A stretch of 64,000 bases of DNA from contig NZ_FLKP01000001.1 in the NCBI RefSeq assembly GCF_900087015.1, positions 124,001-188,000 of the forward strand, given 5' to 3'. The notes beneath the pieces are model-generated. The model was given only the letters and a program-made list of their open reading frames with translations, was not told where the DNA came from and ran no database searches. Below, piece after piece: positions 1-64,000 of this stretch (position 1 is the first letter of the stretch; every line of letters begins with the position of its first letter). Made by a program: the position numbers and the translations under genes. The DNA comes from Christensenella timonensis (GTDB lineage: Bacteria; Bacillota; Clostridia; Christensenellales; Christensenellaceae).

Positions 1-871
1 TGAGGTCCTAACACATTGCCGACCCCTTGCATAGCCATGACAACAGGAAATTCCGGCAAGCCGGAGGCAAGGGAAAGCATCTGCTGCCGAATCAGAGCCA
101 GCGTTTCCGATAGGGAGTTAAGCTGCGACACAGCTTGAGTAATAAGCTGTTTGGCAAAGGTGCTTCGAGGCAGTGTACTGACTTGTATGCAGGCGAAATC
201 GTAGATGGCAGCGGCCTTAGTGGAAAGAAAGTTGTAACCTGTTCTTTTGCACCATTTTTGATAGCGCTGGGTAAAAACGTTTTTGGAAAGGCTGTTGACG
301 CATTCAAAATGCCAAAATTTACCCACGAAGTCAATCCATTTTTCGTGACCGTCCCCCTTGCGGGGCGGGCTGGAGAACAGCATGTTGACACTCGGAAAGG
401 TTTGGTCAAGCAAAGCGATGAGGCTGTTTTTAAGCATAACACTCTGCTTAACGTACTGGTTGCACTGGCGGGCGCAGGTTTAAGCATGTGGCGAACGTCT
501 TCTTCCGGCGCATATTGCGGAAGATCAAGCCAATGGCTTAGAGCATAGCTGGCGATTTTAACAGCATCTTTCTTGTCCGTTTTGACCCGTCTAAGGGAAT
601 TTTGACCGTAGTCATGTACAAGAATAGCATTGACAACGGACACATAGAGGCCGGCTTCGTGCAGATGCCTGGCGACAGGCAGATAGTAATTGCCAGTATG
701 CTCCATAACAATGCGGGTTTCACCGTCCAAACTTTTCAGACGTTCAACCAAACGTCTGAGTTCATGAGCGGTGTGCTGAATTTCAAAAGGTGAAGCAACC
801 ACCTCACCGAAGGGACGCAGGATAGCAACCATGCACTTGCCTTTGGAAATGTCGATACCGACAGCGTTCAT
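1..871 (-). pseudogene. IS110-family transposase, frameshifted and cut by the window edge
   Basis: The start is ATG at 871-869, with AGGAGG at 884-879. The N-terminal RuvC-like DEDD half is intact: GIDISKGK holds the first Asp, VMEHTGNYY the Glu, and VKTDKKDA the later Asp residues. After RHMLK the frame fails. One A appears lost from an A run (T run at 479-481 on the plus strand). Reading on one base out restores a normal IS110 sequence (TCARQCNQY, then PVVMAMQGVGNVLGP at the very edge), which is the conserved start of the C-terminal Transposase_20 domain. The gene therefore looks inactive as written. A sequencing error in the short homopolymer would be the alternative. The protein would recombine DNA by a Ser/DEDD mechanism guided by an RNA in known IS110 members. 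Confidence 0.85.
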
Positions 872-1130
872 AAGTATTCCTCCTGATTGATGTATTGTAA
901 TCGGTGCCCATCTCTTACCCATTGCCTATTCAATCTACTGAGTGACACGAACGCACGAGTGGTGGCTCTACCTGCAAAACGAACGCTGCAACAAGAGGAT
1001 GGCTGACTGTCTCACGTACGGGCGTGTAGACCCAAGAAAGGAGTCGTCAGACCAATTACTCCCCTTATTGTAGCTTAGACTATGGGATGGAAAGGCGTAT
1101 GGCTGGCTGCCATATCCTATCCATAAATTA
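872..1130 (-). other. Non-coding flank of IS110 transposase, candidate bridge-RNA region
   Basis: About 260 bp with no supportable gene lie directly upstream of the transposase start. In IS110-group elements the non-coding end next to the transposase start is transcribed as a structured bridge RNA that pairs with target and donor DNA. Position and length fit that, but I have not folded it or identified the guide loops. This is inference from family knowledge. Confidence 0.35.
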
Positions 1131-1154
1131 TTGTAGTAGAAAGGGGGTGATCTT

Positions 1155-1578
1155 CTGAACCCTCAATCCAGCGACAGGGCGCGGATTCAAGGACAGTTTG
1201 ATAGCTACTGCAAAAAAGTAATTCGCAATGAAGCACGCAACTATTATCTTGAAAAGAAAGCGTGACCGCGAAATATCTTTAGAAATGCTATCCGAACAGG
1301 AGCTTGAACAGATTGCGGCTTTAACGGCTTATGATGAGTATGCGCTTGATGAATATGTGTTTTCCGTTTTGGGAAATGAAATCAAGATAACCGATGAAGT
1401 AATAGCCGCCGCACTGAACGCCTTGCCAGAGGATAAGCGCAACATTATTTTGTTGTTCTATTTCCTCGATATGACCGACCGAGAAATTGGGAAACTGTTA
1501 AGCCTTATGCGTCGCACGGTCACGAAGCGCAGGGCAAGCACACTAGAAAAACTCAAAAAGATTATAGAGAGGAAGTGA
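1155..1578 (+). pseudogene. Sigma-70-like regulator of a conjugative element, frameshifted
   Basis: Known relatives in Tn916-like elements are about 140-residue sigma factor-like proteins that activate element genes. The C-terminal part is intact from 1228. It contains ALNALPEDKRNIILLFYFLD followed by the region-4 helix-turn-helix MTDREIGKLL and RRTVTKRRAS. The expected N-terminus (NPQSSDRARIQGQFDSYCKK) is present upstream in another frame, starting near a CTG at 1155 behind AAGGGGGTG at 1141-1149. That frame hits TGA at 1263. The two frames overlap between about 1228 and 1262, so a one-base indel in the A-rich stretch there splits the gene. Translation from ATG 1228 would give a 116-residue protein without a good ribosome site, which is the alternative reading. 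Confidence 0.7.
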
Positions 1579-1585
1579 AATTATA

Positions 1586-1819
1586 GTGGGAAAAGTTGAT
1601 TGTAGCCTGATTCCATATTCTGTCATTTTGGCTGCAACGGCGGGTGATATTGACGCTATCAACGCCGTGTTAGCGCACTATAAGGGGTACGTTTCCTCTT
1701 TAGCTTTTCAGCAACTTTTTGATGAAAACGGTCTGCCTTATTTTTGCGTAAATGAAGAAGTCAAGCGCAGGCTTGAAACAAAACTGATAACCCAAATTCT
1801 CAAATTTAAAGCCGCTTAA
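1586..1819 (+). CDS. Small helix-turn-helix protein of conjugative element
   Basis: A 77-residue protein starts at GTG 1586, with GAGGAAG at 1568-1574 upstream. It begins 8 bp after the sigma-like gene. It matches the short HTH-domain proteins that follow the sigma factor in Tn916-like elements: SVILAATAGDIDAINAVLAHY is followed by a region ending in ETKLITQILKF. In those elements the pair acts upstream of the transfer genes, probably as transcription regulators. There is no enzyme motif. Assignment rests on sequence pattern and gene order. Confidence 0.75.
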   Translation: MGKVDCSLIPYSVILAATAGDIDAINAVLAHYKGYVSSLAFQQLFDENGLPYFCVNEEVKRRLETKLITQILKFKAA

Positions 1820-2226
1820 CTCTATGCTCGCGACTGGGTGCGTGTTCCCCTTTCCACGCTTGCCCGGTCGCGGGCTTTTGTTTGCCACTCTACAAGAGCG
1901 CACTTATATAGCGCGGTCTTTTAGATTGACATACAGCAGCACATTGACAATTTCATACAAGCAATCAGATACATTCGGTATGCTGGGAGCCAGCCGAAAG
2001 GTGCGCCGTGACATGAGCGATTAACACCTTGACGGAAGCAAGCGCAGTCTGCTTGTGCGACGATCAGAAAGCCGTAATAATGATACTCCCGCCCAGCCAC
2101 AGCTTATCACGCAATGGGGGCGGTTGCATGAGAACCATGCAAGGGGGCAACATAACCCCGTGGAGCTGCCCGACCCGCAGCCGTCTGTTTGCTAAAAAAT
2201 ATAATCGGGGGGTGTTGTGCCTTTTG
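1820..2226. other. 400-bp intergenic stretch of the mobile element, no gene supported
   Basis: The reading frame of the excisionase stays open back to 2029, but no ribosome site supports an earlier start. A short frame at 1824-2024 has no recognisable sequence. The only local structure I see is a weak inverted repeat, GCGCACTTATATAGCGC, near 1898-1914. The region may hold the promoter for the excisionase-integrase pair. Confidence 0.4.
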
Positions 2227-2463
2227 GTGAAAAAGGATAAAAAGCAGGATATACAACCTTTACCATTTTTTAAAACGGTCGAGCAAATGAGTACCGTTTG
2301 CGGTTTGGGAGCAAACAAATTGCGTCAACTCATGGATAAAGGTGAGTTAGAATATTTACCGAATGGAAGTCATCGGCTATTGACGGATAGAGCAATATGG
2401 GATTATTACGAAAGAGCAAAGATTTACGCTCATTCAAAAACGAAAGGGGGTGATAATTCATAA
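2227..2463 (+). CDS. xis: Excisionase-like DNA-binding protein (Xis)
   Basis: About 78 residues, Lys-rich at the N-terminus, followed by a winged-helix pattern: FFKTVEQMSTVCGLGANKL, then RQLMDKGELEYLPNGSHRLL. This is the layout of Tn916-type excisionases, which bend DNA at the attachment site to favour excision by the integrase. A run of G (2207-2213) serves as ribosome site. TTG 2224 or GTG 2227 are the plausible starts, and I chose GTG. The stop codon shares one base with the integrase start (2461-2465), so the two are translationally coupled. Confidence 0.75.
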   Translation: MKKDKKQDIQPLPFFKTVEQMSTVCGLGANKLRQLMDKGELEYLPNGSHRLLTDRAIWDYYERAKIYAHSKTKGGDNS

Positions 2464-3743
2464 TGGCTATATCATCAAGAAAAGTAAAGAACAGGAGAAA
2501 TGCCGAGGGTGTTTTAACGGGAAAACCGGGGACTGTATACGACGTTTACATTAAATATATGACAAACGGAGAACGTAAAACATATGGTAAGCGCGGATTC
2601 CCAACAAAGGCACAAGCTGAAAAACACGAAGCCGAAATGAAAGTGAAACTTGAAAAGCCGTCCTATACACCGCTATTGGTAATGAACGGTAAACAGACAG
2701 TCAAAGAGTATATGGAGGATTGGGTCGAAAAGCATGGAAAGGCTAACTTGCGGCCCAGCACGTTATACGGATATAGAGGGTATATTAAAAATCATATTGT
2801 GCCGTATATTGGTAGTGTTCCGATCAATCAAGTAACAGGTGCTATGCTGGATGACCTTTTCAGTAAGTTATATGCAAAAGGGCTTTCGCATAGTTCGGTT
2901 CGTTACACACAACGAATTTTGAGCGTTGCAATGGAACACGCGAGAAAGTATCGTTATATTGAATATAATCCTGCCCGCGATATCATTACCAAATTCGGGA
3001 AACATGGAAAAACACCCGACCCATACACAGTTGAGCAGATGCAACTTCTTATGGCAAATACATATGGTACAGAATGGGAAATGTCTGTCATGCTTGGGGG
3101 TATGTATGGTCTAAGGCGAAGTGAAATCCTAGGGCTAAGGTGGCGCAATGTTGACTTTGAAAACAAGACGTTTAGCGTAATCGAACAACTCCCTTTCAAA
3201 GTGCCACCAAAAACGAATATCATCAAAGAATTTGCCCCGCCAAAATCGCACGGGCGTATATTACCTATCACAGATACAACAATGCAATATTTTTTACGTC
3301 AATTTGAGAATCAACAGAAGCAAAAAAAATTGTTGAAAAGTGCAGGACAAGAATATTACGATAATGATTTAGTGGTAAGTAGACCGGACGGCGCGCCATT
3401 AAATGCGAGTAGGTTATCGTCCAATTTTGGAAAGGTGTTAGTAAAATTTGATATGCCACATATCCGCTTTCATGATCTTAGACATACGGCGGCAACCAAT
3501 ATGTATCAGCTTACGGGGGATTTTTATTCGGTCGGTGAAATATTGGGACATACTCTAAAGGGTGTAGGAATGACATTGGGAATTTCTTCAAACTTAGAAG
3601 CTGTAACAGCACAATATGTTGATGTACGACTTGAAAGAAAACAGACGGTGCTTGAAACTTATCATAATGCGCTGCATATGGAAAAGAGCGAACAAAAGAA
3701 AGAAAAGCCTATTGCAAAAGCGAGTAGAGATATGGAGCTTTAA
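2463..3743 (+). CDS. int: Tyrosine recombinase / integrase
   Basis: 426 residues, full length for a Tn916-type integrase. It would cut and rejoin attachment sites to insert and excise the element. Residues 1-65 form an arm-type DNA-binding domain (YDVYIKYMTNGERKTYGKRGF). Residues 75-170 are the SAM-like core-binding domain. The catalytic domain has Arg218 (GLRRSEILGLRW), a Lys near 261, His337-x-x-Arg340 (RFHDLRHT), His363 (LGHTLKG) and the nucleophile Tyr385 (TAQYVDV). All expected catalytic residues are present, so the enzyme looks active even though neighbouring element genes are broken. It reads toward tRNA-Ser, 216 bp away. Confidence 0.93.
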   Translation: MAISSRKVKNRRNAEGVLTGKPGTVYDVYIKYMTNGERKTYGKRGFPTKAQAEKHEAEMKVKLEKPSYTPLLVMNGKQTVKEYMEDWVEKHGKANLRPSTLYGYRGYIKNHIVPYIGSVPINQVTGAMLDDLFSKLYAKGLSHSSVRYTQRILSVAMEHARKYRYIEYNPARDIITKFGKHGKTPDPYTVEQMQLLMANTYGTEWEMSVMLGGMYGLRRSEILGLRWRNVDFENKTFSVIEQLPFKVPPKTNIIKEFAPPKSHGRILPITDTTMQYFLRQFENQQKQKKLLKSAGQEYYDNDLVVSRPDGAPLNASRLSSNFGKVLVKFDMPHIRFHDLRHTAATNMYQLTGDFYSVGEILGHTLKGVGMTLGISSNLEAVTAQYVDVRLERKQTVLETYHNALHMEKSEQKKEKPIAKASRDMEL

Positions 3744-3795
3744 AGAATAAGTTTATATATCCTTGTATAGAATTTCATATGTTACCGTGAGATTT

Positions 3796-3815
3796 GGGCA
3801 ACAATCGGGCAACAA
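3796..3815 (+). repeat. Paired GGGCAACAA direct repeats, possible integrase arm sites
   Basis: GGGCAACAA occurs at 3796-3804 and again at 3807-3815, offset by 11 bp (one helical turn). The pair lies between the integrase stop and the tRNA gene. Short direct repeats in this position often bind the integrase N-terminal domain. The role is inferred from position. Confidence 0.45.
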
Positions 3816-3924
3816 AAATGCAAAAATTATGTATGAGATGTATATTAGCAGATGCTCTAAAAACGTAAAATTGGCAAGTTTAGATGTGTGTATTGTAACT
3901 GATTATTTATCGGAAGAAAAAAAG

Positions 3925-3959
3925 AAATCCCGCATAAACCCTTTGCCTATGCGGGATTT
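3925..3959 (-). terminator. Terminator of tRNA-Ser
   Basis: On the minus strand the stem AAATCCCGCATA / TATGCGGGATTT is followed by a T-rich run (3912-3924). It begins directly at the encoded CCA of the tRNA. Confidence 0.85.
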
Positions 3960-4050
3960 TGGCGGAGCGGGTGGGATTTGAACCCACGTACCCTTGCGGA
4001 TAACGTGATTTCGAGTCACGCGCGTTACGGCCAGACTTCGCTACCGCTCC
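3960..4050 (-). tRNA. tRNA-Ser (anticodon CGA)
   Basis: 91 nt including an encoded CCA (3962-3960). The acceptor stem GGAGCGG pairs with CCGCTCC. The anticodon stem is CGTGA/TCACG around loop CTCGAAA, giving anticodon CGA for UCG codons. It has a long variable arm and the discriminator G typical of serine tRNAs. The T arm contains GGTTCAAATCC. It lies next to the integrase and is the likely integration target. Confidence 0.95.
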
Positions 4051-4087
4051 ATACAGTATTATTCAATTATTGTGCATAGTGGACATT

Positions 4088-4130
4088 ATTTCGAGTGCGC
4101 CCCGTTATGACCACTTCGATACCTCTCCAT
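4088..4130 (-). repeat. Decayed copy of the 5' half of tRNA-Ser
   Basis: The plus-strand sequence here starts ATTTCGAGT and ends CTTCGATACCTCTCCAT. It lines up with the anticodon-to-5'-end part of the intact tRNA-Ser (4008-4052) at roughly three quarters of positions by eye. The 3' half is absent. It could be a remnant left by an earlier integration event or a dying tRNA duplicate. Confidence 0.6.
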
Positions 4131-4165
4131 GCGACGTTATTTATTTTACCAAAGACCCGATGCAA

Positions 4166-4194
4166 TTGCAATATCAATGTCAAATCTGTATAAT
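4166..4194 (+). promoter_or_regulatory. Sigma-70 promoter for lipoprotein-tadA operon
   Basis: TTGCAA at 4166-4171, 17-bp spacer, TATAAT at 4189-4194. It lies 36 bp before the lipoprotein start. Confidence 0.7.
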
Positions 4195-4230
4195 AAATGG
4201 TGTCAGGCAAGAACAAAACGGGAGTGTTTT

Positions 4231-4641
4231 ATGAAGCGATTTTCTTTTATCCTGCAGCTGCTTTTTACCGCGATCCTTGTGTTTGCGTGCAGCCTTCCCG
4301 TGGTGGAACAATATGATAATTTTCTCGCCGATCTGGATATCGAAATGCGGCTGGATATGTGCATGAAGCAAATACACGAGGAAAATCCATCCCTTTATAC
4401 GCGCGCAGACCTTGAAACGATCCAGGAAGATTTGGCGACCCTCACAATATCCGATTCGCGCATCATACAGATCAACGAGGTGTTCGCCGATACCGCGAAA
4501 GCATTGCAGGAAAGTATTGCGTTTTTGGACGAAAACGATCCGACCGGCGCGCAGCTCAGTTACCAGGAAGCGTATGATTTGCGCATGCAGGCCAAAAATT
4601 TATTGTATGATATGCATCAGGGAGGGCCTCCCAGTGTCTGA
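4231..4641 (+). CDS. Small predicted lipoprotein, function unknown
   Basis: 136 residues from ATG 4231, with CGGGAG just upstream. The N-terminus is a lipoprotein signal: KR, a hydrophobic stretch, then a lipobox ending in Cys (LVFAC, residue 20 or so), so it should be anchored on the outer face of the membrane. The mature part is acidic and helical with no domain I recognise (for example RADLETIQEDLATL, AYDLRMQAKNLLYDMHQ). It overlaps the next gene by 8 bp and shares its promoter. Function is not deducible. Confidence 0.75.
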   Translation: MKRFSFILQLLFTAILVFACSLPVVEQYDNFLADLDIEMRLDMCMKQIHEENPSLYTRADLETIQEDLATLTISDSRIIQINEVFADTAKALQESIAFLDENDPTGAQLSYQEAYDLRMQAKNLLYDMHQGGPPSV

Positions 4642-5080
4642 TCAGGATTATATGCGTATCGCCATCGAGGAGGCAAAAAAAGCCTGGGAGATCGACGAAG
4701 TTCCCATCGGCGCACTGGTCGTCAAAGACGGCCGAATTATTGCCCGTGCCCATAACCTGCGGGAAACAGGCCGCAGTCCGCTTGCGCACGCCGAGATACT
4801 TGCCATTGGGCAGGCTTCTAAGCATTTGGGCGGCTGGCGGCTGCTTGATTGTACCTTATATGTTACGCTGGAGCCCTGCCCCATGTGCGCGGGCGCATGT
4901 ATCAATGCCCGCATCCCCCGTATCGTTTTTGGCGCATACGACCAAAAAGCGGGCGCTTTCGGGACGCTTTACGATCTTTCGGAAGGCAAATTAAACCATA
5001 AACCGCAAATCACCGGCGGCGTGCTGGAGGAGGAATGCGCCTCCCTGCTCTCCGGTTATTTCAAACAAAAACGAAAGTGA
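4634..5080 (+). CDS. tadA: tRNA-specific adenosine deaminase TadA
   Basis: 148 residues. It deaminates adenosine 34 of tRNA-Arg(ACG) to inosine, which allows wobble decoding, in the cytoplasm. The zinc-binding deaminase motif is complete: HAE (His ligand and proton-shuttling Glu) in SPLAHAEILAI and PCPMC with both Cys ligands in TLEPCPMCAGAC. The GTG at 4634 is the chosen start because it follows GGAGGG at 4621-4626. It also gives the family's normal N-terminus (SDQDYMRIAIEEAKKA). The reading frame continues upstream inside the lipoprotein gene but without support. Co-transcribed with the lipoprotein. Confidence 0.93.
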   Translation: MSDQDYMRIAIEEAKKAWEIDEVPIGALVVKDGRIIARAHNLRETGRSPLAHAEILAIGQASKHLGGWRLLDCTLYVTLEPCPMCAGACINARIPRIVFGAYDQKAGAFGTLYDLSEGKLNHKPQITGGVLEEECASLLSGYFKQKRK

Positions 5081-5090
5081 GGATTTTCCG

Positions 5091-5285
5091 ATGGAATGTA
5101 AGAAAGAAAAAAACATGGATCACTGTACCTGTACCTACGATTGTCCAAGGCGCGGCTTATGCTGCGATTGCGTAACGCATCACCGCCTTGCGGGCGAAAT
5201 CCCCGGCTGTTTTTTCTCCAAAGAAGGCGAAGCGAAATATGACCGCAGTGTAAGCGCTTTCATCAGGGACTGGGAATCAAGATAG
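5091..5285 (+). CDS. Small Cys-rich protein, DUF6485-like
   Basis: 64 residues with seven cysteines, mostly in the first half (CTCTYDCPRRGLCCDC), then HHRLAGEIPGCFF. The spacing suggests a metal or iron-sulfur site. The pattern matches the short DUF6485 proteins found widely in Clostridia, whose function is not known to me. It begins 10 bp after tadA, and its stop overlaps the next start (TAGTG at 5283-5287), so it is part of the same operon. Confidence 0.75.
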   Translation: MECKKEKNMDHCTCTYDCPRRGLCCDCVTHHRLAGEIPGCFFSKEGEAKYDRSVSAFIRDWESR

Positions 5286-5791
5286 TGGCAAAGATCAACT
5301 TAAAAAAAATCAGCAAAGAACGCGAATACCTTCTGGTCGCGGATCTCGCTCACGAAATCTGGCGCGAGCACTATGCAGGTATCGTGAGCGCCGACCAGAT
5401 CGAATATATGCTTGGAAAGTTCCAAAGCCCGTCAGCCATCAAGGCCGCCGTCGCCGGCGAAGGGTACGAATACTACCTGATCCGCAAAGCGTTTGTCCCC
5501 ATCGGCTATGCGGGCGTCCGCCCGCACCATCCGCAGGGCAAGCTGTTTTTGAGCAAATTTTATATTCTGAAGGAATGCCGCGGGCAGGGGTATGCGCGCG
5601 ATGTGGTCGCCGAGCTTTCCGACATGGCAAGGCGCATGCGCCTTACGTCCATCTGGCTCACCGCCTCCAAAAAGAACGCTTCTTCCATCGCGGCTTACGG
5701 GCATCTCGGCTTCCGGCAAACGGGCGAAGTGTGCAGCGACATCGGCAACGGCTTCGTCATGGATGATTACGTGTTCGAGCTGGAAGTCTAG
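5285..5791 (+). CDS. GNAT-family N-acetyltransferase
   Basis: 168 residues from GTG 5285. The acetyl-CoA binding motif is visible as ECRGQGYARDVV (the R/Q-x-x-G-x-G/A signature), followed by the helix and strand of motif B (SIAAYGHLGFRQTGE). The acceptor substrate cannot be told; relatives acetylate small amines, antibiotics or protein N-termini. Translationally coupled to the preceding Cys-rich gene. Its stop codon overlaps the stop of rmuC on the opposite strand (CTAG at 5788-5791). Confidence 0.85.
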   Translation: MAKINLKKISKEREYLLVADLAHEIWREHYAGIVSADQIEYMLGKFQSPSAIKAAVAGEGYEYYLIRKAFVPIGYAGVRPHHPQGKLFLSKFYILKECRGQGYARDVVAELSDMARRMRLTSIWLTASKKNASSIAAYGHLGFRQTGEVCSDIGNGFVMDDYVFELEV

Positions 5792-6864
5792 CTGTCCGTA
5801 TCTTCCCACCGCTCCGCGTCGGAAAGGCTCGTCTGTATCTTGGCCGAGCGCTTTTGCACCGCTTCTAAGTGGTTTTGCGCTGCGCAAAGGGAATGCTGTG
5901 TCTTTTGCAGCAGCAGTGCGAATTGTTCAAATTCCGCTTTGACCGCCGATAGCATATCGATGATCGCCGCGGAATGTTCCTTGATGGAAAGAGTCTTGAA
6001 TCCTGTTTGCAGGCTCGTCAAAAACGCGCTCAACGTGGACGGCCCTGTGAGCATCACTTTATACTTGTTTTGTAATTGCTCGATCAATCCCAGCCGGATC
6101 ACCTCGGCGTACAATCCTTCGGACGGCAGGAACATGATCGCAAAATCCGTTGTTTTCGGCGGGCGGATATATTTGTCGCTGATTTTTTTTGCCTCCGCGA
6201 CCACCGCGGCAACGAGTTCTTTTTGCGCGGCGCGCAGCGCTTCCAGGTCTCCCGCTTCCATCAGGGCAAGCACGCGTGCATAACGATCCATGGGAAATTT
6301 GGCATCGATGGGCAACAGCGTCACGCCGCCTTCCTCGCGCGGCATGCGGATCGCAAATTCCACCGCGTTATCCCCCTCGATCCTCACGTTTTCCTCGAAC
6401 TGCCCGGGGGCCATGAAATCGGCAAGCAGGCGGTAAAGCTGCACCTCACCCCATATCCCCCTCGTCTTTACGTTGGAGAGGATATTTTTCAAATCGCCGA
6501 TCCCGCTCGTCAGCGCCCGCACCTCGCCCATGCTCTGGTACACTTGCTGCAGCTGCTCGTTCACGCGCGCAAACGAGGTGGACAGCCCGCTTTTGAGCGT
6601 GGTGTCCAGTTTCTGGTCAACCGACCGCTGTATCTCGGCCAGCTTATCCTCCACTGTGCGGCGCAATATTTCCACGCTTGCGTTGTTCGCGCCTGAAACC
6701 TTGCCCATCGTATCCGTCATCATATTCGAGAGTAAATTAAACTGGTTGATCAGCTCTAAGCGCAGCCGCGCACCGTCGTCCGCCTTTTTCCCCTGCCGTG
6801 CCAGGATCACGATACACAATACGGCGATCGCGATCAAAACGACCCATATCAAGTTTTCCATCAT
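5788..6864 (-). CDS. rmuC: DNA recombination protein RmuC
   Basis: About 358 residues. RmuC proteins limit DNA inversions at short inverted repeats and are thought to be membrane-tethered nucleases. The N-terminus is one membrane segment (NLIWVVLIAIAVLCIVIL), followed by a coiled coil to about residue 110. The conserved RmuC core contains RGIWGEVQLYRLL, DAKFPMDRY and the hallmark FLPSEGLYAEV with MLTGPSTLSAFL. I chose ATG 6864 after AAGGAAGG (6882-6875); TTG 6870 is possible. Transcribed alone and convergent with the GNAT gene. Confidence 0.9.
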   Translation of the reverse strand: MMENLIWVVLIAIAVLCIVILARQGKKADDGARLRLELINQFNLLSNMMTDTMGKVSGANNASVEILRRTVEDKLAEIQRSVDQKLDTTLKSGLSTSFARVNEQLQQVYQSMGEVRALTSGIGDLKNILSNVKTRGIWGEVQLYRLLADFMAPGQFEENVRIEGDNAVEFAIRMPREEGGVTLLPIDAKFPMDRYARVLALMEAGDLEALRAAQKELVAAVVAEAKKISDKYIRPPKTTDFAIMFLPSEGLYAEVIRLGLIEQLQNKYKVMLTGPSTLSAFLTSLQTGFKTLSIKEHSAAIIDMLSAVKAEFEQFALLLQKTQHSLCAAQNHLEAVQKRSAKIQTSLSDAERWEDTDS

Positions 6865-6941
6865 ATACAAACACCTTCCTTGATACCATCATACCATGCC
6901 GGATGGCTAAACACGGTACATCCATGGGAATTTCTCCTGTT

Positions 6942-6968
6942 TTGTTTTAAATATGCTTCTGCTATAAT
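6942..6968 (+). promoter_or_regulatory. Extended -10 promoter for rlmD
   Basis: TATAAT at 6963-6968 preceded by TGC (extended -10). A weak TTGTTT lies at 6942-6947 with a short 15-bp spacer, so the extended -10 probably carries recognition. Confidence 0.6.
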
Positions 6969-6999
6969 AGGATTTGTAAAAAAGGATGGCGGGAGAGAT

Positions 7000-8346
7000 A
7001 TGAAAAAAAACGATAGCATCGAATGTAGCATACACGATTTAGGGACAGACGGCCAGGGTATCGGCAGGTACGAGGGCATGACCGTATTCATCGACGGCGC
7101 ATTGCCGGGCGAGACGGTACGCGCGAAGCTGATCGCGCTCAAAAAGAACTATGGCGTCGGCAAACTGGAAGAAGTGATCGCTGCTTCCCCCATGCGCGTA
7201 AAGCCGCCCTGCCATGTGTTCGGCAAATGCGGCGGCTGCAGCCTGCAGCATCTTTCCTATGCCGGGCAGCTGCAATTCAAGCACAACCATGTTATGAGCT
7301 GCATCCAGCGCATCGGCGGCCTAGATATTCCGGTCGGCTTCCCTCTGCCCACACGGCACGAATACCGTTACCGCAATAAGGCGGCATTCCCCGTGCAGCA
7401 AAACGGCAGGCAGGTCGATATCGGCTTTTATGCGGCACATTCCCACCGCATTGTGGATGTTGACGACTGCAAGATACAGCCGTCGGATTTTCACATCGTC
7501 ATGTCGCAGCTGCGCGTATGGATCGTCAAAAACAACATCAGCATCTACGATGAAAAGACGCATACCGGACTTCTCCGGCACGTCATCCTGCGTGAAAACA
7601 AGGAAGGGGATATCATGCTCGTCCTCTGCATCAACGGCGAGGATATCCCGCGCAAGTCCCACCTCATCATGCTGTTTGAATTTGTGCTTCCTCAGGTCAA
7701 ATCCATTATGCTCAATATCAATACGCAAAAAACAAACGCGATCCTCGGACAAAAATCCGTTTGCATCCATGGACGCGACCATATTTTTGAAACGCTCGCC
7801 GGACTGACGTTCAAGCTGGGCGCACAAAGCTTTTTGCAAGTCAACTCCGCACAGACCGAAGTGCTGTACCATACATTGTTCAAGATGCTGGGGCTCACCG
7901 GCAGCGAGACCGTTTTTGACCTCTACTGCGGCGTAGGCACCATATCCCTTTTCGCCGCGCAGCACGCCAAAAAGGTAGTCGGCATTGAAATCGTGAAGCA
8001 GGCGATCAGCGATGCGCAGTTCAACGCACGCCTGAACGATATCGAAAACGCGGAATTCCTCTGCGGGGATGCTTCCGCCCTCCTTCCCGGCTTGGTCAAA
8101 ACGCATGGCAGGGCCGATGCAGCGATCGTCGATCCGCCGCGCAAGGGGCTGGACGAAGCCGTCATCCGTACGCTTGCCGCTTCCGGCATTCCTAAGATCG
8201 GCTATGTTTCGTGCAACCCTTCAACGCTTGCACGCGACCTGAAGCTGTTTTATGAGCTCGGTTACGAGACCGACCTGATCCAGCCTGTCGACCTTTTTTC
8301 CCAAACTACGCACATCGAATCTGTCTGCGTCCTGGAAAAGCATTGA
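7000..8346 (+). CDS. rlmD: 23S rRNA (uracil-5-)-methyltransferase, RlmD/TrmA family
   Basis: 448 residues from ATG 7000 (GGGAGAG upstream). It transfers methyl from SAM to C5 of a uracil in rRNA or tRNA. Residues 1-60 form a TRAM RNA-binding domain (IHDLGTDGQGIGRYEG). A 4Fe-4S site follows with Cys71, Cys77 and Cys80 (CHVFGKCGGC), the RlmD type. The C-terminal Rossmann domain has the SAM loop FDLYCGVGTISLF, the IVDPPRKG motif and the nucleophile Cys in YVSCNPSTLARDL. Firmicutes usually carry several paralogs, so the exact target uracil is uncertain. Monocistronic with its own promoter and terminator. Confidence 0.9.
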   Translation: MKKNDSIECSIHDLGTDGQGIGRYEGMTVFIDGALPGETVRAKLIALKKNYGVGKLEEVIAASPMRVKPPCHVFGKCGGCSLQHLSYAGQLQFKHNHVMSCIQRIGGLDIPVGFPLPTRHEYRYRNKAAFPVQQNGRQVDIGFYAAHSHRIVDVDDCKIQPSDFHIVMSQLRVWIVKNNISIYDEKTHTGLLRHVILRENKEGDIMLVLCINGEDIPRKSHLIMLFEFVLPQVKSIMLNINTQKTNAILGQKSVCIHGRDHIFETLAGLTFKLGAQSFLQVNSAQTEVLYHTLFKMLGLTGSETVFDLYCGVGTISLFAAQHAKKVVGIEIVKQAISDAQFNARLNDIENAEFLCGDASALLPGLVKTHGRADAAIVDPPRKGLDEAVIRTLAASGIPKIGYVSCNPSTLARDLKLFYELGYETDLIQPVDLFSQTTHIESVCVLEKH

Positions 8347-8358
8347 TTTTTTGATAAC

Positions 8359-8395
8359 AAAACACCCCGTGCCAATGGATGGTACGGGGTGTTTT
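8359..8395 (+). terminator. Bidirectional terminator
   Basis: Stem AAAACACCCCGT / ACGGGGTGTTTT, extended inward by GCC/GGT pairs. It can end rlmD on the plus strand and the long catabolic operon on the minus strand. Confidence 0.85.
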
Positions 8396-8439
8396 GCCTA
8401 TCCAGCGCAGGAGGTGCGCCATGCGTAAAGCGATGCCCG

Positions 8440-8991
8440 TTAGTCTTCAAACGGCTTGACGCCGTGCATCCTTACGATCTCCGGGTCGGTATAGATATCA
8501 TAGTCGTCCCTGTTGTAGCTGGAAAATTCGCTGACCACACAGCCTTCCGGGCCGCCGCATATCCAGTGCGTCACATTGGGCTGCAGCGTATACTGCTCTC
8601 CCTTGTTCAGGATGATTTCGTGGAACACATGGAACGTGTCCTTCTTGTCCTCCGGGATCTGCGCCTTGACCTGCTTGGTCGGTTCCCCCTCCGTATATAG
8701 GTAAAGCGTTCCCATCCGCACGCGGAAGCTCTCCTCTTTCCCTTCATAATCCCCAAAGGGCGGATGAATCTGTTCCGGGCATATCTGGTTGGGGAAGAGC
8801 ACCATCTCCTTTGCCGCGCAGCGCTTCGTGTTCACATAGATATGGATCACGATCCCGAATTCGTCAAGGCGGTCAAGCCCCATATCCGCGATTTCAAGGT
8901 TTTCTTTTTCTTCCTCCGTGAGGTAGATATGCGCCCGGTCAAAATACCCGATCGCTTTTTCCCGTGCCTGTTCCCTTGTCATATTTCCCAT
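8440..8991 (-). CDS. D-lyxose ketol-isomerase-like cupin
   Basis: 183 residues, the size of the YdaE-type D-lyxose/D-mannose isomerases, which interconvert an aldose with its ketose (D-lyxose to D-xylulose) using a divalent metal. The cupin metal site is visible: QIHPPFGDYEGKEESFRVR supplies His and Glu ligands, and a later His comes from LQPNVTHWICGGPEGCV. Start ATG 8991 follows AAGGAGG. It is the last gene of the ten-gene operon, 18 bp after the aldolase. In context it probably makes the ketose that the FGGY kinase phosphorylates. The exact sugar is inferred only from the family. Confidence 0.8.
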   Translation of the reverse strand: MGNMTREQAREKAIGYFDRAHIYLTEEEKENLEIADMGLDRLDEFGIVIHIYVNTKRCAAKEMVLFPNQICPEQIHPPFGDYEGKEESFRVRMGTLYLYTEGEPTKQVKAQIPEDKKDTFHVFHEIILNKGEQYTLQPNVTHWICGGPEGCVVSEFSSYNRDDYDIYTDPEIVRMHGVKPFED

Positions 8992-9009
8992 GATTTTTCC
9001 TCCTTGCTT

Positions 9010-9648
9010 TTACTTTTGGCCGCAGCCCTTGAACGCTTCTACTGCCTCATGTACCTGCATACTGTTCAAAATACTCGGTTTTCCCGCCATTTTGGCTACC
9101 AGATACGTTTTCGCCGCATCTTCTAAGTATACCGCCGCGTAAAGCGCCTGTTTCAAGTCTTCCCCCACAGTGATCACACCGTGGTTTTTTAAAATGACGG
9201 CGCGCTTGTCGTTGAGGTATTCCACTGTCTGTATCCCCATGTCCACGCTTGCCGCGGAGCTGTACTGCGTTACATTCACTTCGCCCAGCGTCACGTTCGC
9301 CAGCGTAGTCACAGCCGCAGGCAACACGTCCTCGATCAGTCCTACTGCCGTCGCATACACCTGGTGGGTATGGATGATGGAATTCACCTTTGGAAGATGC
9401 TCATAGATGTAAAGCAGCGCGACCGTGTCCACCGACGGCCTGCGGCCTCCCCCCAAAATGTTTCCCTGCGGATCCATGAGCAGGACGTCGGATTCCACCA
9501 TCGCCTCATAGTCCATCCCCGACGGGGTCACCAGGATATTGCCGTCCTCAAGCCGGAGGCTTACATTCCCTCCCGATAATGAGATCAGGTGGTATTCCTT
9601 TAGTTTCAACGCCGTATCGATGACGGCTTTTTTCAATCCCTGTGTCAT
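9010..9648 (-). CDS. Class II aldolase (L-fuculose-phosphate aldolase type)
   Basis: 212 residues, normal for the zinc class II aldolase/epimerase family. Members cleave a ketose 1-phosphate to dihydroxyacetone phosphate and a short aldehyde, or epimerise ribulose 5-phosphate. The zinc site is shown by IIHTHQVYATAV and the later LKNHGVITVG. The phosphate-binding GGNVSLR and TPSG motifs are present. FucA-type rather than AraD-type is my reading from length and spacing. Start ATG 9648 follows GAGGAGAG. It lies between the activase and the isomerase in the operon. If it works on a deoxy sugar phosphate the product would be lactaldehyde, a precursor of a diol for a dehydratase. Confidence 0.85.
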   Translation of the reverse strand: MTQGLKKAVIDTALKLKEYHLISLSGGNVSLRLEDGNILVTPSGMDYEAMVESDVLLMDPQGNILGGGRRPSVDTVALLYIYEHLPKVNSIIHTHQVYATAVGLIEDVLPAAVTTLANVTLGEVNVTQYSSAASVDMGIQTVEYLNDKRAVILKNHGVITVGEDLKQALYAAVYLEDAAKTYLVAKMAGKPSILNSMQVHEAVEAFKGCGQK

Positions 9649-9678
9649 ATTTTCTCTCCTCGTATCGTAATGATCGAT

Positions 9679-10557
9679 TTACCCGCCGATCTTGACGTTT
9701 ATCCCTTCCGCTTCCATTTTCTTTTTTATTTTCTCGATATCCTCATCCCTGGGCGTGTAGGCGTTGCAGCAATACTCCATACCCAGTTTCCGGTATTTCG
9801 CCACGCCGAATTCGTGGTAAGGCAGGATGTCGATGTCCATGACGTTTGTCTGTTTTGCAAAATCGATGACCGCGTCGATATTCGCTTCGTCGTCGTTCAC
9901 CCCGCCGATCAGGGGAATACGGTAGATGATATTTGCATGCAGCGCCGCGAGCCTGCGCGCGTTTTCCAAAACCAACTCGTTCGGTACGCCCGTATAGCGC
10001 TTATGCTGGGCGCTGTCCATGTGCTTGAGGTCATAAAGCACCGTATCGCAAAACCGTATCACCGCATAGGCCTGCTCAAACGGGGCATACCCTGTCGTTT
10101 CTATCGCCAGGTTCAAAAAACGCTTTTTGACCGCCTTCGCGAGGCTTGCGGCAAAGCGCCATTGCATGAGCGCTTCCCCTCCCGAAAGGGTCACGCCCCC
10201 GCCGGAGTTTTTATAAAACATCCTGTCCTTTTCGATCTCGTCAATAATTTCCTGCACGCTCATTTCCCTGCCGGATACCTCGCGGGCAGCCGCGTTGCAC
10301 ACGTCCACACATTTCCCGCAGCAGGTACATTTAGCCGGATCGGTGACGCCGCCCGCCGTACATACCGCAAAGCATTTTCCGCACCCGACGCACTTTCCTG
10401 CCGTCGCCAGCACCTGGCATGCCATCTTTTGCGACTCCGGGTTCGAGCACCACTGGCAGCGCAGCGGGCACCCTTTGAAAAACACGATCGTGCGCACGCC
10501 TTCTCCATCGTTGACACTATATTTTTGGATGTTGAAAATAATCCCCTTTTCGGCCAT
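9679..10557 (-). CDS. Glycyl radical enzyme activating enzyme (radical SAM)
   Basis: 292 residues. It uses SAM and a 4Fe-4S cluster to abstract hydrogen from the glycine of its partner. The radical SAM motif is FKGCPLRCQWCSNPES (CxxxCxxC), followed by a two-cluster ferredoxin insert with CVGCGKCFAVC and CTCCGKCVDVC. This insert is typical of activases for glycyl radical eliminases and decarboxylases and is absent from pyruvate formate-lyase activase. GGVTLSGGEALMQ is the conserved SAM-binding segment. Start ATG 10557, 25 bp after the enzyme gene it must activate. Confidence 0.93.
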   Translation of the reverse strand: MAEKGIIFNIQKYSVNDGEGVRTIVFFKGCPLRCQWCSNPESQKMACQVLATAGKCVGCGKCFAVCTAGGVTDPAKCTCCGKCVDVCNAAAREVSGREMSVQEIIDEIEKDRMFYKNSGGGVTLSGGEALMQWRFAASLAKAVKKRFLNLAIETTGYAPFEQAYAVIRFCDTVLYDLKHMDSAQHKRYTGVPNELVLENARRLAALHANIIYRIPLIGGVNDDEANIDAVIDFAKQTNVMDIDILPYHEFGVAKYRKLGMEYCCNAYTPRDEDIEKIKKKMEAEGINVKIGG

Positions 10558-10582
10558 ACCACATTCTCCCCTGTATTCTGCC

Positions 10583-13018
10583 TTAAAGCTGCTGCTCTGT
10601 CCGTGCGATGATGCTGTCCTGCACCTCTTTTGATATTTCGTTGAAAAACGCGCTGTAGCCCGCGACCCTTACGACAAGCCCCGCGTGCTTATCAGGGTTC
10701 TTTTGCGCGTCCCGCAGCGTATCCGCCGAAACGACGTTAAACTGCACCTGCGAACCGCCGAGGTCGATGTACGAGCGGATCAGCGAGCTGAACTTTTCCA
10801 GGCCCTGCTCTGCGAACAGCGGCCCCGGGCTCATCTTTTGGTTGAAGATCACACCGTTCCCGCAGCGTACGTGGTCTAGGCAGCTGACGGATTTGAATAC
10901 CGCAGTCGGCCCGTTTTTGTCCATACCGTTTTGCGGCGAGACCCCGTCCGCCAGCGGTTCTTTTGCCTTTCTGCCATCCGGCGTGGCTCCTGTCGACAAG
11001 CCGAACGCCACGTAAGAAGAAACGGGCATAAGCGCCGGGTTGAACGGGCCGCCCCGGTATGTCGTGTAGTGGGTCAGTTCGTCAAAGAACGTATCCGTAG
11101 CATACTTTGCGAAGATATCCACCTCCGGGATATCGTTGCCATATTTGGGCACCTTGTTCTGCAAATACAGCCGCAAATCTTCCCTGCCCTCAAAATTCGT
11201 TTCCAGCGCGTCGATCATTTCGCTCATACTGACGCGTTTATCTTCAAATACCGCTTTTTTCAGCGCCGCAAACGAATCCGCCGCGTTCGCAATCCCGATG
11301 CCCAGCGGCCCCGTCCAGTTGTAATGCGCGCCGCCCGAGGTAACGTCCTTCCCCTCGGCAATACAGTCGTCTACCAGCATGGATACATACGGCACGGGCG
11401 CCATGTCCTCGTGTACCATATCGATCATATTGTTGGCGGTGACCATGTGGCTGACGGCATATTTCATCTGCGCTTCAAAGGCTTTTGTCACGTCGTCAAA
11501 GGAGGTGAACTTGCGCGCGTCGCCCGTTTGCGGCCCCACCTGCTTCCCGGTGATCCTGCACACGCCGTTTGAAAGCGCGAGCTCCAAAACCTTGACCAAG
11601 CTGAAATAGCCGCCGTTCGCACGTCCCCAGGTGTTCCTCGGCATGGTCTCCAGACACCCGACCGGTACATAATCCCGCGCTTCTTCCAGCGTCACGCCCA
11701 GGCGCAGCATTGCGTTGACGAATATCTCGTCATTCGATATCTGCGGCATGCCGTTGCCCAGCCGGATCGCTTCGCACGTCCGGATGAGCAGGTCGTGCGG
11801 CGTTTTTTTATGGACGCGCACCGTGAAATTCGGCTGCCCCAAAAGGATGTGGCAGTGCGCTTCCAAACAGCGGTACGAAAGGTCGTTCGTTGCGTCCAGC
11901 CCTTGCGGCGAGACGCCGCTGATCGCTACGTTGTTGCCCGTCGGCTGCCCACCGGTCGAGGCAGCATCCACGGCATTGTAGATTTTCACGCTCTCTGAAA
12001 ACTTGATCCATAACGCTTCCAGTATCTCCTGCGCCTTGATCTTGGTGAGCCTGCCCTCCGCAATATCCTTTGCATAGTACGGATACATATACTGATCCAT
12101 CCGTCCGGGCGTATACGAGGTGCCGTTGTCGTTGATGAACGGTACGCAATGTACGAGCATGAACGATTGCATCGCCTCGTGGAACGTACGCGCCGGGTTT
12201 TCCGGTACATAATCGCACACCCGCGCGATCTCCAGCAGCTCGGCAGCCCTCTCCTTGTCCTTTTCCAGCGCCGCAAGCCGCCGTGCCTGCGCAGCATAGC
12301 GGTGCGCAAAGCTGATCACGCCATCGATGATGATGAGGCAGGCCTGGTAAAACAGCCGTTTCTTCATGGATGCCGGGTCGCTCATCACAAGCGCGCCGTT
12401 CTTTTCCTCGATCTCCCTGCGTACGTCCGCAAAACCGCGCGTGATGATCTTTTCATAATTGAGCGCCACATGCGCAAGCCCGCCCGTTTCGTGCAGGCCG
12501 ATCGTGAACAGCTGCGCGTCATATGTCTGCAGCTTGATCTCCTCGTCGTATATTGTCTGTATCCGGTCGTTTAGGGTCTTGCCCGCCCAGTACGGATAGA
12601 TTTCGTTCAGGAATTCCTCTTTCACTTCTTTGGATACGGCAAACGGATCCATGTCCCGCGTTTCAAACAGGTCGATCTCGTCTTTGATCCATTGTACGCC
12701 GAATTCCGGGAATATTTCCGCGCAGCGGTGCGCCGAAGCGGAGTGCCCGACGATCAATTCGTCTTTTAAAATATACACATTGATTTGTTCGAGCAGGTCG
12801 CGCAGCGCCATCGCCCGGCGGATGATCGGCGGCTGTCCTTCCGTCTGCTTATACGACTGCGTGATGATCCGCGCCCGGTCGCACAGCAGCCGCGGCTTTA
12901 CCGCGACCACCTGGTCTTTCAGCCGTTGGCACCGTTCGTATTCCTTGCTGCCTTTGGGCATCACGTCCTCGATATCGATCTTGACTCTTTCCTGGTTCCC
13001 ATTCCAATATCCTAGCAT
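10583..13018 (-). CDS. Glycyl radical enzyme, eliminase/dehydratase type, substrate unknown
   Basis: 811 residues from ATG 13018 (AAAGGAG eight bases upstream; a GTG nine bases earlier is less well placed). The C-terminal glycyl radical loop is RVAGYSAFFN with Gly787. The active-site Cys455 lies in YVPVGCLETMP, with Glu457 two residues on, the Cys-x-Glu arrangement of diol dehydratases and C-N/C-S lyases rather than the Cys-Cys of pyruvate formate-lyase. His183 (GGLAH) fits the second conserved active-site His of dehydratases. At NGTSYTPGRMDQYMYPYY the position I recall as His in glycerol dehydratase is Thr300, so the pocket differs. No microcompartment targeting peptide or shell genes are seen. 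The substrate is unknown; a diol or sugar-derived polyol is likely from context. Confidence 0.9.
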   Translation of the reverse strand: MLGYWNGNQERVKIDIEDVMPKGSKEYERCQRLKDQVVAVKPRLLCDRARIITQSYKQTEGQPPIIRRAMALRDLLEQINVYILKDELIVGHSASAHRCAEIFPEFGVQWIKDEIDLFETRDMDPFAVSKEVKEEFLNEIYPYWAGKTLNDRIQTIYDEEIKLQTYDAQLFTIGLHETGGLAHVALNYEKIITRGFADVRREIEEKNGALVMSDPASMKKRLFYQACLIIIDGVISFAHRYAAQARRLAALEKDKERAAELLEIARVCDYVPENPARTFHEAMQSFMLVHCVPFINDNGTSYTPGRMDQYMYPYYAKDIAEGRLTKIKAQEILEALWIKFSESVKIYNAVDAASTGGQPTGNNVAISGVSPQGLDATNDLSYRCLEAHCHILLGQPNFTVRVHKKTPHDLLIRTCEAIRLGNGMPQISNDEIFVNAMLRLGVTLEEARDYVPVGCLETMPRNTWGRANGGYFSLVKVLELALSNGVCRITGKQVGPQTGDARKFTSFDDVTKAFEAQMKYAVSHMVTANNMIDMVHEDMAPVPYVSMLVDDCIAEGKDVTSGGAHYNWTGPLGIGIANAADSFAALKKAVFEDKRVSMSEMIDALETNFEGREDLRLYLQNKVPKYGNDIPEVDIFAKYATDTFFDELTHYTTYRGGPFNPALMPVSSYVAFGLSTGATPDGRKAKEPLADGVSPQNGMDKNGPTAVFKSVSCLDHVRCGNGVIFNQKMSPGPLFAEQGLEKFSSLIRSYIDLGGSQVQFNVVSADTLRDAQKNPDKHAGLVVRVAGYSAFFNEISKEVQDSIIARTEQQL

Positions 13019-13052
13019 AACTTTCACTCCTTTCAGCGTTTCAAAAGCCTTT

Positions 13053-14081
13053 TTATCCCTGCGCCTTTTTCTGGTCGCGTTTATTGATCATGTAATTAAA
13101 GATCAGCGCTGCAATGAGGACAACGCCCCAAATGATATCCCTGTAGAAATTCGAGATGTTCTCGTACATATTGAGGCAGCTGCTCAAAAACTGCAGGATG
13201 ATCGCCGCCACCACGATCCCCTGGATGTTCCCCTTGCCGCCCTCCGTACTGACGCCGCCGAGCACGGCGACCAGTACGCATTGCAGCGTGTATGCCGAAC
13301 CGTAATCCGCCTTCGCGGAATTCTGTTTTGCCATCATGATGATACCCGCCGCCACCGCCATCAGTCCCGAAAGCGCGTATGTCTTGACCAGCAGCGCGCT
13401 CGTCTTCAGACCCGCGTATTTCGCCGCCGTGCTATTGGAGCCCAGCAGGTAAAGGCGCGAGCCGAATTTGGTGCGTGAGAGTACGACGCCCATCAGGACG
13501 GCGCATAAGATAAAAATCACCAGCGGCACGGGGATCACTCCCCCAAGATTTGCATTGAAGACTTTGGAATACAACGACGGCAATCCGCTCACCGAACGCC
13601 CCTGTGTCATCACGATCGCGATCCCCCAATAAAGCTGCTGCGTCCCCAGCGTTGCCAAAATCGGCGGGATCCCTATTTTGGAAATCAGCAGCCCGTTGAT
13701 GGCGCCTGCGCCCAGCCCGACCCCAACAGCGATCACGATCGCCGCTATGACCACGCCTAAAACCTGTGAGTCCGGCATGTCCTTCGTCGTATTGGCCAGC
13801 ATGAACAAGGCCGCCGAAATAGAGGACAGGTTCGCGATATTGACGACGCTTAAGTCGATGCCGCCCGTCAGCAGGGCGAGGCCGATCCCGATGGAAAGCA
13901 GTCCATATTCCGGAAACTGCTTGGCAATACTCTGGAAGTTCGCCCCTGTGAGGAACAGCTCCGGCTTCAATACCGAGCAAAGCACGAACACGCCCGCCAG
14001 GATCAACAGCAGCCGGAAAAAGTTTTTGTCCTTCCCATAGATATCTTTGAGCTTCAAGGGTTTACATACTGTGTCATTCAT
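13053..14081 (-). CDS. Sugar ABC transporter permease (second of pair)
   Basis: 342 residues from ATG 14081 (GGGGGAGAAAAG upstream). An open frame continues far upstream inside the preceding gene but has no support. BPD_transp_2 (RbsC/AraH) family with about 9-10 membrane segments. Family signatures visible are LALLTGGIDLSVVNIANLS near residue 75 and ATLGTQQLYWGIAI, then VLGGVSTEGGKGN near the C-terminus. It would pair with the upstream permease to form a heterodimeric channel. It begins 14 bp after that gene. Two different permeases with one double ATPase is the rhamnose (Rha) and AI-2 (Lsr) importer layout rather than the ribose one. Confidence 0.9.
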   Translation of the reverse strand: MNDTVCKPLKLKDIYGKDKNFFRLLLILAGVFVLCSVLKPELFLTGANFQSIAKQFPEYGLLSIGIGLALLTGGIDLSVVNIANLSSISAALFMLANTTKDMPDSQVLGVVIAAIVIAVGVGLGAGAINGLLISKIGIPPILATLGTQQLYWGIAIVMTQGRSVSGLPSLYSKVFNANLGGVIPVPLVIFILCAVLMGVVLSRTKFGSRLYLLGSNSTAAKYAGLKTSALLVKTYALSGLMAVAAGIIMMAKQNSAKADYGSAYTLQCVLVAVLGGVSTEGGKGNIQGIVVAAIILQFLSSCLNMYENISNFYRDIIWGVVLIAALIFNYMINKRDQKKAQG

Positions 14082-14095
14082 TCTTTTCTCCCCCT

Positions 14096-15097
14096 TCATC
14101 CTGCGATCTTGATATTGGGCTTCCGGTTGTTTTTCAGCATCTGGTATGCCGATATCCCGGTACCGATCAGGATGATCGCTCCCGTAAACACCCGCTGCCA
14201 GTAGGTCGGTATGCCCAATAAGATGAGGCTGTTCGACATCATCGTCATCAGCAGGATACCGATCACCGTCCCCGTGATCGATCCCTTGCCGCCCGTGACG
14301 CTCACGCCCCCAAGTACGCAGGCCGCGATACATGTCATTTCCATGCCCGCAAGGTTGGTCGGCTGGCAGTTCGTCATCATCACCGCACGCGCAACGCCCG
14401 TAAAGCCGGCGATCGCACCGCTGAAGCAATAGACGAACATTCGGATATGAAAGACATTGAAGCCCGCGCGTTTGGCAGACACCGCGTCGCCCCCGACGCC
14501 GTAAATACCCCGTCCCAATATGGTCTTGTTCATCAGCAGCCACACCGCCACGATCAATATGATGAAAAACAGGATCGTCACCGGCATGTCCGAGCTGATG
14601 CCCAGCGCGTCGTTTGTCGCCGTAAACAGCTTTGCTTTTCCAAGGTCGTACATCTGCTGCGGCACAGGCGTTTCGTTTGCGGCGAACACTCCTAGCAATA
14701 TCCCGTTAAAAAGGCTCGCCGTTCCCAGTGTGATGATCAGCGGCTGGAACTTGAATTTAGCGATCAAAAATCCGTTCAATACGCCCATGGCAAGCCCAAG
14801 CGCCGTCCCCACAAGGAAGAACACGACCACGCTTCCCGTAAAATCTTTCATATATGCGCTCACGATATACATCGAGAGCGACGCGATCGCCGGGAATGAA
14901 ACGTCGATCCCGCCCGAGACCAGCACGATCATTTCCGCGATGCAGAACATCCCGGGAATGATGAGCGAGCGCACGAGGTCGACTAAGTTATTCCCCGTAA
15001 AGAATTGCCCGCTGACCGCCTGGATCACGCAAGCGAGGATCACGACGACGATCAGCATATAGAACTCCGTTTTATGTACTACTCTTCTCAAACTCAC
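14096..15097 (-). CDS. Sugar ABC transporter permease (first of pair)
   Basis: 333 residues, BPD_transp_2 family, about 9-10 membrane helices. The signature loop is VLVSGGIDVSFPAIASLSMY, then LIITLGTASLFNGI, and near the end CVLGGVSVTGGKGSITGT. It sits 14 bp after the ATPase and 14 bp before its partner permease, so all are co-translated. Substrate specificity is set mainly by the binding protein and is not readable here. Confidence 0.9.
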   Translation of the reverse strand: MSLRRVVHKTEFYMLIVVVILACVIQAVSGQFFTGNNLVDLVRSLIIPGMFCIAEMIVLVSGGIDVSFPAIASLSMYIVSAYMKDFTGSVVVFFLVGTALGLAMGVLNGFLIAKFKFQPLIITLGTASLFNGILLGVFAANETPVPQQMYDLGKAKLFTATNDALGISSDMPVTILFFIILIVAVWLLMNKTILGRGIYGVGGDAVSAKRAGFNVFHIRMFVYCFSGAIAGFTGVARAVMMTNCQPTNLAGMEMTCIAACVLGGVSVTGGKGSITGTVIGILLMTMMSNSLILLGIPTYWQRVFTGAIILIGTGISAYQMLKNNRKPNIKIAG

Positions 15098-15111
15098 AAT
15101 AGAAGCCCCCC

Positions 15112-16593
15112 TTATTCAGCAGCTGTCAGATCGATTTGCCCAAGCCCCGTTGCGTCCGTTTCCCCCACGATCCTGCCGCCGTTCATGATCAGCACACGGT
15201 TACAGTTCTCCTCAAGCTCCGGCAGGTCGTCGGATATCACGATCACCGCCAGCCCGCTTTGCGCCAGCTGCCTGATGATGGCATGGATGTCATACTTTGC
15301 GCCGATATCCACCCCGACCGTGGGGCCGTTCAAAATCAGCACCTTCAAATCGAGCGCCAGCCAGCGCGCAAGCAATATTTTTTGCTGGTTTCCTCCCGAC
15401 AGGGTTTGGATCGGGTCGTCTATGCTCCCGATCTTTACCTTGAATTCCTCGATCGACCGATCCACCATCCCCCGGCACGCCCCGCGATCCAAAAGCCCCA
15501 GCTTGTTTGCGAAGCTGTCCCATTTTGCCACAGCCAGGTTGTCGTTGATCGACTGGATCAGGAACAATCCTTCCGTCAGGCGATCCTCCGGTACATAGCC
15601 GATTCCGTTGCCGATGGCGTCTTCCACGCAGCGGATTTTCTTCTCCTGCCCGTCTATGAAAATCTTCCCGCTGTCTGCGCAGCGGTAACCGAACAGCGTT
15701 TCCGCCATTTCCGTCCGCCCCGACCCGAGCAGCCCTGTGATCCCGACGATCTCGCCTTTCCTGACGGAAAATGAAATGTCCCTAAAGCCGTTTTTCAGCG
15801 AAAGTCCCTGTACTTCAAGCACCGTCTGTTCTCCTGCCTGCGGCCGGAATTTTTCCACGGCTTCAAAGTCGCGCCCCGTCATATATTTCCTGAATTTTTT
15901 ATCGTCTAAGTCCTTTGTCTCCCCGCTCACGACATTTTTGCCGCTGCGCAGGATCGTAAAGCGTTCGGAGATCTCGAATACCTCGTCCAGCTTATGCGAT
16001 ACAAAAAGGATCGCGATCCCTTCTTCCTGTAAATCCTTGATGATCCCGAACAATGCCTTGACCTCTTTTGCCGTAAGCGCCGTCGTCGGTTCATCCATAA
16101 TGATCAGCTTCGCATTATTGAGCAGTGCGCGGCTGATGGCGATCAGCTGTTTTTCCGCTACGGAAAGGTTCTCCACGGTTTCATCCAGATCAACGTCAAA
16201 GTTGATTTTGGAGATCGCTTCCTGCGCCGTTTTGCGCATCCGCTTTCTACTGATCCACTTGCGTTTATTCGCAAGCTCCTGGTTGATCGACAGGTTTTCC
16301 ATTGCCGTAAGGTTGGGAAAAATGGAAAAGTCCTGGTAGATCACCTGTACGCCCGCCTCGATCGCCTGCTCCGGCGTGATTTTGTCGTACTTCCGGCCGT
16401 CTATCTCTATTTCGCCGCCGTCTGTCGCGTGAAAACCCGAAATCGCTTTGATCAGCGTCGATTTCCCACATCCGTTCTCCCCCGCCAGGCAATGGATCTC
16501 CCCTTTTTTGATGTGGAGCGAAACGTCCTGCAGGGCCTTTACTCCTCCAAAATGTTTGGATATATGATCCACTTTCAAAACATACTCCGACAT
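15112..16593 (-). CDS. Sugar ABC transporter ATP-binding protein, two ATPase domains
   Basis: 493 residues, RbsA/MglA type with two fused ATPase domains that power import. Domain 1 has Walker A GENGCGKST, signature LSVAEKQ and Walker B LIIMDEPT. Domain 2 has the degenerate Walker A GLLGSGRTE, signature LSGGNQQK and LILNGPTVGVD in the Walker B position, where the usual acidic pair is replaced by Gly-Pro. That makes domain 2 probably non-hydrolytic, as is common for the second site in this family. I chose ATG 16593 behind AGGAGG (16606-16601); the open frame extends upstream into the hairpin after the binding-protein gene. Confidence 0.92.
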   Translation of the reverse strand: MSEYVLKVDHISKHFGGVKALQDVSLHIKKGEIHCLAGENGCGKSTLIKAISGFHATDGGEIEIDGRKYDKITPEQAIEAGVQVIYQDFSIFPNLTAMENLSINQELANKRKWISRKRMRKTAQEAISKINFDVDLDETVENLSVAEKQLIAISRALLNNAKLIIMDEPTTALTAKEVKALFGIIKDLQEEGIAILFVSHKLDEVFEISERFTILRSGKNVVSGETKDLDDKKFRKYMTGRDFEAVEKFRPQAGEQTVLEVQGLSLKNGFRDISFSVRKGEIVGITGLLGSGRTEMAETLFGYRCADSGKIFIDGQEKKIRCVEDAIGNGIGYVPEDRLTEGLFLIQSINDNLAVAKWDSFANKLGLLDRGACRGMVDRSIEEFKVKIGSIDDPIQTLSGGNQQKILLARWLALDLKVLILNGPTVGVDIGAKYDIHAIIRQLAQSGLAVIVISDDLPELEENCNRVLIMNGGRIVGETDATGLGQIDLTAAE

Positions 16594-16630
16594 ACCTGCC
16601 CCTCCTGATACGCTGCCATTTCCAGCGGCG

Positions 16631-16661
16631 GTATGCGGGCAAACGTGGTTTGCCCGCATAC
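16631..16661 (-). promoter_or_regulatory. Strong intercistronic hairpin after the binding-protein gene
   Basis: 14-bp perfect arms (GTATGCGGGCAAAC / GTTTGCCCGCATAC) around a 3-nt loop, with no T run after it. It lies between the solute-binding protein and the ATPase. Such hairpins often protect the upstream mRNA from 3' decay so that binding protein is made in excess. Confidence 0.7.
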
Positions 16662-16678
16662 CCGTCCGCCAGGTGTTT

Positions 16679-17767
16679 TTAGAAATTGTACTGGTCTACG
16701 TTCGACGCGTCGATCGTGATCATCGCTGCGCCCACCAATGTCTTATCGCTGCCCTGCGCAAAGCTGACGTTGTCGTAGCCTGCCAGGCCTAAGTCGAGGC
16801 CGTCCTTGATCTCCTCGCCATCGAGTACCTTGGCTGCCAGCGCGCACATCGCATAGCCTGCATCCGCGGGGTCCCACAGTACGACGGAATCCAGCGTGCC
16901 GTCCTTCATGAATTCACTGCATTGGCTTGGCATGCCGGAACCGCAGATGAATACTTTGCCTTTCAGTCCGAGTTCTTCCACTGCCCGCGCGATTCCCGGC
17001 GGGTCATAGGCACAGCAGCCGATAAAGCCTTTCAGGTCAGGATATTTTTTCAACATTTCTTTCGCTTTTTCATAAGCGCGTTCCGTATCGTCCTCCGTTT
17101 CGATCCTCGGCTCTTCCGCCAGGATCGTCATGTTCGGATACGCTTCTTCCTGCCTTGCGACAGCGCTGTCCGCCCACGCGTTGTGGGAAGCCGTCGTTAC
17201 AAACCCGACCGACGTCGTATAGACGCCCTCTTCGCCCATCGCTTTTGCGAGGTTGTCCATCATGAACGCGCCGTAATCCGCGTTGTTGAACGCTTCGATG
17301 TCATAGTCGCACGCCTTTATGTCCGGCGCTTCATGCGTAATGACTACGATTCCTTTGCTGCGTGCTTCTTCCAGTACCGGTTCTAAGGAATCCGGCTCGA
17401 TGGGTACGACACAGATCGCGTCGACGTCCTGTGCGATCAGGTCTTGCACCACCTGTACCTGCAAGGATGCGTCCGCCCCGGACGGCCCTTTCTGGTATGC
17501 GTTGCTTCCGGTATCCTGCGCATATTTCTTGACGCCCTCTTCCATCCGTACGAACCATGCGCTCGTGGAATCCTTCGGCACGACCGCGATCTTCCAGGCC
17601 CCAGCGCCGCCTGCCGTGTCATCGGACGGGCTTTCCGCCGCACTCTGTGCTGCGGAGCTTTCTGCCGCCTGCGATTCGGACGGTGCTTCCGTCTGCGCCG
17701 GTGTGGCGCATGCCGCCAGCGACACCACCATCAAGACCGCCAACAAGATCATTACTGTTTTTTTCAT
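16679..17767 (-). CDS. Sugar-binding lipoprotein of ABC importer
   Basis: 362 residues. The lipoprotein signal (MKKTVMILLAVLMVVSLAAC) ends in a lipobox Cys at residue 20, followed by a Ser/Ala/Gln-rich linker to about residue 55. The rest is a Peripla_BP_4 fold (WKIAVVPKDSTSAWFVRMEE, later DAICVVPIEPDSLEPVLEEA). The sequence resembles RhaS/LsrB-like binding proteins more than RbsB, by eye. It would capture the substrate outside the membrane and deliver it to the two permeases. Start ATG 17767 after GGAGG. First transport gene of the operon, 32 bp after the kinase. Confidence 0.9.
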   Translation of the reverse strand: MKKTVMILLAVLMVVSLAACATPAQTEAPSESQAAESSAAQSAAESPSDDTAGGAGAWKIAVVPKDSTSAWFVRMEEGVKKYAQDTGSNAYQKGPSGADASLQVQVVQDLIAQDVDAICVVPIEPDSLEPVLEEARSKGIVVITHEAPDIKACDYDIEAFNNADYGAFMMDNLAKAMGEEGVYTTSVGFVTTASHNAWADSAVARQEEAYPNMTILAEEPRIETEDDTERAYEKAKEMLKKYPDLKGFIGCCAYDPPGIARAVEELGLKGKVFICGSGMPSQCSEFMKDGTLDSVVLWDPADAGYAMCALAAKVLDGEEIKDGLDLGLAGYDNVSFAQGSDKTLVGAAMITIDASNVDQYNF

Positions 17768-17799
17768 CTTCTTTCCTCCGTTTTTTATTTTTGGCTTTT

Positions 17800-19347
17800 T
17801 TATTCCCTTGCGCCGTTCATCAGCGCAAAAATGTGTTCCTTTTTCATTGCCGCGTACAATTTTTGGAAAATCCCGTAGCAGCGGTTATATTTCGCAACGT
17901 TTGCCTGATCCGGCAGGATCGGCTCGTCGCACTTCACCATCTGTGCCGCGCCCTCTTCGGGCGAAGCGAATACCCCCGCGCCATATCCTGCCAGGATCGC
18001 CGCACCCAGCACGGTCGCATCGCTTATCTTCAGCCGCCTTAAGGGAAGGCCGAGGATGTCCGCCATGATCTGCCGCCAAAGCGCCGATTTCGTGGCCCCG
18101 CCGGTGATGCGTAGCTCCTGGAAAGCTACGCCCGCTTCACGCATCGTTTCCATGATCTCGCGCATTTCATACATGCACCCCTCCATAAAAGCGCGTGCCA
18201 TGTCTCCCTTTGTATGCATGAACGTCAACCCCGCCAGCACGCCCTTTGCCTCCACGTCCCAGTGCGGACACCCCGCCGAAGCAAAATAGGGCAGAAGGAT
18301 CAACCCGTTTGCGCCCGGGGGCGACTGCCTGACGAGCTCGTCCATCAATACGTATGGATCCATGCCCAGCCCTTTTGCCGTATCGCGTTCCTGCGTCGCC
18401 ACCACGTCGCGCAGCCAGCGGTAGACCGATGCTGCGGACAGCTGGATCCCGTTCAATTCATAATTGCCCGGCACCGCGGCGTTGACCGTCATCATCTTCA
18501 GTACGTGTTCGCTCGCAAGCGGCTGCCTGATATAGGAAATCAGGTGCCCGGCCGTGCCGATCGTCATTTCTGCCAGCCCCTCGGAAACGATGCCCGCCCC
18601 CAGCGCGCCGCAGCTCTGGTCGCCCGATCCTGCGATGAGCAACGTATCTGTGGAAAGGCCCGTCAAAGCCGCCGCTTCCCCACTGACCCGTCCCAGCACC
18701 GTGCCGCTTTTCACGACCTTGGGGAATTTCTTTGCATCAAGCCCGTAGGCGGTTATCAGTTTTTCGCTCCATACGCGCTTTTGCATATCGAATATGCCGC
18801 TGCACGAGGCGTTCCCCCAGTCGCAGTAATAATCGTCCGCGCCAAAGCGCTTCGCCAGGAACTCCGAGACCATCGAGACCACTTTGGCCTTTTCGTATTC
18901 CTCCGGATAATGCTTTTTGAACCAGAGGATATTGCTGATGCAGTAGGTGGGCGTGACGGGCATCCCAGAAAGGCGCGTCGTTTCCTTTTCGTCCAGGCAT
19001 TGCTTCTGGAACTCCACTTCCTCCGTCGCCCTGTTGTCCTGCCAGCTATACATCACATTGCGCATCATCTTTCCGTCTTCGCCAATGAAGCCGACGGTCG
19101 AACGCTGCGTGGAAAAGCTGACCGCCTTGATCTCCCGCGGGTCGAGGCCGGACATATCCACCGCCTCCCTGCACGCCTCGAACGTTCGCTCGATCAGCTG
19201 TTCTGCGTCAAATTCAAACCAGTCGGGCTCTGGCGTCGCTGCGATACACTCCCGATAGCCTGTCCCCATGACCCGGGCTTCCAGGTCAAAAATCATTGCC
19301 TTCGTCCCGGTCGTACCGATGTCGACTCCCATCAAATAAATTGCCAT
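17800..19347 (-). CDS. FGGY-family carbohydrate kinase (LsrK/XylB-like)
   Basis: 515 residues. FGGY kinases phosphorylate ketoses, polyols or AI-2. The N-terminal phosphate loop is MGVDIGTTGTKAMIFD. The FGGY-N catalytic region includes YSWQDNRATEE, and the FGGY-C domain has MTIGTAGHLIS and LRITGGATKSALWRQIMADI. MVSEFLAKRFGA and the SGIFDM segment look closer to AI-2 kinase than to classical xylulokinase, but this is by eye. I chose ATG 19347 (MAIYLMGVDIG); ATG 19356 is nine bases earlier and sits almost on the AGGAAAGG site. Second gene of the operon. Confidence 0.88.
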   Translation of the reverse strand: MAIYLMGVDIGTTGTKAMIFDLEARVMGTGYRECIAATPEPDWFEFDAEQLIERTFEACREAVDMSGLDPREIKAVSFSTQRSTVGFIGEDGKMMRNVMYSWQDNRATEEVEFQKQCLDEKETTRLSGMPVTPTYCISNILWFKKHYPEEYEKAKVVSMVSEFLAKRFGADDYYCDWGNASCSGIFDMQKRVWSEKLITAYGLDAKKFPKVVKSGTVLGRVSGEAAALTGLSTDTLLIAGSGDQSCGALGAGIVSEGLAEMTIGTAGHLISYIRQPLASEHVLKMMTVNAAVPGNYELNGIQLSAASVYRWLRDVVATQERDTAKGLGMDPYVLMDELVRQSPPGANGLILLPYFASAGCPHWDVEAKGVLAGLTFMHTKGDMARAFMEGCMYEMREIMETMREAGVAFQELRITGGATKSALWRQIMADILGLPLRRLKISDATVLGAAILAGYGAGVFASPEEGAAQMVKCDEPILPDQANVAKYNRCYGIFQKLYAAMKKEHIFALMNGARE

Positions 19348-19473
19348 ATCCCCCATCCTTTCCTGTTTTTTGCATACACAAACTAGAGGTGAAATCAGTT
19401 TTTTTACAAATTTCAAATCCAATGCCGTTTATTTCTTTGCTTTTGTTAATCCGGAACAGCTGTTAGTTTGCTT

Positions 19474-20448
19474 TTAATTTTCCTTGTTTAAAAAGTTCAG
19501 TATTTTTTCTGCCGTATAGATATCTGTGACTAAAATATTGAAAATATGCGTGCGGGCCCCGCCGATGATCGAACCCACCTTATGGCTGCCCCCTCCCGTC
19601 GCGATCACGAGCGGCGTTTTCCTGATCTGCTCTAAACTGATCGCCACGATGCGCTCCGTCATCTCCGTGATGCGCTCGTTGCCCTCGATGTCGTAAAACC
19701 TTGCGCACATGCTGCCCACCACGTTCGATTCGGCAAGCTGCCGCCGGGTCTCCCCGCTCGCATTTTCCACCTTCAGCGTCATGGAATGTTCCAGGTCGCC
19801 GTCGATCGCCGTGATAGCCATATCCAGCTCATCAAATTTTTCGAGCGTGGATTTGATATTCGGCAGGTTTACATACGCTTCCTTCATGGCCGCGTTCCCC
19901 GCGAACAGGGGCGCGTACACATAGTCCACCATGCTCCCGCTGTAATTGGAAGCGATATGCTCGCAAAGGATATTCGCGAACATCGAGCAATGATCCGCCT
20001 TTCCCGGCCCTCCCAGGATCGGCATAAACGTAACGTTCCTGATGTTCTTTGCGGATACCATATTTTTCGCGATGACCTCAAGCGTCTTGCCCCAGCCAAC
20101 GCCGATCCGCATATTGCTTTTGATAAACTGCTGGATGTATTGCGTTGCATATTGCGCGATACCGTTCATGATCTCTTCACTGTTGTCCGATACCGCATCC
20201 ACGATCTTGACCTCGCGCAGCCCCAGCTTCTGCTTCAATTCATTTTCGATCTCCATAAACTCATTCAGCTTTTGGATATCACAAACTTCAATTTTTACGA
20301 TCCCTTCCTGCTTCGCCTCCTTTAAAAACTTTGTCAATGTAGGGCGCGATATATTTAACCGCTCTGCAATTTCCTTTTGCGGTATATCTTCCAAATAATA
20401 TAGGCGGGTCGCTTCCAGTTTGATGGCGTATCTCTCTTGCTCTTTCAA
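19474..20448 (-). CDS. SorC/DeoR-type sugar-responsive transcriptional regulator 1
   Basis: 324 residues. The N-terminal helix-turn-helix is IPQKEIAERLNISRPTLTKFL. The rest is the SorC sugar-phosphate binding domain (IGVGWGKTLEVIA, VTFMPILGGPGKA, SMCARFYDIEGN). Family members such as LsrR and CggR respond to a phosphorylated ligand. TTG 20448 is chosen because CGGAGGGG lies eight bases upstream and it aligns with the start of the paralog at 25353; ATG codons at 20469 and 20481 precede that ribosome site. First gene of the minus operon, behind a good promoter, a TTTACA palindrome and a cre-like site. Confidence 0.88.
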   Translation of the reverse strand: MKEQERYAIKLEATRLYYLEDIPQKEIAERLNISRPTLTKFLKEAKQEGIVKIEVCDIQKLNEFMEIENELKQKLGLREVKIVDAVSDNSEEIMNGIAQYATQYIQQFIKSNMRIGVGWGKTLEVIAKNMVSAKNIRNVTFMPILGGPGKADHCSMFANILCEHIASNYSGSMVDYVYAPLFAGNAAMKEAYVNLPNIKSTLEKFDELDMAITAIDGDLEHSMTLKVENASGETRRQLAESNVVGSMCARFYDIEGNERITEMTERIVAISLEQIRKTPLVIATGGGSHKVGSIIGGARTHIFNILVTDIYTAEKILNFLNKEN

Positions 20449-20569
20449 GATAAAATCCCCTCCGCTCATCCGGCCTGTCATTCAAATCGTATCAAACGAG
20501 ATTTTAAAATATTTATTTTTCATCATCAGGAATCAAAAAATTGAAATTTACGTTTCTCTGTTTATCCAC

Positions 20570-20598
20570 AGCATAGTACCAAAAAACCCGCTTGTCAA
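20570..20598 (-). promoter_or_regulatory. Promoter of the catabolic operon
   Basis: Minus strand: TTGACA at 20598-20593, 17-bp spacer, TATGCT at 20575-20570. It lies about 120 bp before the SorC regulator start and about 35 bp downstream of the palindromic operator at 20634. Confidence 0.7.
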
Positions 20599-20633
20599 GC
20601 GGATTTCCGATTTTAATTTGAATTCCAAACTAA

Positions 20634-20649
20634 TTTTACATGTGTAAAA
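20634..20649. promoter_or_regulatory. SorC-type operator 1
   Basis: TTTTACATGTGTAAAA has perfect 7-bp arms around a 2-bp centre. It is one of four TTTACA-NN-TGTAAA palindromes in the window, all at promoters of the SorC-linked genes. It lies upstream of the operon promoter, a position that allows activation or looping with operator 2 about 300 bp away. Confidence 0.75.
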
Positions 20650-20659
20650 AAACAGCCTT

Positions 20660-20673
20660 TGAAAACGCTTTCC
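20660..20673. promoter_or_regulatory. Catabolite-responsive element (cre) candidate
   Basis: TGAAAACGCTTTCC fits the Bacillus CcpA consensus TGWAARCGYTWNCW at 13 of 14 positions. It lies 10 bp from operator 1 in the region between the divergent operons. It suggests carbon catabolite control of the regulon. Confidence 0.65.
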
Positions 20674-20876
20674 GCTTTTTTACTTTTTAAAAAAACGATC
20701 CTCCTCATTTTTTATTTTTAGAAATCAACAAAAGTACGTTCCTATGAACCAGGGCGCTATTTCGCTTCGTTTTTTTATCGAAACGTGAAAACACATTATT
20801 TTTGTTTCAGTAAGGGGCGGCAGTTACCGCCGTTTCAAAAATGGCTTTACCTGCACATTTGACCGTTTCCTTCCGG

Positions 20877-20905
20877 TTGTCATTTCCCTCCGTTGGCGGT
20901 ATAAT
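20877..20905 (+). promoter_or_regulatory. Promoter of the TPR/DUF4037/DUF4125 operon
   Basis: TTGTCA at 20877-20882, 17-bp spacer, TATAAT at 20900-20905. Transcription should begin near 20912, before the operator at 20937. Confidence 0.75.
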
Positions 20906-20936
20906 ATAGTCAAAGAACCTTACTATTTTCACATCA

Positions 20937-20952
20937 TTTTACACATGTAAAT
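20937..20952. promoter_or_regulatory. SorC-type operator 2
   Basis: TTTTACACATGTAAAT contains TTTACA-CA-TGTAAA. It sits about 25 bp downstream of the predicted start point of the TPR operon, a roadblock position typical for repression. Confidence 0.75.
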
Positions 20953-20984
20953 TTTTTTGCGACGATCAAAGGAGTGTGCTTTTT

Positions 20985-21929
20985 ATGGAAAATGCAACCG
21001 AAAAATTCTTTCAGGAGCTTGACGAACAATATGCCACCGGGGATATGGAAAAGGTGGAGCGCTTTTTACAGACCAGCGCCCGCAGCTACCGTCCCTGCTG
21101 CGGCGGCTTTAACGCAAACTATCTCGCCGTGTTGAGCGAGCTGGGCGGTTTTTACCGCGGCACCAGCAAATACACCGCTTCGGTGGAGGCGTTCAGGGCG
21201 GCCAACGAAATCATCATGGAATTCATCGGCAAGGACAGCCTTGAATATGCGACCAACTTAAACAACCTTGCGGGGACTTACCGCCTGATGGGTGAATACG
21301 ACAAATCCTTGAGGACATTCACAGAAGCAATGGATACTTACCGCGCGACGGTGGGCACAGACAACTACCTGTTCGCAAGCGCCCTCAACAACGTGGCGCT
21401 GCTCCACCAGGATATGAAGGAGTATGAACAGGCTGTTTCCTGCCTGCTGCAGGCGCTCGGCGTGCTCGAAAACCTGCCCGATACACAGGGCGACGTAGCG
21501 ACGACGTACAACAACTTAGCCGCCCTTTACAACCGGCTGGGAGACGACGCAAAAGCCAAGGAAGCGCTTGCGCGTTCGATTGCCCTTTACGAGAGCCTGC
21601 CGGAGGAAAGCCCGCACTATGCGGCTGCCCTCAACCTGCATGCGGCGTTTTTATACCGCGACGGCAAATACGGGGAAGCCAAAGACGCGTACCTGAAGGT
21701 GTTGCAGGAAGTGGAGCGCTTCTTTGGGCGCAATATCGAATACGGGATCGCCTGCGATAACCTGCGGCGCGTATATGAAAAGCTGGGCGACAACGCGCAG
21801 GCGGAACAATATATGAAACAGGCGGTGGATATCTACAGCGCCGTCTACGGCAAAGACCACGAGATCAGCAAGCAGGCTGTAGCGGTTTTACGGGAACTGG
21901 AAGCCGGAAGGAATTCATGCGGCGTATGA
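20985..21929 (+). CDS. Tetratricopeptide-repeat protein
   Basis: 314 residues, ATG 20985 with AAAGGAG ten bases upstream. After about 50 residues it is built of TPR pairs from the kinesin light-chain type subclass, for example EYATNLNNLAGTYRLMGEYD, FASALNNVALLHQDMKEY and VATTYNNLAALYNRLGD, continuing to VYEKLGDNAQAEQYMKQAVD. Such arrays are protein-interaction scaffolds. No signal peptide, so cytoplasmic. It overlaps the next gene by 13 bp. The partner is probably the DUF4037 protein, judged by coupling. It is controlled by operator 2. Confidence 0.88.
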   Translation: MENATEKFFQELDEQYATGDMEKVERFLQTSARSYRPCCGGFNANYLAVLSELGGFYRGTSKYTASVEAFRAANEIIMEFIGKDSLEYATNLNNLAGTYRLMGEYDKSLRTFTEAMDTYRATVGTDNYLFASALNNVALLHQDMKEYEQAVSCLLQALGVLENLPDTQGDVATTYNNLAALYNRLGDDAKAKEALARSIALYESLPEESPHYAAALNLHAAFLYRDGKYGEAKDAYLKVLQEVERFFGRNIEYGIACDNLRRVYEKLGDNAQAEQYMKQAVDIYSAVYGKDHEISKQAVAVLRELEAGRNSCGV

Positions 21930-22861
21930 ACGGACTTTCTCTTGCCAGAAAATATTTTACAGATTGCGGCCTGCCCATGATCCGGGAATCCTTTCCCGCG
22001 TATGAGCAGCGGATCGCCGCCGGCCTTGCGGGCGAAGGTTCCGAGTGCTTTGGCTTTGACGACGAGATCTCCCGCGACCATGACTGGGGCCCGTCCTTTT
22101 GCCTGTGGCTCACGGACGCGGATTTTGAAAAGGTCGGCCCCGCGCTTTCGCAGGCTTACGCCGCCTTGCCGGGCGATTTTCTCGGTTTTCCCAAACGCGA
22201 GGTGAGCGAATTCGGCGGCGGCCGTGTGGGCGTGATGCCTACGTCGCATTTTTATTGGAAATATACCGGCCTGAAGGCCGCACCCTCTACACTCCTTGAA
22301 TGGAGGCGTATCCCCGAAAACTATCTTGCCGTCGTAACGAACGGTGAAGTTTTTATGGATGCACCCGGCGAATTCAGCGCTATCCGCGAAAAGCTTCTCG
22401 CGTTTTACCCGGAGGACATCCGCCTCAAAAAGATCGTCGCACGCGCGGCCATCATGGCACAAGCCGGGCAATATAATTACGCACGCAGCGTAAAGCGGCG
22501 GGAATATGTGGCGGCGCAGTGTGCGCTGGGCGAATTTATGAAGGCCGCCTTTTCCATGGTTTACCTGCTCAACAAGAGGTATATGCCCTTTTACAAATGG
22601 GCGCACCGCGGCTTAAGGGACCTTCCCATCCTCAGGGAAACCTATCCCCTCTTTTCCGACCTGTGCACAGACAGGTGTGAAGAGGACGCCTATGCGCTGC
22701 GCGAAGGGATCATTGAGCGCATCTGCGCCCTGGTCATCGCGGAACTAAAGCGGCAAGGGCTCACGGATGGGGGCAGCGATTTCCTGCAGGATCATTGCCC
22801 GCAGGTCATGCGGCGCATCCAGGACGAAACAATCCGCCAGCTCCATATACTGGCGGAATAA
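21917..22861 (+). CDS. DUF4037 protein, nucleotidyltransferase-like, function unknown
   Basis: 314 residues from ATG 21917 (GGAAGG upstream). I recognise the DUF4037 pattern. Around residues 45-60 the sequence FGFDDEISRDHDWGPSF has closely spaced acidic residues followed by D-W-G, which resembles the metal-binding signature of nucleotidyltransferase-fold enzymes. This is a visual resemblance, not a proven fold. A helical C-terminal half follows (SVKRREYVAAQCALGEFMK). Middle gene of a three-gene operon overlapping the TPR gene and 9 bp before DUF4125. If active it might transfer a nucleotide to a small molecule or protein. Confidence 0.8.
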   Translation: MRRMNGLSLARKYFTDCGLPMIRESFPAYEQRIAAGLAGEGSECFGFDDEISRDHDWGPSFCLWLTDADFEKVGPALSQAYAALPGDFLGFPKREVSEFGGGRVGVMPTSHFYWKYTGLKAAPSTLLEWRRIPENYLAVVTNGEVFMDAPGEFSAIREKLLAFYPEDIRLKKIVARAAIMAQAGQYNYARSVKRREYVAAQCALGEFMKAAFSMVYLLNKRYMPFYKWAHRGLRDLPILRETYPLFSDLCTDRCEEDAYALREGIIERICALVIAELKRQGLTDGGSDFLQDHCPQVMRRIQDETIRQLHILAE

Positions 22862-22870
22862 GGAGAGATT

Positions 22871-23479
22871 ATGATTATTGTACAACAGATTTTAGATATG
22901 GAATGGAACATGTTCGATTCGGTCAATAATATCGGCGGGCGCGCTTCCTGCCAGGACGATTTAAAAACGTTCACCATCCAGCGCGGCAGCCAGCTGCGCG
23001 CATGGAACGACGATATGCTGCACAGCTATTTTGACGACCTGAAAGCCGCCGGTGAAGCGGGCCGGAACCTGCTTGCCGAAAAATACGGCTACATGATGGA
23101 ACATACCTCCCCCGCGGAATATGATGCCATCAAAGACCAACTGCCCCCTGTCCCGGCGGAGAAAAAGGCCCTGATCGACAAGATCGCCGCCATCCAGGTC
23201 GCCTGGCTGGAAGAATTATCCGCGCGTTATCCGCGTGTCTCCGGAAATGGCAGGCCGATCCACCAAAGCGAGGACAGCCTTTACGGGACGTCCTTTGAAA
23301 CCTACCTGAAAGGCGAGCTTGCGACCTATTCCGAAAAGACGCTCAACTATTATATGGCATATGTAAATGCCCTGCTCCGCGAGGAACGGAATTTAAACGA
23401 GATCATCCTTCAAAACACCTGCCTTGCTTACGGTTACCAGTCCATCGAGGATGCGGAGCAAAAAATGGCCAACCATTAA
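22871..23479 (+). CDS. DUF4125 protein, function unknown
   Basis: 202 residues from ATG 22871 (GGAGAG upstream). The N-terminus MEWNMFDSVNNIGGRASCQD followed by FTIQRGSQLRAWND is the typical start of DUF4125 proteins. It is largely helical, has no signal peptide or membrane segment, and shows no catalytic motif I can name. In other genomes I recall DUF4125 beside DUF4037, which supports a joint function. It is followed by a strong bidirectional terminator. Confidence 0.78.
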   Translation: MIIVQQILDMEWNMFDSVNNIGGRASCQDDLKTFTIQRGSQLRAWNDDMLHSYFDDLKAAGEAGRNLLAEKYGYMMEHTSPAEYDAIKDQLPPVPAEKKALIDKIAAIQVAWLEELSARYPRVSGNGRPIHQSEDSLYGTSFETYLKGELATYSEKTLNYYMAYVNALLREERNLNEIILQNTCLAYGYQSIEDAEQKMANH

Positions 23480-23489
23480 AAAGTATCAA

Positions 23490-23522
23490 AAAAAGCGCAG
23501 CTGCATCGCGGCTGCGCTTTTT
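23490..23522 (+). terminator. Bidirectional terminator
   Basis: Stem AAAAGCGCAGC / GCTGCGCTTTT with flanking A and T runs. It separates the convergent DUF4125 and xylulokinase genes. Confidence 0.9.
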
Positions 23523-23533
23523 GATAGTTCCAC

Positions 23534-25075
23534 TTACAGGTATTTTTCGACGATGCCCGCTTGCTTCGCGTACATATCGCGAAGTGCCGGGTAAAGCTCA
23601 CGGTACGATCCGTAATAGTCGTTATACCGCTTCACATTTTCCGGGATCGGCTCGGTGACGCTCGACACCTTGACCAGCTCGCCGCACGCCTCTTCGATGC
23701 TGCCGAAATGTCCGGAACCGACAGCCGCCATGATCGCGCCGCCCGCAGCAGGGCCCTCTTCCATGTTCATCGTGAGCACGTTCGCATTATAGATGTCCGC
23801 CTGGATCTGCCGCCACAGCTGGCTCTTGGCGCCGCCGCCGTTCGCCCGTACTTCATTTACCTCAATGCCGAATTCACGGCAAATTTCGATCGTATCGCGC
23901 AGGGCGAATGTCACGCCCTCCATCACGCTCCTGCACATGTCGCCGAGACCGTGGCGGTATGAAAGCCCAAAGAACGTCGCACGCGCGTTCGGGTCGGAGA
24001 TCGGCGTTTTTTCCCCGTTGAAATACGGCAGGAATGTAAGCCCTTCGCTGCCCGGCGAGGACTGCGCCGCCATCTCCGTCATATAGTCATAAATATCCTT
24101 GCCCTGTGCCGCCATTTCCGCTTTTTTATCGGCAAACAGCGTATCGCGCACCCATTTGAACGATCCGCCGGCCGTCAGCACGAGACCCAAAAAGCACCAT
24201 TTGCCGGGTACGGAATGCGCCATCGTCATCAGCGCGCGTTTTTTCGTATCGATCAGCGGCTCGTCCGTACAACCGAACACCACGCCGGACGTACCGATCG
24301 TCGCGCCGATCACGCCGGATTTCACGATGCCCGTGCCCACGCCGCCTGCCGGCTGGTCTCCGCCGCCTGCAACAACCGGGATTCCTGCGCAAAGGCCCCA
24401 TTCTTCGGCGATATCGGGCAGGAGCTGCCCCACGACCTCCTGCGATTCTACCAATCTCTGCGGTACGATATCCTTGGAGATCGACAGCTTTTCAAAAATA
24501 TTGTCCGCCCACCTGCGGTTGGGGACGTCCATCAAAAACGACAGGGAAGCGTCGCTCACTTCCGTTGCGACCTCGCCCGTCATCCGGTAACGCAGGTAAT
24601 CCTTGGTAAAGAGCACCGTGTGGATTTTCTCATAAGCGGCCGGATTGTTTTTCCTGACCCACAAAAGCTTGGGCGCCCAGAAACTGTTGAGGCAGAAGTT
24701 GGCCGTCGTATCCAGCATTTCCTGCTCGGAAATCAGCTTTTCAATGTCGTGTACTTCCTCTTCCGCACGCTGGTCGAGCCAGATCATGCAGTTGCCGATC
24801 GGATCCATGTTCCTGTCCATCAGTGTGCTGCCCTGCATCTGCCCGGAAAAACCGATGCTTGCCACTTCTTTCCCGTGGCCGCTTTTATTCACTGCCTGTT
24901 GCACCGCGCGGCTGCAGGCGTCCCACCATACGAGCGGATCCTGCTCTGCCCAGCCGGGGTTAGGCGTCACGACGTCGCACTCGTGGTAGCCGATCCCGCT
25001 GATTTTTCCCGTTTCATCAATGATCATTGCTTTGATGCCGCTCGTCCCCGCATCAATACCCAAAAAATACTTCAT
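23534..25075 (-). CDS. xylB: Xylulokinase-like FGGY kinase
   Basis: 513 residues, full length for xylulokinase, which makes xylulose 5-phosphate from xylulose and ATP. The N-terminal loop is FLGIDAGTSGIKAMIID. The xylulokinase-like motif IGFSGQMQGSTLMD carries the substrate-facing Gln-Met, and MIWLDQRAEEEV and VVAGGGDQPAGGVGTG follow. The C-terminal FGGY domain has VRANGGGAKSQLWRQIQADI. Start ATG 25075 after AAAGGAG. Monocistronic, divergent from a SorC-family regulator, with operator 3 in its upstream region. It may serve the same pathway as the kinase at 17800, since a lyxose-type isomerase would yield xylulose. Confidence 0.9.
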   Translation of the reverse strand: MKYFLGIDAGTSGIKAMIIDETGKISGIGYHECDVVTPNPGWAEQDPLVWWDACSRAVQQAVNKSGHGKEVASIGFSGQMQGSTLMDRNMDPIGNCMIWLDQRAEEEVHDIEKLISEQEMLDTTANFCLNSFWAPKLLWVRKNNPAAYEKIHTVLFTKDYLRYRMTGEVATEVSDASLSFLMDVPNRRWADNIFEKLSISKDIVPQRLVESQEVVGQLLPDIAEEWGLCAGIPVVAGGGDQPAGGVGTGIVKSGVIGATIGTSGVVFGCTDEPLIDTKKRALMTMAHSVPGKWCFLGLVLTAGGSFKWVRDTLFADKKAEMAAQGKDIYDYMTEMAAQSSPGSEGLTFLPYFNGEKTPISDPNARATFFGLSYRHGLGDMCRSVMEGVTFALRDTIEICREFGIEVNEVRANGGGAKSQLWRQIQADIYNANVLTMNMEEGPAAGGAIMAAVGSGHFGSIEEACGELVKVSSVTEPIPENVKRYNDYYGSYRELYPALRDMYAKQAGIVEKYL

Positions 25076-25120
25076 TCTTTCCTGCTCCTTTGACCGTTTG
25101 CTATGCTTTTGTATTATGAT

Positions 25121-25134
25121 TTTACATTTGTAAA
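25121..25134. promoter_or_regulatory. SorC-type operator 3
   Basis: TTTACATTTGTAAA, 46 bp before the xylulokinase start. It shares the TTTACA-NN-TGTAAA form of the other three sites. Confidence 0.75.
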
Positions 25135-25262
25135 GCTATTTTACTTAATTGTGTATACATTTACGCTAACATCTTTTTTTTCATCTGTCAATCCCTTTCG
25201 CCGTGCGTTTTTACATCCTCACAAATGTGTTTCAATTTCTTTTTCCGCATACCTCTCCCTTG

Positions 25263-25291
25263 TTGACAAGACAGCGCAAAAAGCTTATGAT
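25263..25291 (+). promoter_or_regulatory. Promoter of SorC regulator 2
   Basis: TTGACA at 25263-25268, 17-bp spacer, TATGAT at 25286-25291. Operator 4 lies just after the expected start point. Confidence 0.75.
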
Positions 25292-25313
25292 ATTATTGAC
25301 AAACATAAAATTG

Positions 25314-25329
25314 ATTTACAGTTGTAAAT
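25314..25329. promoter_or_regulatory. SorC-type operator 4
   Basis: ATTTACAGTTGTAAAT, TTTACA-GT-TGTAAA with one extra pair on each side. It lies between the promoter and the start codon of SorC regulator 2, consistent with autorepression. Confidence 0.78.
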
Positions 25330-25352
25330 GCATAAAAAAGGGGATCAGCATT

Positions 25353-26321
25353 ATGTCGCTTTCGTCTGAAGAACGTTATTATGTCAAATTGAAGGCATCT
25401 TACCTATATTATAAGGAAAACAAGACCCAGGCCGAGATCGCCGAGCTTTTCAACATCTCGCGTCCCACGCTCATCAAGCTGTTAAACGACGCCAAAAAGG
25501 AAGGCATCGTGACCATCGAAGTACACGATACCCGCATGGGCAGCCACTATATCGAGCTGGAACAGACCCTGCGCAAAAAACTTGACCTAAAGGATGTAAA
25601 GATCGTGAGCGCGAGCGGCACGACCAAAGAAGCCGTCAATTTAAGCGTCGGCGCAGCGGCGGAGCAATACCTGACCAACCTGCTGCGTTCGGGGATGAGC
25701 GTCGGGCTGGGCTGGGGCCGTACGCTGGAGATCATGGCACGCTACATCAAGCCGCACCCCAGTATCGTCGACCTGCACATCGTTTCGCTGCTCGGCGGGC
25801 TGGGAAGCACCAGCGCGGGGGATTATTCCATGTTCGCCAATTCCCTGTGCGAGATCATGGCTTCCAATTATTCGAGCGCGTCCGTTTCCATGATGTACTC
25901 GCCTTTGGTCGCCCCCAACGAGGTCGTTGCCCAGACCTTCACCGATACGCTGACCGCTACTTATGAAAAGCAGCAGTCGCTTGATATCGCCATTGTCGGC
26001 ATAGACAGCGATCCGGCCCATTCCACGACGCTGGAGATCGAAAAGCCCCTGCAGGCGCTTGCGGAAGAGATCCACGACAAAGGGATCGTGGGCAACGTAT
26101 GCGCCCGCTTCTACAATAAAAAAGGCGAACTTTGCCCGCTTAGTATCGAAAACAATATCCTTTCCATTTCCACGGACAACCTGCAGCGTACCCCGGTCGT
26201 CATTGGCGCGGCGGGCGGGGAACACAAGGTGGACTCCATCATCGGCGGCGCACGCGCGCGGCTGTTCAACATCCTCGTAACAGACGAGCATACCGCACAG
26301 GCGATCGCGCTCAGCCGCTAA
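25353..26321 (+). CDS. SorC/DeoR-type sugar-responsive transcriptional regulator 2
   Basis: 322 residues from ATG 25353 with AAGGGGATC upstream; an open frame begins earlier but has no ribosome site. HTH: KTQAEIAELFNISRPTLIKL, nearly the same recognition helix (NISRPTL) as regulator 1. Effector domain: VGLGWGRTLEIMARY, HIVSLLGGLGST, NVCARFYNKKGE, IGAAGGEHKVDSIIGGARA. The matching recognition helices explain why both loci carry the same operator. Divergent from xylulokinase; nine bases before mutY. Confidence 0.88.
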   Translation: MSLSSEERYYVKLKASYLYYKENKTQAEIAELFNISRPTLIKLLNDAKKEGIVTIEVHDTRMGSHYIELEQTLRKKLDLKDVKIVSASGTTKEAVNLSVGAAAEQYLTNLLRSGMSVGLGWGRTLEIMARYIKPHPSIVDLHIVSLLGGLGSTSAGDYSMFANSLCEIMASNYSSASVSMMYSPLVAPNEVVAQTFTDTLTATYEKQQSLDIAIVGIDSDPAHSTTLEIEKPLQALAEEIHDKGIVGNVCARFYNKKGELCPLSIENNILSISTDNLQRTPVVIGAAGGEHKVDSIIGGARARLFNILVTDEHTAQAIALSR

Positions 26322-26330
26322 GGAGAAAGC

Positions 26331-27401
26331 TTGGAAACGATTTTTCCCCCAGTTGCGGATTTTTCCGCACCGCTCCTCCATTGGTATCAGGAAAATGCGC
26401 GCATCCTGCCCTGGCGCGACAAACCGACGCCCTATCGCGTATGGATCTCCGAGATCATGCTGCAGCAAACGCGCGTGGAAGCGGTAAAACCCTATTTTGA
26501 ACGCTTTCTGAATGCGCTCCCGGATATTGCCTCGCTGTCTGTAGTGTCGGACGAGCAGCTGATGAAGCTGTGGGAAGGCCTTGGCTATTACAGCCGTGCG
26601 CGCAATTTAAAAAAGGCTGCGCAGGTGGTCATGCAGGACTTTGGCGGCAGCCTGCCCGCTTCGTTTGAACTCTTAAAAACGCTTCCGGGCATTGGCCCTT
26701 ATACCGCCGGCGCCGTTGCTTCCATCGCCTTCGGTATCCCCGTTCCCGCGGTGGACGGCAATGTCCTGCGCGTACTTTCGCGCCTCGCCGCCAGCCCTGA
26801 AAACGTCAGCGGCGCCAAAGTCAAAAAAGCGGTCGGCGATGTCCTGTCCCGCCTGATCCCGCCTGCGCATGCGGGGGATTTCAACCAGGCGCTGATGGAG
26901 CTGGGCGCAACCGTATGCCTGCCAAACGGCATGCCCAAATGTGAAGTTTGCCCCTTGCAAAAGCTGTGCGAGGGCTATGCGCGCGGTATTGCCCACACCC
27001 TGCCCGTCAAGGACGGAAAGAAAAAACGCCGGATCGAACAGAAAACGGTTTTTATCCTGTTAAGCGACGGCAAAGCCGCGCTTTCGAGGCGTCCGCCGCA
27101 CGGGCTTCTGGCAGGGCTGTTTGAACTGCCGAACGTGGACGGTGCGCTCGATGAGCCCAGTGCGCTTGCCTGGCTGGCTGCCCACAGTATCGATGCACGT
27201 TCCGCCATCCCCCTCGGCGCTTCCAAACATATTTTCACGCACGTGGAATGGCATATGACCGGTTACCTGGTGCAAAGCGCACAGCAACCGGAAGATTTTT
27301 TGTGGCGCAGCCTTCCGCAAATCGAAAAGGACTGCGCGCTTCCCTCGGCCTTCCGTTTTTATACAAAAATCCTGTGTGAAGAACTTCGCATGATGGTATA
27401 A
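26331..27401 (+). CDS. mutY: A/G-specific adenine glycosylase MutY
   Basis: 356 residues from TTG 26331 (AAGGAG upstream). It removes adenine mispaired with 8-oxoguanine. The catalytic Glu lies in EIMLQQTRVEAV. The helix-hairpin-helix is LKTLPGIGPYTAGAVASIAF, and the catalytic Asp is in VPAVDGNVLRVL. The 4Fe-4S cluster Cys set is complete (C-x6-C-x2-C-x5-C in VCLPNGMPKCEVCPLQKLC). The C-terminal NUDIX-like domain that reads 8-oxoG is present (ILLSDGKAALSRRPPHGLLA). It follows the SorC regulator closely and may be partly co-transcribed. Confidence 0.95.
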   Translation: METIFPPVADFSAPLLHWYQENARILPWRDKPTPYRVWISEIMLQQTRVEAVKPYFERFLNALPDIASLSVVSDEQLMKLWEGLGYYSRARNLKKAAQVVMQDFGGSLPASFELLKTLPGIGPYTAGAVASIAFGIPVPAVDGNVLRVLSRLAASPENVSGAKVKKAVGDVLSRLIPPAHAGDFNQALMELGATVCLPNGMPKCEVCPLQKLCEGYARGIAHTLPVKDGKKKRRIEQKTVFILLSDGKAALSRRPPHGLLAGLFELPNVDGALDEPSALAWLAAHSIDARSAIPLGASKHIFTHVEWHMTGYLVQSAQQPEDFLWRSLPQIEKDCALPSAFRFYTKILCEELRMMV

Positions 27402-27402
27402 T
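27394..27402 (+). promoter_or_regulatory. Extended -10 promoter for DUF815 ATPase
   Basis: TGG-TATAAT at 27394-27402, overlapping the mutY stop codon and 33 bp before the DUF815 start. No clear -35 box. Confidence 0.55.
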
Positions 27403-27435
27403 GAAAAGATAAAATCAAAAGATATGAGGCGAAGC

Positions 27436-28632
27436 ATGATTGATCTTGAAAACACGGCTTTACAATTACGTTCCCTGACCATTTTCCGCGGCCTGCTCAA
27501 AACCGGCGTGATCCGCTCGTTTCTCCAGCTGGCGGACGCCGTTTCAGGCGGGGATACCGCCCGCAGCGTTTCTGGGTATGCCGCGTTTGCCGAAAGCCTG
27601 TACAGGCATACGCCCGACCTCGGCGACGCTGTCTTAAGCGCCGTATTGGGCGATGAAAACTTCTATTTGTTAAAATATGTCCGCAAAGAAAAAATCGGCA
27701 GCGCCATGCAGCAGTGCCTGAAAAATGAGCTTGCCATGTTAGAGCGGTTCAGCATGGTTTCAAGCAGCGATGTCAAAAAGCACATCGCGTATGGCGGTTT
27801 TTTAGCGGACTGGGCCAACACGCCCCACGATTTTACCGCCGCCTACCAAGATTATCTGGATCATATCCCCACAAACGGCTACGGTATTTTTGCGCGGCAC
27901 CATATCTTTACGGTGGAAAACCGTAAGCTCGTTCCCGTATTACATCCGGACGAAACAAGCCTCTCCCAGCTAAGCGGTTATGAATACGAACGCAAGTGCG
28001 TGGTAGATAATACGCGCGCGCTTTTGGACGGCAAACCAGCCGCCAATGTGCTTTTGTACGGCGACAGCGGTACGGGCAAATCTTCCACGGTCAAGGCGGT
28101 CGCGAGCGAATTCGCGCCCCGCGGCCTGCGTCTGATCGAGATCAAGAAAAACCAACTGCGCGACATCCCGGCGCTCATGGACAGCCTGGGCAAAAATCCG
28201 CTTAAGTTTATTCTTTTTATCGACGACCTGTCCTTTACCAGGGACGACGATGATTTCGGCGCTTTAAAGGCAATCCTCGAAGGTTCTGTTTCCGCGCGCG
28301 CCAAAAACCTCGCCGTATATGCGACGAGCAACCGCCGCCATCTCGTGCGGGAAAGCTTTTCCGACCGCGAGGGCGACGACGTGCACGTCAACGACACCGT
28401 GCAGCAGCTGACCTCCTTATCCGACCGCTTCGGCCTGACGATCACCTTCTGGCGCCCAAGCCGCGCACAATACCTTTCCATCGTGGAGCACCTCGCGGCT
28501 TTTTACGATGTCGGCGCCAACCAGGAGGAGCTCTTCCGGCAAGCGGAAATCTATGCGCTCGAACGCGGCGGCCGTTCCCCCCGTGTTGCCAAACAATTTT
28601 TAGAGCATGTACAGTCCGTCGGGCTTAGTTAA
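27436..28632 (+). CDS. DUF815-family AAA ATPase
   Basis: 398 residues from ATG 27436 (GAGG six bases upstream; the ATG at 27424 lacks a site). It is an AAA+ ATPase of the DUF815 group common in Firmicutes, of unknown role. Walker A is LLYGDSGTGKSSTVKA and Walker B is KFILFIDDLSFTRDDDDF. Sensor and arginine-finger regions follow (YATSNRRHLVRESF, SDRFGLTITFWRP). The N-terminal 190 residues are a family-specific helical domain. Single gene ending in a terminator. Confidence 0.88.
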   Translation: MIDLENTALQLRSLTIFRGLLKTGVIRSFLQLADAVSGGDTARSVSGYAAFAESLYRHTPDLGDAVLSAVLGDENFYLLKYVRKEKIGSAMQQCLKNELAMLERFSMVSSSDVKKHIAYGGFLADWANTPHDFTAAYQDYLDHIPTNGYGIFARHHIFTVENRKLVPVLHPDETSLSQLSGYEYERKCVVDNTRALLDGKPAANVLLYGDSGTGKSSTVKAVASEFAPRGLRLIEIKKNQLRDIPALMDSLGKNPLKFILFIDDLSFTRDDDDFGALKAILEGSVSARAKNLAVYATSNRRHLVRESFSDREGDDVHVNDTVQQLTSLSDRFGLTITFWRPSRAQYLSIVEHLAAFYDVGANQEELFRQAEIYALERGGRSPRVAKQFLEHVQSVGLS

Positions 28633-28672
28633 GCCTTCAAAAACAGCTGTTCTAATTATGATAGTACAGTTT

Positions 28673-28699
28673 AAAAAACCGCTTAGGCAGCGGTTTTTT
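28673..28699 (+). terminator. Bidirectional terminator
   Basis: AAAAAACCGCT / AGCGGTTTTTT stem with T run, between convergent DUF815 ATPase and radical SAM genes. Confidence 0.85.
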
Positions 28700-28702
28700 T
28701 CT

Positions 28703-29611
28703 TTATTCCCTGGATACTCCCGTCAAATCGAACGGCGGGATGAAACTCTCGCTTGCAGCTGAACCTTCCTGCAAAAATCCGTTTTCCACGCCCAGTCCCA
28801 CTGCAAAATCAACCAGCTCCCCGTATTCGCTTTGGCTCACTTTCCGCCGCAGCCTTGCAGGCAGCCGTTCCCCTTGCAGCGGCGTGTACTGGCTCATCAG
28901 GCTCAAATATATCCGGTTGCCATATGTATCGTAAAGATACCGCACAACCTTCTTGGCATCGCCTATATGTCCGGGCAGCAGCAAGTGCCTGACGATCACG
29001 CCGCGCTGCATCATCCCCTCCGTATCAAAGGCCGGCTCCCCTGCCTGGCGCACCATCTCCCCCAGCGCCTCCTTTGCCACCGCCGCATAATCCGGCGCAT
29101 CAGAATATTGTCCCGCGGGTTTTTCGTCCATATATTTAAAATCCGCCAGGTAGATATCGGCCAATCCGTCAAACAGCCTCAGCGTTTGCACGCTTTCATA
29201 CCCGCTCCCGTTGTGCACGACGGGGATCGTAAGTCCCGCCTCCTTTGCCCGGCGCAGTGCGCAGGCAATGTGCGGCGTATAATGCGTGGGCGTAACCAGG
29301 TTGATATTGTGCGCGCCCTGCGCCTCCAGTTCTAAGAATATCTCCGCCAGCCGCGCTTCCGTGATTTCCGCGCCGGCCCGTCCGCTGCCGATCTGCGCGT
29401 TCTGGCAATAGACACAGTGCAACGGACAGTACGAAAAAAACACCGTCCCCGAGCCGTTCCTCCCGGAGATACACGGTTCTTCCCAGTTATGGAGCGCCGC
29501 GCGTGCAACCTTGAGGGCTGCGCCTGCCCCACATATTCCTTTTTCCCCGCTTATCCTGTCTGCCCCGCACTTTCGCGGGCAGAGGACACAATGTTTAAGC
29601 AATTCTTCCAT
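28703..29611 (-). CDS. Radical SAM protein, PflA-like family
   Basis: 302 residues from ATG 29611. The radical SAM motif is FFSYCPLHCVYCQNAQIG (CxxxCxxC). An extra N-terminal Cys set CVLCPRKCGADR...GICG may bind a second cluster or zinc. The family resembles stand-alone activase-like radical SAM proteins of unknown substrate; there is no glycyl radical partner next to it. TATAAT sits only seven bases upstream of the ATG and no Shine-Dalgarno is visible, so the mRNA is probably leaderless. Confidence 0.82.
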   Translation of the reverse strand: MEELLKHCVLCPRKCGADRISGEKGICGAGAALKVARAALHNWEEPCISGRNGSGTVFFSYCPLHCVYCQNAQIGSGRAGAEITEARLAEIFLELEAQGAHNINLVTPTHYTPHIACALRRAKEAGLTIPVVHNGSGYESVQTLRLFDGLADIYLADFKYMDEKPAGQYSDAPDYAAVAKEALGEMVRQAGEPAFDTEGMMQRGVIVRHLLLPGHIGDAKKVVRYLYDTYGNRIYLSLMSQYTPLQGERLPARLRRKVSQSEYGELVDFAVGLGVENGFLQEGSAASESFIPPFDLTGVSRE

Positions 29612-29618
29612 AGCCAAT

Positions 29619-29627
29619 ATTATATCA
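29619..29627 (-). promoter_or_regulatory. Leaderless promoter of radical SAM gene
   Basis: Minus-strand TGA-TATAAT at 29627-29619, seven bases before ATG 29611. Confidence 0.6.
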
Positions 29628-29656
29628 CTTTTCCTGCTTTCTTCATCCACGAACTA

Positions 29657-29665
29657 TGGTATAAT
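29657..29665 (+). promoter_or_regulatory. Extended -10 promoter for NSS symporter
   Basis: TGG-TATAAT at 29657-29665, 47 bp before the ATG at 29713. Confidence 0.6.
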
Positions 29666-29712
29666 AAATGATATTGTTATGTAATCATCGAAGAATTGTA
29701 GGGAGCATTTTT

Positions 29713-31206
29713 ATGAAACGGGAAACTTGGGGGTCTCGCTCGAACTTTATATTTGCCGCGGTGGGCAGTGCCGTCGGCCTCGGCAACGCATGGCGTTTTG
29801 CCGGACAGGTATACCAGAATGGCGGCGGCGCCTTTTTGCTGCCGTACATCATCGCCATCCTGGCGATCGGTATCCCGGTGCTGATGATGGAGCTTGCCAT
29901 CGGGAAAAAATACAGGTTGGGCGCGCCTTCCGCATTTGCCGCCATGAATAAGAAATTTGAATGGATCGGCTGGGCGGGCGTAATCATCGCCTTTGTCGTT
30001 GCCGCCTATTATTCCGTTTTGGTCGCGTGGGTGGTCAATTATATTTTTGCTTCCTTTACTATGGCGTGGGGCGGCGATCCAGCCGGTTTCTTCAACAATA
30101 CCGTGCTCAACGCTTCGGGCAGCCCGGGAACCCTCGGCGGATTTTCCATCCCCGTGTTAATCGGCCTTATCATCACCTGGGTCGTTGTCATTTTGAGTAT
30201 GCGCAAAGGCGTTGAAAAAATGGCAAAGCTCGTCAAATGGATCGTAATCATTCCCGTCATACTGCTTGTGATTATGTGCATACAGGCGGTCAACATGCCG
30301 GGGGCTGCCGAAGGGATCCGTTACTATATCACGCCGGATTGGTCTGCGCTCGGCAATGCCGACGTGTGGCGCGCCGCCTTCGGGCAGGTCGCCTACAGCA
30401 TGAGTATCCTCTTTGCACTGATGGTAACGTACGGAAGCTTCCTTGACAAAAAGAGCGATATCCCCAAAGACAGCCTCGTTATCGGCCTTTCCGATATGGG
30501 GATCAGCCTGCTCGCAGGGTTTGTCGTGTTCTCCACGCTTGGCTACCTTTCCTTCCAGAGCGGCATACCCATCGCGGATATGAACTACCAGGGCGTCATG
30601 CTCGCTTTCGTCACCTATCCGCAGGCCTTGTCGGTCTTCCCCGGCGGACATGTGGTAGGCGTGGTTTTCTCGCTGATGTTTTTCTTCATGCTGTTTGCGC
30701 TCGCCATCGATTCCCTTTTTTCCATTGTACAGGCAGTTTCGACGGCTGTTTCCGACAAATTCAGTATAAGGCCGCGCAAGGCGCTTTACGGTACATGCAT
30801 CGCCTGCTTTATCCTTGCCTTGCTTTTCGCGACAAAGGCAGGGCTATACTGGCTGGATATCGTCGACCATTTCGTCAACGAGGGCAACCTGTTGTTCATG
30901 GGCATCTTCGAGGCCATCGCTGTCGGCTGGATGGTCGGCGCGGAGCCCTTGCGGCAGTTCATCAATTCCACCGCTTCCAAAAAGATCGGCAAATGGTGGA
31001 ATTTTGTCATAAAATACGCCTGTCCCGTTGTGTTCCTCTTTTTGGCGGCAAGCTTCCTTTACTCCAATATCGTATCGCCGTACGGCGGATATGACCAGCA
31101 GTATTTGATGGTCGGCGGTTGGGCGCTTATCATCGCGACCTTCGTACTTGCCCTGGTCATCCCCCGCCTCACGCGCAAACAGAAAGGAACCGAAGTACAG
31201 CCATGA
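29713..31206 (+). CDS. Sodium-dependent transporter, NSS/SNF family
   Basis: 497 residues from ATG 29713 (GGGAGC upstream). Neurotransmitter:sodium symporter fold with about 12 membrane helices. The family hallmark is in helix 1: NFIFAAVGSAVGLGNAWRF, with the unwound Gly-Leu-Gly-Asn that binds sodium and substrate, followed by QNGGGAFLLPYI. Bacterial members import amino acids such as tyrosine, tryptophan or leucine with Na+. The substrate is not readable. It overlaps the next gene by 4 bp (ATGA). Confidence 0.92.
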   Translation: MKRETWGSRSNFIFAAVGSAVGLGNAWRFAGQVYQNGGGAFLLPYIIAILAIGIPVLMMELAIGKKYRLGAPSAFAAMNKKFEWIGWAGVIIAFVVAAYYSVLVAWVVNYIFASFTMAWGGDPAGFFNNTVLNASGSPGTLGGFSIPVLIGLIITWVVVILSMRKGVEKMAKLVKWIVIIPVILLVIMCIQAVNMPGAAEGIRYYITPDWSALGNADVWRAAFGQVAYSMSILFALMVTYGSFLDKKSDIPKDSLVIGLSDMGISLLAGFVVFSTLGYLSFQSGIPIADMNYQGVMLAFVTYPQALSVFPGGHVVGVVFSLMFFFMLFALAIDSLFSIVQAVSTAVSDKFSIRPRKALYGTCIACFILALLFATKAGLYWLDIVDHFVNEGNLLFMGIFEAIAVGWMVGAEPLRQFINSTASKKIGKWWNFVIKYACPVVFLFLAASFLYSNIVSPYGGYDQQYLMVGGWALIIATFVLALVIPRLTRKQKGTEVQP

Positions 31207-31706
31207 AAATCCTTCAGGTAGTGCTTCTCTGCGTAACGGCCGCCCTCATCGTGCAGGTCGTCGTTTATGCGGCAAAACACGACTACGTCAAACAAATCGA
31301 CTGGAAAGAAGCCTTTACGCTCCGTTACCCGCGGATCTTCCTCTGGATCGCGGTCGTATTTTTTGCCGCGATCGGTTTTTTGCTGCTCAACATGGTCATT
31401 TGGCAAGATGTCAGCCTTTTTGCCGTCATCCTGCTCGCCGTGCTCGCGGTATGCAGCCTGCCCGCATTGCTGCTGGCGCTGCGCTGGAAGATCGACGTCC
31501 TGGAGGAATACATCGTCCATACGCCTTTTCTGGGCGGCAGAAAGCAGATCTATTACAAGGACATCCGCCATGTGTCTGTAACGCCGAAGGTCGTCGTGAT
31601 AGATACCACCTTAAAAAGGATTCAATTCATCTCCGGTGTTTATTATATGGAAGATTTTTTGTTCCGCCTGCGTGAAAACGGCGTGGACATCGACCGGATT
31701 TTGTAA
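31203..31706 (+). CDS. Small membrane protein of unknown function
   Basis: 167 residues. Three predicted membrane segments at about residues 3-22, 45-68 and 70-90 are followed by a soluble C-terminal part with a PH-like pattern (EEYIVHTPFLGGRKQIYYKD, ending RENGVDIDRIL). Such bacterial PH-like membrane proteins are common and uncharacterised. It is translationally coupled to the sodium symporter (ATGA) and may modulate it; that is inference. Confidence 0.75.
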   Translation: MKILQVVLLCVTAALIVQVVVYAAKHDYVKQIDWKEAFTLRYPRIFLWIAVVFFAAIGFLLLNMVIWQDVSLFAVILLAVLAVCSLPALLLALRWKIDVLEEYIVHTPFLGGRKQIYYKDIRHVSVTPKVVVIDTTLKRIQFISGVYYMEDFLFRLRENGVDIDRIL

Positions 31707-31733
31707 AGCGCGGCCTTACTGGTCGCGCTTTTT
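31705..31733 (+). terminator. Terminator of symporter operon
   Basis: AAAGCGCGGCC / GGTCGCGCTTT stem followed by TT. It overlaps the 3' end of the convergent DUF2812 gene. Confidence 0.75.
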
Positions 31734-32261
31734 GTATATCTTTCGCATGAATATTCCAAGCGCCGCCGTCAGCGCGGCAAGGATCGCAATGGAAATGAGT
31801 CCGTCTGCCCAGTCGCTTAAGTTTTGCGGTTTCACGAAAACGGCATAGCACACGGCAATCGCGGTAATCGCCGCCACCATCAAGACAATCAGGCATTTAA
31901 AAACCAGCAAGATATTTCCGCTTCTCCTTTCCCTGCTTGCCGCATCGGTAAATGCTTCCGGCCTTTGTCCTGTGTATTCCTTCCTCCATACGAAAAGGCT
32001 TGCCATCCTACCAACAAGTTCCCAGCCAAATTCTTCATATGTCCTAATATAATCCTTCGGATGCAACGCATGTAAATCCACCACATACCTGTATTGCTTT
32101 GGTTCCGTCTTTTTAAACACCATGCGAAAAGAATCGCTTTGCTTGATCCGGTCGACATTCCACCCTTCCGCCGCCATCTTTTCCATATGGTTTTCAAAAT
32201 CGACAGGCGCTGCATACTTGTACGGCAGCCACCACTGCGCCATTGTATTTTTGTTTTTCAT
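31716..32261 (-). CDS. DUF2812 membrane protein
   Basis: 181 residues. The soluble N-terminal DUF2812 domain is recognised by AAEGWNVDRIKQSDSFRMVF and YRYVVDLHALHPKDYIRTYE with FGWELVG. Two membrane helices lie near the C-terminus (about 120-140 and 150-168). DUF2812 genes typically follow a PadR-family regulator, as here, overlapping it by 4 bp. The role is unknown; they are thought to be envelope-stress related, but I cannot support a function. Confidence 0.85.
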   Translation of the reverse strand: MKNKNTMAQWWLPYKYAAPVDFENHMEKMAAEGWNVDRIKQSDSFRMVFKKTEPKQYRYVVDLHALHPKDYIRTYEEFGWELVGRMASLFVWRKEYTGQRPEAFTDAASRERRSGNILLVFKCLIVLMVAAITAIAVCYAVFVKPQNLSDWADGLISIAILAALTAALGIFMRKIYKKRDQ

Positions 32262-32575
32262 GATAATACCTCCGCAATCTTCGCCATTTCCCTGATCCGG
32301 GCAGCTTCTTCCTTCAAAATGGCAAGGCCGCTCTCGGTGATCGTGTACTTTTTCTGCCGGTCGACCTCTTGCGTGGCAACGATCAGCCCATCCCTTACCA
32401 ACTTCGAGATACTCTGATAGATCGTCCCTGCTCCCAAGACGATCCGTCCGTTTGTAAGTTTCTCCACGTCTTGCATGATTCCGTAACCATGCCGCTCTCC
32501 GCGCAGGGAAAATAAGATGAAGAACATCGTCTCACTCATGGGAATATACCGTTTTTTGATATTTTTCACTTCCAT
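32258..32575 (-). CDS. PadR-family transcriptional regulator
   Basis: 105 residues from ATG 32575 (AGGAGCAAAGG upstream). A PadR winged helix: SETMFFILFSLRGERHGYGI, LGAGTIYQSISKLVRDGLI and the wing QEVDRQKKYTITESG, ending in a short dimer helix. Members are usually repressors of the neighbouring gene. It controls the DUF2812 gene it overlaps and probably itself, through the palindromes upstream. Confidence 0.9.
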   Translation of the reverse strand: MEVKNIKKRYIPMSETMFFILFSLRGERHGYGIMQDVEKLTNGRIVLGAGTIYQSISKLVRDGLIVATQEVDRQKKYTITESGLAILKEEAARIREMAKIAEVLS

Positions 32576-32596
32576 ATCCTTTGCTCCTATCGCAGC

Positions 32597-32643
32597 GTGA
32601 TATATCACATCATGATATAATTATATATCACGATATGATATAT
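32597..32643. promoter_or_regulatory. PadR operator candidates
   Basis: A perfect 12-bp palindrome GTGATATATCAC (32597-32608) is followed by ATATATCA-CGATA-TGATATAT (32623-32643), both upstream of padR. The shared ATATATCA half site suggests a tandem operator overlapping the promoter. Confidence 0.65.
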
Positions 32644-32650
32644 GTCAACG

Positions 32651-32682
32651 AAAAACAACCGCGGGTTCCGCGGTTGTTTTTC
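32651..32682 (-). terminator. Terminator of the gad operon
   Basis: AAAAACAACCGCGG / CCGCGGTTGTTTTT with a 4-nt loop, just after the gadC stop. It is symmetric and can act in both directions. Confidence 0.85.
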
Positions 32683-32698
32683 TTTTCAATATTCTATG

Positions 32699-34276
32699 TT
32701 ATTTTTTGGGGGTCGTTCCCTTCGCATCACCCGCCGGTGCCGACGCATTGCTTGTCGTCCCGGTCGCCTGTGCGGCTGTTGTGGCTGCTTGGTTCGGGGC
32801 CGCTTGCTGCGCATCCGTATCCACCACCGGAGGCATTTTCATGCCCGGAGGAAGCGGATTTTTCTTACGCATGAAGTGGTAAATGATAAACGGTATGAAT
32901 ATCACTACGATAAAGCTGATGATAAGGATCGTCAGGTACTGCGTGGATGCATCCGCGCCCGTGAGCTGTGACGGTGGCACAAAGGAGATCACCAGTGCAA
33001 AGACCGACATGATCAATCCTACGATAGCCATCAGCAGCTTGACCGGCTTTTTCTTCGAGATCTCAAACGCCCTCGGCAGGTCGCTGTGCTTTCTTGCCAG
33101 CTTGATATAAGCCAGGAAGAAAATGATGTAGCCCACGATGTAGATGATGACCGTAAGCGAGATCGCCGTGAAGAACGAAACGTTGCTGCCGCCGCCGCCG
33201 AATGTCAGGACTGCCGCCCAGATCGTTACGATCACGCCCTGCAAAAGCAGGAACTTTGTCGGAACGCCATGTTTGTTCGTTTCGGAGAGTTTTTTGGGAA
33301 GAAGGCCGTTTTTGCCCGCTTCCAGCATCCCCCAGGACGGGCCAACCACCCATGCGGATACTTCTGCGATAACGCCTACCGCGATCAGGATCGCGATGAC
33401 GCTTACGATCCAGTCCATACCGGTTCCAAAGTGGTGTACCAAGCCTTCAAAGCCCTGGATAACACCTGTGGAAAGGCCCAGCTGGCTTTCCGGTACGACT
33501 GCCGCGATGGATGTGCCGCCGATCGTATTGAGGACGATCGCCAGGATGACCAGGATAATGATCGCCAGCGGATAGTCTTTCTTTACGTTTTTCATTTCGT
33601 TGGCATGTGTTGCCGACGCTTCAATACCGGCATAAGCCAGGATGAAGGAGACGAACACGACTAGCGTGTTGAGCTTTGAGAAATCCGGGATCAGCGCCTT
33701 TGCGTCAAGCGGCACAAGGCTCTTGCCGCCTGTGGTGAAGAAGCCAATCGCAAGGGCAAACAGTACGATCGCAGGGATCATGATACCAAAAACAAAACCG
33801 ATCTTTGAAATCTTTGCCGTAAGCTTCGTGCCCTTGAACTGCGAGAACGTCAGTGCCCAGAAAATCACCAGGACGCCGATAAACTTGATCGCCGGATTAC
33901 TGTTGAGTGCATCCCAGTGGAGTACATAAGAGAGTGCGCCGAGGATGAAATAGATCATCGTGACGAATCCTACCGTAATTTGGAACCACTGGAAGAAAAT
34001 ATTTGCAAAACCCCATTTTTCACCCAGCATGTTTCCCGACCAGGTATAGACGCCGCCCGTGTCCCAGCCCTTGACCGTCGCCATTTCGGCGGACGACATC
34101 GCTACGGGCAGGAACCAGAGGACACCTGCCAGAATCAGGAAAAATACCAGTGAAAAACCGGAGGATGCAAACGTCGGATATTCGTAGACCGTCATGACCA
34201 TGGAAGCCGTGATCGCGAAAAATCCGAACAATGTCAAATGCTTTTTGCTGGAGCCTGCATTTGCAACTGTTTTCAT
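32699..34276 (-). CDS. gadC: Glutamate/GABA antiporter GadC
   Basis: 525 residues from ATG 34276 (GAGGAGG upstream). APC-superfamily antiporter with about 12 helices. It exchanges external glutamate for the GABA made by GadB and so exports protons. GadC-like segments include MTVYEYPTFASSGFSLVFF, WDTGGVYTWSGNMLGEKWGF and EVSAWVVGPSWGMLEAGKNG. The last 45 residues form an unusual Ala/Thr/Gln-rich tail after MRKKNPLPPGMKMPP. In E. coli GadC a C-terminal plug closes the pore at neutral pH; the tail here may play that part, by analogy only. Downstream of gadB. Confidence 0.92.
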   Translation of the reverse strand: MKTVANAGSSKKHLTLFGFFAITASMVMTVYEYPTFASSGFSLVFFLILAGVLWFLPVAMSSAEMATVKGWDTGGVYTWSGNMLGEKWGFANIFFQWFQITVGFVTMIYFILGALSYVLHWDALNSNPAIKFIGVLVIFWALTFSQFKGTKLTAKISKIGFVFGIMIPAIVLFALAIGFFTTGGKSLVPLDAKALIPDFSKLNTLVVFVSFILAYAGIEASATHANEMKNVKKDYPLAIIILVILAIVLNTIGGTSIAAVVPESQLGLSTGVIQGFEGLVHHFGTGMDWIVSVIAILIAVGVIAEVSAWVVGPSWGMLEAGKNGLLPKKLSETNKHGVPTKFLLLQGVIVTIWAAVLTFGGGGSNVSFFTAISLTVIIYIVGYIIFFLAYIKLARKHSDLPRAFEISKKKPVKLLMAIVGLIMSVFALVISFVPPSQLTGADASTQYLTILIISFIVVIFIPFIIYHFMRKKNPLPPGMKMPPVVDTDAQQAAPNQAATTAAQATGTTSNASAPAGDAKGTTPKK

Positions 34277-34293
34277 GTCATTACCTCCTCTTT

Positions 34294-34360
34294 CTGTAAG
34301 AGACCGGCCCGTCGGCGGCAAAGCGTTATCCTTGCCGCCATACGGCCAGTTTCCTTACAG
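34294..34360 (-). promoter_or_regulatory. Large hairpin between gadB and gadC
   Basis: Outer arms CTGTAAG / CTTACAG (with CGGCC/GGCC further in) enclose a perfect inner stem GGCGGCAA / TTGCCGCC (34314-34321, 34332-34339). There is no T run. It could tune gadC relative to gadB by mRNA processing or attenuation. Confidence 0.6.
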
Positions 34361-34409
34361 TAACTTAATATATATCATGTTTTGGATCAGCCGCATGGGC
34401 TGTCCTAAG

Positions 34410-35834
34410 TTAGTGTGTAAAGCCCTGCGCGCCCTTCTTCTCTTTTCCGGGTGCGTCTGTCTGCGTGTTCTTCTCCAGGTAATCGATCGCCATTTTCATG
34501 TCTTCGATCAGGGAATCAGCCATGTTGTAGGAGAGGTCCGCACGGACAACATAACGCTGGATCACTACGTCTGTAAGGTCTGCCGGCAGCGTGTAAGCCG
34601 GAACCTGCCAGCCCTTCATCGCGAGACGGTCCGCCAGTTCGTAAAGAGTCCATTTGTGCGCCTTGGGGTCTTTCAGCTTGTAGCACAGTACCGGAATGTT
34701 GCTGCCATCGTTGTAAATTTCAAAGATGCCGAATTTCTTGATCGCGTCGATGATGTGCAGGCCGACGTCCCTTGTATGTCCCTGTACCAGTTTCAGTCCT
34801 TCCAGCCCGTAACGCAGGAAGATGTAATACTGGCCGATGATCTGGCTTCCCGAACGCGAGAAGTTGATCGCCATCGTGGGCTGTTCGCCGCCCAAATAGT
34901 TCACATAGAAGATAAGCCTTTCCGGCAGGTATTCTTTGCTTTTCCAGAGTACCCAGCCGATACCCGGATATACGAGGCCGTATTTGTGGCCGGATGTATT
35001 GATGGAATGTACGTTTTTGAGGCGGAAATCCCATTCAAGCTTGGGGTCTACGAACGGGGCAAACATGCCGCCGGAAGCACCGTCGACGTGGATGCCGATC
35101 GGTACTTTTGCCGTCTTGTTGTGCTTTTCAATCAGTTCGTCAAGTTTTTTGATATCGTCAAATTTACCTGTATACGTGATGCCCAGGATGCCGACTACGC
35201 CGATCGTATAATCGTCCACGTAATCCATGACCTTATCCATGTTCATGCTCATATGCTGCTCGTCTAACGGAACCAGGCGCATTTCGATATCCCAGTACAC
35301 ACAGAATTTTTCCCAGCAGACCTGGTAACCGGAGGAAATAACGAGGTTCGGCTTTTTCGCATTGATGTCGATGCCCGCTTTTTCCGCGAGGTCACGCCAC
35401 CTGAACTTCATCGCCATGCCGCCCAGCATACAAGCTTCGGACGATCCCACTGTAGAAGTTCCCATCGCTTCGCCTTCCTTGCCGTGCCAGATGCTTGCAA
35501 TAATATTGACGCAGCGGTTTTCCACTTCCGTCATCTGCGGATATTCGGATTTGTCAATCGCATTTACCGCAAGTGTTTCGCTCATCAGCTTAGTTGCTTC
35601 GGGCTCCATATATGTCTGGCAGAATGTCGCTAAGTTCTGGCGCGCATTGCCTTCATCGATCAGTTCGTCCTTGATCAGCCGGTAAGCGACTTCCGCCGGA
35701 ACCGATTTTTCATTCAGAGCGTTGACCGGCATTGCCTCGTCCGCTTCAAATACTGCGAGATTGGGAGATACAATTTTATTCTTCTTTAACGGTTTGTTCA
35801 CATGCAACTTTAACGGTTTGTTCACATGCAACAT
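34410..35834 (-). CDS. gadB: Glutamate decarboxylase GadB
   Basis: 474 residues. It is PLP-dependent and converts glutamate to GABA and CO2, consuming a proton. The PLP lysine is in HSINTSGHKYGLVYPG, the cofactor-binding Asp in IGIHVDGASGGMFAPF, and TSTVGSSEACMLGGMAMK holds the phosphate. The length matches bacterial GadB. The first codons are odd: the eight-residue block LHVNKPLK occurs twice in tandem right after the start Met, from a 24-bp exact duplication (35784-35807 and 35808-35831). The N-terminus of GadB undergoes pH-dependent folding in E. coli. Start ATG 35834 after AAAGGAGTG. First gene of the gadBC operon. Confidence 0.95.
   Translation of the reverse strand: MLHVNKPLKLHVNKPLKKNKIVSPNLAVFEADEAMPVNALNEKSVPAEVAYRLIKDELIDEGNARQNLATFCQTYMEPEATKLMSETLAVNAIDKSEYPQMTEVENRCVNIIASIWHGKEGEAMGTSTVGSSEACMLGGMAMKFRWRDLAEKAGIDINAKKPNLVISSGYQVCWEKFCVYWDIEMRLVPLDEQHMSMNMDKVMDYVDDYTIGVVGILGITYTGKFDDIKKLDELIEKHNKTAKVPIGIHVDGASGGMFAPFVDPKLEWDFRLKNVHSINTSGHKYGLVYPGIGWVLWKSKEYLPERLIFYVNYLGGEQPTMAINFSRSGSQIIGQYYIFLRYGLEGLKLVQGHTRDVGLHIIDAIKKFGIFEIYNDGSNIPVLCYKLKDPKAHKWTLYELADRLAMKGWQVPAYTLPADLTDVVIQRYVVRADLSYNMADSLIEDMKMAIDYLEKNTQTDAPGKEKKGAQGFTH
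35784..35831 (-). repeat. Exact 24-bp tandem duplication at the gadB start
   Basis: Two adjacent identical 24-bp units encode LHVNKPLK twice, directly after the initiator Met. The reading frame is kept. Confidence 0.95.
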
Positions 35835-36025
35835 AATTGATTCACTCCTTTAATATTACTATTGTGTTTTTTGGATTGTCCATCGCGATTTGAACAACTT
35901 ACGATCATTGCATGTTCCTTTTTTAAACATCTGAAATACACCTAAACATTTAATGAGGATTTTTAATCTTATACCCGGACGGTAAGAATCCATTGTAAAA
36001 GGATTCATTTATGGTTCATAAAAAG

Positions 36026-36034
36026 TGGTATAAT
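36026..36034 (+). promoter_or_regulatory. Extended -10 promoter of two-component operon
   Basis: TGG-TATAAT at 36026-36034, 32 bp before the response regulator. No clear -35 box. Confidence 0.6.
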
Positions 36035-36066
36035 TATGATATAAGAACGCAAACGGAGAAAAAACT

Positions 36067-36741
36067 ATGTTTCATATTTTGATCGTCGAGGACGACAAAA
36101 ATTTAAGGCGGCTGATGGCGACTTACTTAGAGCGCGAGGGCTATGAGGTATATCACGCAGGCGACGGCGAACAGGCGATGGAAATACTCGACACCCAGCA
36201 CATCGACCTGATCATCAGCGATATCATGATGCCCAATATGGACGGTTACCAGCTTACGGAAGAGCTGCGCCGTGCGGAATATACGCTGCCCATCCTGATG
36301 GTCACAGCCAAGGAGACATTTGAGGACAAGAAAAAGGGATTCCTCGTCGGTACGGACGATTACATGGTCAAGCCCCTTGACATGGAAGAAATGCTGCTGC
36401 GCGTTTCCGCGCTCCTTCGGCGCGCAAACATTGCCAACGAGCATAAACTGGAATTCGGCGACGTGTCCCTCGATTATGATTCGCTGACCGTTACCGCGCA
36501 TGGGCAAACCTACGAGCTGCCCAAAAAGGAATTTTACCTGCTTTTCAAGCTGCTCTCTTATCCTAAAAAGATTTTTACGCGCCAGCAGCTGATGGACGAG
36601 ATCTGGGGCATGGAGGCAGAGGCGGACGAGCGGACGGTAGACGTGCACATCAAGCGCCTGCGCGAAAAATTCGACGACCTGCCCGAATTCAAGATCGTGA
36701 CCATCCGCGGGCTCGGGTATAAGGCGGAGAAGAACGCATGA
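36067..36741 (+). CDS. OmpR-family response regulator
   Basis: 224 residues. The receiver domain has the acidic pair in ILIVEDDKNLRRLM, the phospho-acceptor Asp in LIISDIMMPNMDGYQ and the conserved Lys in DDYMVKPLDMEEM. The C-terminal winged helix follows (LPKKEFYLLFKLLSYPKKIF, ERTVDVHIKRLREKF, TIRGLGYKAE). It pairs with the histidine kinase whose start overlaps its stop. Targets unknown. Confidence 0.95.
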   Translation: MFHILIVEDDKNLRRLMATYLEREGYEVYHAGDGEQAMEILDTQHIDLIISDIMMPNMDGYQLTEELRRAEYTLPILMVTAKETFEDKKKGFLVGTDDYMVKPLDMEEMLLRVSALLRRANIANEHKLEFGDVSLDYDSLTVTAHGQTYELPKKEFYLLFKLLSYPKKIFTRQQLMDEIWGMEAEADERTVDVHIKRLREKFDDLPEFKIVTIRGLGYKAEKNA

Positions 36742-38099
36742 AGCACAAATTTATCCCCCCCATCAATATGCGCAACATTTCTTCCATCCAGCTGAAGTTT
36801 GTGATGGTCTTTGTTGGTATTTTATTGATCGCGTGCGTGGCCACCATGGTCGTCGTTTCCGCATTTATGCAAAGCGCGCTTTTAAAGGACATCGAAGAGC
36901 GCCTGTCCGCTACCTCCAAAAGCATCAATAAGCTCGCGGAAGAAACAGACCTTCCTTTAGAAGAGATCATCAATATCGCCGGCAATTCTTATTATGATAT
37001 CCACATTTACGATGAAGACAGCATGACGCTCCCCTCCGGGATGAGCGGGCAGCAGCTTGCTTCCCTGACGCCCGGCCAAATCTATTTTATTTCCGATAAA
37101 ACAAAAACACTGCCCTTAGGCGTGCTCAAAACGCGGGATGTATATCTTGTGATGACGTCTCATACCGAGGATAACGAGATTCTTTATTTCCGCAATATCG
37201 CCTTCATGGTACTGGTCATGTGCGCGGGCATCGGCTCCATCCTGATGCTGCTCGCGGTGACGCACATCACTAAGCCGGTCAAGCGTTTGACGCGCGCCAC
37301 CAAGGAAGTCGCCAAGGGTAATTTCGATATTTCCGTAGAGTATGAGGCACAGGATGAGATCGGCCAGCTGACGCATAATTTTAACCTGATGACCAAGGAA
37401 CTGAAAAACATGGAATACCTGCGTAAAGATTTCGTGAGCAACGTATCACATGAATTCAAGACGCCCATTGCGTCCATACAGGGTTTTGCGCAGCTTTTGA
37501 AAACCAAGGACCTGACGCAGGAAGAGTTTGACGAATACACCGACGTGATCATCAGCGAAAGCGCGCGGCTTTCCAAGCTCTCTGAAAACCTGCTGAAGCT
37601 CTCCCGGCTGGAAAAACAGGTGATTCCCCCACAGAATACGGAATTTTCACTGGACGAGCAGATCCGCAGGACATTATTGCTTTTGGAACGCGATTGGAGC
37701 GCCAAGGAACTGGAGCTGGATATCGATCTTGACGGCGTTACCTACACAGGGGATGAGGAGATGCTGCAGCAGATCTGGATCAACCTGCTGGCAAACGCCA
37801 TCAAGTTTTCCAATCCGCAGGGGACGCTCAGCGTGCGGCTCAAAGGGGAAAAGGAACAAGTACGTGCAGAGATCGCAGACACGGGCGTAGGGATCGCCAA
37901 GGACGCCCTCCCGCGTATTTTCGAGAAATTCTACCAGGGCGACACGTCCCATTCCAGGGACGGGAACGGCCTCGGCCTTTCCATTGTCAAGCAGATCGTC
38001 GAATCGAGCGGGGGCAGTATTTCCGTTACCAGCGAGGAAGGCAAAGGCACGACGTTTACCGTGCTGCTGCCCATGCCCAAAAAAACGCCGAAAAAGTAA
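36738..38099 (+). CDS. Sensor histidine kinase
   Basis: 453 residues. Two membrane helices (about 15-38 and 155-180) flank a short extracellular sensor. A HAMP domain (ITKPVKRLTRATKEVAKGNF) is followed by the HisKA box with the phospho-acceptor His (DFVSNVSHEFKTPIASI). The ATPase has N box NLLANAIKFSNPQG, G1 DTGVGIAKDALP, F box FEKFYQGD and G2 GNGLGLSIVK. Overlaps the regulator by 4 bp (ATGA). No terminator is obvious before the following promoter. Confidence 0.95.
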   Translation: MKHKFIPPINMRNISSIQLKFVMVFVGILLIACVATMVVVSAFMQSALLKDIEERLSATSKSINKLAEETDLPLEEIINIAGNSYYDIHIYDEDSMTLPSGMSGQQLASLTPGQIYFISDKTKTLPLGVLKTRDVYLVMTSHTEDNEILYFRNIAFMVLVMCAGIGSILMLLAVTHITKPVKRLTRATKEVAKGNFDISVEYEAQDEIGQLTHNFNLMTKELKNMEYLRKDFVSNVSHEFKTPIASIQGFAQLLKTKDLTQEEFDEYTDVIISESARLSKLSENLLKLSRLEKQVIPPQNTEFSLDEQIRRTLLLLERDWSAKELELDIDLDGVTYTGDEEMLQQIWINLLANAIKFSNPQGTLSVRLKGEKEQVRAEIADTGVGIAKDALPRIFEKFYQGDTSHSRDGNGLGLSIVKQIVESSGGSISVTSEEGKGTTFTVLLPMPKKTPKK

Positions 38100-38242
38100 A
38101 CGCCCGGTATCCGGTCCGGCTTGCCGCAGCTTAGATGGCCATTTGCGTTCCGCCCCTGCGCGCCTCCTTGCAAAGGCGCCGGAAGCAAACGCCGCATCAC
38201 GCGGATCATCATGCCGCTATAAAACATCTAAACATAAACATC

Positions 38243-38271
38243 TTGAAAATTCCCCCATTATTCGGTATAAT
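38243..38271 (+). promoter_or_regulatory. Promoter of PTS EIIC gene
   Basis: TTGAAA at 38243-38248, 17-bp spacer, TATAAT at 38266-38271, giving an untranslated leader of about 155 nt. Confidence 0.75.
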
Positions 38272-38277
38272 GAAAAT

Positions 38278-38434
38278 CGCTATCTGTTATTGCGTGTAGT
38301 TAAAGCCACGCCGTTTTTAAGAAACCCGTGACGATCGCGGGTGTCCGGTATACGTACCGCTTGAAAAGTAGCAAATATGAGCTTTGCGCCTTTGGCGCAT
38401 CCCAAGTATTTACTTTTTAGGAGGACGTTTTTTT
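38278..38434 (+). promoter_or_regulatory. Structured 5' leader of PTS EIIC gene
   Basis: Three hairpins are visible: ACCCG/CGGGT (38324-38342), CGGTA/TACCG with a 4-nt loop (38346-38359), and a long one with outer arms AAAAGTA / TACTTTT and inner GCGCC/GGCGC (38364-38417). It ends directly before the AGGAGG ribosome site. It does not match a riboswitch class I recognise. The rest of the 38100-38242 gap holds nothing I can name. Confidence 0.5.
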
Positions 38435-39469
38435 ATGTCAAAAAATCAAACAGCAGCTATGACCATCAAGAAGTACGCCAAACGCTGGTTCATCGATGGT
38501 ATGGGCGCGATGGCGCTGGGCCTTTTTGCAAGCCTGATCATCGGCCTCATCATCTCCCAGATCGCGACCATCCCCGGTCTTTCGGTACTTTCCCAGTTCA
38601 CAGAGGTGCTCAGTGCGAAATCCCCTGTCGTGGGGGCGGCCATCGGCGTTGCGATTGCGTACGGCCTGAAGAACAAACCTCTCGTCATTTTCTCGTCCGC
38701 GGCTACAGGCGCGTTCGGATATGCGATGGGCGGCCCGGTCGGCGCTTATGTCGCCGCGCTTGTGGGCGCGGAGATCGGCCGGCTCGTTGCCGGAAAGACC
38801 CCGGTGGATATCATCGTATCCCCCATCGTCACCATTCTTTCGGGCTGCTTTATCGGGCTGCTTGTCGGCCCGCCGTTAAATACCTTCATGACGTGGCTGG
38901 GCGACTTTGTAAACTCCGCAACGGTTCTTGCCCCGCTCCCGATGGGTATCATCGTTTCCGTCATCGTCGGTATGGTACTGACGCTGCCCATCAGCTCGGC
39001 AGCGCTGTGTATCATGATGGGAATCAGCGGTATCGCCGCCGGCGCGGCAGTCGCGGGATGCTGTGCCAACATGATCGGCTTTGCAGTCATGAGCTTCAAA
39101 GAAAACGGCTGGGGCGGCTTTTTAGCGCAGGGCCTTGGTACGTCCATGCTGCAAGTGCCGAATATCCTGCGCCGTCCGCAGATATGGATCCCGCCCATCG
39201 TTGCTTCGGCGGTCGTCGGCCCCATCTCTACGATGGTGTTCCAGATGACGAATACGCCTACGGGCGCCGGTATGGGTACGTCCGGCCTGGTTGGGCAGTT
39301 CGGCGCGTGGGCGGCTATGAGCGCCACAACGCCTGCGCCTATGCTCATCTTTGAGATCGCCCTCGTGCATTTCATTTTGCCCGCTGTGGTCACCCTCGCA
39401 GTCGCCGCGATCCTAAGGCGTATCGGCTGGATACGCCCGCAGGATCTAAAGCTCGAAATGATGAATTAG
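38435..39469 (+). CDS. PTS sugar transporter EIIC-like protein, stand-alone
   Basis: 344 residues from ATG 38435 (TAGGAGG upstream). It belongs to the PTS_EIIC_2 type of multi-pass membrane proteins, with about 8-10 helices. It is rich in Gly/Ala (AIGVAIAYGLKNKPLVIFSS, FQMTNTPTGAGMGTSGLVGQ, TTPAPMLIFEIALVHFILP). No EIIA or EIIB domain is fused or encoded nearby, so phosphorylation would need partners elsewhere or it may act as a facilitator. Substrate unknown. Own promoter, leader and terminator. Confidence 0.82.
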   Translation: MSKNQTAAMTIKKYAKRWFIDGMGAMALGLFASLIIGLIISQIATIPGLSVLSQFTEVLSAKSPVVGAAIGVAIAYGLKNKPLVIFSSAATGAFGYAMGGPVGAYVAALVGAEIGRLVAGKTPVDIIVSPIVTILSGCFIGLLVGPPLNTFMTWLGDFVNSATVLAPLPMGIIVSVIVGMVLTLPISSAALCIMMGISGIAAGAAVAGCCANMIGFAVMSFKENGWGGFLAQGLGTSMLQVPNILRRPQIWIPPIVASAVVGPISTMVFQMTNTPTGAGMGTSGLVGQFGAWAAMSATTPAPMLIFEIALVHFILPAVVTLAVAAILRRIGWIRPQDLKLEMMN

Positions 39470-39491
39470 TCCAATTTTTTTGCCATTGGCA

Positions 39492-39527
39492 GGGTTGCCC
39501 GTTACCTACGGGCAGCCCTTTTATTTT
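39492..39527 (+). terminator. Terminator between EIIC and thiI
   Basis: GGGTTGCCCGT / ACGGGCAGCCC stem followed by TTTTATTTTT on the plus strand. Confidence 0.88.
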
Positions 39528-40700
39528 TCAGTCAATCCTGATCAGCTCTGCGCTTTCCACAGCTTCTTTTACCAGTGCGTCGATATCGAGCACGCTTTCC
39601 TCCTCGATGACGCGTTCCAGCTTGGGACGCGTCGTCGGGTGCTTGGGCACGAATACGGTACAGCAATCCTCGTAAGGCAAAATCGACGTTTCGTAAGTGC
39701 CGATCTCACCAGCGATCTCGATAATGTCCACCTTATCCATGCCAATGAGCGGCCGAAAGACAGGCATATCCGTAACAACGCTGTTGGTCACGCCGATGCT
39801 CTCCATCGTCTGGCTCGCGACCTGCCCGATGCTCTCGCCCGTCACGATGGCCTGCGCGTTGTCGCGCTTTGCAAGCTCTTGCGCAATGCGCATCATGAAC
39901 CGCCGCATGATGATGACCAGCATCTCATGGGGACATTTTTCATAGATCTGCATCTGGATATCCGTAAAGCTCACCACGTGCAAACGGATGCGCCCCGCAT
40001 ACTGCGATACCAATCCCGCCAGGTCGATCACTTTCTGTTTGGCTGCCTCGCTCGTATACGGAAAGCTGTGGTAATGTACCGCCGAAAGCTCCACCCCGCG
40101 TTTGGCGATCATATATCCTGCCACCGGGCTGTCGATCCCGCCGGACAAAAGGAGCATTGCTCGCCCGTTCGAGCGCTGCGGCATACCGCCCGCGCACGGA
40201 ATGATGTCCACATAGCCATAACACTTCTCCCGCACCTCGATGTGTACGGTGACCTGCGGGTTATGCACGTCTACGCTAAGGCCGGGGATCGCTTCCAGAA
40301 GCACGCCGCCCAGGTCGGCCGCCAGCTGCATGGATGAAAGCGGGAACCGCTTGTCCGCACGCTTTGCCGCCACCTTGAACGTCGCGCTTTTGATGCCTTT
40401 TTGCTCCATGTATTCCCGCACGATGCGGATCATCGTTTCATGGATCGCATCCATGTCCTTTTCCATTTCCGTAGCGGGCGAAACGGAATGCAGGCCGAAC
40501 ACCTTCCTGGCCGCGCCGATCACGCCCGGCATATCCGCCTCCGCGATATCCGTCACATAAAAACGCCCATAGCCCTTCTGCACCTTCACGTCCGGGAAGC
40601 CTTTGAGCGCCCGCTTGATCGCCGCCAACTGCAGCGCTTCAAAATGCGGCCGGTTGAGTCCTTTCAAATGTATCTCGCCGTAGCGTACCAATAATAACAT
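39528..40700 (-). CDS. thiI: tRNA 4-thiouridine synthetase ThiI
   Basis: 390 residues from ATG 40700. It adenylates U8 of tRNA and transfers sulfur, and may also feed thiamine synthesis. An N-terminal ferredoxin-like and THUMP region (residues 1-165) is followed by the PP-loop ATPase SGGIDSPVAGYMIAKRG. Conserved Cys residues lie in EKCPHEM and YEDCCTVFVPKHPTTRP. The protein ends after the ATPase domain, without the C-terminal rhodanese domain of E. coli ThiI. In Bacillus such a short ThiI receives sulfur from a dedicated cysteine desulfurase encoded next door, which matches the gene 13 bp upstream. Confidence 0.94.
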   Translation of the reverse strand: MLLLVRYGEIHLKGLNRPHFEALQLAAIKRALKGFPDVKVQKGYGRFYVTDIAEADMPGVIGAARKVFGLHSVSPATEMEKDMDAIHETMIRIVREYMEQKGIKSATFKVAAKRADKRFPLSSMQLAADLGGVLLEAIPGLSVDVHNPQVTVHIEVREKCYGYVDIIPCAGGMPQRSNGRAMLLLSGGIDSPVAGYMIAKRGVELSAVHYHSFPYTSEAAKQKVIDLAGLVSQYAGRIRLHVVSFTDIQMQIYEKCPHEMLVIIMRRFMMRIAQELAKRDNAQAIVTGESIGQVASQTMESIGVTNSVVTDMPVFRPLIGMDKVDIIEIAGEIGTYETSILPYEDCCTVFVPKHPTTRPKLERVIEEESVLDIDALVKEAVESAELIRID

Positions 40701-40713
40701 CGTTTCTATTCCC

Positions 40714-41856
40714 CTATTTCCGCGTGAACCGCCGCAGCAGCTCCGCGCCTTTTTTGATCTCCGCGGCGGCAGTCCGCACATCCTCTTCCGTCGTAAACGG
40801 TGAAAAGCTGATGCGGATCGCCCCTTCCGCTTCCTCTTCGCTTAGGGAAAGTGCTTTTGCGATCCTGCTCTTTCCCTTTTTGGAGGAGCAGGCAGACCCT
40901 GTCGAAATACAGATCCCCCGCTGTTCCAATGTATGAAGCAGCGTCTCGCCGCGCACGCCCAGCACAGACAGGTTGACGATATGCCCGCATGAGCGTTCCT
41001 GGTCCTCCGGCGTAAGCAGCACAGTATCCCCGATCGCCCGGCAGGCTTCTAAAAATACCGCTTTGATGTGCGCCATATACCTATCATCCACTTCTTCCAT
41101 AAAGTAAGAAACAGCCGCTGCAAACGAAAAAATGCCCAGCGTATTCTGTGTCCCGCTGCGCAGGCCGCCTTCCTGCCCGCCGCCCAGGATATATGGCTTA
41201 AGCGGCGTATTTCCCAGATAAAACACCGCGCCCGTTCCCTTGTGCGCGTGCAGCTTGTGCGCGCTCACCGTATAATAATCGATATTAGCCGTATTGGTGA
41301 GGCGTTCTTTGCAATACGCCTGTACGCCGTCCGCATGGAACATCGCCTGTGGGTTTTTCGCCTTCACTACAGCCGCGATCTTTTCGATATCGTTTTTTGC
41401 GCCCGTTTCGTTGTTGACATGCATCACGCTGACAAGCGCCGTATTTTCGTCGACAGCCTGCCCCACCTGCTCCGGCGTGACCAGGCCATGCTTGTCCGGC
41501 TTCAAAAACGCAACGGGATATCCCTGCTCCGCCAGGTATTTGAAACTTTCCTCAACGCACGGATGCTCTGCGCCGCCGCACACATAATTCATGTTCTTCT
41601 TTTGGCGTGCGCCGCGCAAAATGACCATATTTGCGCTTTCCGACCCGCAGCTCGTGAATACGCATTTATGACCGGCAGCACCAAATGCACGCAGCAGCGT
41701 CTTTTTTGCTTCCTCCACCTTTTTTAGCACATGCGTTGCGCCTGCATACAGTGCCGACGGGTTTTGCCATAAATCCCGCGCATATTCGGTATAAACATCA
41801 TTGCATCTTGCGAGCGGCTGTGTCGTCGCCGCATTGTCCAAATAGATTTTCTGCAT
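40714..41856 (-). CDS. Cysteine desulfurase (NifS/IscS family), ThiI partner
   Basis: 380 residues from ATG 41856. PLP enzyme that takes sulfur from cysteine as an enzyme persulfide. The PLP lysine is in YYTVSAHKLHAHKGTGAVF. The N-terminus is YLDNAATTQPL, and the active-site Cys loop is GICISTGSACSSKKGKS. It precedes thiI by 13 bp, so it is probably the dedicated NifZ-like donor for tRNA thiolation. TATAAT lies only seven bases before the ATG and no ribosome site is visible, so the mRNA seems leaderless. Confidence 0.92.
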   Translation of the reverse strand: MQKIYLDNAATTQPLARCNDVYTEYARDLWQNPSALYAGATHVLKKVEEAKKTLLRAFGAAGHKCVFTSCGSESANMVILRGARQKKNMNYVCGGAEHPCVEESFKYLAEQGYPVAFLKPDKHGLVTPEQVGQAVDENTALVSVMHVNNETGAKNDIEKIAAVVKAKNPQAMFHADGVQAYCKERLTNTANIDYYTVSAHKLHAHKGTGAVFYLGNTPLKPYILGGGQEGGLRSGTQNTLGIFSFAAAVSYFMEEVDDRYMAHIKAVFLEACRAIGDTVLLTPEDQERSCGHIVNLSVLGVRGETLLHTLEQRGICISTGSACSSKKGKSRIAKALSLSEEEAEGAIRISFSPFTTEEDVRTAAAEIKKGAELLRRFTRK

Positions 41857-41863
41857 AGACCGT

Positions 41864-41872
41864 ATTATACCA
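41864..41872 (-). promoter_or_regulatory. Leaderless promoter of the desulfurase-thiI operon
   Basis: Minus-strand TGG-TATAAT (41872-41864), seven bases before ATG 41856. Confidence 0.62.
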
Positions 41873-41899
41873 TATTTCCTGTAAAGAATCACGGCGGCC

Positions 41900-41934
41900 A
41901 AACAAAAAACGCGGCTTGGCCGCGTTTTTTGTTT
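41900..41934. terminator. Bidirectional-looking terminator
   Basis: Perfect 16-bp arms AAACAAAAAACGCGGC / GCCGCGTTTTTTGTTT with a 3-nt loop. It lies downstream of the htrA stop on the minus strand. Confidence 0.88.
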
Positions 41935-41959
41935 CATATGTATCCCTGAATGTTTTTGC

Positions 41960-43435
41960 TTACGGAAGCTCCGGGAAAAGCTGGTTGTTATCCCCGCTTT
42001 CCTGGCTTTGCGCCGCCGAAGACGTATCCATTTCGTTCAGGTCTTCCAGCGTCATCGTTACCGTATATTCCTTGCCTTCCCGCCATACCGTAGCGGATAT
42101 CGTATCCCCGATATTCTTTCCGTCGAAAGACGGCATTTTGTCCGCCGCCTGAAGGTCTACGCCGTCGATCTCGGTGATTACGTCGTTCTGCCTAAGGCCA
42201 GCCTTTTCCGCAGGCCCGCCCGGCGTCACATCCGCTACCAGCGCGCCCTGCGGCGTCTGCCACAGGCTTGCATCCACCTCAGAAATCATCGTGTACGAAA
42301 GACCGATGCCCGGACGCGGGATGCTGCCGTTCTCGATCAGCTGCTGTGCGATATCGATCGCCTTGTTAATGGGGATCGCATAGCCGATGCCTTCGGAGGA
42401 TAACGCATTTCCGCTGGAATCATAACCTGCATAGAACTGCTTTGCCGTTGTCATGCCGATCACATTGCCCTTGGAATCGAGCAGCGGGCCGCCCGAGTCG
42501 CCCGGATTCACTGCCGCATCCGTCTGGATCACATTCAACGTAATGCCGTTGATGCTGATCGTCTTGCTCACGTTGCTGACATAGCCGACCGTCACCGTAT
42601 TGTTGAACGTATCGCCATGTACATTACCGATCACTACGGAAAGCTCTCCGACCTTGAGTTCGTCGCTGTTACCGAGGGGCGCTGCCGGCAGGTTGAGCCC
42701 GTCTACCTTGAGCACTGCCACATCAGACGCGGCATCCTTGCCTACGACCTCCGCCACATGCTCCTGGTTGTCGGAGGTTTTCACCTTGACCAGGTTCCCC
42801 TCCTCCACCACATGGTTGTTGGTCAGGATATACCCGTCGCCCGAGATCAAAAAGCCTGTTCCCGCGCTGACCGCCTGTTCCACAGGCTCCTGCCCCGATA
42901 CCAGTTGCTTATTGTACGTTGTGATGCCCACCACGCTGTCTTTCATCGCTTCCGCAATATCCACGACCGGGTTCGCAGAATCTTTGATATCCGCGGATTC
43001 CCCGCCGAGCTCCGGCGCTTCTTTCTGGCTGTTTTCCTGCTGTTGCTGCTCCGTCTCCTGGCTCGGGAGCGTGGGCAGCATGCCGTTTCCGCCGTTTATG
43101 ACCGGCCCGATGACAAAGGCCATCAGCAAGCAGCCAACGAGGATCCCCGCTACGGCCACCGCTGTGATGATCCCGCCGATCCCATGCCTTTTTGTCTTTT
43201 CCCGCTTCTTTTTGGGCGGCTTAGGCTGCTGGTCATAGTTATAGCTGTCATCATATACCGGCGACTGCTGTGGCTGCTGCGGCGCCTGGTATGGCTGCTG
43301 CGGCTGTGGCTCCTGCCCATACTGCGGCACGGTATTCTGCACCTCCGGCTGCGGTTGCTGCGGTTTGGGCGTACCGCCTTGCCCCTGCGGCCCTTCGCCG
43401 TTTCCGTTCATATTCTGAAACCCATTCTCATCCAT
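41960..43435 (-). CDS. HtrA/DegP-like membrane serine protease
   Basis: 491 residues. A Pro/Gln-rich cytoplasmic tail (residues 1-75) and a basic stretch precede one membrane helix (about 86-112) and a Gln-rich linker. The trypsin-like domain has His208 (LTNNHVV), Asp238 (ASDVAVLKV) and Ser314 (NPGDSGGPLLD), a full triad. One PDZ domain follows (TPGGPAEKAGLRQNDVITEI). The active site faces outside, where such proteases degrade misfolded proteins. The oxyanion-loop segment GNVHGDTFNNTVTVG differs from the usual GNPxG. Single gene. Confidence 0.93.
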   Translation of the reverse strand: MDENGFQNMNGNGEGPQGQGGTPKPQQPQPEVQNTVPQYGQEPQPQQPYQAPQQPQQSPVYDDSYNYDQQPKPPKKKREKTKRHGIGGIITAVAVAGILVGCLLMAFVIGPVINGGNGMLPTLPSQETEQQQQENSQKEAPELGGESADIKDSANPVVDIAEAMKDSVVGITTYNKQLVSGQEPVEQAVSAGTGFLISGDGYILTNNHVVEEGNLVKVKTSDNQEHVAEVVGKDAASDVAVLKVDGLNLPAAPLGNSDELKVGELSVVIGNVHGDTFNNTVTVGYVSNVSKTISINGITLNVIQTDAAVNPGDSGGPLLDSKGNVIGMTTAKQFYAGYDSSGNALSSEGIGYAIPINKAIDIAQQLIENGSIPRPGIGLSYTMISEVDASLWQTPQGALVADVTPGGPAEKAGLRQNDVITEIDGVDLQAADKMPSFDGKNIGDTISATVWREGKEYTVTMTLEDLNEMDTSSAAQSQESGDNNQLFPELP

Positions 43436-43558
43436 ATAATATGTTCCTCCTGTTATGTCAAACCTGACCGGTTTATTTTAACTATCCTCATCTTACACGC
43501 GTTTTGTGAAAAAGGTGTGAACAAACCTTTAAAAAATCTTGTATATATCAGTGATCCC

Positions 43559-44572
43559 TTACATCAGAGGGACATGATGTGTTATTGCGCTTGCTGCTGT
43601 CCGTTTCTCTTCGGTACCTTTTTGTATTGCCACTGCCTGGGCAGGGTTATTGACCATGATCTGGCGCATATATCCTCCCAGGCCGCGCTGCTGCATATAT
43701 ACCGTGAACTCTTTCAGCAGGTAATCGAGCCCCATATCCGCTCCGTATGCGCGCAAACGCTTGTTTGTCGTATCGAGCGAAAACAGCATCCGGCCTGCAT
43801 AGCCCGCTTCGATCATGCCTTGGATCAATTTGAATTCCTTTTCATTGTCGTGATATTTCAAGCGGTTGATCGTATCGTATTCCATCCACGCGCCGGACTG
43901 CGCCACTTCCCGGTGATACCCGATGTCGTAGCGCGCCCGGTCAAGATGGCAGGCGATCAGCCTGTTAGCCGGGATATTGTATTGGCCAAGGTATTCGATC
44001 AACGCAAGCGCATCCGCGTCTTTATCAAAATGGGCAAGCACAGGCGCTCCCGTTTTGGCCGCCGCCGCTGCCGCCGCTGCAAAAAGCTTTTCATACGCCG
44101 CGTTCGTCCGGACTCCGTTCTTTTCGACCGCTACTTTTATGACGCCCGCACGCGCCTCCAGGCGTTTTTTTTCGTCCCGGCCTGAGGGCAGCATCCCATC
44201 TGTCACTTCGCTTGTAAAAAGCCCGGCAAGGGTTTCTTCTTTCTCGCGGAAAATAAAGCTGTCCTCATAATAAAAATTTTGTTTATGGAAGCCTGTACAC
44301 GCGATAATGGATACGCCTGTCGCATAAGACGCTTCCGCCATGGCCCCGGCCATCCGCCCGCTTCCTACGGGCTGGGCGTCTACGATCGCGCCTCCTCCCG
44401 CCGCCTTGTAAGCGTTCAATTCCTCGATCGAACGGTCAAAGTCGTCCATACACAGCGCCGTGTCGATCTCATAAGGCTTTCCCTTTTGCAGAAAAAGGTG
44501 TTCATGGGTCTGGCACCACCCGAGCTCTTCAACAGGTATATCCCCTGTCACGGTACGAATCCTACGTTGCAT
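43559..44572 (-). CDS. Phosphotriesterase-family amidohydrolase
   Basis: 337 residues. Amidohydrolase fold with two-metal site: THEHLF (HxH), Lys in AGVIKVAVEK, His in VLAHFDKDAD and IACHLDR, and Asp in LFSLDTTNKRL. The PTE family includes lactonases and phosphotriesterase-like esterases; the substrate cannot be told. A run of seven to eight alanines (LFAAAAAAAAK) lies at the surface helix before the third ligand. It begins 16 bp after the histidine kinase and is probably co-transcribed with it. Confidence 0.85.
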   Translation of the reverse strand: MQRRIRTVTGDIPVEELGWCQTHEHLFLQKGKPYEIDTALCMDDFDRSIEELNAYKAAGGGAIVDAQPVGSGRMAGAMAEASYATGVSIIACTGFHKQNFYYEDSFIFREKEETLAGLFTSEVTDGMLPSGRDEKKRLEARAGVIKVAVEKNGVRTNAAYEKLFAAAAAAAAKTGAPVLAHFDKDADALALIEYLGQYNIPANRLIACHLDRARYDIGYHREVAQSGAWMEYDTINRLKYHDNEKEFKLIQGMIEAGYAGRMLFSLDTTNKRLRAYGADMGLDYLLKEFTVYMQQRGLGGYMRQIMVNNPAQAVAIQKGTEEKRTAASAITHHVPLM

Positions 44573-44588
44573 ACTGGCATTCCCTTTC

Positions 44589-46010
44589 CTATGCTTTTTT
44601 CAGGGTAAAGGTGAAAGTCGTCCCGCTTTGTTCATCCGACGTCACCCATATTTTCTGCCCGTGTTCTTTCAAAATATTCTTAACGATGGAAAGGCCGATA
44701 CCCGTCCCCTCCTTGGTACGCGAATGTGATTTGTCGATCTTATAAAAGCGGTCGAACAGATACGGCAGGTCTTCCCTGGGGATCACATCCCCTGAATTTG
44801 TGATATTGACAAATACGCTCGCCTGCGTGGACGTGGTGGATATCTTCAGTTCCCCGCCCACGTTTACGAATTTGATCGCGTTTTCAATGATATTGTGCAA
44901 TACCTGCTTTAAGCGGTTCTCATCCGCATAAACATACTGCTTCTCTTCCGGCAGCTCCACAAAGACCTCCAGCTTTTTCGCTTCGATCTTGCTTTCAAAC
45001 GTGATGAGCGTGCGGCGCAGCAGCTCGCTCAATTCCACCTTCTCGATCTGCATGGGGAATTGCCCGGATTCGATCTTTGCCAGATCGAGCATATCGCTGA
45101 TCAGGAATCCCAGACGTTTTGTCTCGTCGAGCACTACGCCCAGGTAATGTTCCGCCTCTTCCCGCGGGATCGTCCCGTCGATCACGCCCTGCAGCAAGCC
45201 CTGTATGGAAGTGAGCGGGCTCCGCAGCTCGTGCGACACATTGGCCACTAGGCTTTCACGCGTCGCCTCGTATTTCTTGAGCTCGCGCGCCACGCTGTTG
45301 AACGTGTCCGCAAGCTGGCCGATCTCGTCTTTAGAGGAAACGTCCAACCGGATATCAAAGTGTCCCTTTGCCAGCTGTTTGGCTCCCGTATTGACCACAG
45401 ACAGCGGCCGCAGCATCGATTTGGAGAACAGGTATGTGAGGATGATCCCCAGCGCGGCAGAGATACACGCCGCCAAAACGATCTGGCGGTACATTGCCAT
45501 CAGCGATGCTTCCAGCTCGTTGATCTTTTTATGTACGAACACATACCCCGTCACAGTCCCGTCCGACAGCACCGGCGTTGCTACCGTGATCACCGGGGTA
45601 TTGAAAAAATTCGATTCTTCGGTAACGACCTTGACCGCGTTCCCCTTTTGCAGCTCGACAAACATGTCCTTAAAGTACATCTGTATTTCTTCCTTGGTCA
45701 CGCTCGTCTGCCCGCTCGGGTCAGCCGCCGTCCAGACCGTTCCGTCGCTGTCCACGATCCAGATCACGTCCTTGTTCGTTTCCGCCTTCACAAGGATCTG
45801 CGCCGCCATCTGGTTGAAGGTCATGTAATTGCTCCTGTAAAAAGAAAGCAGGGTCTCCACATCGCCTGCAATGCCCAGCATCTGCTGTTCACTGTCGTCA
45901 AGATAGGCGTTGCGTACGACCCAGCTCATCATAATTCCGGATATAAACAAAGAGACCATGATAATGGCCATGAAAAGCAGCATGATTTTCCCAAAAATCG
46001 TTTTGATCAT
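44589..46010 (-). CDS. Sensor histidine kinase (VicK/PhoR-like)
   Basis: 473 residues. An extracellular sensor of about 130 residues lies between two membrane helices (about 8-30 and 165-185). The sensor has the dCache/PAS-like segment DVIWIVDSDGTVWTA. HAMP is MLRPLSVVNTGAKQLAKGHF. The His box is SLVANVSHELRSPLTSIQGL, and the ATPase motifs include NIIENAIKFVNVGG and GTGIGLSIVKNIL. No PAS domain lies inside the cytoplasmic part. Its regulator lies upstream but a terminator hairpin separates them. Confidence 0.93.
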   Translation of the reverse strand: MIKTIFGKIMLLFMAIIMVSLFISGIMMSWVVRNAYLDDSEQQMLGIAGDVETLLSFYRSNYMTFNQMAAQILVKAETNKDVIWIVDSDGTVWTAADPSGQTSVTKEEIQMYFKDMFVELQKGNAVKVVTEESNFFNTPVITVATPVLSDGTVTGYVFVHKKINELEASLMAMYRQIVLAACISAALGIILTYLFSKSMLRPLSVVNTGAKQLAKGHFDIRLDVSSKDEIGQLADTFNSVARELKKYEATRESLVANVSHELRSPLTSIQGLLQGVIDGTIPREEAEHYLGVVLDETKRLGFLISDMLDLAKIESGQFPMQIEKVELSELLRRTLITFESKIEAKKLEVFVELPEEKQYVYADENRLKQVLHNIIENAIKFVNVGGELKISTTSTQASVFVNITNSGDVIPREDLPYLFDRFYKIDKSHSRTKEGTGIGLSIVKNILKEHGQKIWVTSDEQSGTTFTFTLKKA

Positions 46011-46091
46011 TCGCTTATCCCTTGTTCTTCCTGTCTTTTATTATAATGCCTTTTTCCTGCGGATATGTAAACAAAAAATGAAATATTTCAA

Positions 46092-46116
46092 AAAACAGGC
46101 CAATACGGCCTGTTTT
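46092..46116 (-). terminator. Terminator-like hairpin between regulator and kinase
   Basis: AAAACAGGCC / GGCCTGTTTT with a 5-nt loop, followed on the minus strand by a T run. It lies after the response regulator stop and before the kinase start, so kinase expression may depend on read-through or a second promoter. Confidence 0.75.
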
Positions 46117-46134
46117 CGCGCTTCCATCTATCCA

Positions 46135-46809
46135 CTAAACTTCAAATTTATAGCCTACGCCCCATACCGTCTTGATCTGCCACGGCTCATTGTCGTCAAA
46201 CTTTTCACGCAGGCGTTTGATGTGCACGTCCACCGTGCGCGAATCGCCGAAATACTCAAACCCCCACACCTGCTCCAATAGCTGGTCGCGCGTAAACACC
46301 TTGTTGGGGCGCGCCGCCAAAAAGTGCAGCAGCTCGATCTCCTTGGGGGGCATTTGCAGTTCCTTGCCGCGATAGATCACCTGGTAATTCTGGATATCGA
46401 TCTTCAGGTCGGTATATTCCAGCACATCCGTCTTTTCTTCCTGCGTGCTGCGCCGGATGACCGCCTTCACACGCGCCACAAGCTCTTTGGGGTCAAAGGG
46501 CTTGACCACATAATCGTCCGCCCCCAGCTCCAGGGAAAGCACCTTGTCAAAGGTGTCGCCTTTGGCAGTCAGCATGATCACCGGGATATTGCTCTTTTCC
46601 CGTATCTTTTTCATCGTTTCAATGCCGTCCTGCACAGGCATCATGATATCGAGCAGAACCAGGTCGTACGGCCTGCCCATAAATAAATCGAAGCCGATCG
46701 CCCCGTCCGCCGCCTCCGTTACTTCGTAGCCTTCCTTGCGCAGGTAAAGCTTTACAACTTCCCTGATATTTTTGTCGTCATCAATGATCAGAATATTCTG
46801 GTTTGCCAT
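46135..46809 (-). CDS. OmpR/PhoB-family response regulator
   Basis: 224 residues from ATG 46809. The receiver has ILIIDDDKNIREVV, the Asp in LVLLDIMMPVQDG and the Lys in DDYVVKPFDPKEL. The C-terminal winged helix contains MPPKEIELLHFLAARPNKVF and SRTVDVHIKRLREKF. It matches the sensor kinase downstream (44589-46010). An open frame extends upstream of 46809 without family sequence. Confidence 0.95.
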   Translation of the reverse strand: MANQNILIIDDDKNIREVVKLYLRKEGYEVTEAADGAIGFDLFMGRPYDLVLLDIMMPVQDGIETMKKIREKSNIPVIMLTAKGDTFDKVLSLELGADDYVVKPFDPKELVARVKAVIRRSTQEEKTDVLEYTDLKIDIQNYQVIYRGKELQMPPKEIELLHFLAARPNKVFTRDQLLEQVWGFEYFGDSRTVDVHIKRLREKFDDNEPWQIKTVWGVGYKFEV

Positions 46810-47003
46810 TCCTGGTTTGCGCTCCTTCCGCGTCGCAACACGCCTTTTGCTCAATTTCGTCCATTCGCCAAAATTTTCACATGTTAGGCGGCCGCTCCTT
46901 TTCCCGCAAAAACCCACTTTGTTGGCTTTTGCGAGAGCCCTTTTTTCCTTGCTGCCCTATTCTTGATTTCGTCCTCACGGCCGTAGCAAGCAAGTGCATA
47001 TCT

Positions 47004-47477
47004 TCACGGTATCTCCACTACCTTGATTCCGTTTTTTCTCAGCAGCGCGCACGTCACGCCGCAGCCAAAAACGGCCCTGCCGCTAAAACTGCCATCATAT
47101 ATTTCAGACACGCCGCAACTCGGGCTCATTGCCTTGAGCCATACTTCTGTTATACCATTTTCCAAGACAAAATCAAACAACTTTTGCGCGCCGCGCAAAA
47201 AACCATCCGTAATATCTTCTCCTTTTTTATTATAAACCCTCGCCTCCCCGTTTAAAACGTCAAAACCGTCGCCCCCGCGAATTTCGGCCGGGGGACGGGG
47301 CGAGGAAAAACCTGCCAGGATTTCCGGGCACAAGGCCACTGCCTTTTTTTCAAGCACGAGGCGCAGCGCCCCCGCGTCGGTTTTCGCCTGTCCGTCATAG
47401 CGGCAGGCAACGCCTGCCAGGCACGCACTGACTACAATGGACGCTTCTTTCCTGTCTTCATCACATATGATCGGCAT
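47004..47477 (-). CDS. DUF523 protein
   Basis: 157 residues. DUF523 pattern: VVSACLAGVACRYDGQAK, then ALCPEILAGFSSPRPPAEI and LKAMSPSCGVSEIYDG with conserved Cys residues, suggesting a metal or cluster site. Members are often fused to DUF1722 domains and are of unknown function. It starts 11 bp after mutS2 and is probably co-transcribed with it. The gap 46810-47003 holds no gene I can support. Confidence 0.85.
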   Translation of the reverse strand: MPIICDEDRKEASIVVSACLAGVACRYDGQAKTDAGALRLVLEKKAVALCPEILAGFSSPRPPAEIRGGDGFDVLNGEARVYNKKGEDITDGFLRGAQKLFDFVLENGITEVWLKAMSPSCGVSEIYDGSFSGRAVFGCGVTCALLRKNGIKVVEIP

Positions 47478-47488
47478 ACGCAGCCTCC

Positions 47489-49834
47489 CTATTTCAGCGT
47501 CACGACCGTCACGCCAATATCGCCCTCGCCGTATTTGCCCGGCCGGAAACTCTGCACATGCGGGTGCGTGCGCAGGTATTCCTGTACGCCGCGGCGCAAT
47601 GCGCCTGTTCCACGCCCGTGGATCACCGTTACTTCACCAAGTCCTGCAAGAAAGGCGTCGTCTAAATATTTATCCAGAATGATCAGCGAATCGTCCACCG
47701 CCTGTCCGTGCAGGTCGATTTCCATCGGCACCTGCCGCCGCGCATCAAGCTCTACGCGCGAAGTACGCACACCCTTTTTGGGTGCTTCTTCCTGCCCCGG
47801 CCCCAGCTCGCTCACGGGCAAGTCCACCTTGAGGATCCCTGCCTGCAAGCGCACGATCCCCTTTGCATTTGGCGCCTTTAACACCGTTGCCGGTGCGTCC
47901 ATGGAAAGGATCGTTACCGTATCCCCCACATGGATGTCCTCTGCCGTGAGGTTTTTGGTTTTCTTCTGCTGCTTTTTATGCTGCTCGATCGCCTGTTTTT
48001 TGCCGGACAGCCTGTCCCGCACTTTCTTGGTATTCACCGTGCGGCTCGCTTCGTCCTGCTTGCCCAGACGTTTCGCCTCCGCGATCGCATCCTCCGCCGT
48101 TTCCTTGGCGTCGTCTAATATCTCGATTGCCTTTTCGTTGGCCTTGGCAAGGATCTGCTTGCGTTTTTCCGCCGCCTTTTGCGCTGTCTGCTCCGCTTTC
48201 CTGCGCTCGTCCTTTGCTGCTGCCAGCGCTTCCTTGGCTTCCTTTTGCATTTTGCGCGCACGTTTTTCCGCCTGCTCCGCCGCCTCGACCAGCCTGCCGT
48301 ATTCCAAATGCTCCGCGTTCATGTAGCCCTGCGCCGCACAGATCACATGCTTCGGCAGCCCCAGGCGCTGCGAAATCAGGATCGCGTTGGAATGTCCTGC
48401 AACGCCCATCATCAGGCGGTAGGTAGGCGTCAGCGTCGCCGCGTCAAATTCCATGCTCGCGTTCTCAAACCCTTCATGTTCGTTGGCAAATGCCTTGAGT
48501 TCGCCGATATGCGTCGTCGCCACTACCATGCTTCCCTTTTGCATGAGCTCTGTTAAGATCGCCTGCGCAAGTGCGCTGCCCTCCTGCGGGTCTGTGCCCG
48601 CGCCCAACTCGTCCAGCAAAACCAGAGAGCGGCCTGCCGCGTGCTTCAAGGCAAAAATAATGCTTTTCATATGCGCCGAAAAGGTAGAAAGGGATTGCTC
48701 TATGCTTTGCTCGTCCCCAATATCCGCGAACACCCCGTCAAACACAGGCAGCTTCACCGGGGATTTCGCCGGGATCAGCAGGCCCGACTGCGCCATGATC
48801 GCAAAAAGGCCGATCAGCTTGAGCGTCACCGTCTTCCCACCCGTGTTCGGCCCGGTGATCACCAGCGAGCGTATCCCGCCCGCAAGCTTGAGCGATACCG
48901 GAACGACTTTCTCCGCATCGATCAGCGGATGGCGTCCTGCGTTGATGGATATCTCGCCCTCTTCGTTAAAAGTAACGGGCGAAGCCTTCATGGCAAGCCC
49001 CAAAGCCGCCTTTGCGAACAGCAGGTCAAGCTCGGTCAGGATCTCCACGTCTGCGCGCAGCTCCTCGCGGTATACGTTCAGCCCTGCCGTCAGGCCTGCC
49101 AAAATACGCGCGATCTCCTTTTGTTCCGCGGCCTCCAACTCGCGTATACGGTTGTTTGCCTCCACAACGCTTGCCGGTTCGATGAATAGCGTCGCGCCGG
49201 ACGCGCTCTTTTCATGCACGATGCCCGAAACATTCGCCTTATATTCCGATTTCACCGGCACGACATACCTGCCGTTCCGCTGCGTAATGATCGCATCCTG
49301 CAAATATTTCGATTCCCCCTGCGAACGGATCATCGACTGCAGTTTTTCCTTGATAAATTCGTTTTCCTTGCGCATCTCCCTGCGCACACGCGCAAGTTCC
49401 GTGGACGCGCCGTCCGCGATCTCGTCGTCCGCGACGACGCAATCCTCTACGCGCTTGATCATCCCGTCGTCGTAAAACAATCCCTTTGCCAAAGCGGGGA
49501 TCATTTGCGCCGTCTCGTCCTTTGCCAGCGGCGCTGCCTGTTTCGCCGCCCGGAACACACTGGCCACGCGCAATATTTCGCCGCCCGAAAGGCTGGCGCC
49601 CGTTTTCATGCGCCGAAGCTCCGCGCCGATCGCGGCAAACGAACAGACCGGATAGCTCGGCCTTTTGATGAGCAGCGTTTCCGCCTCCATCGTCTGTGCC
49701 ATCAATATTCGCGCCGTTTCCCCCTCGCTTACCGGACGCAGCGCCCGCGCGGCTTGCGCGCCCGACTGCGAAACCGTGCGCTCCGCAAGCTTTTCCAATA
49801 TGCTGTTAAATTCCAAAGATTTCGGTATGTTCAT
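47489..49834 (-). CDS. mutS2: MutS2 (RqcU-type) ATPase/Smr endonuclease
   Basis: 781 residues, full length. The N-terminal clamp/lever helices are followed by the MutS-type ATPase: Walker A LVITGPNTGGKTVTLK, Walker B SLVLLDELGAGTDPQEG. A long coiled coil runs from about residue 515 to 625. The KOW-like part follows. The C-terminal Smr domain has EIDLHGQAVDDSL and VIHGRGTGALRRGVQEYL. MutS2 suppresses recombination and, in Bacillus, splits collided ribosomes. ATG 49834 follows TATAAT by only eight bases and has no ribosome site, so the transcript is probably leaderless. Confidence 0.95.
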   Translation of the reverse strand: MNIPKSLEFNSILEKLAERTVSQSGAQAARALRPVSEGETARILMAQTMEAETLLIKRPSYPVCSFAAIGAELRRMKTGASLSGGEILRVASVFRAAKQAAPLAKDETAQMIPALAKGLFYDDGMIKRVEDCVVADDEIADGASTELARVRREMRKENEFIKEKLQSMIRSQGESKYLQDAIITQRNGRYVVPVKSEYKANVSGIVHEKSASGATLFIEPASVVEANNRIRELEAAEQKEIARILAGLTAGLNVYREELRADVEILTELDLLFAKAALGLAMKASPVTFNEEGEISINAGRHPLIDAEKVVPVSLKLAGGIRSLVITGPNTGGKTVTLKLIGLFAIMAQSGLLIPAKSPVKLPVFDGVFADIGDEQSIEQSLSTFSAHMKSIIFALKHAAGRSLVLLDELGAGTDPQEGSALAQAILTELMQKGSMVVATTHIGELKAFANEHEGFENASMEFDAATLTPTYRLMMGVAGHSNAILISQRLGLPKHVICAAQGYMNAEHLEYGRLVEAAEQAEKRARKMQKEAKEALAAAKDERRKAEQTAQKAAEKRKQILAKANEKAIEILDDAKETAEDAIAEAKRLGKQDEASRTVNTKKVRDRLSGKKQAIEQHKKQQKKTKNLTAEDIHVGDTVTILSMDAPATVLKAPNAKGIVRLQAGILKVDLPVSELGPGQEEAPKKGVRTSRVELDARRQVPMEIDLHGQAVDDSLIILDKYLDDAFLAGLGEVTVIHGRGTGALRRGVQEYLRTHPHVQSFRPGKYGEGDIGVTVVTLK

Positions 49835-49842
49835 AATGCTTT

Positions 49843-49851
49843 ATTATACCA
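49843..49851 (-). promoter_or_regulatory. Leaderless promoter of mutS2
   Basis: Minus-strand TGG-TATAAT (49851-49843), eight bases before ATG 49834. Confidence 0.6.
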
Positions 49852-49876
49852 CAATTTCCAACGGTTTGTTATGTAC

Positions 49877-49906
49877 AAAAAAAGACCGCCCCGTTGGGGC
49901 GGCCCG
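49877..49906 (-). terminator. Terminator after zapA
   Basis: Minus strand: GGGCCGCCCC-AAC-GGGGCGGTC followed by seven T. It ends the pheS-pheT-zapA transcript. Confidence 0.9.
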
Positions 49907-49916
49907 AAAAGCTTTT

Positions 49917-50228
49917 TTACTTGCGGTAAGGCACGGTTCGGTTATTCCCCGGAGCCTGCCGCTCCAATTCTTTCTTGACGCGCTCCAGTTCCTTTTTGGT
50001 CGCCACCAGTTCGTCATGCGCTTTCGTATAATCGTCCGCGAGGTTTAAAGAGGTGAGCATGGCAAGCTGGATATTGTTGAGCGCCGGATTGGCTTTTTTC
50101 ATCTCGTCCAGCTTTGCGTTCACTTTGAGCGCGACCCTATGGATATATTCCGCGCTGTCCGTCCCGCAGATCGTGTATTCCTTTCCGCCGATACTGACAA
50201 CCGTTTTTATCTTCTCCACCTTTTCCAC
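49917..50228 (-). CDS. zapA: Cell division protein ZapA
   Basis: 103 residues from GTG 50228 (GGGATAAGG upstream). ZapA bundles FtsZ filaments at midcell. The N-terminal globular part VVSIGGKEYTICGTDSAEYI is followed by the coiled coil ADDYTKAHDELVATKKELER. An earlier open frame overlaps pheT but lacks the family sequence. It follows pheT by 58 bp, a common arrangement in Clostridia and Bacilli. Confidence 0.9.
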   Translation of the reverse strand: MEKVEKIKTVVSIGGKEYTICGTDSAEYIHRVALKVNAKLDEMKKANPALNNIQLAMLTSLNLADDYTKAHDELVATKKELERVKKELERQAPGNNRTVPYRK

Positions 50229-50286
50229 CGCCTTATCCCTCTTTTCCCTTATTATACAATAAGCCCCCGTGGGGCGCAACCGCAGA

Positions 50287-52662
50287 TTATTCCGCGCGCA
50301 GGCTTGCCTCAAACTGCGTTTCCAAGGCCCGCAGGACTTTCTTCATGACGCGTTCCACTTCCTCGTCCGTCATCGTGCCTTCATTGCTGCGCAGGGAAAG
50401 GGAGAACGCCACGCTCTTTTTGCCCGCGCCAATCTTCTCTCCGGCATATACGTCGAACAGGCTGACCTGCTCCAGGCGCTTGCCGCCCGCCTGCCGGATG
50501 GCCTGCATCATATCCCCCGCGCCCACGTCTTCCGGTACGATCACCGCAAGGTCGCGCGTTGCCGCCGGGAATTTCGGGAGTTTCAGGTATTTGGCTTCCG
50601 CCTTTTCCATGCCGAACAATTTCTTGAGGTCGATTTGCGCAATTACCGCATCCTGCGGGATATCGAACGCTTTCATCACCTTCGGATGTACGCGTCCCAA
50701 TACGCCGATCTTTTCTTCTCCCACATAAAGGTCTGCCGCAACGCCGGGATGCAGATACGGTTCTTCCGACCGCCTGCACGCAAGCTCGCGCCCGCACAGC
50801 AGCCTGACAAGGTTCTCGATCGTCCCCTTGAGGTCAAAGAAATCCTTGCTGCCATACGCCGCCATCACCAGTGTCGGGATCTCATCCGGCAGGGCTTCCC
50901 CCTCCACGGGGCAATAGACACGCGACGTTTCAAACAGCAGCAGGTCTGTGCTTTTCCGGTTTTGGTTCAGCGCTACCACGCCCAGCATATGCGGCAGGAG
51001 CGTCGTGCGCATATATGCCGTATCGTCGCCCAGCGGATTGAGGATCTTGACCGCCGCAGGCATCCCGATGCCCAGCTTCTCGTAATCCTGACTGCCTGTG
51101 AAAGAATAGGTGATGCACTCCAAAAACCCGTTGTTTTTCAGGTAATCCCTGATACGGTCGGTCTTCGCTTCCACTGCCGAAACGCGTCCGCGCCGCACTT
51201 CCAGCATCGGGTTCGTTTCCGGGATATTGTCATACCCGTACATACGTGCTACTTCCTCCGCGATATCTGCACTGCCATAAATATCACCGCGGAAGGTGGG
51301 GATCGTACAAATCAATTCGTCGCCAATCAACCCCGTCTGGATATACACGCGGTTTAATAGCCTTTGCATCTCCTTCGCGGAAATCTGCGTCCCCAGCTTT
51401 GCGTTCACCTGCGCCGCATTGACTTTGATGACCTTCGGCTTCAAATCCTCGTTTAAAATGTCGATCATCCCCTGCGCCACATGCCCCGCCTTGAGCTCGT
51501 CGACCAGCGTAAGCGCACGCTGCATCGCAAACATCGACGTCCCCGCGTCCACGCCCTTGGAAAAACGCATGGAGCTTTCCGTCGCAAGCCCTAAGCCCCT
51601 TGAGGTCTGGCGGATATTGCCATACATGAATTTTGCCGATTCAAAAATAACCGCCTTTGTATTTTCCGTGATCTCCGAATCGAGGCCGCCCATCACGCCC
51701 GCCACGCCGATCGGGCCTTCCCGGTCGCAGATGAGCAGCATATTTTTCGTGAAGGTACGTTCCTTATCGTCGAGCGTCTTCATTTTTTCGCCGTCCTGCG
51801 CGCGGCGCACGATGATCTTTTTCCCGCGTATCTTGTCCGCGTCAAACGCGTGCATCGGCTGCCCCGTTTCCAGCATGATGAAGTTGGTGATATCAACGAT
51901 ATTGTTGATGGGGCGGATACCCGCTTCACGCAGCCGTACGCGCAGCCATTCAGGAGACGGCTTAATCTTCACATCCGTAACGCCCGCCGCAACATAGCGC
52001 GTACACAGGTCGCTGTCACAGACCTCCACGCTGACCATCTCTTCCGTTTTCGCCGCGCCTTCCTCATATCCCGTTTCCGGCAGGCGGAACTCTGCGTCGT
52101 CCGCAGCCGCGGCCTCGCGCGCCGTGCCGATCATCGAAAGGCAGTCCGGCCTGTTTGCGCCCACCTCAAAATCAATGACCGCCCCCCGCAAGTCGAGCAA
52201 ATCGCGGATATCCGTGCCCGGCTTTGGTTCGCCTTGTAAAATCATGATGCCATCCACGCCCGCGCCCGGATAGTCTTCTTCCTTTAAATTCAGTTCCCCG
52301 CCCGAACACAGCATACCAAACGATTCCACTCCGCGCAGCTTCCCCTTTTTTATGGGCCCTGCGGGAAGCATGGACGGCGCTTTTGCCACGGGGATATACG
52401 CTCCCTCAAACACGTTGTCCGCGCCTGTCACGATCTGCACGGGGGCATCTTCCCCCACGTCTACCATGCACACCTGCAGCTTGTCCGCGTCCGGGTGTTT
52501 CGTGATCTTCCCAATCTTCCCAACTACAACATTTTCAATATCTTCGCCCAGCAAAACGATCTCTTCCACACCGTTCCCGGTCATGACCATTTTATCTGCA
52601 AGCGTATTTACGTCCGATTTTACGTCCGCATAATCGCGGATCCATCTATATGGTGCCAACAT
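50287..52662 (-). CDS. pheT: Phenylalanyl-tRNA synthetase beta subunit
   Basis: 791 residues. Forms the alpha2-beta2 enzyme charging tRNA-Phe. An N-terminal EMAP-like tRNA-binding domain (VVVGKIGKITKHPDADKLQV) is followed by the B3/B4 editing domain (EVGANRPDCLSMIGTAREAA), the B5 domain (IPTFRGDIYGSADIAEEVAR) and the C-terminal ferredoxin-like anticodon-binding domain (PAATRDLAVIVPEDV). All are in order. It starts 15 bp after pheS. Confidence 0.97.
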   Translation of the reverse strand: MLAPYRWIRDYADVKSDVNTLADKMVMTGNGVEEIVLLGEDIENVVVGKIGKITKHPDADKLQVCMVDVGEDAPVQIVTGADNVFEGAYIPVAKAPSMLPAGPIKKGKLRGVESFGMLCSGGELNLKEEDYPGAGVDGIMILQGEPKPGTDIRDLLDLRGAVIDFEVGANRPDCLSMIGTAREAAAADDAEFRLPETGYEEGAAKTEEMVSVEVCDSDLCTRYVAAGVTDVKIKPSPEWLRVRLREAGIRPINNIVDITNFIMLETGQPMHAFDADKIRGKKIIVRRAQDGEKMKTLDDKERTFTKNMLLICDREGPIGVAGVMGGLDSEITENTKAVIFESAKFMYGNIRQTSRGLGLATESSMRFSKGVDAGTSMFAMQRALTLVDELKAGHVAQGMIDILNEDLKPKVIKVNAAQVNAKLGTQISAKEMQRLLNRVYIQTGLIGDELICTIPTFRGDIYGSADIAEEVARMYGYDNIPETNPMLEVRRGRVSAVEAKTDRIRDYLKNNGFLECITYSFTGSQDYEKLGIGMPAAVKILNPLGDDTAYMRTTLLPHMLGVVALNQNRKSTDLLLFETSRVYCPVEGEALPDEIPTLVMAAYGSKDFFDLKGTIENLVRLLCGRELACRRSEEPYLHPGVAADLYVGEEKIGVLGRVHPKVMKAFDIPQDAVIAQIDLKKLFGMEKAEAKYLKLPKFPAATRDLAVIVPEDVGAGDMMQAIRQAGGKRLEQVSLFDVYAGEKIGAGKKSVAFSLSLRSNEGTMTDEEVERVMKKVLRALETQFEASLRAE

Positions 52663-52677
52663 TTCCCGTGCCCTCCT

Positions 52678-53694
52678 TTATACGAACTGGCGCAGAAAAC
52701 GCGCGTCATTTTCATAGAGTAAACGAATATCCGTGATCCCGTATTTGGTGTTTGCCAAACGGTCGATGCCCATGCCAAAGGCAAACCCGGAATATTCCTC
52801 CGGATTGAGGCCGCAGTTTTGCAGTACTACCGGGTTCACGACCCCGCAGCCCAGCACTTCGATCATGCCCGCGCCCTTACACGCAGCGCAGCCTTTGCCG
52901 CCGCACACCGTGCACGTCACATCCACCTCCGCAGAAGGCTCTGTAAACGGGAAAAAGCCCGGGCGGAACTTTGTCTTTACGTCCTCCCCATAGAAGTTGC
53001 GGATAAACGTATTGATCGTGCCTTTCAAGTCCGAAAAGCGGATGTTTTTACCAACTACCAGCCCTTCCATCTGCATGAACACCGGCGAATGCGTCGCATC
53101 CACGTCGTCCGTGCGGAACACGCGTCCCGGGCACACCATGCGGATCGGGGGTTTTTGCCCCAGCATCGTGCGCACCTGCACGGGCGAGGTATGCGTCCGC
53201 AGCACCACGTCGTCGCTCACATAGAACGTATCCTGCATATCGCGCGCAGGATGGTCTTTGGGAATATTCAGCATCTCAAAATTGTATTGATCCAGCTCGA
53301 TCTCCGGCCCTTCGTTCACATCAAAGCCCATGCTCAAAAAGATGTCGCGGATCTCATAATAGACCTGTGTCAACGGGTGCAATGCGCCTAAAGCCTGCGC
53401 ACGCCCGGGCAGCGTGATATCCACGCGTTCGGCAGCGAGCTTGGCAGCGTCTTCCTTTTGCGCGATTTTCTCCGCTGCGCTCAGGAGCGCCTGCTCCACA
53501 CTTCCCCGGGCAGCGTTGACGGCCTGTCCGAACGCCGGCCTCTCTTCCGGGGCAAGCGTGCCCATCTGCTTCATCAGCATCGTGATCTCGCCCTTTTTAC
53601 CGAGGTATTTGACGCGGATATCATTGAGCTCCCCGCTCGATCCCGCCGCGCCGATCTCCCCCAGCGCCTTCTTTACGATTTCGTCGTTTGACAT
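52678..53694 (-). CDS. pheS: Phenylalanyl-tRNA synthetase alpha subunit
   Basis: 338 residues. Catalytic subunit with an N-terminal coiled coil (residues 1-85), class II motif 2 PIRMVCPGRVFRTDDVDATH and motif 3 GFAFGMGIDRLANTKYG. LHPLTQVYYEIRDIFLSMGF is motif 1. A Cys-rich segment CTVCGGKGCAACKGAGM interrupts the catalytic domain, as in other PheS. I looked for a T-box leader in the 117 bp upstream and did not find one. Confidence 0.97.
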   Translation of the reverse strand: MSNDEIVKKALGEIGAAGSSGELNDIRVKYLGKKGEITMLMKQMGTLAPEERPAFGQAVNAARGSVEQALLSAAEKIAQKEDAAKLAAERVDITLPGRAQALGALHPLTQVYYEIRDIFLSMGFDVNEGPEIELDQYNFEMLNIPKDHPARDMQDTFYVSDDVVLRTHTSPVQVRTMLGQKPPIRMVCPGRVFRTDDVDATHSPVFMQMEGLVVGKNIRFSDLKGTINTFIRNFYGEDVKTKFRPGFFPFTEPSAEVDVTCTVCGGKGCAACKGAGMIEVLGCGVVNPVVLQNCGLNPEEYSGFAFGMGIDRLANTKYGITDIRLLYENDARFLRQFV

Positions 53695-53811
53695 ATTCCC
53701 TTTCCTCTCATGCTTAAAAAATTTATCTCAATTCATTATCAACTCGATCAGCAATCCCGCGCGCAGGGGACGTTTCCGCCGTGCAACGCTTCCTATCCGT
53801 TCAGCTTGCCG

Positions 53812-54579
53812 CTATCCCTGCTCTCCTAATACCTTGCGTACATCATATAACATTATACCCGCGGCGACGCTTGCGTTCAAGCTTTCCGCCCGCCCGTATA
53901 TGCGGATCTTATACAGCACATCTGCCAGCTCCTGCACATCCTTTGATATGCCGCGCGCTTCGTTTCCAATGACCACGCACGCCTTCCGGGACGGTATAGC
54001 GATCCCATATTGCCCCGCGAGGCTTCCCGCCACGACCTGTACGCCCGTGCTTTTGAGTTTTTTGAGCGTATGCGGCAAGCTGCATACCTCGATTGGCACA
54101 TGGAACGTAGAGCCCATGGCCGCACGCTGTGCCTTGGGGCCGTAGAAGTCTGCGCTGGTATCCGAGATGAATACGCCCTCCGCGCCTGCAGCGTCCGCTG
54201 TACGGATGATCGTCCCCAGGTTTTTGGGGTCGTTTACATCGTCGAGCGCCACATAAAAGCTGCCGCCGTAATCCGGAAGGTTCTCCTGCTTTTTGACGCA
54301 GGCGATATCGTTGGGAGGCGTTTTCGTATCCGCGACCTGCTGGATGATCTCGTAGGGCACGGAAATGACCTGTACGCCGTATTCCTTCGCAAGCGCGGCG
54401 GCCGGCCCGCCCGGTTCCGCCGTCAGGATACATTCCACCTCCTGCGCGGCGCCCAGCGCCTCACCGATCGTCTTCATGCCCTCGATGATATATTTGCCTT
54501 CTTCATCCCGCGCGCGTTTCTTTTTCAGGGAGCGCAGCGTCTTGATATATTCATTGGAATGGCTTTTGATCTCTTTCAT
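53812..54579 (-). CDS. TrmH/SpoU-family RNA 2'-O-methyltransferase
   Basis: 255 residues from ATG 54579. N-terminal substrate-binding domain (HSNEYIKTLRSLKKKRARDE, YIIEGMKTIGEAL). The SPOUT knot has motif 1 LDDVNDPKNLGTIIRTADAA, motif 2 VVIGNEARGIS and motif 3 RIYGRAESLNASVAAGIMLY. It methylates a ribose of 23S rRNA or tRNA; the target is not readable. It lies between the rplT terminator and pheS, probably read with pheST. Confidence 0.92.
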   Translation of the reverse strand: MKEIKSHSNEYIKTLRSLKKKRARDEEGKYIIEGMKTIGEALGAAQEVECILTAEPGGPAAALAKEYGVQVISVPYEIIQQVADTKTPPNDIACVKKQENLPDYGGSFYVALDDVNDPKNLGTIIRTADAAGAEGVFISDTSADFYGPKAQRAAMGSTFHVPIEVCSLPHTLKKLKSTGVQVVAGSLAGQYGIAIPSRKACVVIGNEARGISKDVQELADVLYKIRIYGRAESLNASVAAGIMLYDVRKVLGEQG

Positions 54580-54599
54580 GACCTTCTCCCATACGAACA

Positions 54600-54639
54600 A
54601 AAAAGGGGATAAAGCAGTTTTGATACCAGCTTATCCCCC
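54600..54639 (-). terminator. Terminator of infC-rpmI-rplT
   Basis: Minus strand: GGGGATAAGC / GC-TTTATCCCC with one bulged base, followed by TTTTTT. It lies 15 bp after the rplT stop. Confidence 0.88.
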
Positions 54640-54654
54640 AAAATCTCTTTTCGA

Positions 54655-55014
54655 TTACGCCTGCACTTTTTTCTTTGCCGTTTCCGCCAGTTCTTTAAAA
54701 GCAGGTTTGTCGTTAACCGCCATATCAGCCAGTACTTTCCTGTTCAGATCGATCCCATTTTGCTTGAGGCCGTTCATAAACTTGGAATAGCTGAGGCCGT
54801 TCTGCCGTGCTTCCGCGTTGATCCGCACGATCCACAGGCGGCGCATATCGCGCTTTTTCAGCTTCCTGCCTGTATAGGCATAATTCATGGACTTCATGAC
54901 CGCCTGTTTTGCGGACTTATATTGCTTGGACTTCGCTCCGAAATAGCCCTTTGCGAGTTTGAATACTTTCCTGCGTTTTTTATGCGAGCTTACCGCTCTT
55001 TTTACTCTAGCCAT
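54655..55014 (-). CDS. rplT: Ribosomal protein L20
   Basis: 119 residues, full length. N-terminal basic tail ([20 protein letters not shown]) and conserved [20 protein letters not shown]. It binds 23S rRNA early in assembly and in Firmicutes represses its own operon through the leader before infC. Last gene of the three-gene operon. Confidence 0.98.
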
Positions 55015-55045
55015 TTTTGTAAACCTCCCTTACATCCTCTCGATA

Positions 55046-55243
55046 TTATTTGTACGGAATCAGAACTCTGACGTTCTTTTCTTCTGCCGCACAAATATAA
55101 GTACCCTTGCGGAGATTTCTCTTCCTCTTAGAGCTTTTCTTATTCAATATGTGGCTTTTGTACGCTTTGGATCTTTTTACCCTACCTGATTTCGTGACGC
55201 TGAATCTTTTCGCCGCGCCTCTGTGTGTCTTCATCTTAGGCAT
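55046..55243 (-). CDS. rpmI: Ribosomal protein L35
   Basis: 65 residues. [20 protein letters not shown] and [17 protein letters not shown] are typical of L35. It follows infC and precedes rplT by 31 bp, the usual order. Confidence 0.97.
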
Positions 55244-55302
55244 CTTAACGCCCTCCTTCTGTATCTCAAACTTATTATTGGCAACTTTTTAAACCCGGCC
55301 CC

Positions 55303-55812
55303 TTATGCTTTGGGGGCAAGGATCATAAACATGCTTCTGCCTTCCATTTTGGCATTCTTTTCGACAGCCGCGCAATCACCCAGCATTTCCAGGAACAGCT
55401 GCATGACAGTCCTGCCCTGCTCGGTATGTGCAAGCTGCCTCCCACGGAAACGGATGGACACCTTGACCTTGTCGCCCGCTTCCAAAAACTTGCGCACATT
55501 CTTAGCCTTGACCTCCATATCGTGCTTGTCGATCGTGGCGGAAAGGCGCATTTCTTTTAGGACAACGATCTTCTGGTTTTTCTTTGCTTCCTTCTGCCGT
55601 TTATTCTGTTCAAAGCGGTATTTGCCATAGTCCATGATCTTGCACACCGGCGGATTCGCCTTTGGCGAAATATTCACCAGGTCAAGATCTGCTTCATCGG
55701 CGATTCTTTGCGCCTCCTGTGAAGACATCACGCCAAGCTGCCTGCCGTCCTCGGCCACTACCCTTACTTCCGGTTCCCTGATTTGTTCATTGATGAACGG
55801 TTCGTTTGCGAT
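55303..55812 (-). CDS. infC: Translation initiation factor IF-3, rare AUC start
   Basis: 169 residues when started at ATC 55812-55810. IF-3 keeps 30S subunits free and checks start codon choice. Both domains are present: N-terminal EVRVVAEDGRQLGVMSSQEA with KIMDYGKYRFEQNKRQKEAK, C-terminal KEMRLSATIDKHDMEVK and RFRGRQLAHTEQG. No ATG, GTG or TTG in frame gives the conserved INEQIREPEV segment. The ATC sits 8-9 bases after GAGGGGG (a strong site), and the peptide runs IANEPFINEQIREPE. Rare AUU/AUC starts are the known basis of infC autoregulation in other bacteria. Confidence 0.93.
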   Translation of the reverse strand: MANEPFINEQIREPEVRVVAEDGRQLGVMSSQEAQRIADEADLDLVNISPKANPPVCKIMDYGKYRFEQNKRQKEAKKNQKIVVLKEMRLSATIDKHDMEVKAKNVRKFLEAGDKVKVSIRFRGRQLAHTEQGRTVMQLFLEMLGDCAAVEKNAKMEGRSMFMILAPKA

Positions 55813-55852
55813 TGTTCTTTCCCCCTCGCTTGTAGCGTTTCGCTTTTCATAT

Positions 55853-55951
55853 AAAAAGCGGATAGATACTCTCTACCCGCTCATAAAAAACAATTACCTT
55901 TGTTTATTCGACCCATGCGCCCTTGCCCATAGGTGAGAAGCGGGTAGCTCC
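55853..55951 (-). promoter_or_regulatory. L20-type leader with terminator and antiterminator
   Basis: Minus strand: a terminator hairpin AGCGGGTAGA / TCTATCCGCT followed by TTTT (55881-55853) lies about 40 bp before infC. An upstream segment AGCTACCCGCTTCTC (55949-55935) can pair with the 5' arm GAGCGGGTAG, forming an antiterminator. This is the known mechanism of L20 repression of infC-rpmI-rplT in Firmicutes. Confidence 0.8.
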
Positions 55952-56008
55952 TGCTTTGTTTTACAACGATAATCTTACCACAGCGGCAGGCGCCGTGTCA
56001 AGTCATCC

Positions 56009-57946
56009 TTAAAAAATCACCTTTCCCCTGTCCTGCTGAACGATCAGGCCAAGCAGCTCCTCCGCCGCCATGCTGCCGATCTCGCCCTCGCCTCTGCGGC
56101 GCACGGCGAATGTCCCGTCCGCGATCTCTTTTTCGCCCGCCACCAGCATGTACGGGATGCGTTCGTTCCTCGCCTCGCGGATCTTATAGCCGATCTTTTC
56201 CTGCCGGTCGTCTACGCTGGCGCGAATCCCTGCATCACGCAGCCGCCGCGCGAACGCGTGGCAATATTCCGCCGCTTCGTCCGTTATGTTCATCAGCCGA
56301 ACTTCCTCGCTCATCATCCACATGGGCAGTGCCCCCGCATATTTTTCGATCAGCATGGCGAGCGTCCGCTCGTAGCACCCGATGGAAGAACGGTGGATGA
56401 TATACGGCGCTTTTTTCTGGCCGTCGCTGTCCACGTAGGTCATGGAGAAACGCTCCGCAAGCGCAAAGTCGATCTGCACCGTAAACAGCGTGTCTTCCTT
56501 GCCGAACACGTTTTTGAACTGGATATCGAGTTTCGGTCCGTAAAACGCCGCTTCTCCGTCCGCTTCATAATATTTGAGGCCGGTATGGTCAAGGATCGTG
56601 CGCATCGCGCCCTGTACGCGTTCCCATTCCTCCGCGTCGCCGATATATTTGCCCTTGTCGTTCGGATCCCATTTGGAAAATCGGTATGTGACGTCGTTTT
56701 CGATTCCCAGTATCTTCATATTGTATTGGATCAAATCGAGCACGCCCAAAAATTCCTCTTCCAACTGTCCGGGCGTACAAATGATGTGCCCTTCGGCAAG
56801 CGTGAACTGGCGCACCCGGATCAGCCCGTGCATCTCGCCAGACGCCTCGTTGCGGAACAGCGTGGACGTTTCGGCATAGCGGATGGGCAGGTCTTTATAG
56901 GAATGGTGCTCCGCATTATAGATCATGTACTGGAACGGGCATGTCATCGGCCGCAGCGCCAGCACTTCCTCGTCTTTCTCCTCGTCGCCCAGTATGAACA
57001 TCCCGTCCTGGTAATGATCCCAGTGCCCGGAAATTTTATACAAGTCGCTTTTTGCCATAAACGGCGTTTTGGTGATCACATATCCCCTGCGCTCTTCCTC
57101 ATCCTCGACAAAGCGCTGCAAAAGCTGGATCGTTTTCGCGCCCTTGGGCATCAGAAGCGGCAGCCCCTGTCCCACCAGCGGATTGGTGGTAAAGTAATGC
57201 AGCTCGCGTCCCAGTTTGTTGTGGTCGCGTTCTTCCGCCTCTTTTAACTGCTGCAGATAGGCGTCAAGCTCCTGCTGTGTGGGAAACGCCACGCCGTAAA
57301 TACGGTGCAGCATTTTATTGTTTTCGTTTCCGCGCCAATACGCGCCCGCCGTACGCAGCAGCTTGGGTACTTTTACCCTGCCTGTGGAAACGGCGTGCGG
57401 CCCCGCGCACAGGTCGGTAAACGTGCCCTGCTCGTAAAAGCTGATGACTGCGTCCTCCGGAAGGTCTTCGATCAGCTCCACCTTGTAAGGCTCTCCCGCC
57501 GCTTTCATTTTTTCGATCGCTTGTGCGCGCGGCAGCGTATATTTTGTGAGCGGGATGTTTTCCGCCACGATCTTCTTCATTTCCTTTTCGATCTTTGCAA
57601 GATCCTCGTTCGTAAACGGGCGCTCCGTATCAAAATCATAATAAAACCCGCTGTCCGTTGCCGGGCCGATCGCCAGCTTTGCCTCCGGGTATAAGCGCTT
57701 CACCGCCTGTGCCAGCACATGCGAAGCCGTATGCCAAACCGCCTTTTTACCGTCTTCGTCTAAGAAGGTAAGGATCTCAAGGGCCGCGCCGTCCGGCACC
57801 GCCTGCGTAAGCTCGGTCACCGTGCCGTCGATCTTTGCCGCAACTGCGGCTTTCCCAAGTTTCTGGTTCAGCTCTTTTGCGATCTGAAGAGCGTTCATCC
57901 CATCCTTAAATTCCCTGACGCTGCCGTCAGCCAGTCTGATTTTCAT
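56009..57946 (-). CDS. thrS: Threonyl-tRNA synthetase
   Basis: 645 residues, full length. Domains in order: TGS (MKIRLADGSVREFKDGMNAL), editing domain with the HxxxH zinc motif (VWHTASHVLAQAV and a later Cys/His pair), class II catalytic core (LRPMTCPFQYMIYNAEHHSY, motif 2 YAETSTLFRNEASGEMHGL, motif 3 HRSSIGCYERTLAMLIEKY) and C-terminal anticodon-binding domain. The 79 bp upstream have no room for a full T-box, which would be usual for this gene in Firmicutes. Confidence 0.97.
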   Translation of the reverse strand: MKIRLADGSVREFKDGMNALQIAKELNQKLGKAAVAAKIDGTVTELTQAVPDGAALEILTFLDEDGKKAVWHTASHVLAQAVKRLYPEAKLAIGPATDSGFYYDFDTERPFTNEDLAKIEKEMKKIVAENIPLTKYTLPRAQAIEKMKAAGEPYKVELIEDLPEDAVISFYEQGTFTDLCAGPHAVSTGRVKVPKLLRTAGAYWRGNENNKMLHRIYGVAFPTQQELDAYLQQLKEAEERDHNKLGRELHYFTTNPLVGQGLPLLMPKGAKTIQLLQRFVEDEEERRGYVITKTPFMAKSDLYKISGHWDHYQDGMFILGDEEKDEEVLALRPMTCPFQYMIYNAEHHSYKDLPIRYAETSTLFRNEASGEMHGLIRVRQFTLAEGHIICTPGQLEEEFLGVLDLIQYNMKILGIENDVTYRFSKWDPNDKGKYIGDAEEWERVQGAMRTILDHTGLKYYEADGEAAFYGPKLDIQFKNVFGKEDTLFTVQIDFALAERFSMTYVDSDGQKKAPYIIHRSSIGCYERTLAMLIEKYAGALPMWMMSEEVRLMNITDEAAEYCHAFARRLRDAGIRASVDDRQEKIGYKIREARNERIPYMLVAGEKEIADGTFAVRRRGEGEIGSMAAEELLGLIVQQDRGKVIF

Positions 57947-58025
57947 AGTTTCGCCTCATTCTCCATAAATTTGTAAAACGTGCTTGTCATCGCTCCAATT
58001 ATTTTACGCCAATTCATCCACCCAG

Positions 58026-59402
58026 TCAATTGATCTCCTCTACGCTCACGCTGTTGTTGAGGTATAGGAGGTAAATGGATTTTTCCTTGTTCCAGTCGGG
58101 CTTGTCCTTGATGATGTTCTCCACCGTCTTTTTAAGGGCCCGCGTCAGCTCTTTGATGCCCCCGCTGTATAACAGCGCGATATCCGCATGGCGGCGGAAC
58201 ACATATCCCATCTCGTTGATCAGGTCCGTCTTGATCTTCTGCGCGGTCTCCGCCGGGAACACTTCCTCCAAACGGTAAAGCTCCGCGTTGGCGGTCAGCC
58301 TCCCCTTGTAATAACGGATAAATGTCTCCAGGTCGTCGATGTTGCTGCCGCGTTCCAGTTCAAACAGGATCATGCAGTAGAGGTGCCAGTTGAAATCCAC
58401 ATTCATCAGCTTCTGGATGGTGATCCCCACCGTATCGATGAACTGGTCTCCCGTATTGAATCCGTGCTCCAATTCCAACGATTCGCGGAAATCCATCTCT
58501 TCCCCGGTCATGTTGCTGGTGATGTAGAAAATGTCCGTCAATATCCGGCCGTAATCTTCCATCTGCGCCGCGTTGTTCACAATAAAGAGATAGTCGATGA
58601 TACTGTCGCAGCTTTCCTTGAACTGCACCACAAAACCCAAGTCATTTTTCATCTTGCGCGCGATCGTATCGTGTACCAGCTTAGAAACGATGTTTTCGAT
58701 GGTTTCCTTGCGGTAATGCAGTTTGGAGCTGTTGTCGCGTTTGTACCTCTTATATAAGTCGTGCAGCTGGTGGTCGACCAGGTTCAGGTTTTCCTTGATG
58801 GAAACCAGGTTTTCAATCACCTGCTGCTCCACCATAAAGTATGACGGGTTCTTATAGATAATCCGGTGCTCGATCTCGCCCCAGAACATGTTGATCATGG
58901 ACTTGATCTGTATCTCGAAATTCACACGGATCTCGTCTTCCTGCCCCTTGTTGTCCTCATAGCGCGCGTCGATCTTATAAATATCAAAGCCGTTCTTTTG
59001 CTTGACCGGCTGCTTTTCATTCAGCTTAAAGCGCATTTTGGGGAACTTGGAATTGTAAAAAAAGATCTGGTCGTCCGTTTTGCTGAACATCTGGAGCATC
59101 AGCTTATAAACATATTGCTCGTCCTCATTGAATTTACACTCGATACGGATGCCGATGATATCCTGTATATTCGCGACGACTTCCTCTTTTGAGGTATGCA
59201 TGCGGTAATAACTGTTGCGGATCAGCTTTTCGCGCACGCTGTCCAGCTCCTTGACGCGGTACGAAATATTGAGCGTATACTCCGAATTCTTGACGATCAC
59301 GTCTTCCAGCATATGCTTTAGGTCGTGCGCAATATTTTTGTATCGGTACTGGACGGTCTCGTAATAATCCACTACCTCGTCCACGTATTTGAAAATATCC
59401 AT
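58026..59402 (-). CDS. RelA/SpoT-fold protein with divergent synthetase site
   Basis: 458 residues. The N-terminal 190 residues follow the alarmone synthetase fold: DIIGIRIECKF (81-91), then EIQIKS (163-168) and FWGEIEHRIIYK (173-184), which match the D-I-x-G-x-R and E-I-Q-I-R...W-x-x-x-E-H motifs. The G loop that normally reads NGYRSLH is here NGFDIYKID (137-145), so the guanine-stacking Tyr is Phe and the S-L-H is lost. A helical C-terminal region of about 270 residues has no domain I know and no ACT or TGS. It may be a nucleotide-binding regulator or make a different nucleotide. 31 bp after nadE in the same operon. Confidence 0.75.
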   Translation of the reverse strand: MDIFKYVDEVVDYYETVQYRYKNIAHDLKHMLEDVIVKNSEYTLNISYRVKELDSVREKLIRNSYYRMHTSKEEVVANIQDIIGIRIECKFNEDEQYVYKLMLQMFSKTDDQIFFYNSKFPKMRFKLNEKQPVKQKNGFDIYKIDARYEDNKGQEDEIRVNFEIQIKSMINMFWGEIEHRIIYKNPSYFMVEQQVIENLVSIKENLNLVDHQLHDLYKRYKRDNSSKLHYRKETIENIVSKLVHDTIARKMKNDLGFVVQFKESCDSIIDYLFIVNNAAQMEDYGRILTDIFYITSNMTGEEMDFRESLELEHGFNTGDQFIDTVGITIQKLMNVDFNWHLYCMILFELERGSNIDDLETFIRYYKGRLTANAELYRLEEVFPAETAQKIKTDLINEMGYVFRRHADIALLYSGGIKELTRALKKTVENIIKDKPDWNKEKSIYLLYLNNSVSVEEIN

Positions 59403-59433
59403 TTTTCCGTTTCCTTTTTGTTGTGTCGTATCC

Positions 59434-60630
59434 TTACTTTTTGATCCTTGTCAGGCAGTCCTTTAACAGGGTCACCTCGAACCCGTTGTGCATCAGCCAG
59501 ACCACGGCATCCGAAAGCGCCGTGCCCACCTCGCCCGAAACCACGACCTTGCTTACCAGCTTGCGTTTCAGGCAGCCCGTCAGGTTCCCAAACGTACTGT
59601 TTACCGCTTCCCCATCCTTTACGCAAAACATGTTGTAATGCGCGATGGGCGTGTTGACCGTCTTGACGACCTCGTCGTAGAACGCCTGTTCCGGCGGATA
59701 CTGCCCGATATACAGCACGATCTGTTCCGGGTGCGCGTTGATGTCAGCGATCGTCGTTTTCAGGATCCGTTCGTCGCCGACCTGTCCCACATGGATATGT
59801 ACCGCGCTCTTTTTCTCATGGTATTCGTCCTTTAAAGACGCCGGCAAGGCGCGTTTGTGCGCCGAACGGTCGTAAGCCGCCTCCAGCTTCTCCCGTACGT
59901 CGCCTGCGATACTGTGGCCTTTGAGGTATGCGCAGATATCGTCGTAACGGATGCCCAACTCTTCCTCGTCCGTTGCCGAGATACCCAGGCCCGCCGCCGG
60001 CTGTTTTACCATCACCGCCTCCGGTGCGCCAAACGTCCGCGACATCTCATAGATATCGTCCTTCACCAACTCCTGGATGGGGTTCAAATCGCTTCCGCCG
60101 TCGCCGAATTTGGTATAGAACCCTGTGATCGCTTCGGTCGCGTGATCCGTACCCGCGACAAGCATCCCCTTGCTAAGCGCATACTGGTACATCATCCGCA
60201 GCCGCGGCTGCAAGTTTCCCAGCGTATACGCGTCCTTGGAAAACCCCCGCGCCCCTTTGAGGTCGCCAAGCGCCCCGGCATAGCCTCCCGCGATGGATAC
60301 CGTATCGCACATGGCCTGCGGGTTTATTTCCATGATCCGCCTGACGCAGGCACGCGCGTCCTCAATATCAGCCTGCTGCCCATTGGGAAGGAGGACAAGG
60401 TAGAGCTTCCTCTTTGCGTTTTCGCACGCAACGGCGCACAGAGCCCCCACAAGGAAGCTGTCCACGCCGCCCGAAATGCCGAGCACGATCCCTTTGGCGT
60501 CCGAGCGCTCAAGATAGCGCTCCACAAAGCCGATAATCTGCTTTTTCTTTTTTTCGATATATTCCCCCCGCGTCTGCGTATCCCGTTTAAAGTCCGGGGA
60601 GATGTCGTTTAGTATGAGCCTTTGTTTCAT
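59434..60630 (-). CDS. nadE: NAD synthetase with extra C-terminal domain
   Basis: 398 residues, about 120 more than normal ammonia-dependent NadE. Residues 1-270 are NAD synthase: PP-loop GISGGVDSFLVGAL (51-64), TDHATEAITGFYTKFGDGG (161-179), and KQPAAGLGISATDEEELG. It joins ammonia to nicotinate adenine dinucleotide using ATP. Residues 275-398 are extra; EVGTALSDAVVWLMHNGFEV (367-386) followed by TLLKDC resembles the last part of an isochorismatase/nicotinamidase fold, with no Cys at the usual nucleophile position. There is no N-terminal glutaminase. Its start overlaps the WYL regulator stop by 4 bp. Confidence 0.9.
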   Translation of the reverse strand: MKQRLILNDISPDFKRDTQTRGEYIEKKKKQIIGFVERYLERSDAKGIVLGISGGVDSFLVGALCAVACENAKRKLYLVLLPNGQQADIEDARACVRRIMEINPQAMCDTVSIAGGYAGALGDLKGARGFSKDAYTLGNLQPRLRMMYQYALSKGMLVAGTDHATEAITGFYTKFGDGGSDLNPIQELVKDDIYEMSRTFGAPEAVMVKQPAAGLGISATDEEELGIRYDDICAYLKGHSIAGDVREKLEAAYDRSAHKRALPASLKDEYHEKKSAVHIHVGQVGDERILKTTIADINAHPEQIVLYIGQYPPEQAFYDEVVKTVNTPIAHYNMFCVKDGEAVNSTFGNLTGCLKRKLVSKVVVSGEVGTALSDAVVWLMHNGFEVTLLKDCLTRIKK

Positions 60631-61625
60631 TTACTTACCGCCTTATATCGTTCTGCCATTGCCCTTGCTTCACGCGCTGCCGCTTCCTTGAGTTCGCCCG
60701 GGGCCAGCACCTCCGCCTGCGCGCCGAACGAAAGGATCCACGACATCAGGTCTGGCGTGAGCGCCGCTTTCTTATAAAAGAGGAGCGCGCCGCCTTTTTC
60801 CTCCAGCCGGTCTGCCTTATGCGCGTGGAATTCCTTCACCAGCCGCGCCGCGTCGCCGGTAAAACGCACCTCCACGTCGCAGGCCGTATCCCCCGCCAGC
60901 TTATCGAAGCGCGTTTTCTGGTATTCCTCATAAAACCGTTTGGGTATGCTGAATGTATCCGACAGTATCTTGGCTTCCTCCATGCGCGACAGCCGCAGGT
61001 CGCGTACCGCGCCGCGCAGGTGGCAATGCCCGATCGTATGCCAGCAGCCCTCGCGCACTTCCAGCACATACGGATCGAATTTGCGCGTTACCGTTTCCCC
61101 TGTGGAAAAGGAACTGTATACGATCTGCAGGCTGCGCGACTCCTGCAGAGCAGCCTGCACCGCCTCCAGTATTTCCTCGTCCGTTTCCTCTTCCGCTGCC
61201 GAAGCAGGAACGATTTTGATCATTTTCTCGACATTTTCCATCGCACTCCGCGAAAGCTCAGGCATCTTGCCGAGTATCTTATCGAGTATCTTGAGTGCGT
61301 TTTTTGCAATATCAAGCGTTTTATAAGACTCCAGTACCTCACGCGTGAAGTAAAGCGACAGCACCTCCGCAATGGAAAAATCCATGTCGGAAAGCGCATA
61401 TTTGTCCGCTTTATAGACAGTCCTTCCGCCGACCTCTTCCTCGTAGACAAAGAAATTCTGCGAGATATAGTCCATATCCCGCACCACCATACGCCTTGTC
61501 GCGTCGATGTCCGCCATGCGCTTCAGCGAATCGATGATTTCATTGATCGTATAACCGCTCTTTTTTTGTGCCAGCAACGACAAGATGAACAGCTGCCGCT
61601 CTGTGCTGGTAGCTTTATTATTCAT
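60627..61625 (-). CDS. WYL-domain transcriptional regulator
   Basis: 332 residues. The N-terminal winged HTH (ERQLFILSLLAQKKSGYTIN, DATRRMVVRDMDYI) is followed by a WYL domain: QIVYSSFSTGETVTRKFDPY, then CWHTIGHCHLRGAVRDLRLS. A C-terminal WCX part ends LSFGAQAEVLAPGELK. WYL domains sense nucleotides or oligonucleotides in several families. It overlaps the aldolase/epimerase gene by 8 bp and nadE by 4 bp, so it probably controls this operon. Confidence 0.9.
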   Translation of the reverse strand: MNNKATSTERQLFILSLLAQKKSGYTINEIIDSLKRMADIDATRRMVVRDMDYISQNFFVYEEEVGGRTVYKADKYALSDMDFSIAEVLSLYFTREVLESYKTLDIAKNALKILDKILGKMPELSRSAMENVEKMIKIVPASAAEEETDEEILEAVQAALQESRSLQIVYSSFSTGETVTRKFDPYVLEVREGCWHTIGHCHLRGAVRDLRLSRMEEAKILSDTFSIPKRFYEEYQKTRFDKLAGDTACDVEVRFTGDAARLVKEFHAHKADRLEEKGGALLFYKKAALTPDLMSWILSFGAQAEVLAPGELKEAAAREARAMAERYKAVSK

Positions 61626-62292
61626 GCGTTCTGGCCTGTTTCCTTTCAGTATGCTTGTCGATCAGGTATTCGTTCATTTCCGCATCGGTATTGAGCCGCA
61701 TGGTATAAAAGGCCATTTCCGCGACATATTCGAGCGCCGCCGCATTATCCACCGTCTGCGGGATATCCTTGCCCCACACGAACGGCCCGTGGTTTTTGAC
61801 CAGCACCGCAGGCGTGGTCATGGGGTTCTTCAAGGTAAAGGCGTCCACAATGACTTTACCGGTATTCTTTTCATAGTCCCGTGCGACTTCTTCGGCTGTC
61901 ATCGTACGCGTGACCGGGATATCGTGCTTAAAAAAGTCCGCATGCGTCGTACCGAGGTTGGGGATGCTCTTGCCCGCCTGCGCGAATACGGTCGCCCATT
62001 TGGAATGGGTATGCGCCACACTGCGCACCTCTTTAAAGGACCGGTATATCTCAAGGTGTGTAAACAGGTCGGAAGACGGCGTATGCGCCCCTTCGATGAT
62101 CTTTCCTTCCAGATCGCAGACGATCATGTCGTCCGGTTTGATCTTGGAGTACGGGATGCGGCTCGGTTTGATGACGATATACCCCGTATGCTCGTCCATC
62201 GCCGAAATGTTGCCCCACCGCAGCATCACAAGGCCGTATTTTTCCAGCTCCATGTTCGCCTTGTATACCTCGATCTTGATCCCTTCAAGCAT
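61618..62292 (-). CDS. L-ribulose-5-phosphate 4-epimerase/class II aldolase (AraD-like)
   Basis: 224 residues. Zinc class II aldolase/epimerase: GNISAMDEHTGYIVIKPSRI (phosphate site), SVAHTHSKWATVFA (HxH zinc ligands), VLVKNHGPFVWG (third His). Length and the GTTHADFF segment, with Asp/His near the position of the epimerase acid-base pair, favour AraD over FucA. It would convert L-ribulose 5-phosphate to D-xylulose 5-phosphate. It is the first gene of a four-gene overlapping operon with a WYL regulator, NadE and a RelA-like protein, an unusual setting. Confidence 0.85.
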   Translation of the reverse strand: MLEGIKIEVYKANMELEKYGLVMLRWGNISAMDEHTGYIVIKPSRIPYSKIKPDDMIVCDLEGKIIEGAHTPSSDLFTHLEIYRSFKEVRSVAHTHSKWATVFAQAGKSIPNLGTTHADFFKHDIPVTRTMTAEEVARDYEKNTGKVIVDAFTLKNPMTTPAVLVKNHGPFVWGKDIPQTVDNAAALEYVAEMAFYTMRLNTDAEMNEYLIDKHTERKQARTHE

Positions 62293-62477
62293 AATTGCCC
62301 TACCTCAACTTATGTTCATTTTCCGGGCCGGGGATTGCGCCCCGTCCTTCTTTCCCTATTTTACATCCTGCCCCTTGTTTTCTCAAGTATTGCGTTGATT
62401 TTTCCATAAAAATCATATATCATTACGTTAGCATGCTAAAACGCATGCACAAATGATAATTTGGAGGTGGCCTTATT

Positions 62478-63686
62478 TTGAAATCACAGAACAAATTCCT
62501 GCCGCTTTTTGCCGGCGCAATCATCCAGCTTTGTATCGGTATCATTTATATCTGGAGCATTTTCCAGCCGGCTGTCATGGAATATTATGCATGGAGCGCG
62601 GCAGACGCTTCTGTTACATTCTCCATCATGCTTGCCACCTTTGTTTTAGGCATCGTTTTAGGCGGGCGCTTAAACGATAAAAAGGGGCCGCGCCCCGTCG
62701 TCTTTTTAGGCGGTGCGATGTTTGTAGCGGGCATACTGCTGTCGTCGTTCGTGCCGCAAAACATGCCTTGGCTAATCTACGTCTTTTACGGCGGCATGGC
62801 GGGTTTCGGCGTGGGCGCTGCCTATACGTCCACCATCTCGTGCGCGCAAAAATGGTTCCTCGACAAAAGAGGCTTCGCCACGGGCATCATCGTCTGCACG
62901 TTCGGCGCATCCACCGTTGTATTCACACCCATCGTCAATACGCTTTTAAAGGCGGTCGGCGTATCGCAGACCTTCCTTATCCTTGCGGTCATTTTTGCCG
63001 TGGTCATCCTGGTCTTCGGCTGGTTTGTTAAAAACCCGTCCAGGGAATATATGGATGCGTTCCACGTGGCGCTGCCCGACCTTTCCCGGCAGAAACAATA
63101 TGCGCCGCTTGAAATGGTCAAAACGAAATATTACTATTTCATCTTCCTGTCCATGATGCTCTTGACGCCCGCATATTTTATCATCAATCCATTATTAAAG
63201 TCCCTGGGCGAGCTGCGCAACCTAAGCGAGGCCGCGGCGCTGGCAGGCGTCATGGTCACGGGCATCGCCTCGGCTGCGGGCCGCCTGGTCGCCCCGTGGC
63301 TGTCCGACAAGATCGGGCGCAGGAATGTGCTTTTTGTGCTCTACCTGGTCACGCTCGTGTGTATCCTGCTGCTGACGTTTGCACAAAGCTACCTGTTCAT
63401 CGTGCTCATCGCGCTGATCGCCTTCGCATTCGGCGGAAGCGCAGGCGTGTTCCCGGCGGTCACGGCGGATTACTTCGGCATCAAAAACAACGGCGTCAAC
63501 TATGGCCTCATCATGATCGCTTTTGCGGTCTCCGGCCTGTTGTTTCCCGCCATTGCCAAGGTGGTCACCATCGACGGCATCCCGACACCATGGACGTTCA
63601 TCATTCCGGCTGCGGCCTGTGTTGTGGGCATTATCGTGACAGCGCTGCTAAAAAATGATTCGGCAAAAAAGGCCGGCCAATCCTAA
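62478..63686 (+). CDS. OFA-family MFS transporter (oxalate/formate antiporter type)
   Basis: 402 residues from TTG 62478 (GGAGGTGG upstream). Twelve membrane helices. MFS motif A in loop 2-3 is GGRLNDKKGPRPV, and the half-repeat is APWLSDKIGRRNVLF. The N-terminus FAGAIIQLCIGIIYIWSIFQ is the OFA signature. OFA carriers exchange oxalate and formate or move other monocarboxylates; the conserved Arg/Lys needed for oxalate cannot be judged by eye. Single gene with its own terminator. Confidence 0.88.
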   Translation: MKSQNKFLPLFAGAIIQLCIGIIYIWSIFQPAVMEYYAWSAADASVTFSIMLATFVLGIVLGGRLNDKKGPRPVVFLGGAMFVAGILLSSFVPQNMPWLIYVFYGGMAGFGVGAAYTSTISCAQKWFLDKRGFATGIIVCTFGASTVVFTPIVNTLLKAVGVSQTFLILAVIFAVVILVFGWFVKNPSREYMDAFHVALPDLSRQKQYAPLEMVKTKYYYFIFLSMMLLTPAYFIINPLLKSLGELRNLSEAAALAGVMVTGIASAAGRLVAPWLSDKIGRRNVLFVLYLVTLVCILLLTFAQSYLFIVLIALIAFAFGGSAGVFPAVTADYFGIKNNGVNYGLIMIAFAVSGLLFPAIAKVVTIDGIPTPWTFIIPAAACVVGIIVTALLKNDSAKKAGQS

Positions 63687-63701
63687 ATAAAATGAAGCAA
63701 A

Positions 63702-63732
63702 GAAAACAGGCGCCTTTCAGGCGCCTGTTTTC
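63702..63732 (+). terminator. Bidirectional terminator
   Basis: GAAAACAGGCGCC / GGCGCCTGTTTTC stem, between the MFS gene and the convergent thioesterase. Confidence 0.88.
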
Positions 63733-63765
63733 ATACAAACCATGGATGGCCCGACCCCGCCTGCT

Positions 63766-64000
63766 TTAAAGCCCGATGCTTCCTTCCTTGATGAAACCTG
63801 TGACCGTCACGTAGGCGACGTTCGTACCAAGCTCGTCACAAACCTCCACCTCGTACAGGCATGTCCTGCGCGTTGCCGATATCTCTTTTGCGCTTGCGAT
63901 CAGTTTCTTGCCTTTCGGCGGCCGGTTATAGGTGATGTTGTTTGACAGGGAAACCACGTTGCCATGCTTGCAGTTTGCCGCGACCGCAAATGTAAAATCC
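63766..64000 (-). CDS. PaaI-family hotdog thioesterase, 5' end outside window
   Basis: The C-terminal 77 residues are visible; the gene runs off the right edge. The sequence DFTFAVAANCKHGNVVSL, then NNITYNRPPKGKKLIASAKE and RRTCLYEVEVCDELG, fits the hotdog-fold acyl-CoA thioesterases (PaaI type), which hydrolyse phenylacetyl- or other acyl-CoA. The catalytic acid lies in the part outside the window. Convergent with the MFS gene. Confidence 0.82.
   Translation of the reverse strand, partial: DFTFAVAANCKHGNVVSLSNNITYNRPPKGKKLIASAKEISATRRTCLYEVEVCDELGTNVAYVTVTGFIKEGSIGL

Follow-up and report, generated by a model that had tools for sequence, protein, structure and literature searches.

A ten-gene operon of Christensenella timonensis combining a glycyl radical enzyme of a new clade with a variant lyxose-isomerase-like cupin

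The window analysed here, a stretch of 64,000 nucleotides from the genome of Christensenella timonensis, contains a free-standing operon in which an oxygen-sensitive glycyl radical enzyme (GRE) is encoded together with an ABC importer, a sugar kinase, a class II aldolase and a cupin related to D-lyxose isomerase. Two of its proteins depart measurably from the known kinds: the GRE in its substrate pocket, and the cupin in a metal site where Gln replaces His. We consider the chances about even that the operon encodes a self-contained anaerobic pathway in which the GRE cleaves an imported sugar-like compound, the product being converted further by the cupin, the kinase and the aldolase. GREs without an assigned substrate are common in gut anaerobes, and to our knowledge each one solved so far has uncovered a route of nutrient use. 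The clade described here arrives with a small group of partners that can be tested. The operon thus offers a direct test of radical elimination as a feeding strategy, and it may reveal a new microbial way to open or trim sugars.

Operon organization

The open reading frames (ORFs) and their Pfam and NCBIfam profile matches define a run of ten genes at 8440-20481, all on the minus strand. The gaps between them, calculated from starts preceded by a ribosome-binding site, are 18, 30, 25, 34, 14, 14, 85, 32 and 126 bp from the cupin upwards, which reproduces the layout given in the first-pass annotation. In the order of transcription, the run begins with a SorC-family regulator (19474..20481; Sugar-bind, PF04198) that starts at ATG 20481 or TTG 20448; the operon end of 20448 proposed earlier corresponds to the TTG start, but the upstream ATG is open as well. 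The FGGY carbohydrate kinase (17800..19347, ORF open to 19422) is nearest to the XylB/LsrK type and scores below every listed NCBIfam cut-off. It is followed by a periplasmic sugar-binding protein (Peripla_BP_4, 16679..17767), which has a lipobox-like start and is RhaS/LsrB-like, also below the cut-offs, by a sugar ABC ATPase (15112..16593, ORF open to 16659) and by two permeases with matches to the profile BPD_transp_2 (14096..15097 and 13053..14081, the ORF of the second being open further upstream). The eliminase-type GRE (10583..13018) is read from ATG 13018 in an ORF open to GTG 13027. Its radical SAM activase (9679..10557) contains a CxxxCxxC motif and two more Cys clusters and matches TIGR02494 with 340.2 bits (cut-off 174.35). 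The run ends with a class II aldolase/epimerase (9010..9648) and the cupin (8440..8991). An lsr-like operon was considered and rejected: the kinase and the binding protein bear some resemblance to LsrK and LsrB, yet higher scores were obtained with the XylB, RhaS and AraG models.

The main Pfam match of each protein was far above its cut-off with the exception of the cupin (21.4 against 20.8 bits), whose assignment was confirmed by phmmer against the solved lyxose isomerases (E 5.6e-59). The ten genes are taken as one unit because both flanking genes lie on the plus strand: the lower one (6880-8346) runs towards the operon in a convergent arrangement, and the upper one, encoding a TPR protein (20976-21929), is divergent from it. 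A -35/-10-like site upstream of the SorC gene (20598-20570) is a consensus match alone. Promoter-like sites numbered 16 against 10.6 expected and terminator-like sites 11 against 13.5, and they carry no evidence value.

In agreement with the earlier reading, Pfam profiles detected no shell, aldehyde dehydrogenase or alcohol dehydrogenase gene among the ten; PTS, FsaA-type aldolase and reductase genes were likewise not found in the operon. The proposed lack of a microcompartment therefore holds for the operon itself, but BMC shell genes are present elsewhere in the genome, with five PF00936 matches in two places. One of these places adjoins two aldehyde dehydrogenase genes and a Complex1_51K/RnfC gene, and even from the nearer one the distance to each of the 16 GRE genes exceeds 80 kb. 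The argument from the missing microcompartment is weakened by these shell genes, and a GRE eliminase outside such a compartment is not unusual in itself: hydroxyproline dehydratase, YbiW and PflD all function without one.

The glycyl radical enzyme

The GRE possesses the PFL-like (740.6 bits) and Gly_radical (105.8 bits) domains of Pfam. In the alignment its catalytic set is intact, comprising Cys458-x-Glu460, His186 (corresponding to His164 of glycerol dehydratase) and Gly790, with residue numbers counted from GTG 13027; the glycyl loop RVAGYSAFF is intact as well. The Cys-x-Glu dehydratase/lyase site claimed at first sight is thus present. NCBIfam assigned the protein to the broad PFL2-3 subfamily (801.8 against a cut-off of 678.2), and with none of the listed GRE equivalog models did it reach the cut-off. 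Two other routes were considered: for one from dihydroxypropanesulfonate or a sulfosugar, the scores were 637 bits for HpfG and 614 bits for HpsG against cut-offs of 1000; for a D-apiose pathway, the literature search gave no usable support. An AlphaFold model based on 97 alignment rows reached a pLDDT of 93.4, compared with 54.9 for an earlier model with seven rows. Its best structure matches were 9rco, a 1,2-propanediol dehydratase (Z 53.1, 42% identity), and 1r8w, a glycerol dehydratase (Z 52.9, 43% identity), which were tied with the next few structures.

Five pocket positions differ from glycerol dehydratase in the alignment: His281 is replaced by Thr, Asp447 by Asn, Ser448 by Gly, Tyr339 by Gly and Tyr640 by Met. 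The roles of the glycerol dehydratase residues are in part those that we presume. The first-pass annotation had pointed to the first exchange, and the Thr concerned (Thr300 from ATG 13018, Thr303 from GTG 13027) does align with His281; the change is real and one of several. The match of Asn471 to Asp447 hinges on the alignment, as its loop carries a one-residue gap. His281, Asp447, Tyr or Phe at 339 and Tyr640 are retained in both reference dehydratases and in the GREs of loci L059, L061, L068, L109 and L210, and PflD also has Gly at position 339. The replacement of large residues by small ones suggests a larger pocket, and with it a substrate larger than a C3 diol.

In a quick tree of 37 rows, the GRE and eight others with 50-57% identity formed one clade (SH-aLRT 99). 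All nine have Asn at 447 and Gly at 448 and 339, with Val or Thr at 281 and Met, Leu, Val or Ile at 640. The sister of the window GRE is encoded at locus L044 of genome G012, which represents another genus of the family (SH-aLRT 98). Both diol dehydratases and YbiW were placed elsewhere in the tree; PflD was located deep on the side of the window GRE, on its own long branch. The tree and the pocket comparison cover 13 of the 16 GREs of the genome (all but C2:1837284, C2:932152 and C2:1876578). Tight clustering with a GRE of known substrate was not seen in these comparisons, given the 42-43% identity to the nearest structures, the equivalog scores below the cut-offs and the separate clade. Judged from alignment and tree, the GRE represents a new clade in which the diol pocket appears largely lost.

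The 16 PFL-like genes were found in a genome of 2.65 Mb and are the most among the 18 genomes of the family searched (0 to 13 in the others, fragments included). Homologues of the window ABC ATPase or permeases lie within 8 kb of 13 of them, an activase gene within that distance of 14, a SorC gene of 8 and an FGGY kinase gene of 6; some neighbours were likely missed because genes were called as longest ORFs. The number of GREs and the proximity of most to such ABC genes suggest radical elimination as one of the main ways in which the organism feeds.

The Gln-type cupin and the class II aldolase

In the D-lyxose isomerase of Thermofilum, manganese is coordinated by H75, H77, H143 and E88, and H75 could be the ring-opening acid according to its authors (PMC8378251). 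The window cupin has Gln74, His76, His142 and Glu87 at these sites and keeps K61, K85, E155 and D162. The HxH...E...H metal site of D-lyxose isomerase is thus altered at its first His, and the remaining ligands are retained. The lyxose-type isomerase of the first annotation can be upheld as a cupin of that family, but one of the eight sugar-contacting residues is missing. All 7 genes of the subgroup with at least 58% identity to the window cupin carry the Gln. The 51 further genomic homologues that were read all have His at the site, as do the two solved structures; the reading of residue 74 covered 30 of 34 rows from the order and 28 of 53 new rows from the class, the rest being without a locus, incomplete or unaligned.

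Most of the Gln-type cupins are found close to GREs. Six of the seven have a GRE within 4 kb. The 396 genomes of the order contain 27 other cupin matches, none with a GRE inside 5 kb; the shortest such distance is 6.7 kb, in G082. The hypergeometric probability of this link, estimated by hand, is about 5e-6, a value confounded by shared descent because all seven Gln-type cupins stem from one family (f1), and to be read with many of the other cupins situated on short contigs. In the window genome three further GREs likewise have a Gln-type cupin beside them, and so has, in G002, the orthologue of one of these GREs. Six of the 13 GREs examined in the window genome combine Val or Thr at 281, Gly at 339 and Met, Leu, Val or Ile at 640; a Gln-type cupin lies within 8 kb of five of these six (two share one) and of none of the other seven. 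The Gln-type cupin may serve as a marker that ties the product of the GRE clade to an unusual sugar isomerase. The loss of the His would make sense if the isomerase received an open-chain sugar, such as known ring-opening GREs produce.

The class II enzyme shares 28-32% identity with AraD, UlaF and FucA of E. coli and is about equally far from all three. Compared with the FucA set, which we take to be the Zn His triad, Glu73 and Tyr113, the triad is kept, and Asp and Thr stand in the places of Glu73 and Tyr113. Of the presumed AraD set Asp76, Asp120 and Tyr229, the first Asp is kept (PSxD), Asn occupies the place of Asp120 and the C-terminal Tyr229 is missing. The best NCBIfam model was L-ribulose-5-phosphate 4-epimerase, below its cut-off, and the enzyme may be an epimerase.

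Recurrence in relatives

At locus L044, a LacI regulator, a DUF4432 protein, the cupin (71% identity), the FGGY kinase (about 66-67%), the GRE (57%), the activase (49%) and the aldolase (68%) are encoded together, and a homologue of the importer was not found in 20 kb around them. The catabolic gene set thus recurs in a related genus without the importer, and the complete ten-gene form was present in the window genome only. Loci L043 and L046 combine GRE, cupin, DUF4432 and ABC genes; blastp in 20 kb found no homologue of the window kinase or aldolase, but kinases or aldolases of other families may be present there, as the scan for families covered only some of the ORFs. A DUF4432 gene lies beside the cupin in L043, L044, L046 and L219. 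The last of these, in genome G001, contains a SorC regulator (42%), an FGGY kinase (32%), a Gln-type cupin (68%), DUF4432 and ABC genes and an adjoining transketolase-half gene. The nearest GRE is about 11.5 kb away from this operon, which has none inside, so that the cupin can evidently serve where no GRE adjoins it. Genome G005 has a GRE of the clade and no cupin match. Both L219 and G005 weigh against the pathway that is proposed below. Near other clade GREs, a PfkB kinase (L045) or SDR, Dak1 and Dak2-RpiB genes (L047) are encoded; with these other kinases nearby, members of the clade probably act on different substrates.

Homologues of the aldolase with at least 60% identity were detected in 8 of 200 genomes, the window genome included, and in 5 of these 8 genomes a GRE is no more than 5 kb away. 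In G002 and G005 this cluster of aldolase and GRE also includes a SorC gene, an FGGY kinase and a xylose-isomerase-like TIM barrel. The combination of a GRE with an isomerase or epimerase, an FGGY kinase and a class II aldolase therefore recurs with different GREs. Among the 200 relatives there was no GRE match above 57% identity besides the window's own and a single kinase match above 38% (G012). A wider contig scan gave, among the 80 loci listed, one GRE above 45%, that of L056 from a Phycisphaerales MAG (53%); on its 13 kb contig blastp found no other homologue of the window operon. In 391 genomes sampled from the class, a search with E up to 1e-205 yielded no further member of the clade and placed L209 (46%) at its edge. 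In the fetched loci, genes were called as longest ORFs, which hid some of them, for example the cupin of L046. Titles and abstract openings in the literature, with most subscription journals outside the scope of the search, revealed no such GRE-cupin operon.

Proposed pathway and alternatives

In most GRE eliminases, the Glu of the CXE motif is held to deprotonate a substrate hydroxyl group, and the resulting ketyl radical expels the neighbouring group (PMC7077986). We propose a radical elimination on an imported sugar-like compound because of this role. The ABC importer would take up a monosaccharide-sized polyol, anhydro-sugar or sugar conjugate, and the activase would provide the GRE with its glycyl radical. 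Cys458 would then abstract a hydrogen atom from a carbinol carbon and Glu460 would deprotonate the hydroxyl group of that carbon, so that the neighbouring C-O bond, or possibly a C-N or C-S bond, breaks and a keto- or aldo-sugar is formed. The variant cupin isomerase would convert this sugar, the FGGY kinase would add a phosphate group, and the class II aldolase would split or epimerise the phosphorylated product for entry into central metabolism; SorC would sense a pathway intermediate. The GRE is tentatively placed before the kinase, on the side of the sugar and not of an aldolase fragment, because GRE and cupin occur in L043 and L046 where no homologue of the window kinase or aldolase was found in 20 kb. 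A new reaction type is possible.

A more specific version is speculative, and we regard it as rather unlikely: by radical C-O elimination on an unphosphorylated substrate, the GRE would open a sugar ring, or free a sugar from an ether or glycoside, and would hand the open-chain sugar to the His-to-Gln isomerase, which would have lost its own acid for ring opening. The result would be a ring-opening or deglycosylating radical branch of sugar catabolism, with each of the many GREs serving its own imported compound. As to the free-standing sugar or polyol pathway of the first-pass annotation, the free-standing GRE operon and the distance of the GRE from the compared enzymes of known substrate speak in its favour; the argument from the compartment is weak, and the isomerase is a variant.

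The alternative that survives best places the GRE at the end of the pathway, in a fucose- or rhamnose-like route without a shell. The cupin would isomerise an imported aldose, the FGGY kinase would form a ketose 1-phosphate, the aldolase would yield DHAP and a small aldehyde, a reductase encoded elsewhere would produce a diol or polyol, and the GRE would dehydrate the latter. We consider this doubtful, though a serious competitor. Isomerase, kinase and class II aldolase are combined here as they are in the fuc and rha operons, the solved GREs nearest to the window GRE are diol dehydratases, and the shell genes of the genome lie in one place beside two aldehyde dehydrogenase genes. Against it, the diol pocket is not kept, the operon is devoid of a reductase, and L043 and L046 keep the GRE and the cupin where homologues of the window aldolase and kinase were not found in 20 kb.

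A pentose operon, in which the cupin forms a ketulose, the FGGY kinase its 5-phosphate and the class II enzyme acts as a 4-epimerase towards D-xylulose 5-phosphate, would leave to the GRE only the release of the pentose from a conjugate. The Asp of the PSxD motif in the AraD position and the best, sub-cut-off NCBIfam model are consistent with this route, and so is L219, where a Gln-type cupin is coupled to FGGY, DUF4432 and ABC genes with the transketolase-half gene adjoining. It is nevertheless improbable in view of the Asn in the place of Asp120 and the missing Tyr229, if these residues have the roles in AraD that we assume.

Two further readings are very improbable. An ordinary glycerol or 1,2-propanediol dehydratase recruited to a sugar operon would fit the 42-43% identity to both enzymes and the conserved Cys, Glu, His and Gly, but hardly the several pocket changes, the separate and well-supported clade and an operon without a dehydrogenase gene. 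The ring opening of 1,5-anhydrohexitol 6-phosphate, as in the YbiW/PflD-type pathway proper, is favoured by the known opening of anhydro-sugar phosphates by GREs (PMC12441222, with reference to Ma et al. 2024) and by the Gly339 common to PflD and the window GRE, but the identity is 38-40%, YbiW and PflD take the tree positions described above, and a PTS-type anhydroglycolysis was rejected as the operon has no PTS or FsaA gene.

Comparison with known systems

Several characterized systems resemble the window operon or single proteins of it. Glycerol dehydratase (1r8w) and 1,2-propanediol dehydratase (5i2g, 9rco) have the fold (Z about 53), the Cys-x-Glu motif, His164, Ser282 and the Gly loop in common with the window GRE, which differs from them by the five pocket changes, by its importer, kinase, aldolase and cupin partners and by an operon without dehydrogenases. 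YbiW and PflD, the 1,5-anhydrohexitol 6-phosphate lyases of 'radical-mediated glycolysis', are likewise GRE eliminases in the catabolism of sugar-like compounds. They use a PTS route, whereas the window operon encodes an ABC importer, an FGGY kinase and a class II aldolase around a GRE with another pocket. Known ring-opening GREs convert anhydrohexitol phosphates to 1-deoxyfructose 6-phosphate (PMC12441222).

The fuc and rha operons of E. coli exhibit a similar logic of isomerase, kinase and class II aldolase. The window operon differs from these by an isomerase of another family, an aldolase with 28% identity to FucA, the lack of a lactaldehyde/propanediol oxidoreductase and the added GRE. 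The D-lyxose isomerases of Thermofilum (7nzo) and B. subtilis (2y0o) are cupins like the window protein, which keeps seven of the eight contacts of 7nzo (K62, H77, K86, E88, H143, E156 and D163); in the window cupin, Gln74 takes the place of the eighth, H75, which binds the metal and has been suggested as the acid that opens the ring.

The genome that holds the window (G000; contigs C1 and C2) contains 16 PFL-like glycyl radical enzyme (GRE) genes in its whole 2.65 Mb, and ABC-importer genes lie at most 8 kb away from 13 of them. Clusters of GRE genes are located at C1:200-221 kb (four genes) and C2:121-147 kb (three genes). BMC shell genes are present at two places of this genome, a first group at C2:1544468-1545608 and a second place at C2:1751278, both covered by the fetched loci L214 and L215; a GRE was not found close to either. 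Next to the first shell group, the part of the neighbouring ORFs that was scanned includes two aldehyde dehydrogenase genes along with one of the Complex1_51K/RnfC type.

Upstream of the SorC gene of the operon, an AT-rich 18-nt sequence occurs in inverted copies that are 94% alike (window 20632-20649 and 20937-20954), possibly an operator or possibly a chance occurrence. About 3 kb from the ten-gene operon, a second SorC regulator (25203-26321, plus strand) forms a divergent pair with an ORF that reads as FGGY-kinase-like (23534-25075, minus strand). Within window 2077-4050, a phage-type integrase gene (2463-3743) adjoins a tRNA-Ser (3960-4050) and a pemK RNA match (2077-2163), perhaps a sign of an integrated element.

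In the related genome G001, a SorC-FGGY-Gln-type cupin-DUF4432-ABC operon (locus L219, C1:1428001-1440000) lacks a GRE of its own and adjoins a transketolase-half gene. A GRE of the window operon's clade is encoded on a Phycisphaerales MAG contig (L056, 9535-12057), reflecting either inter-phylum transfer or a binning error; its sister is one G000 GRE (L041:15642-18059).
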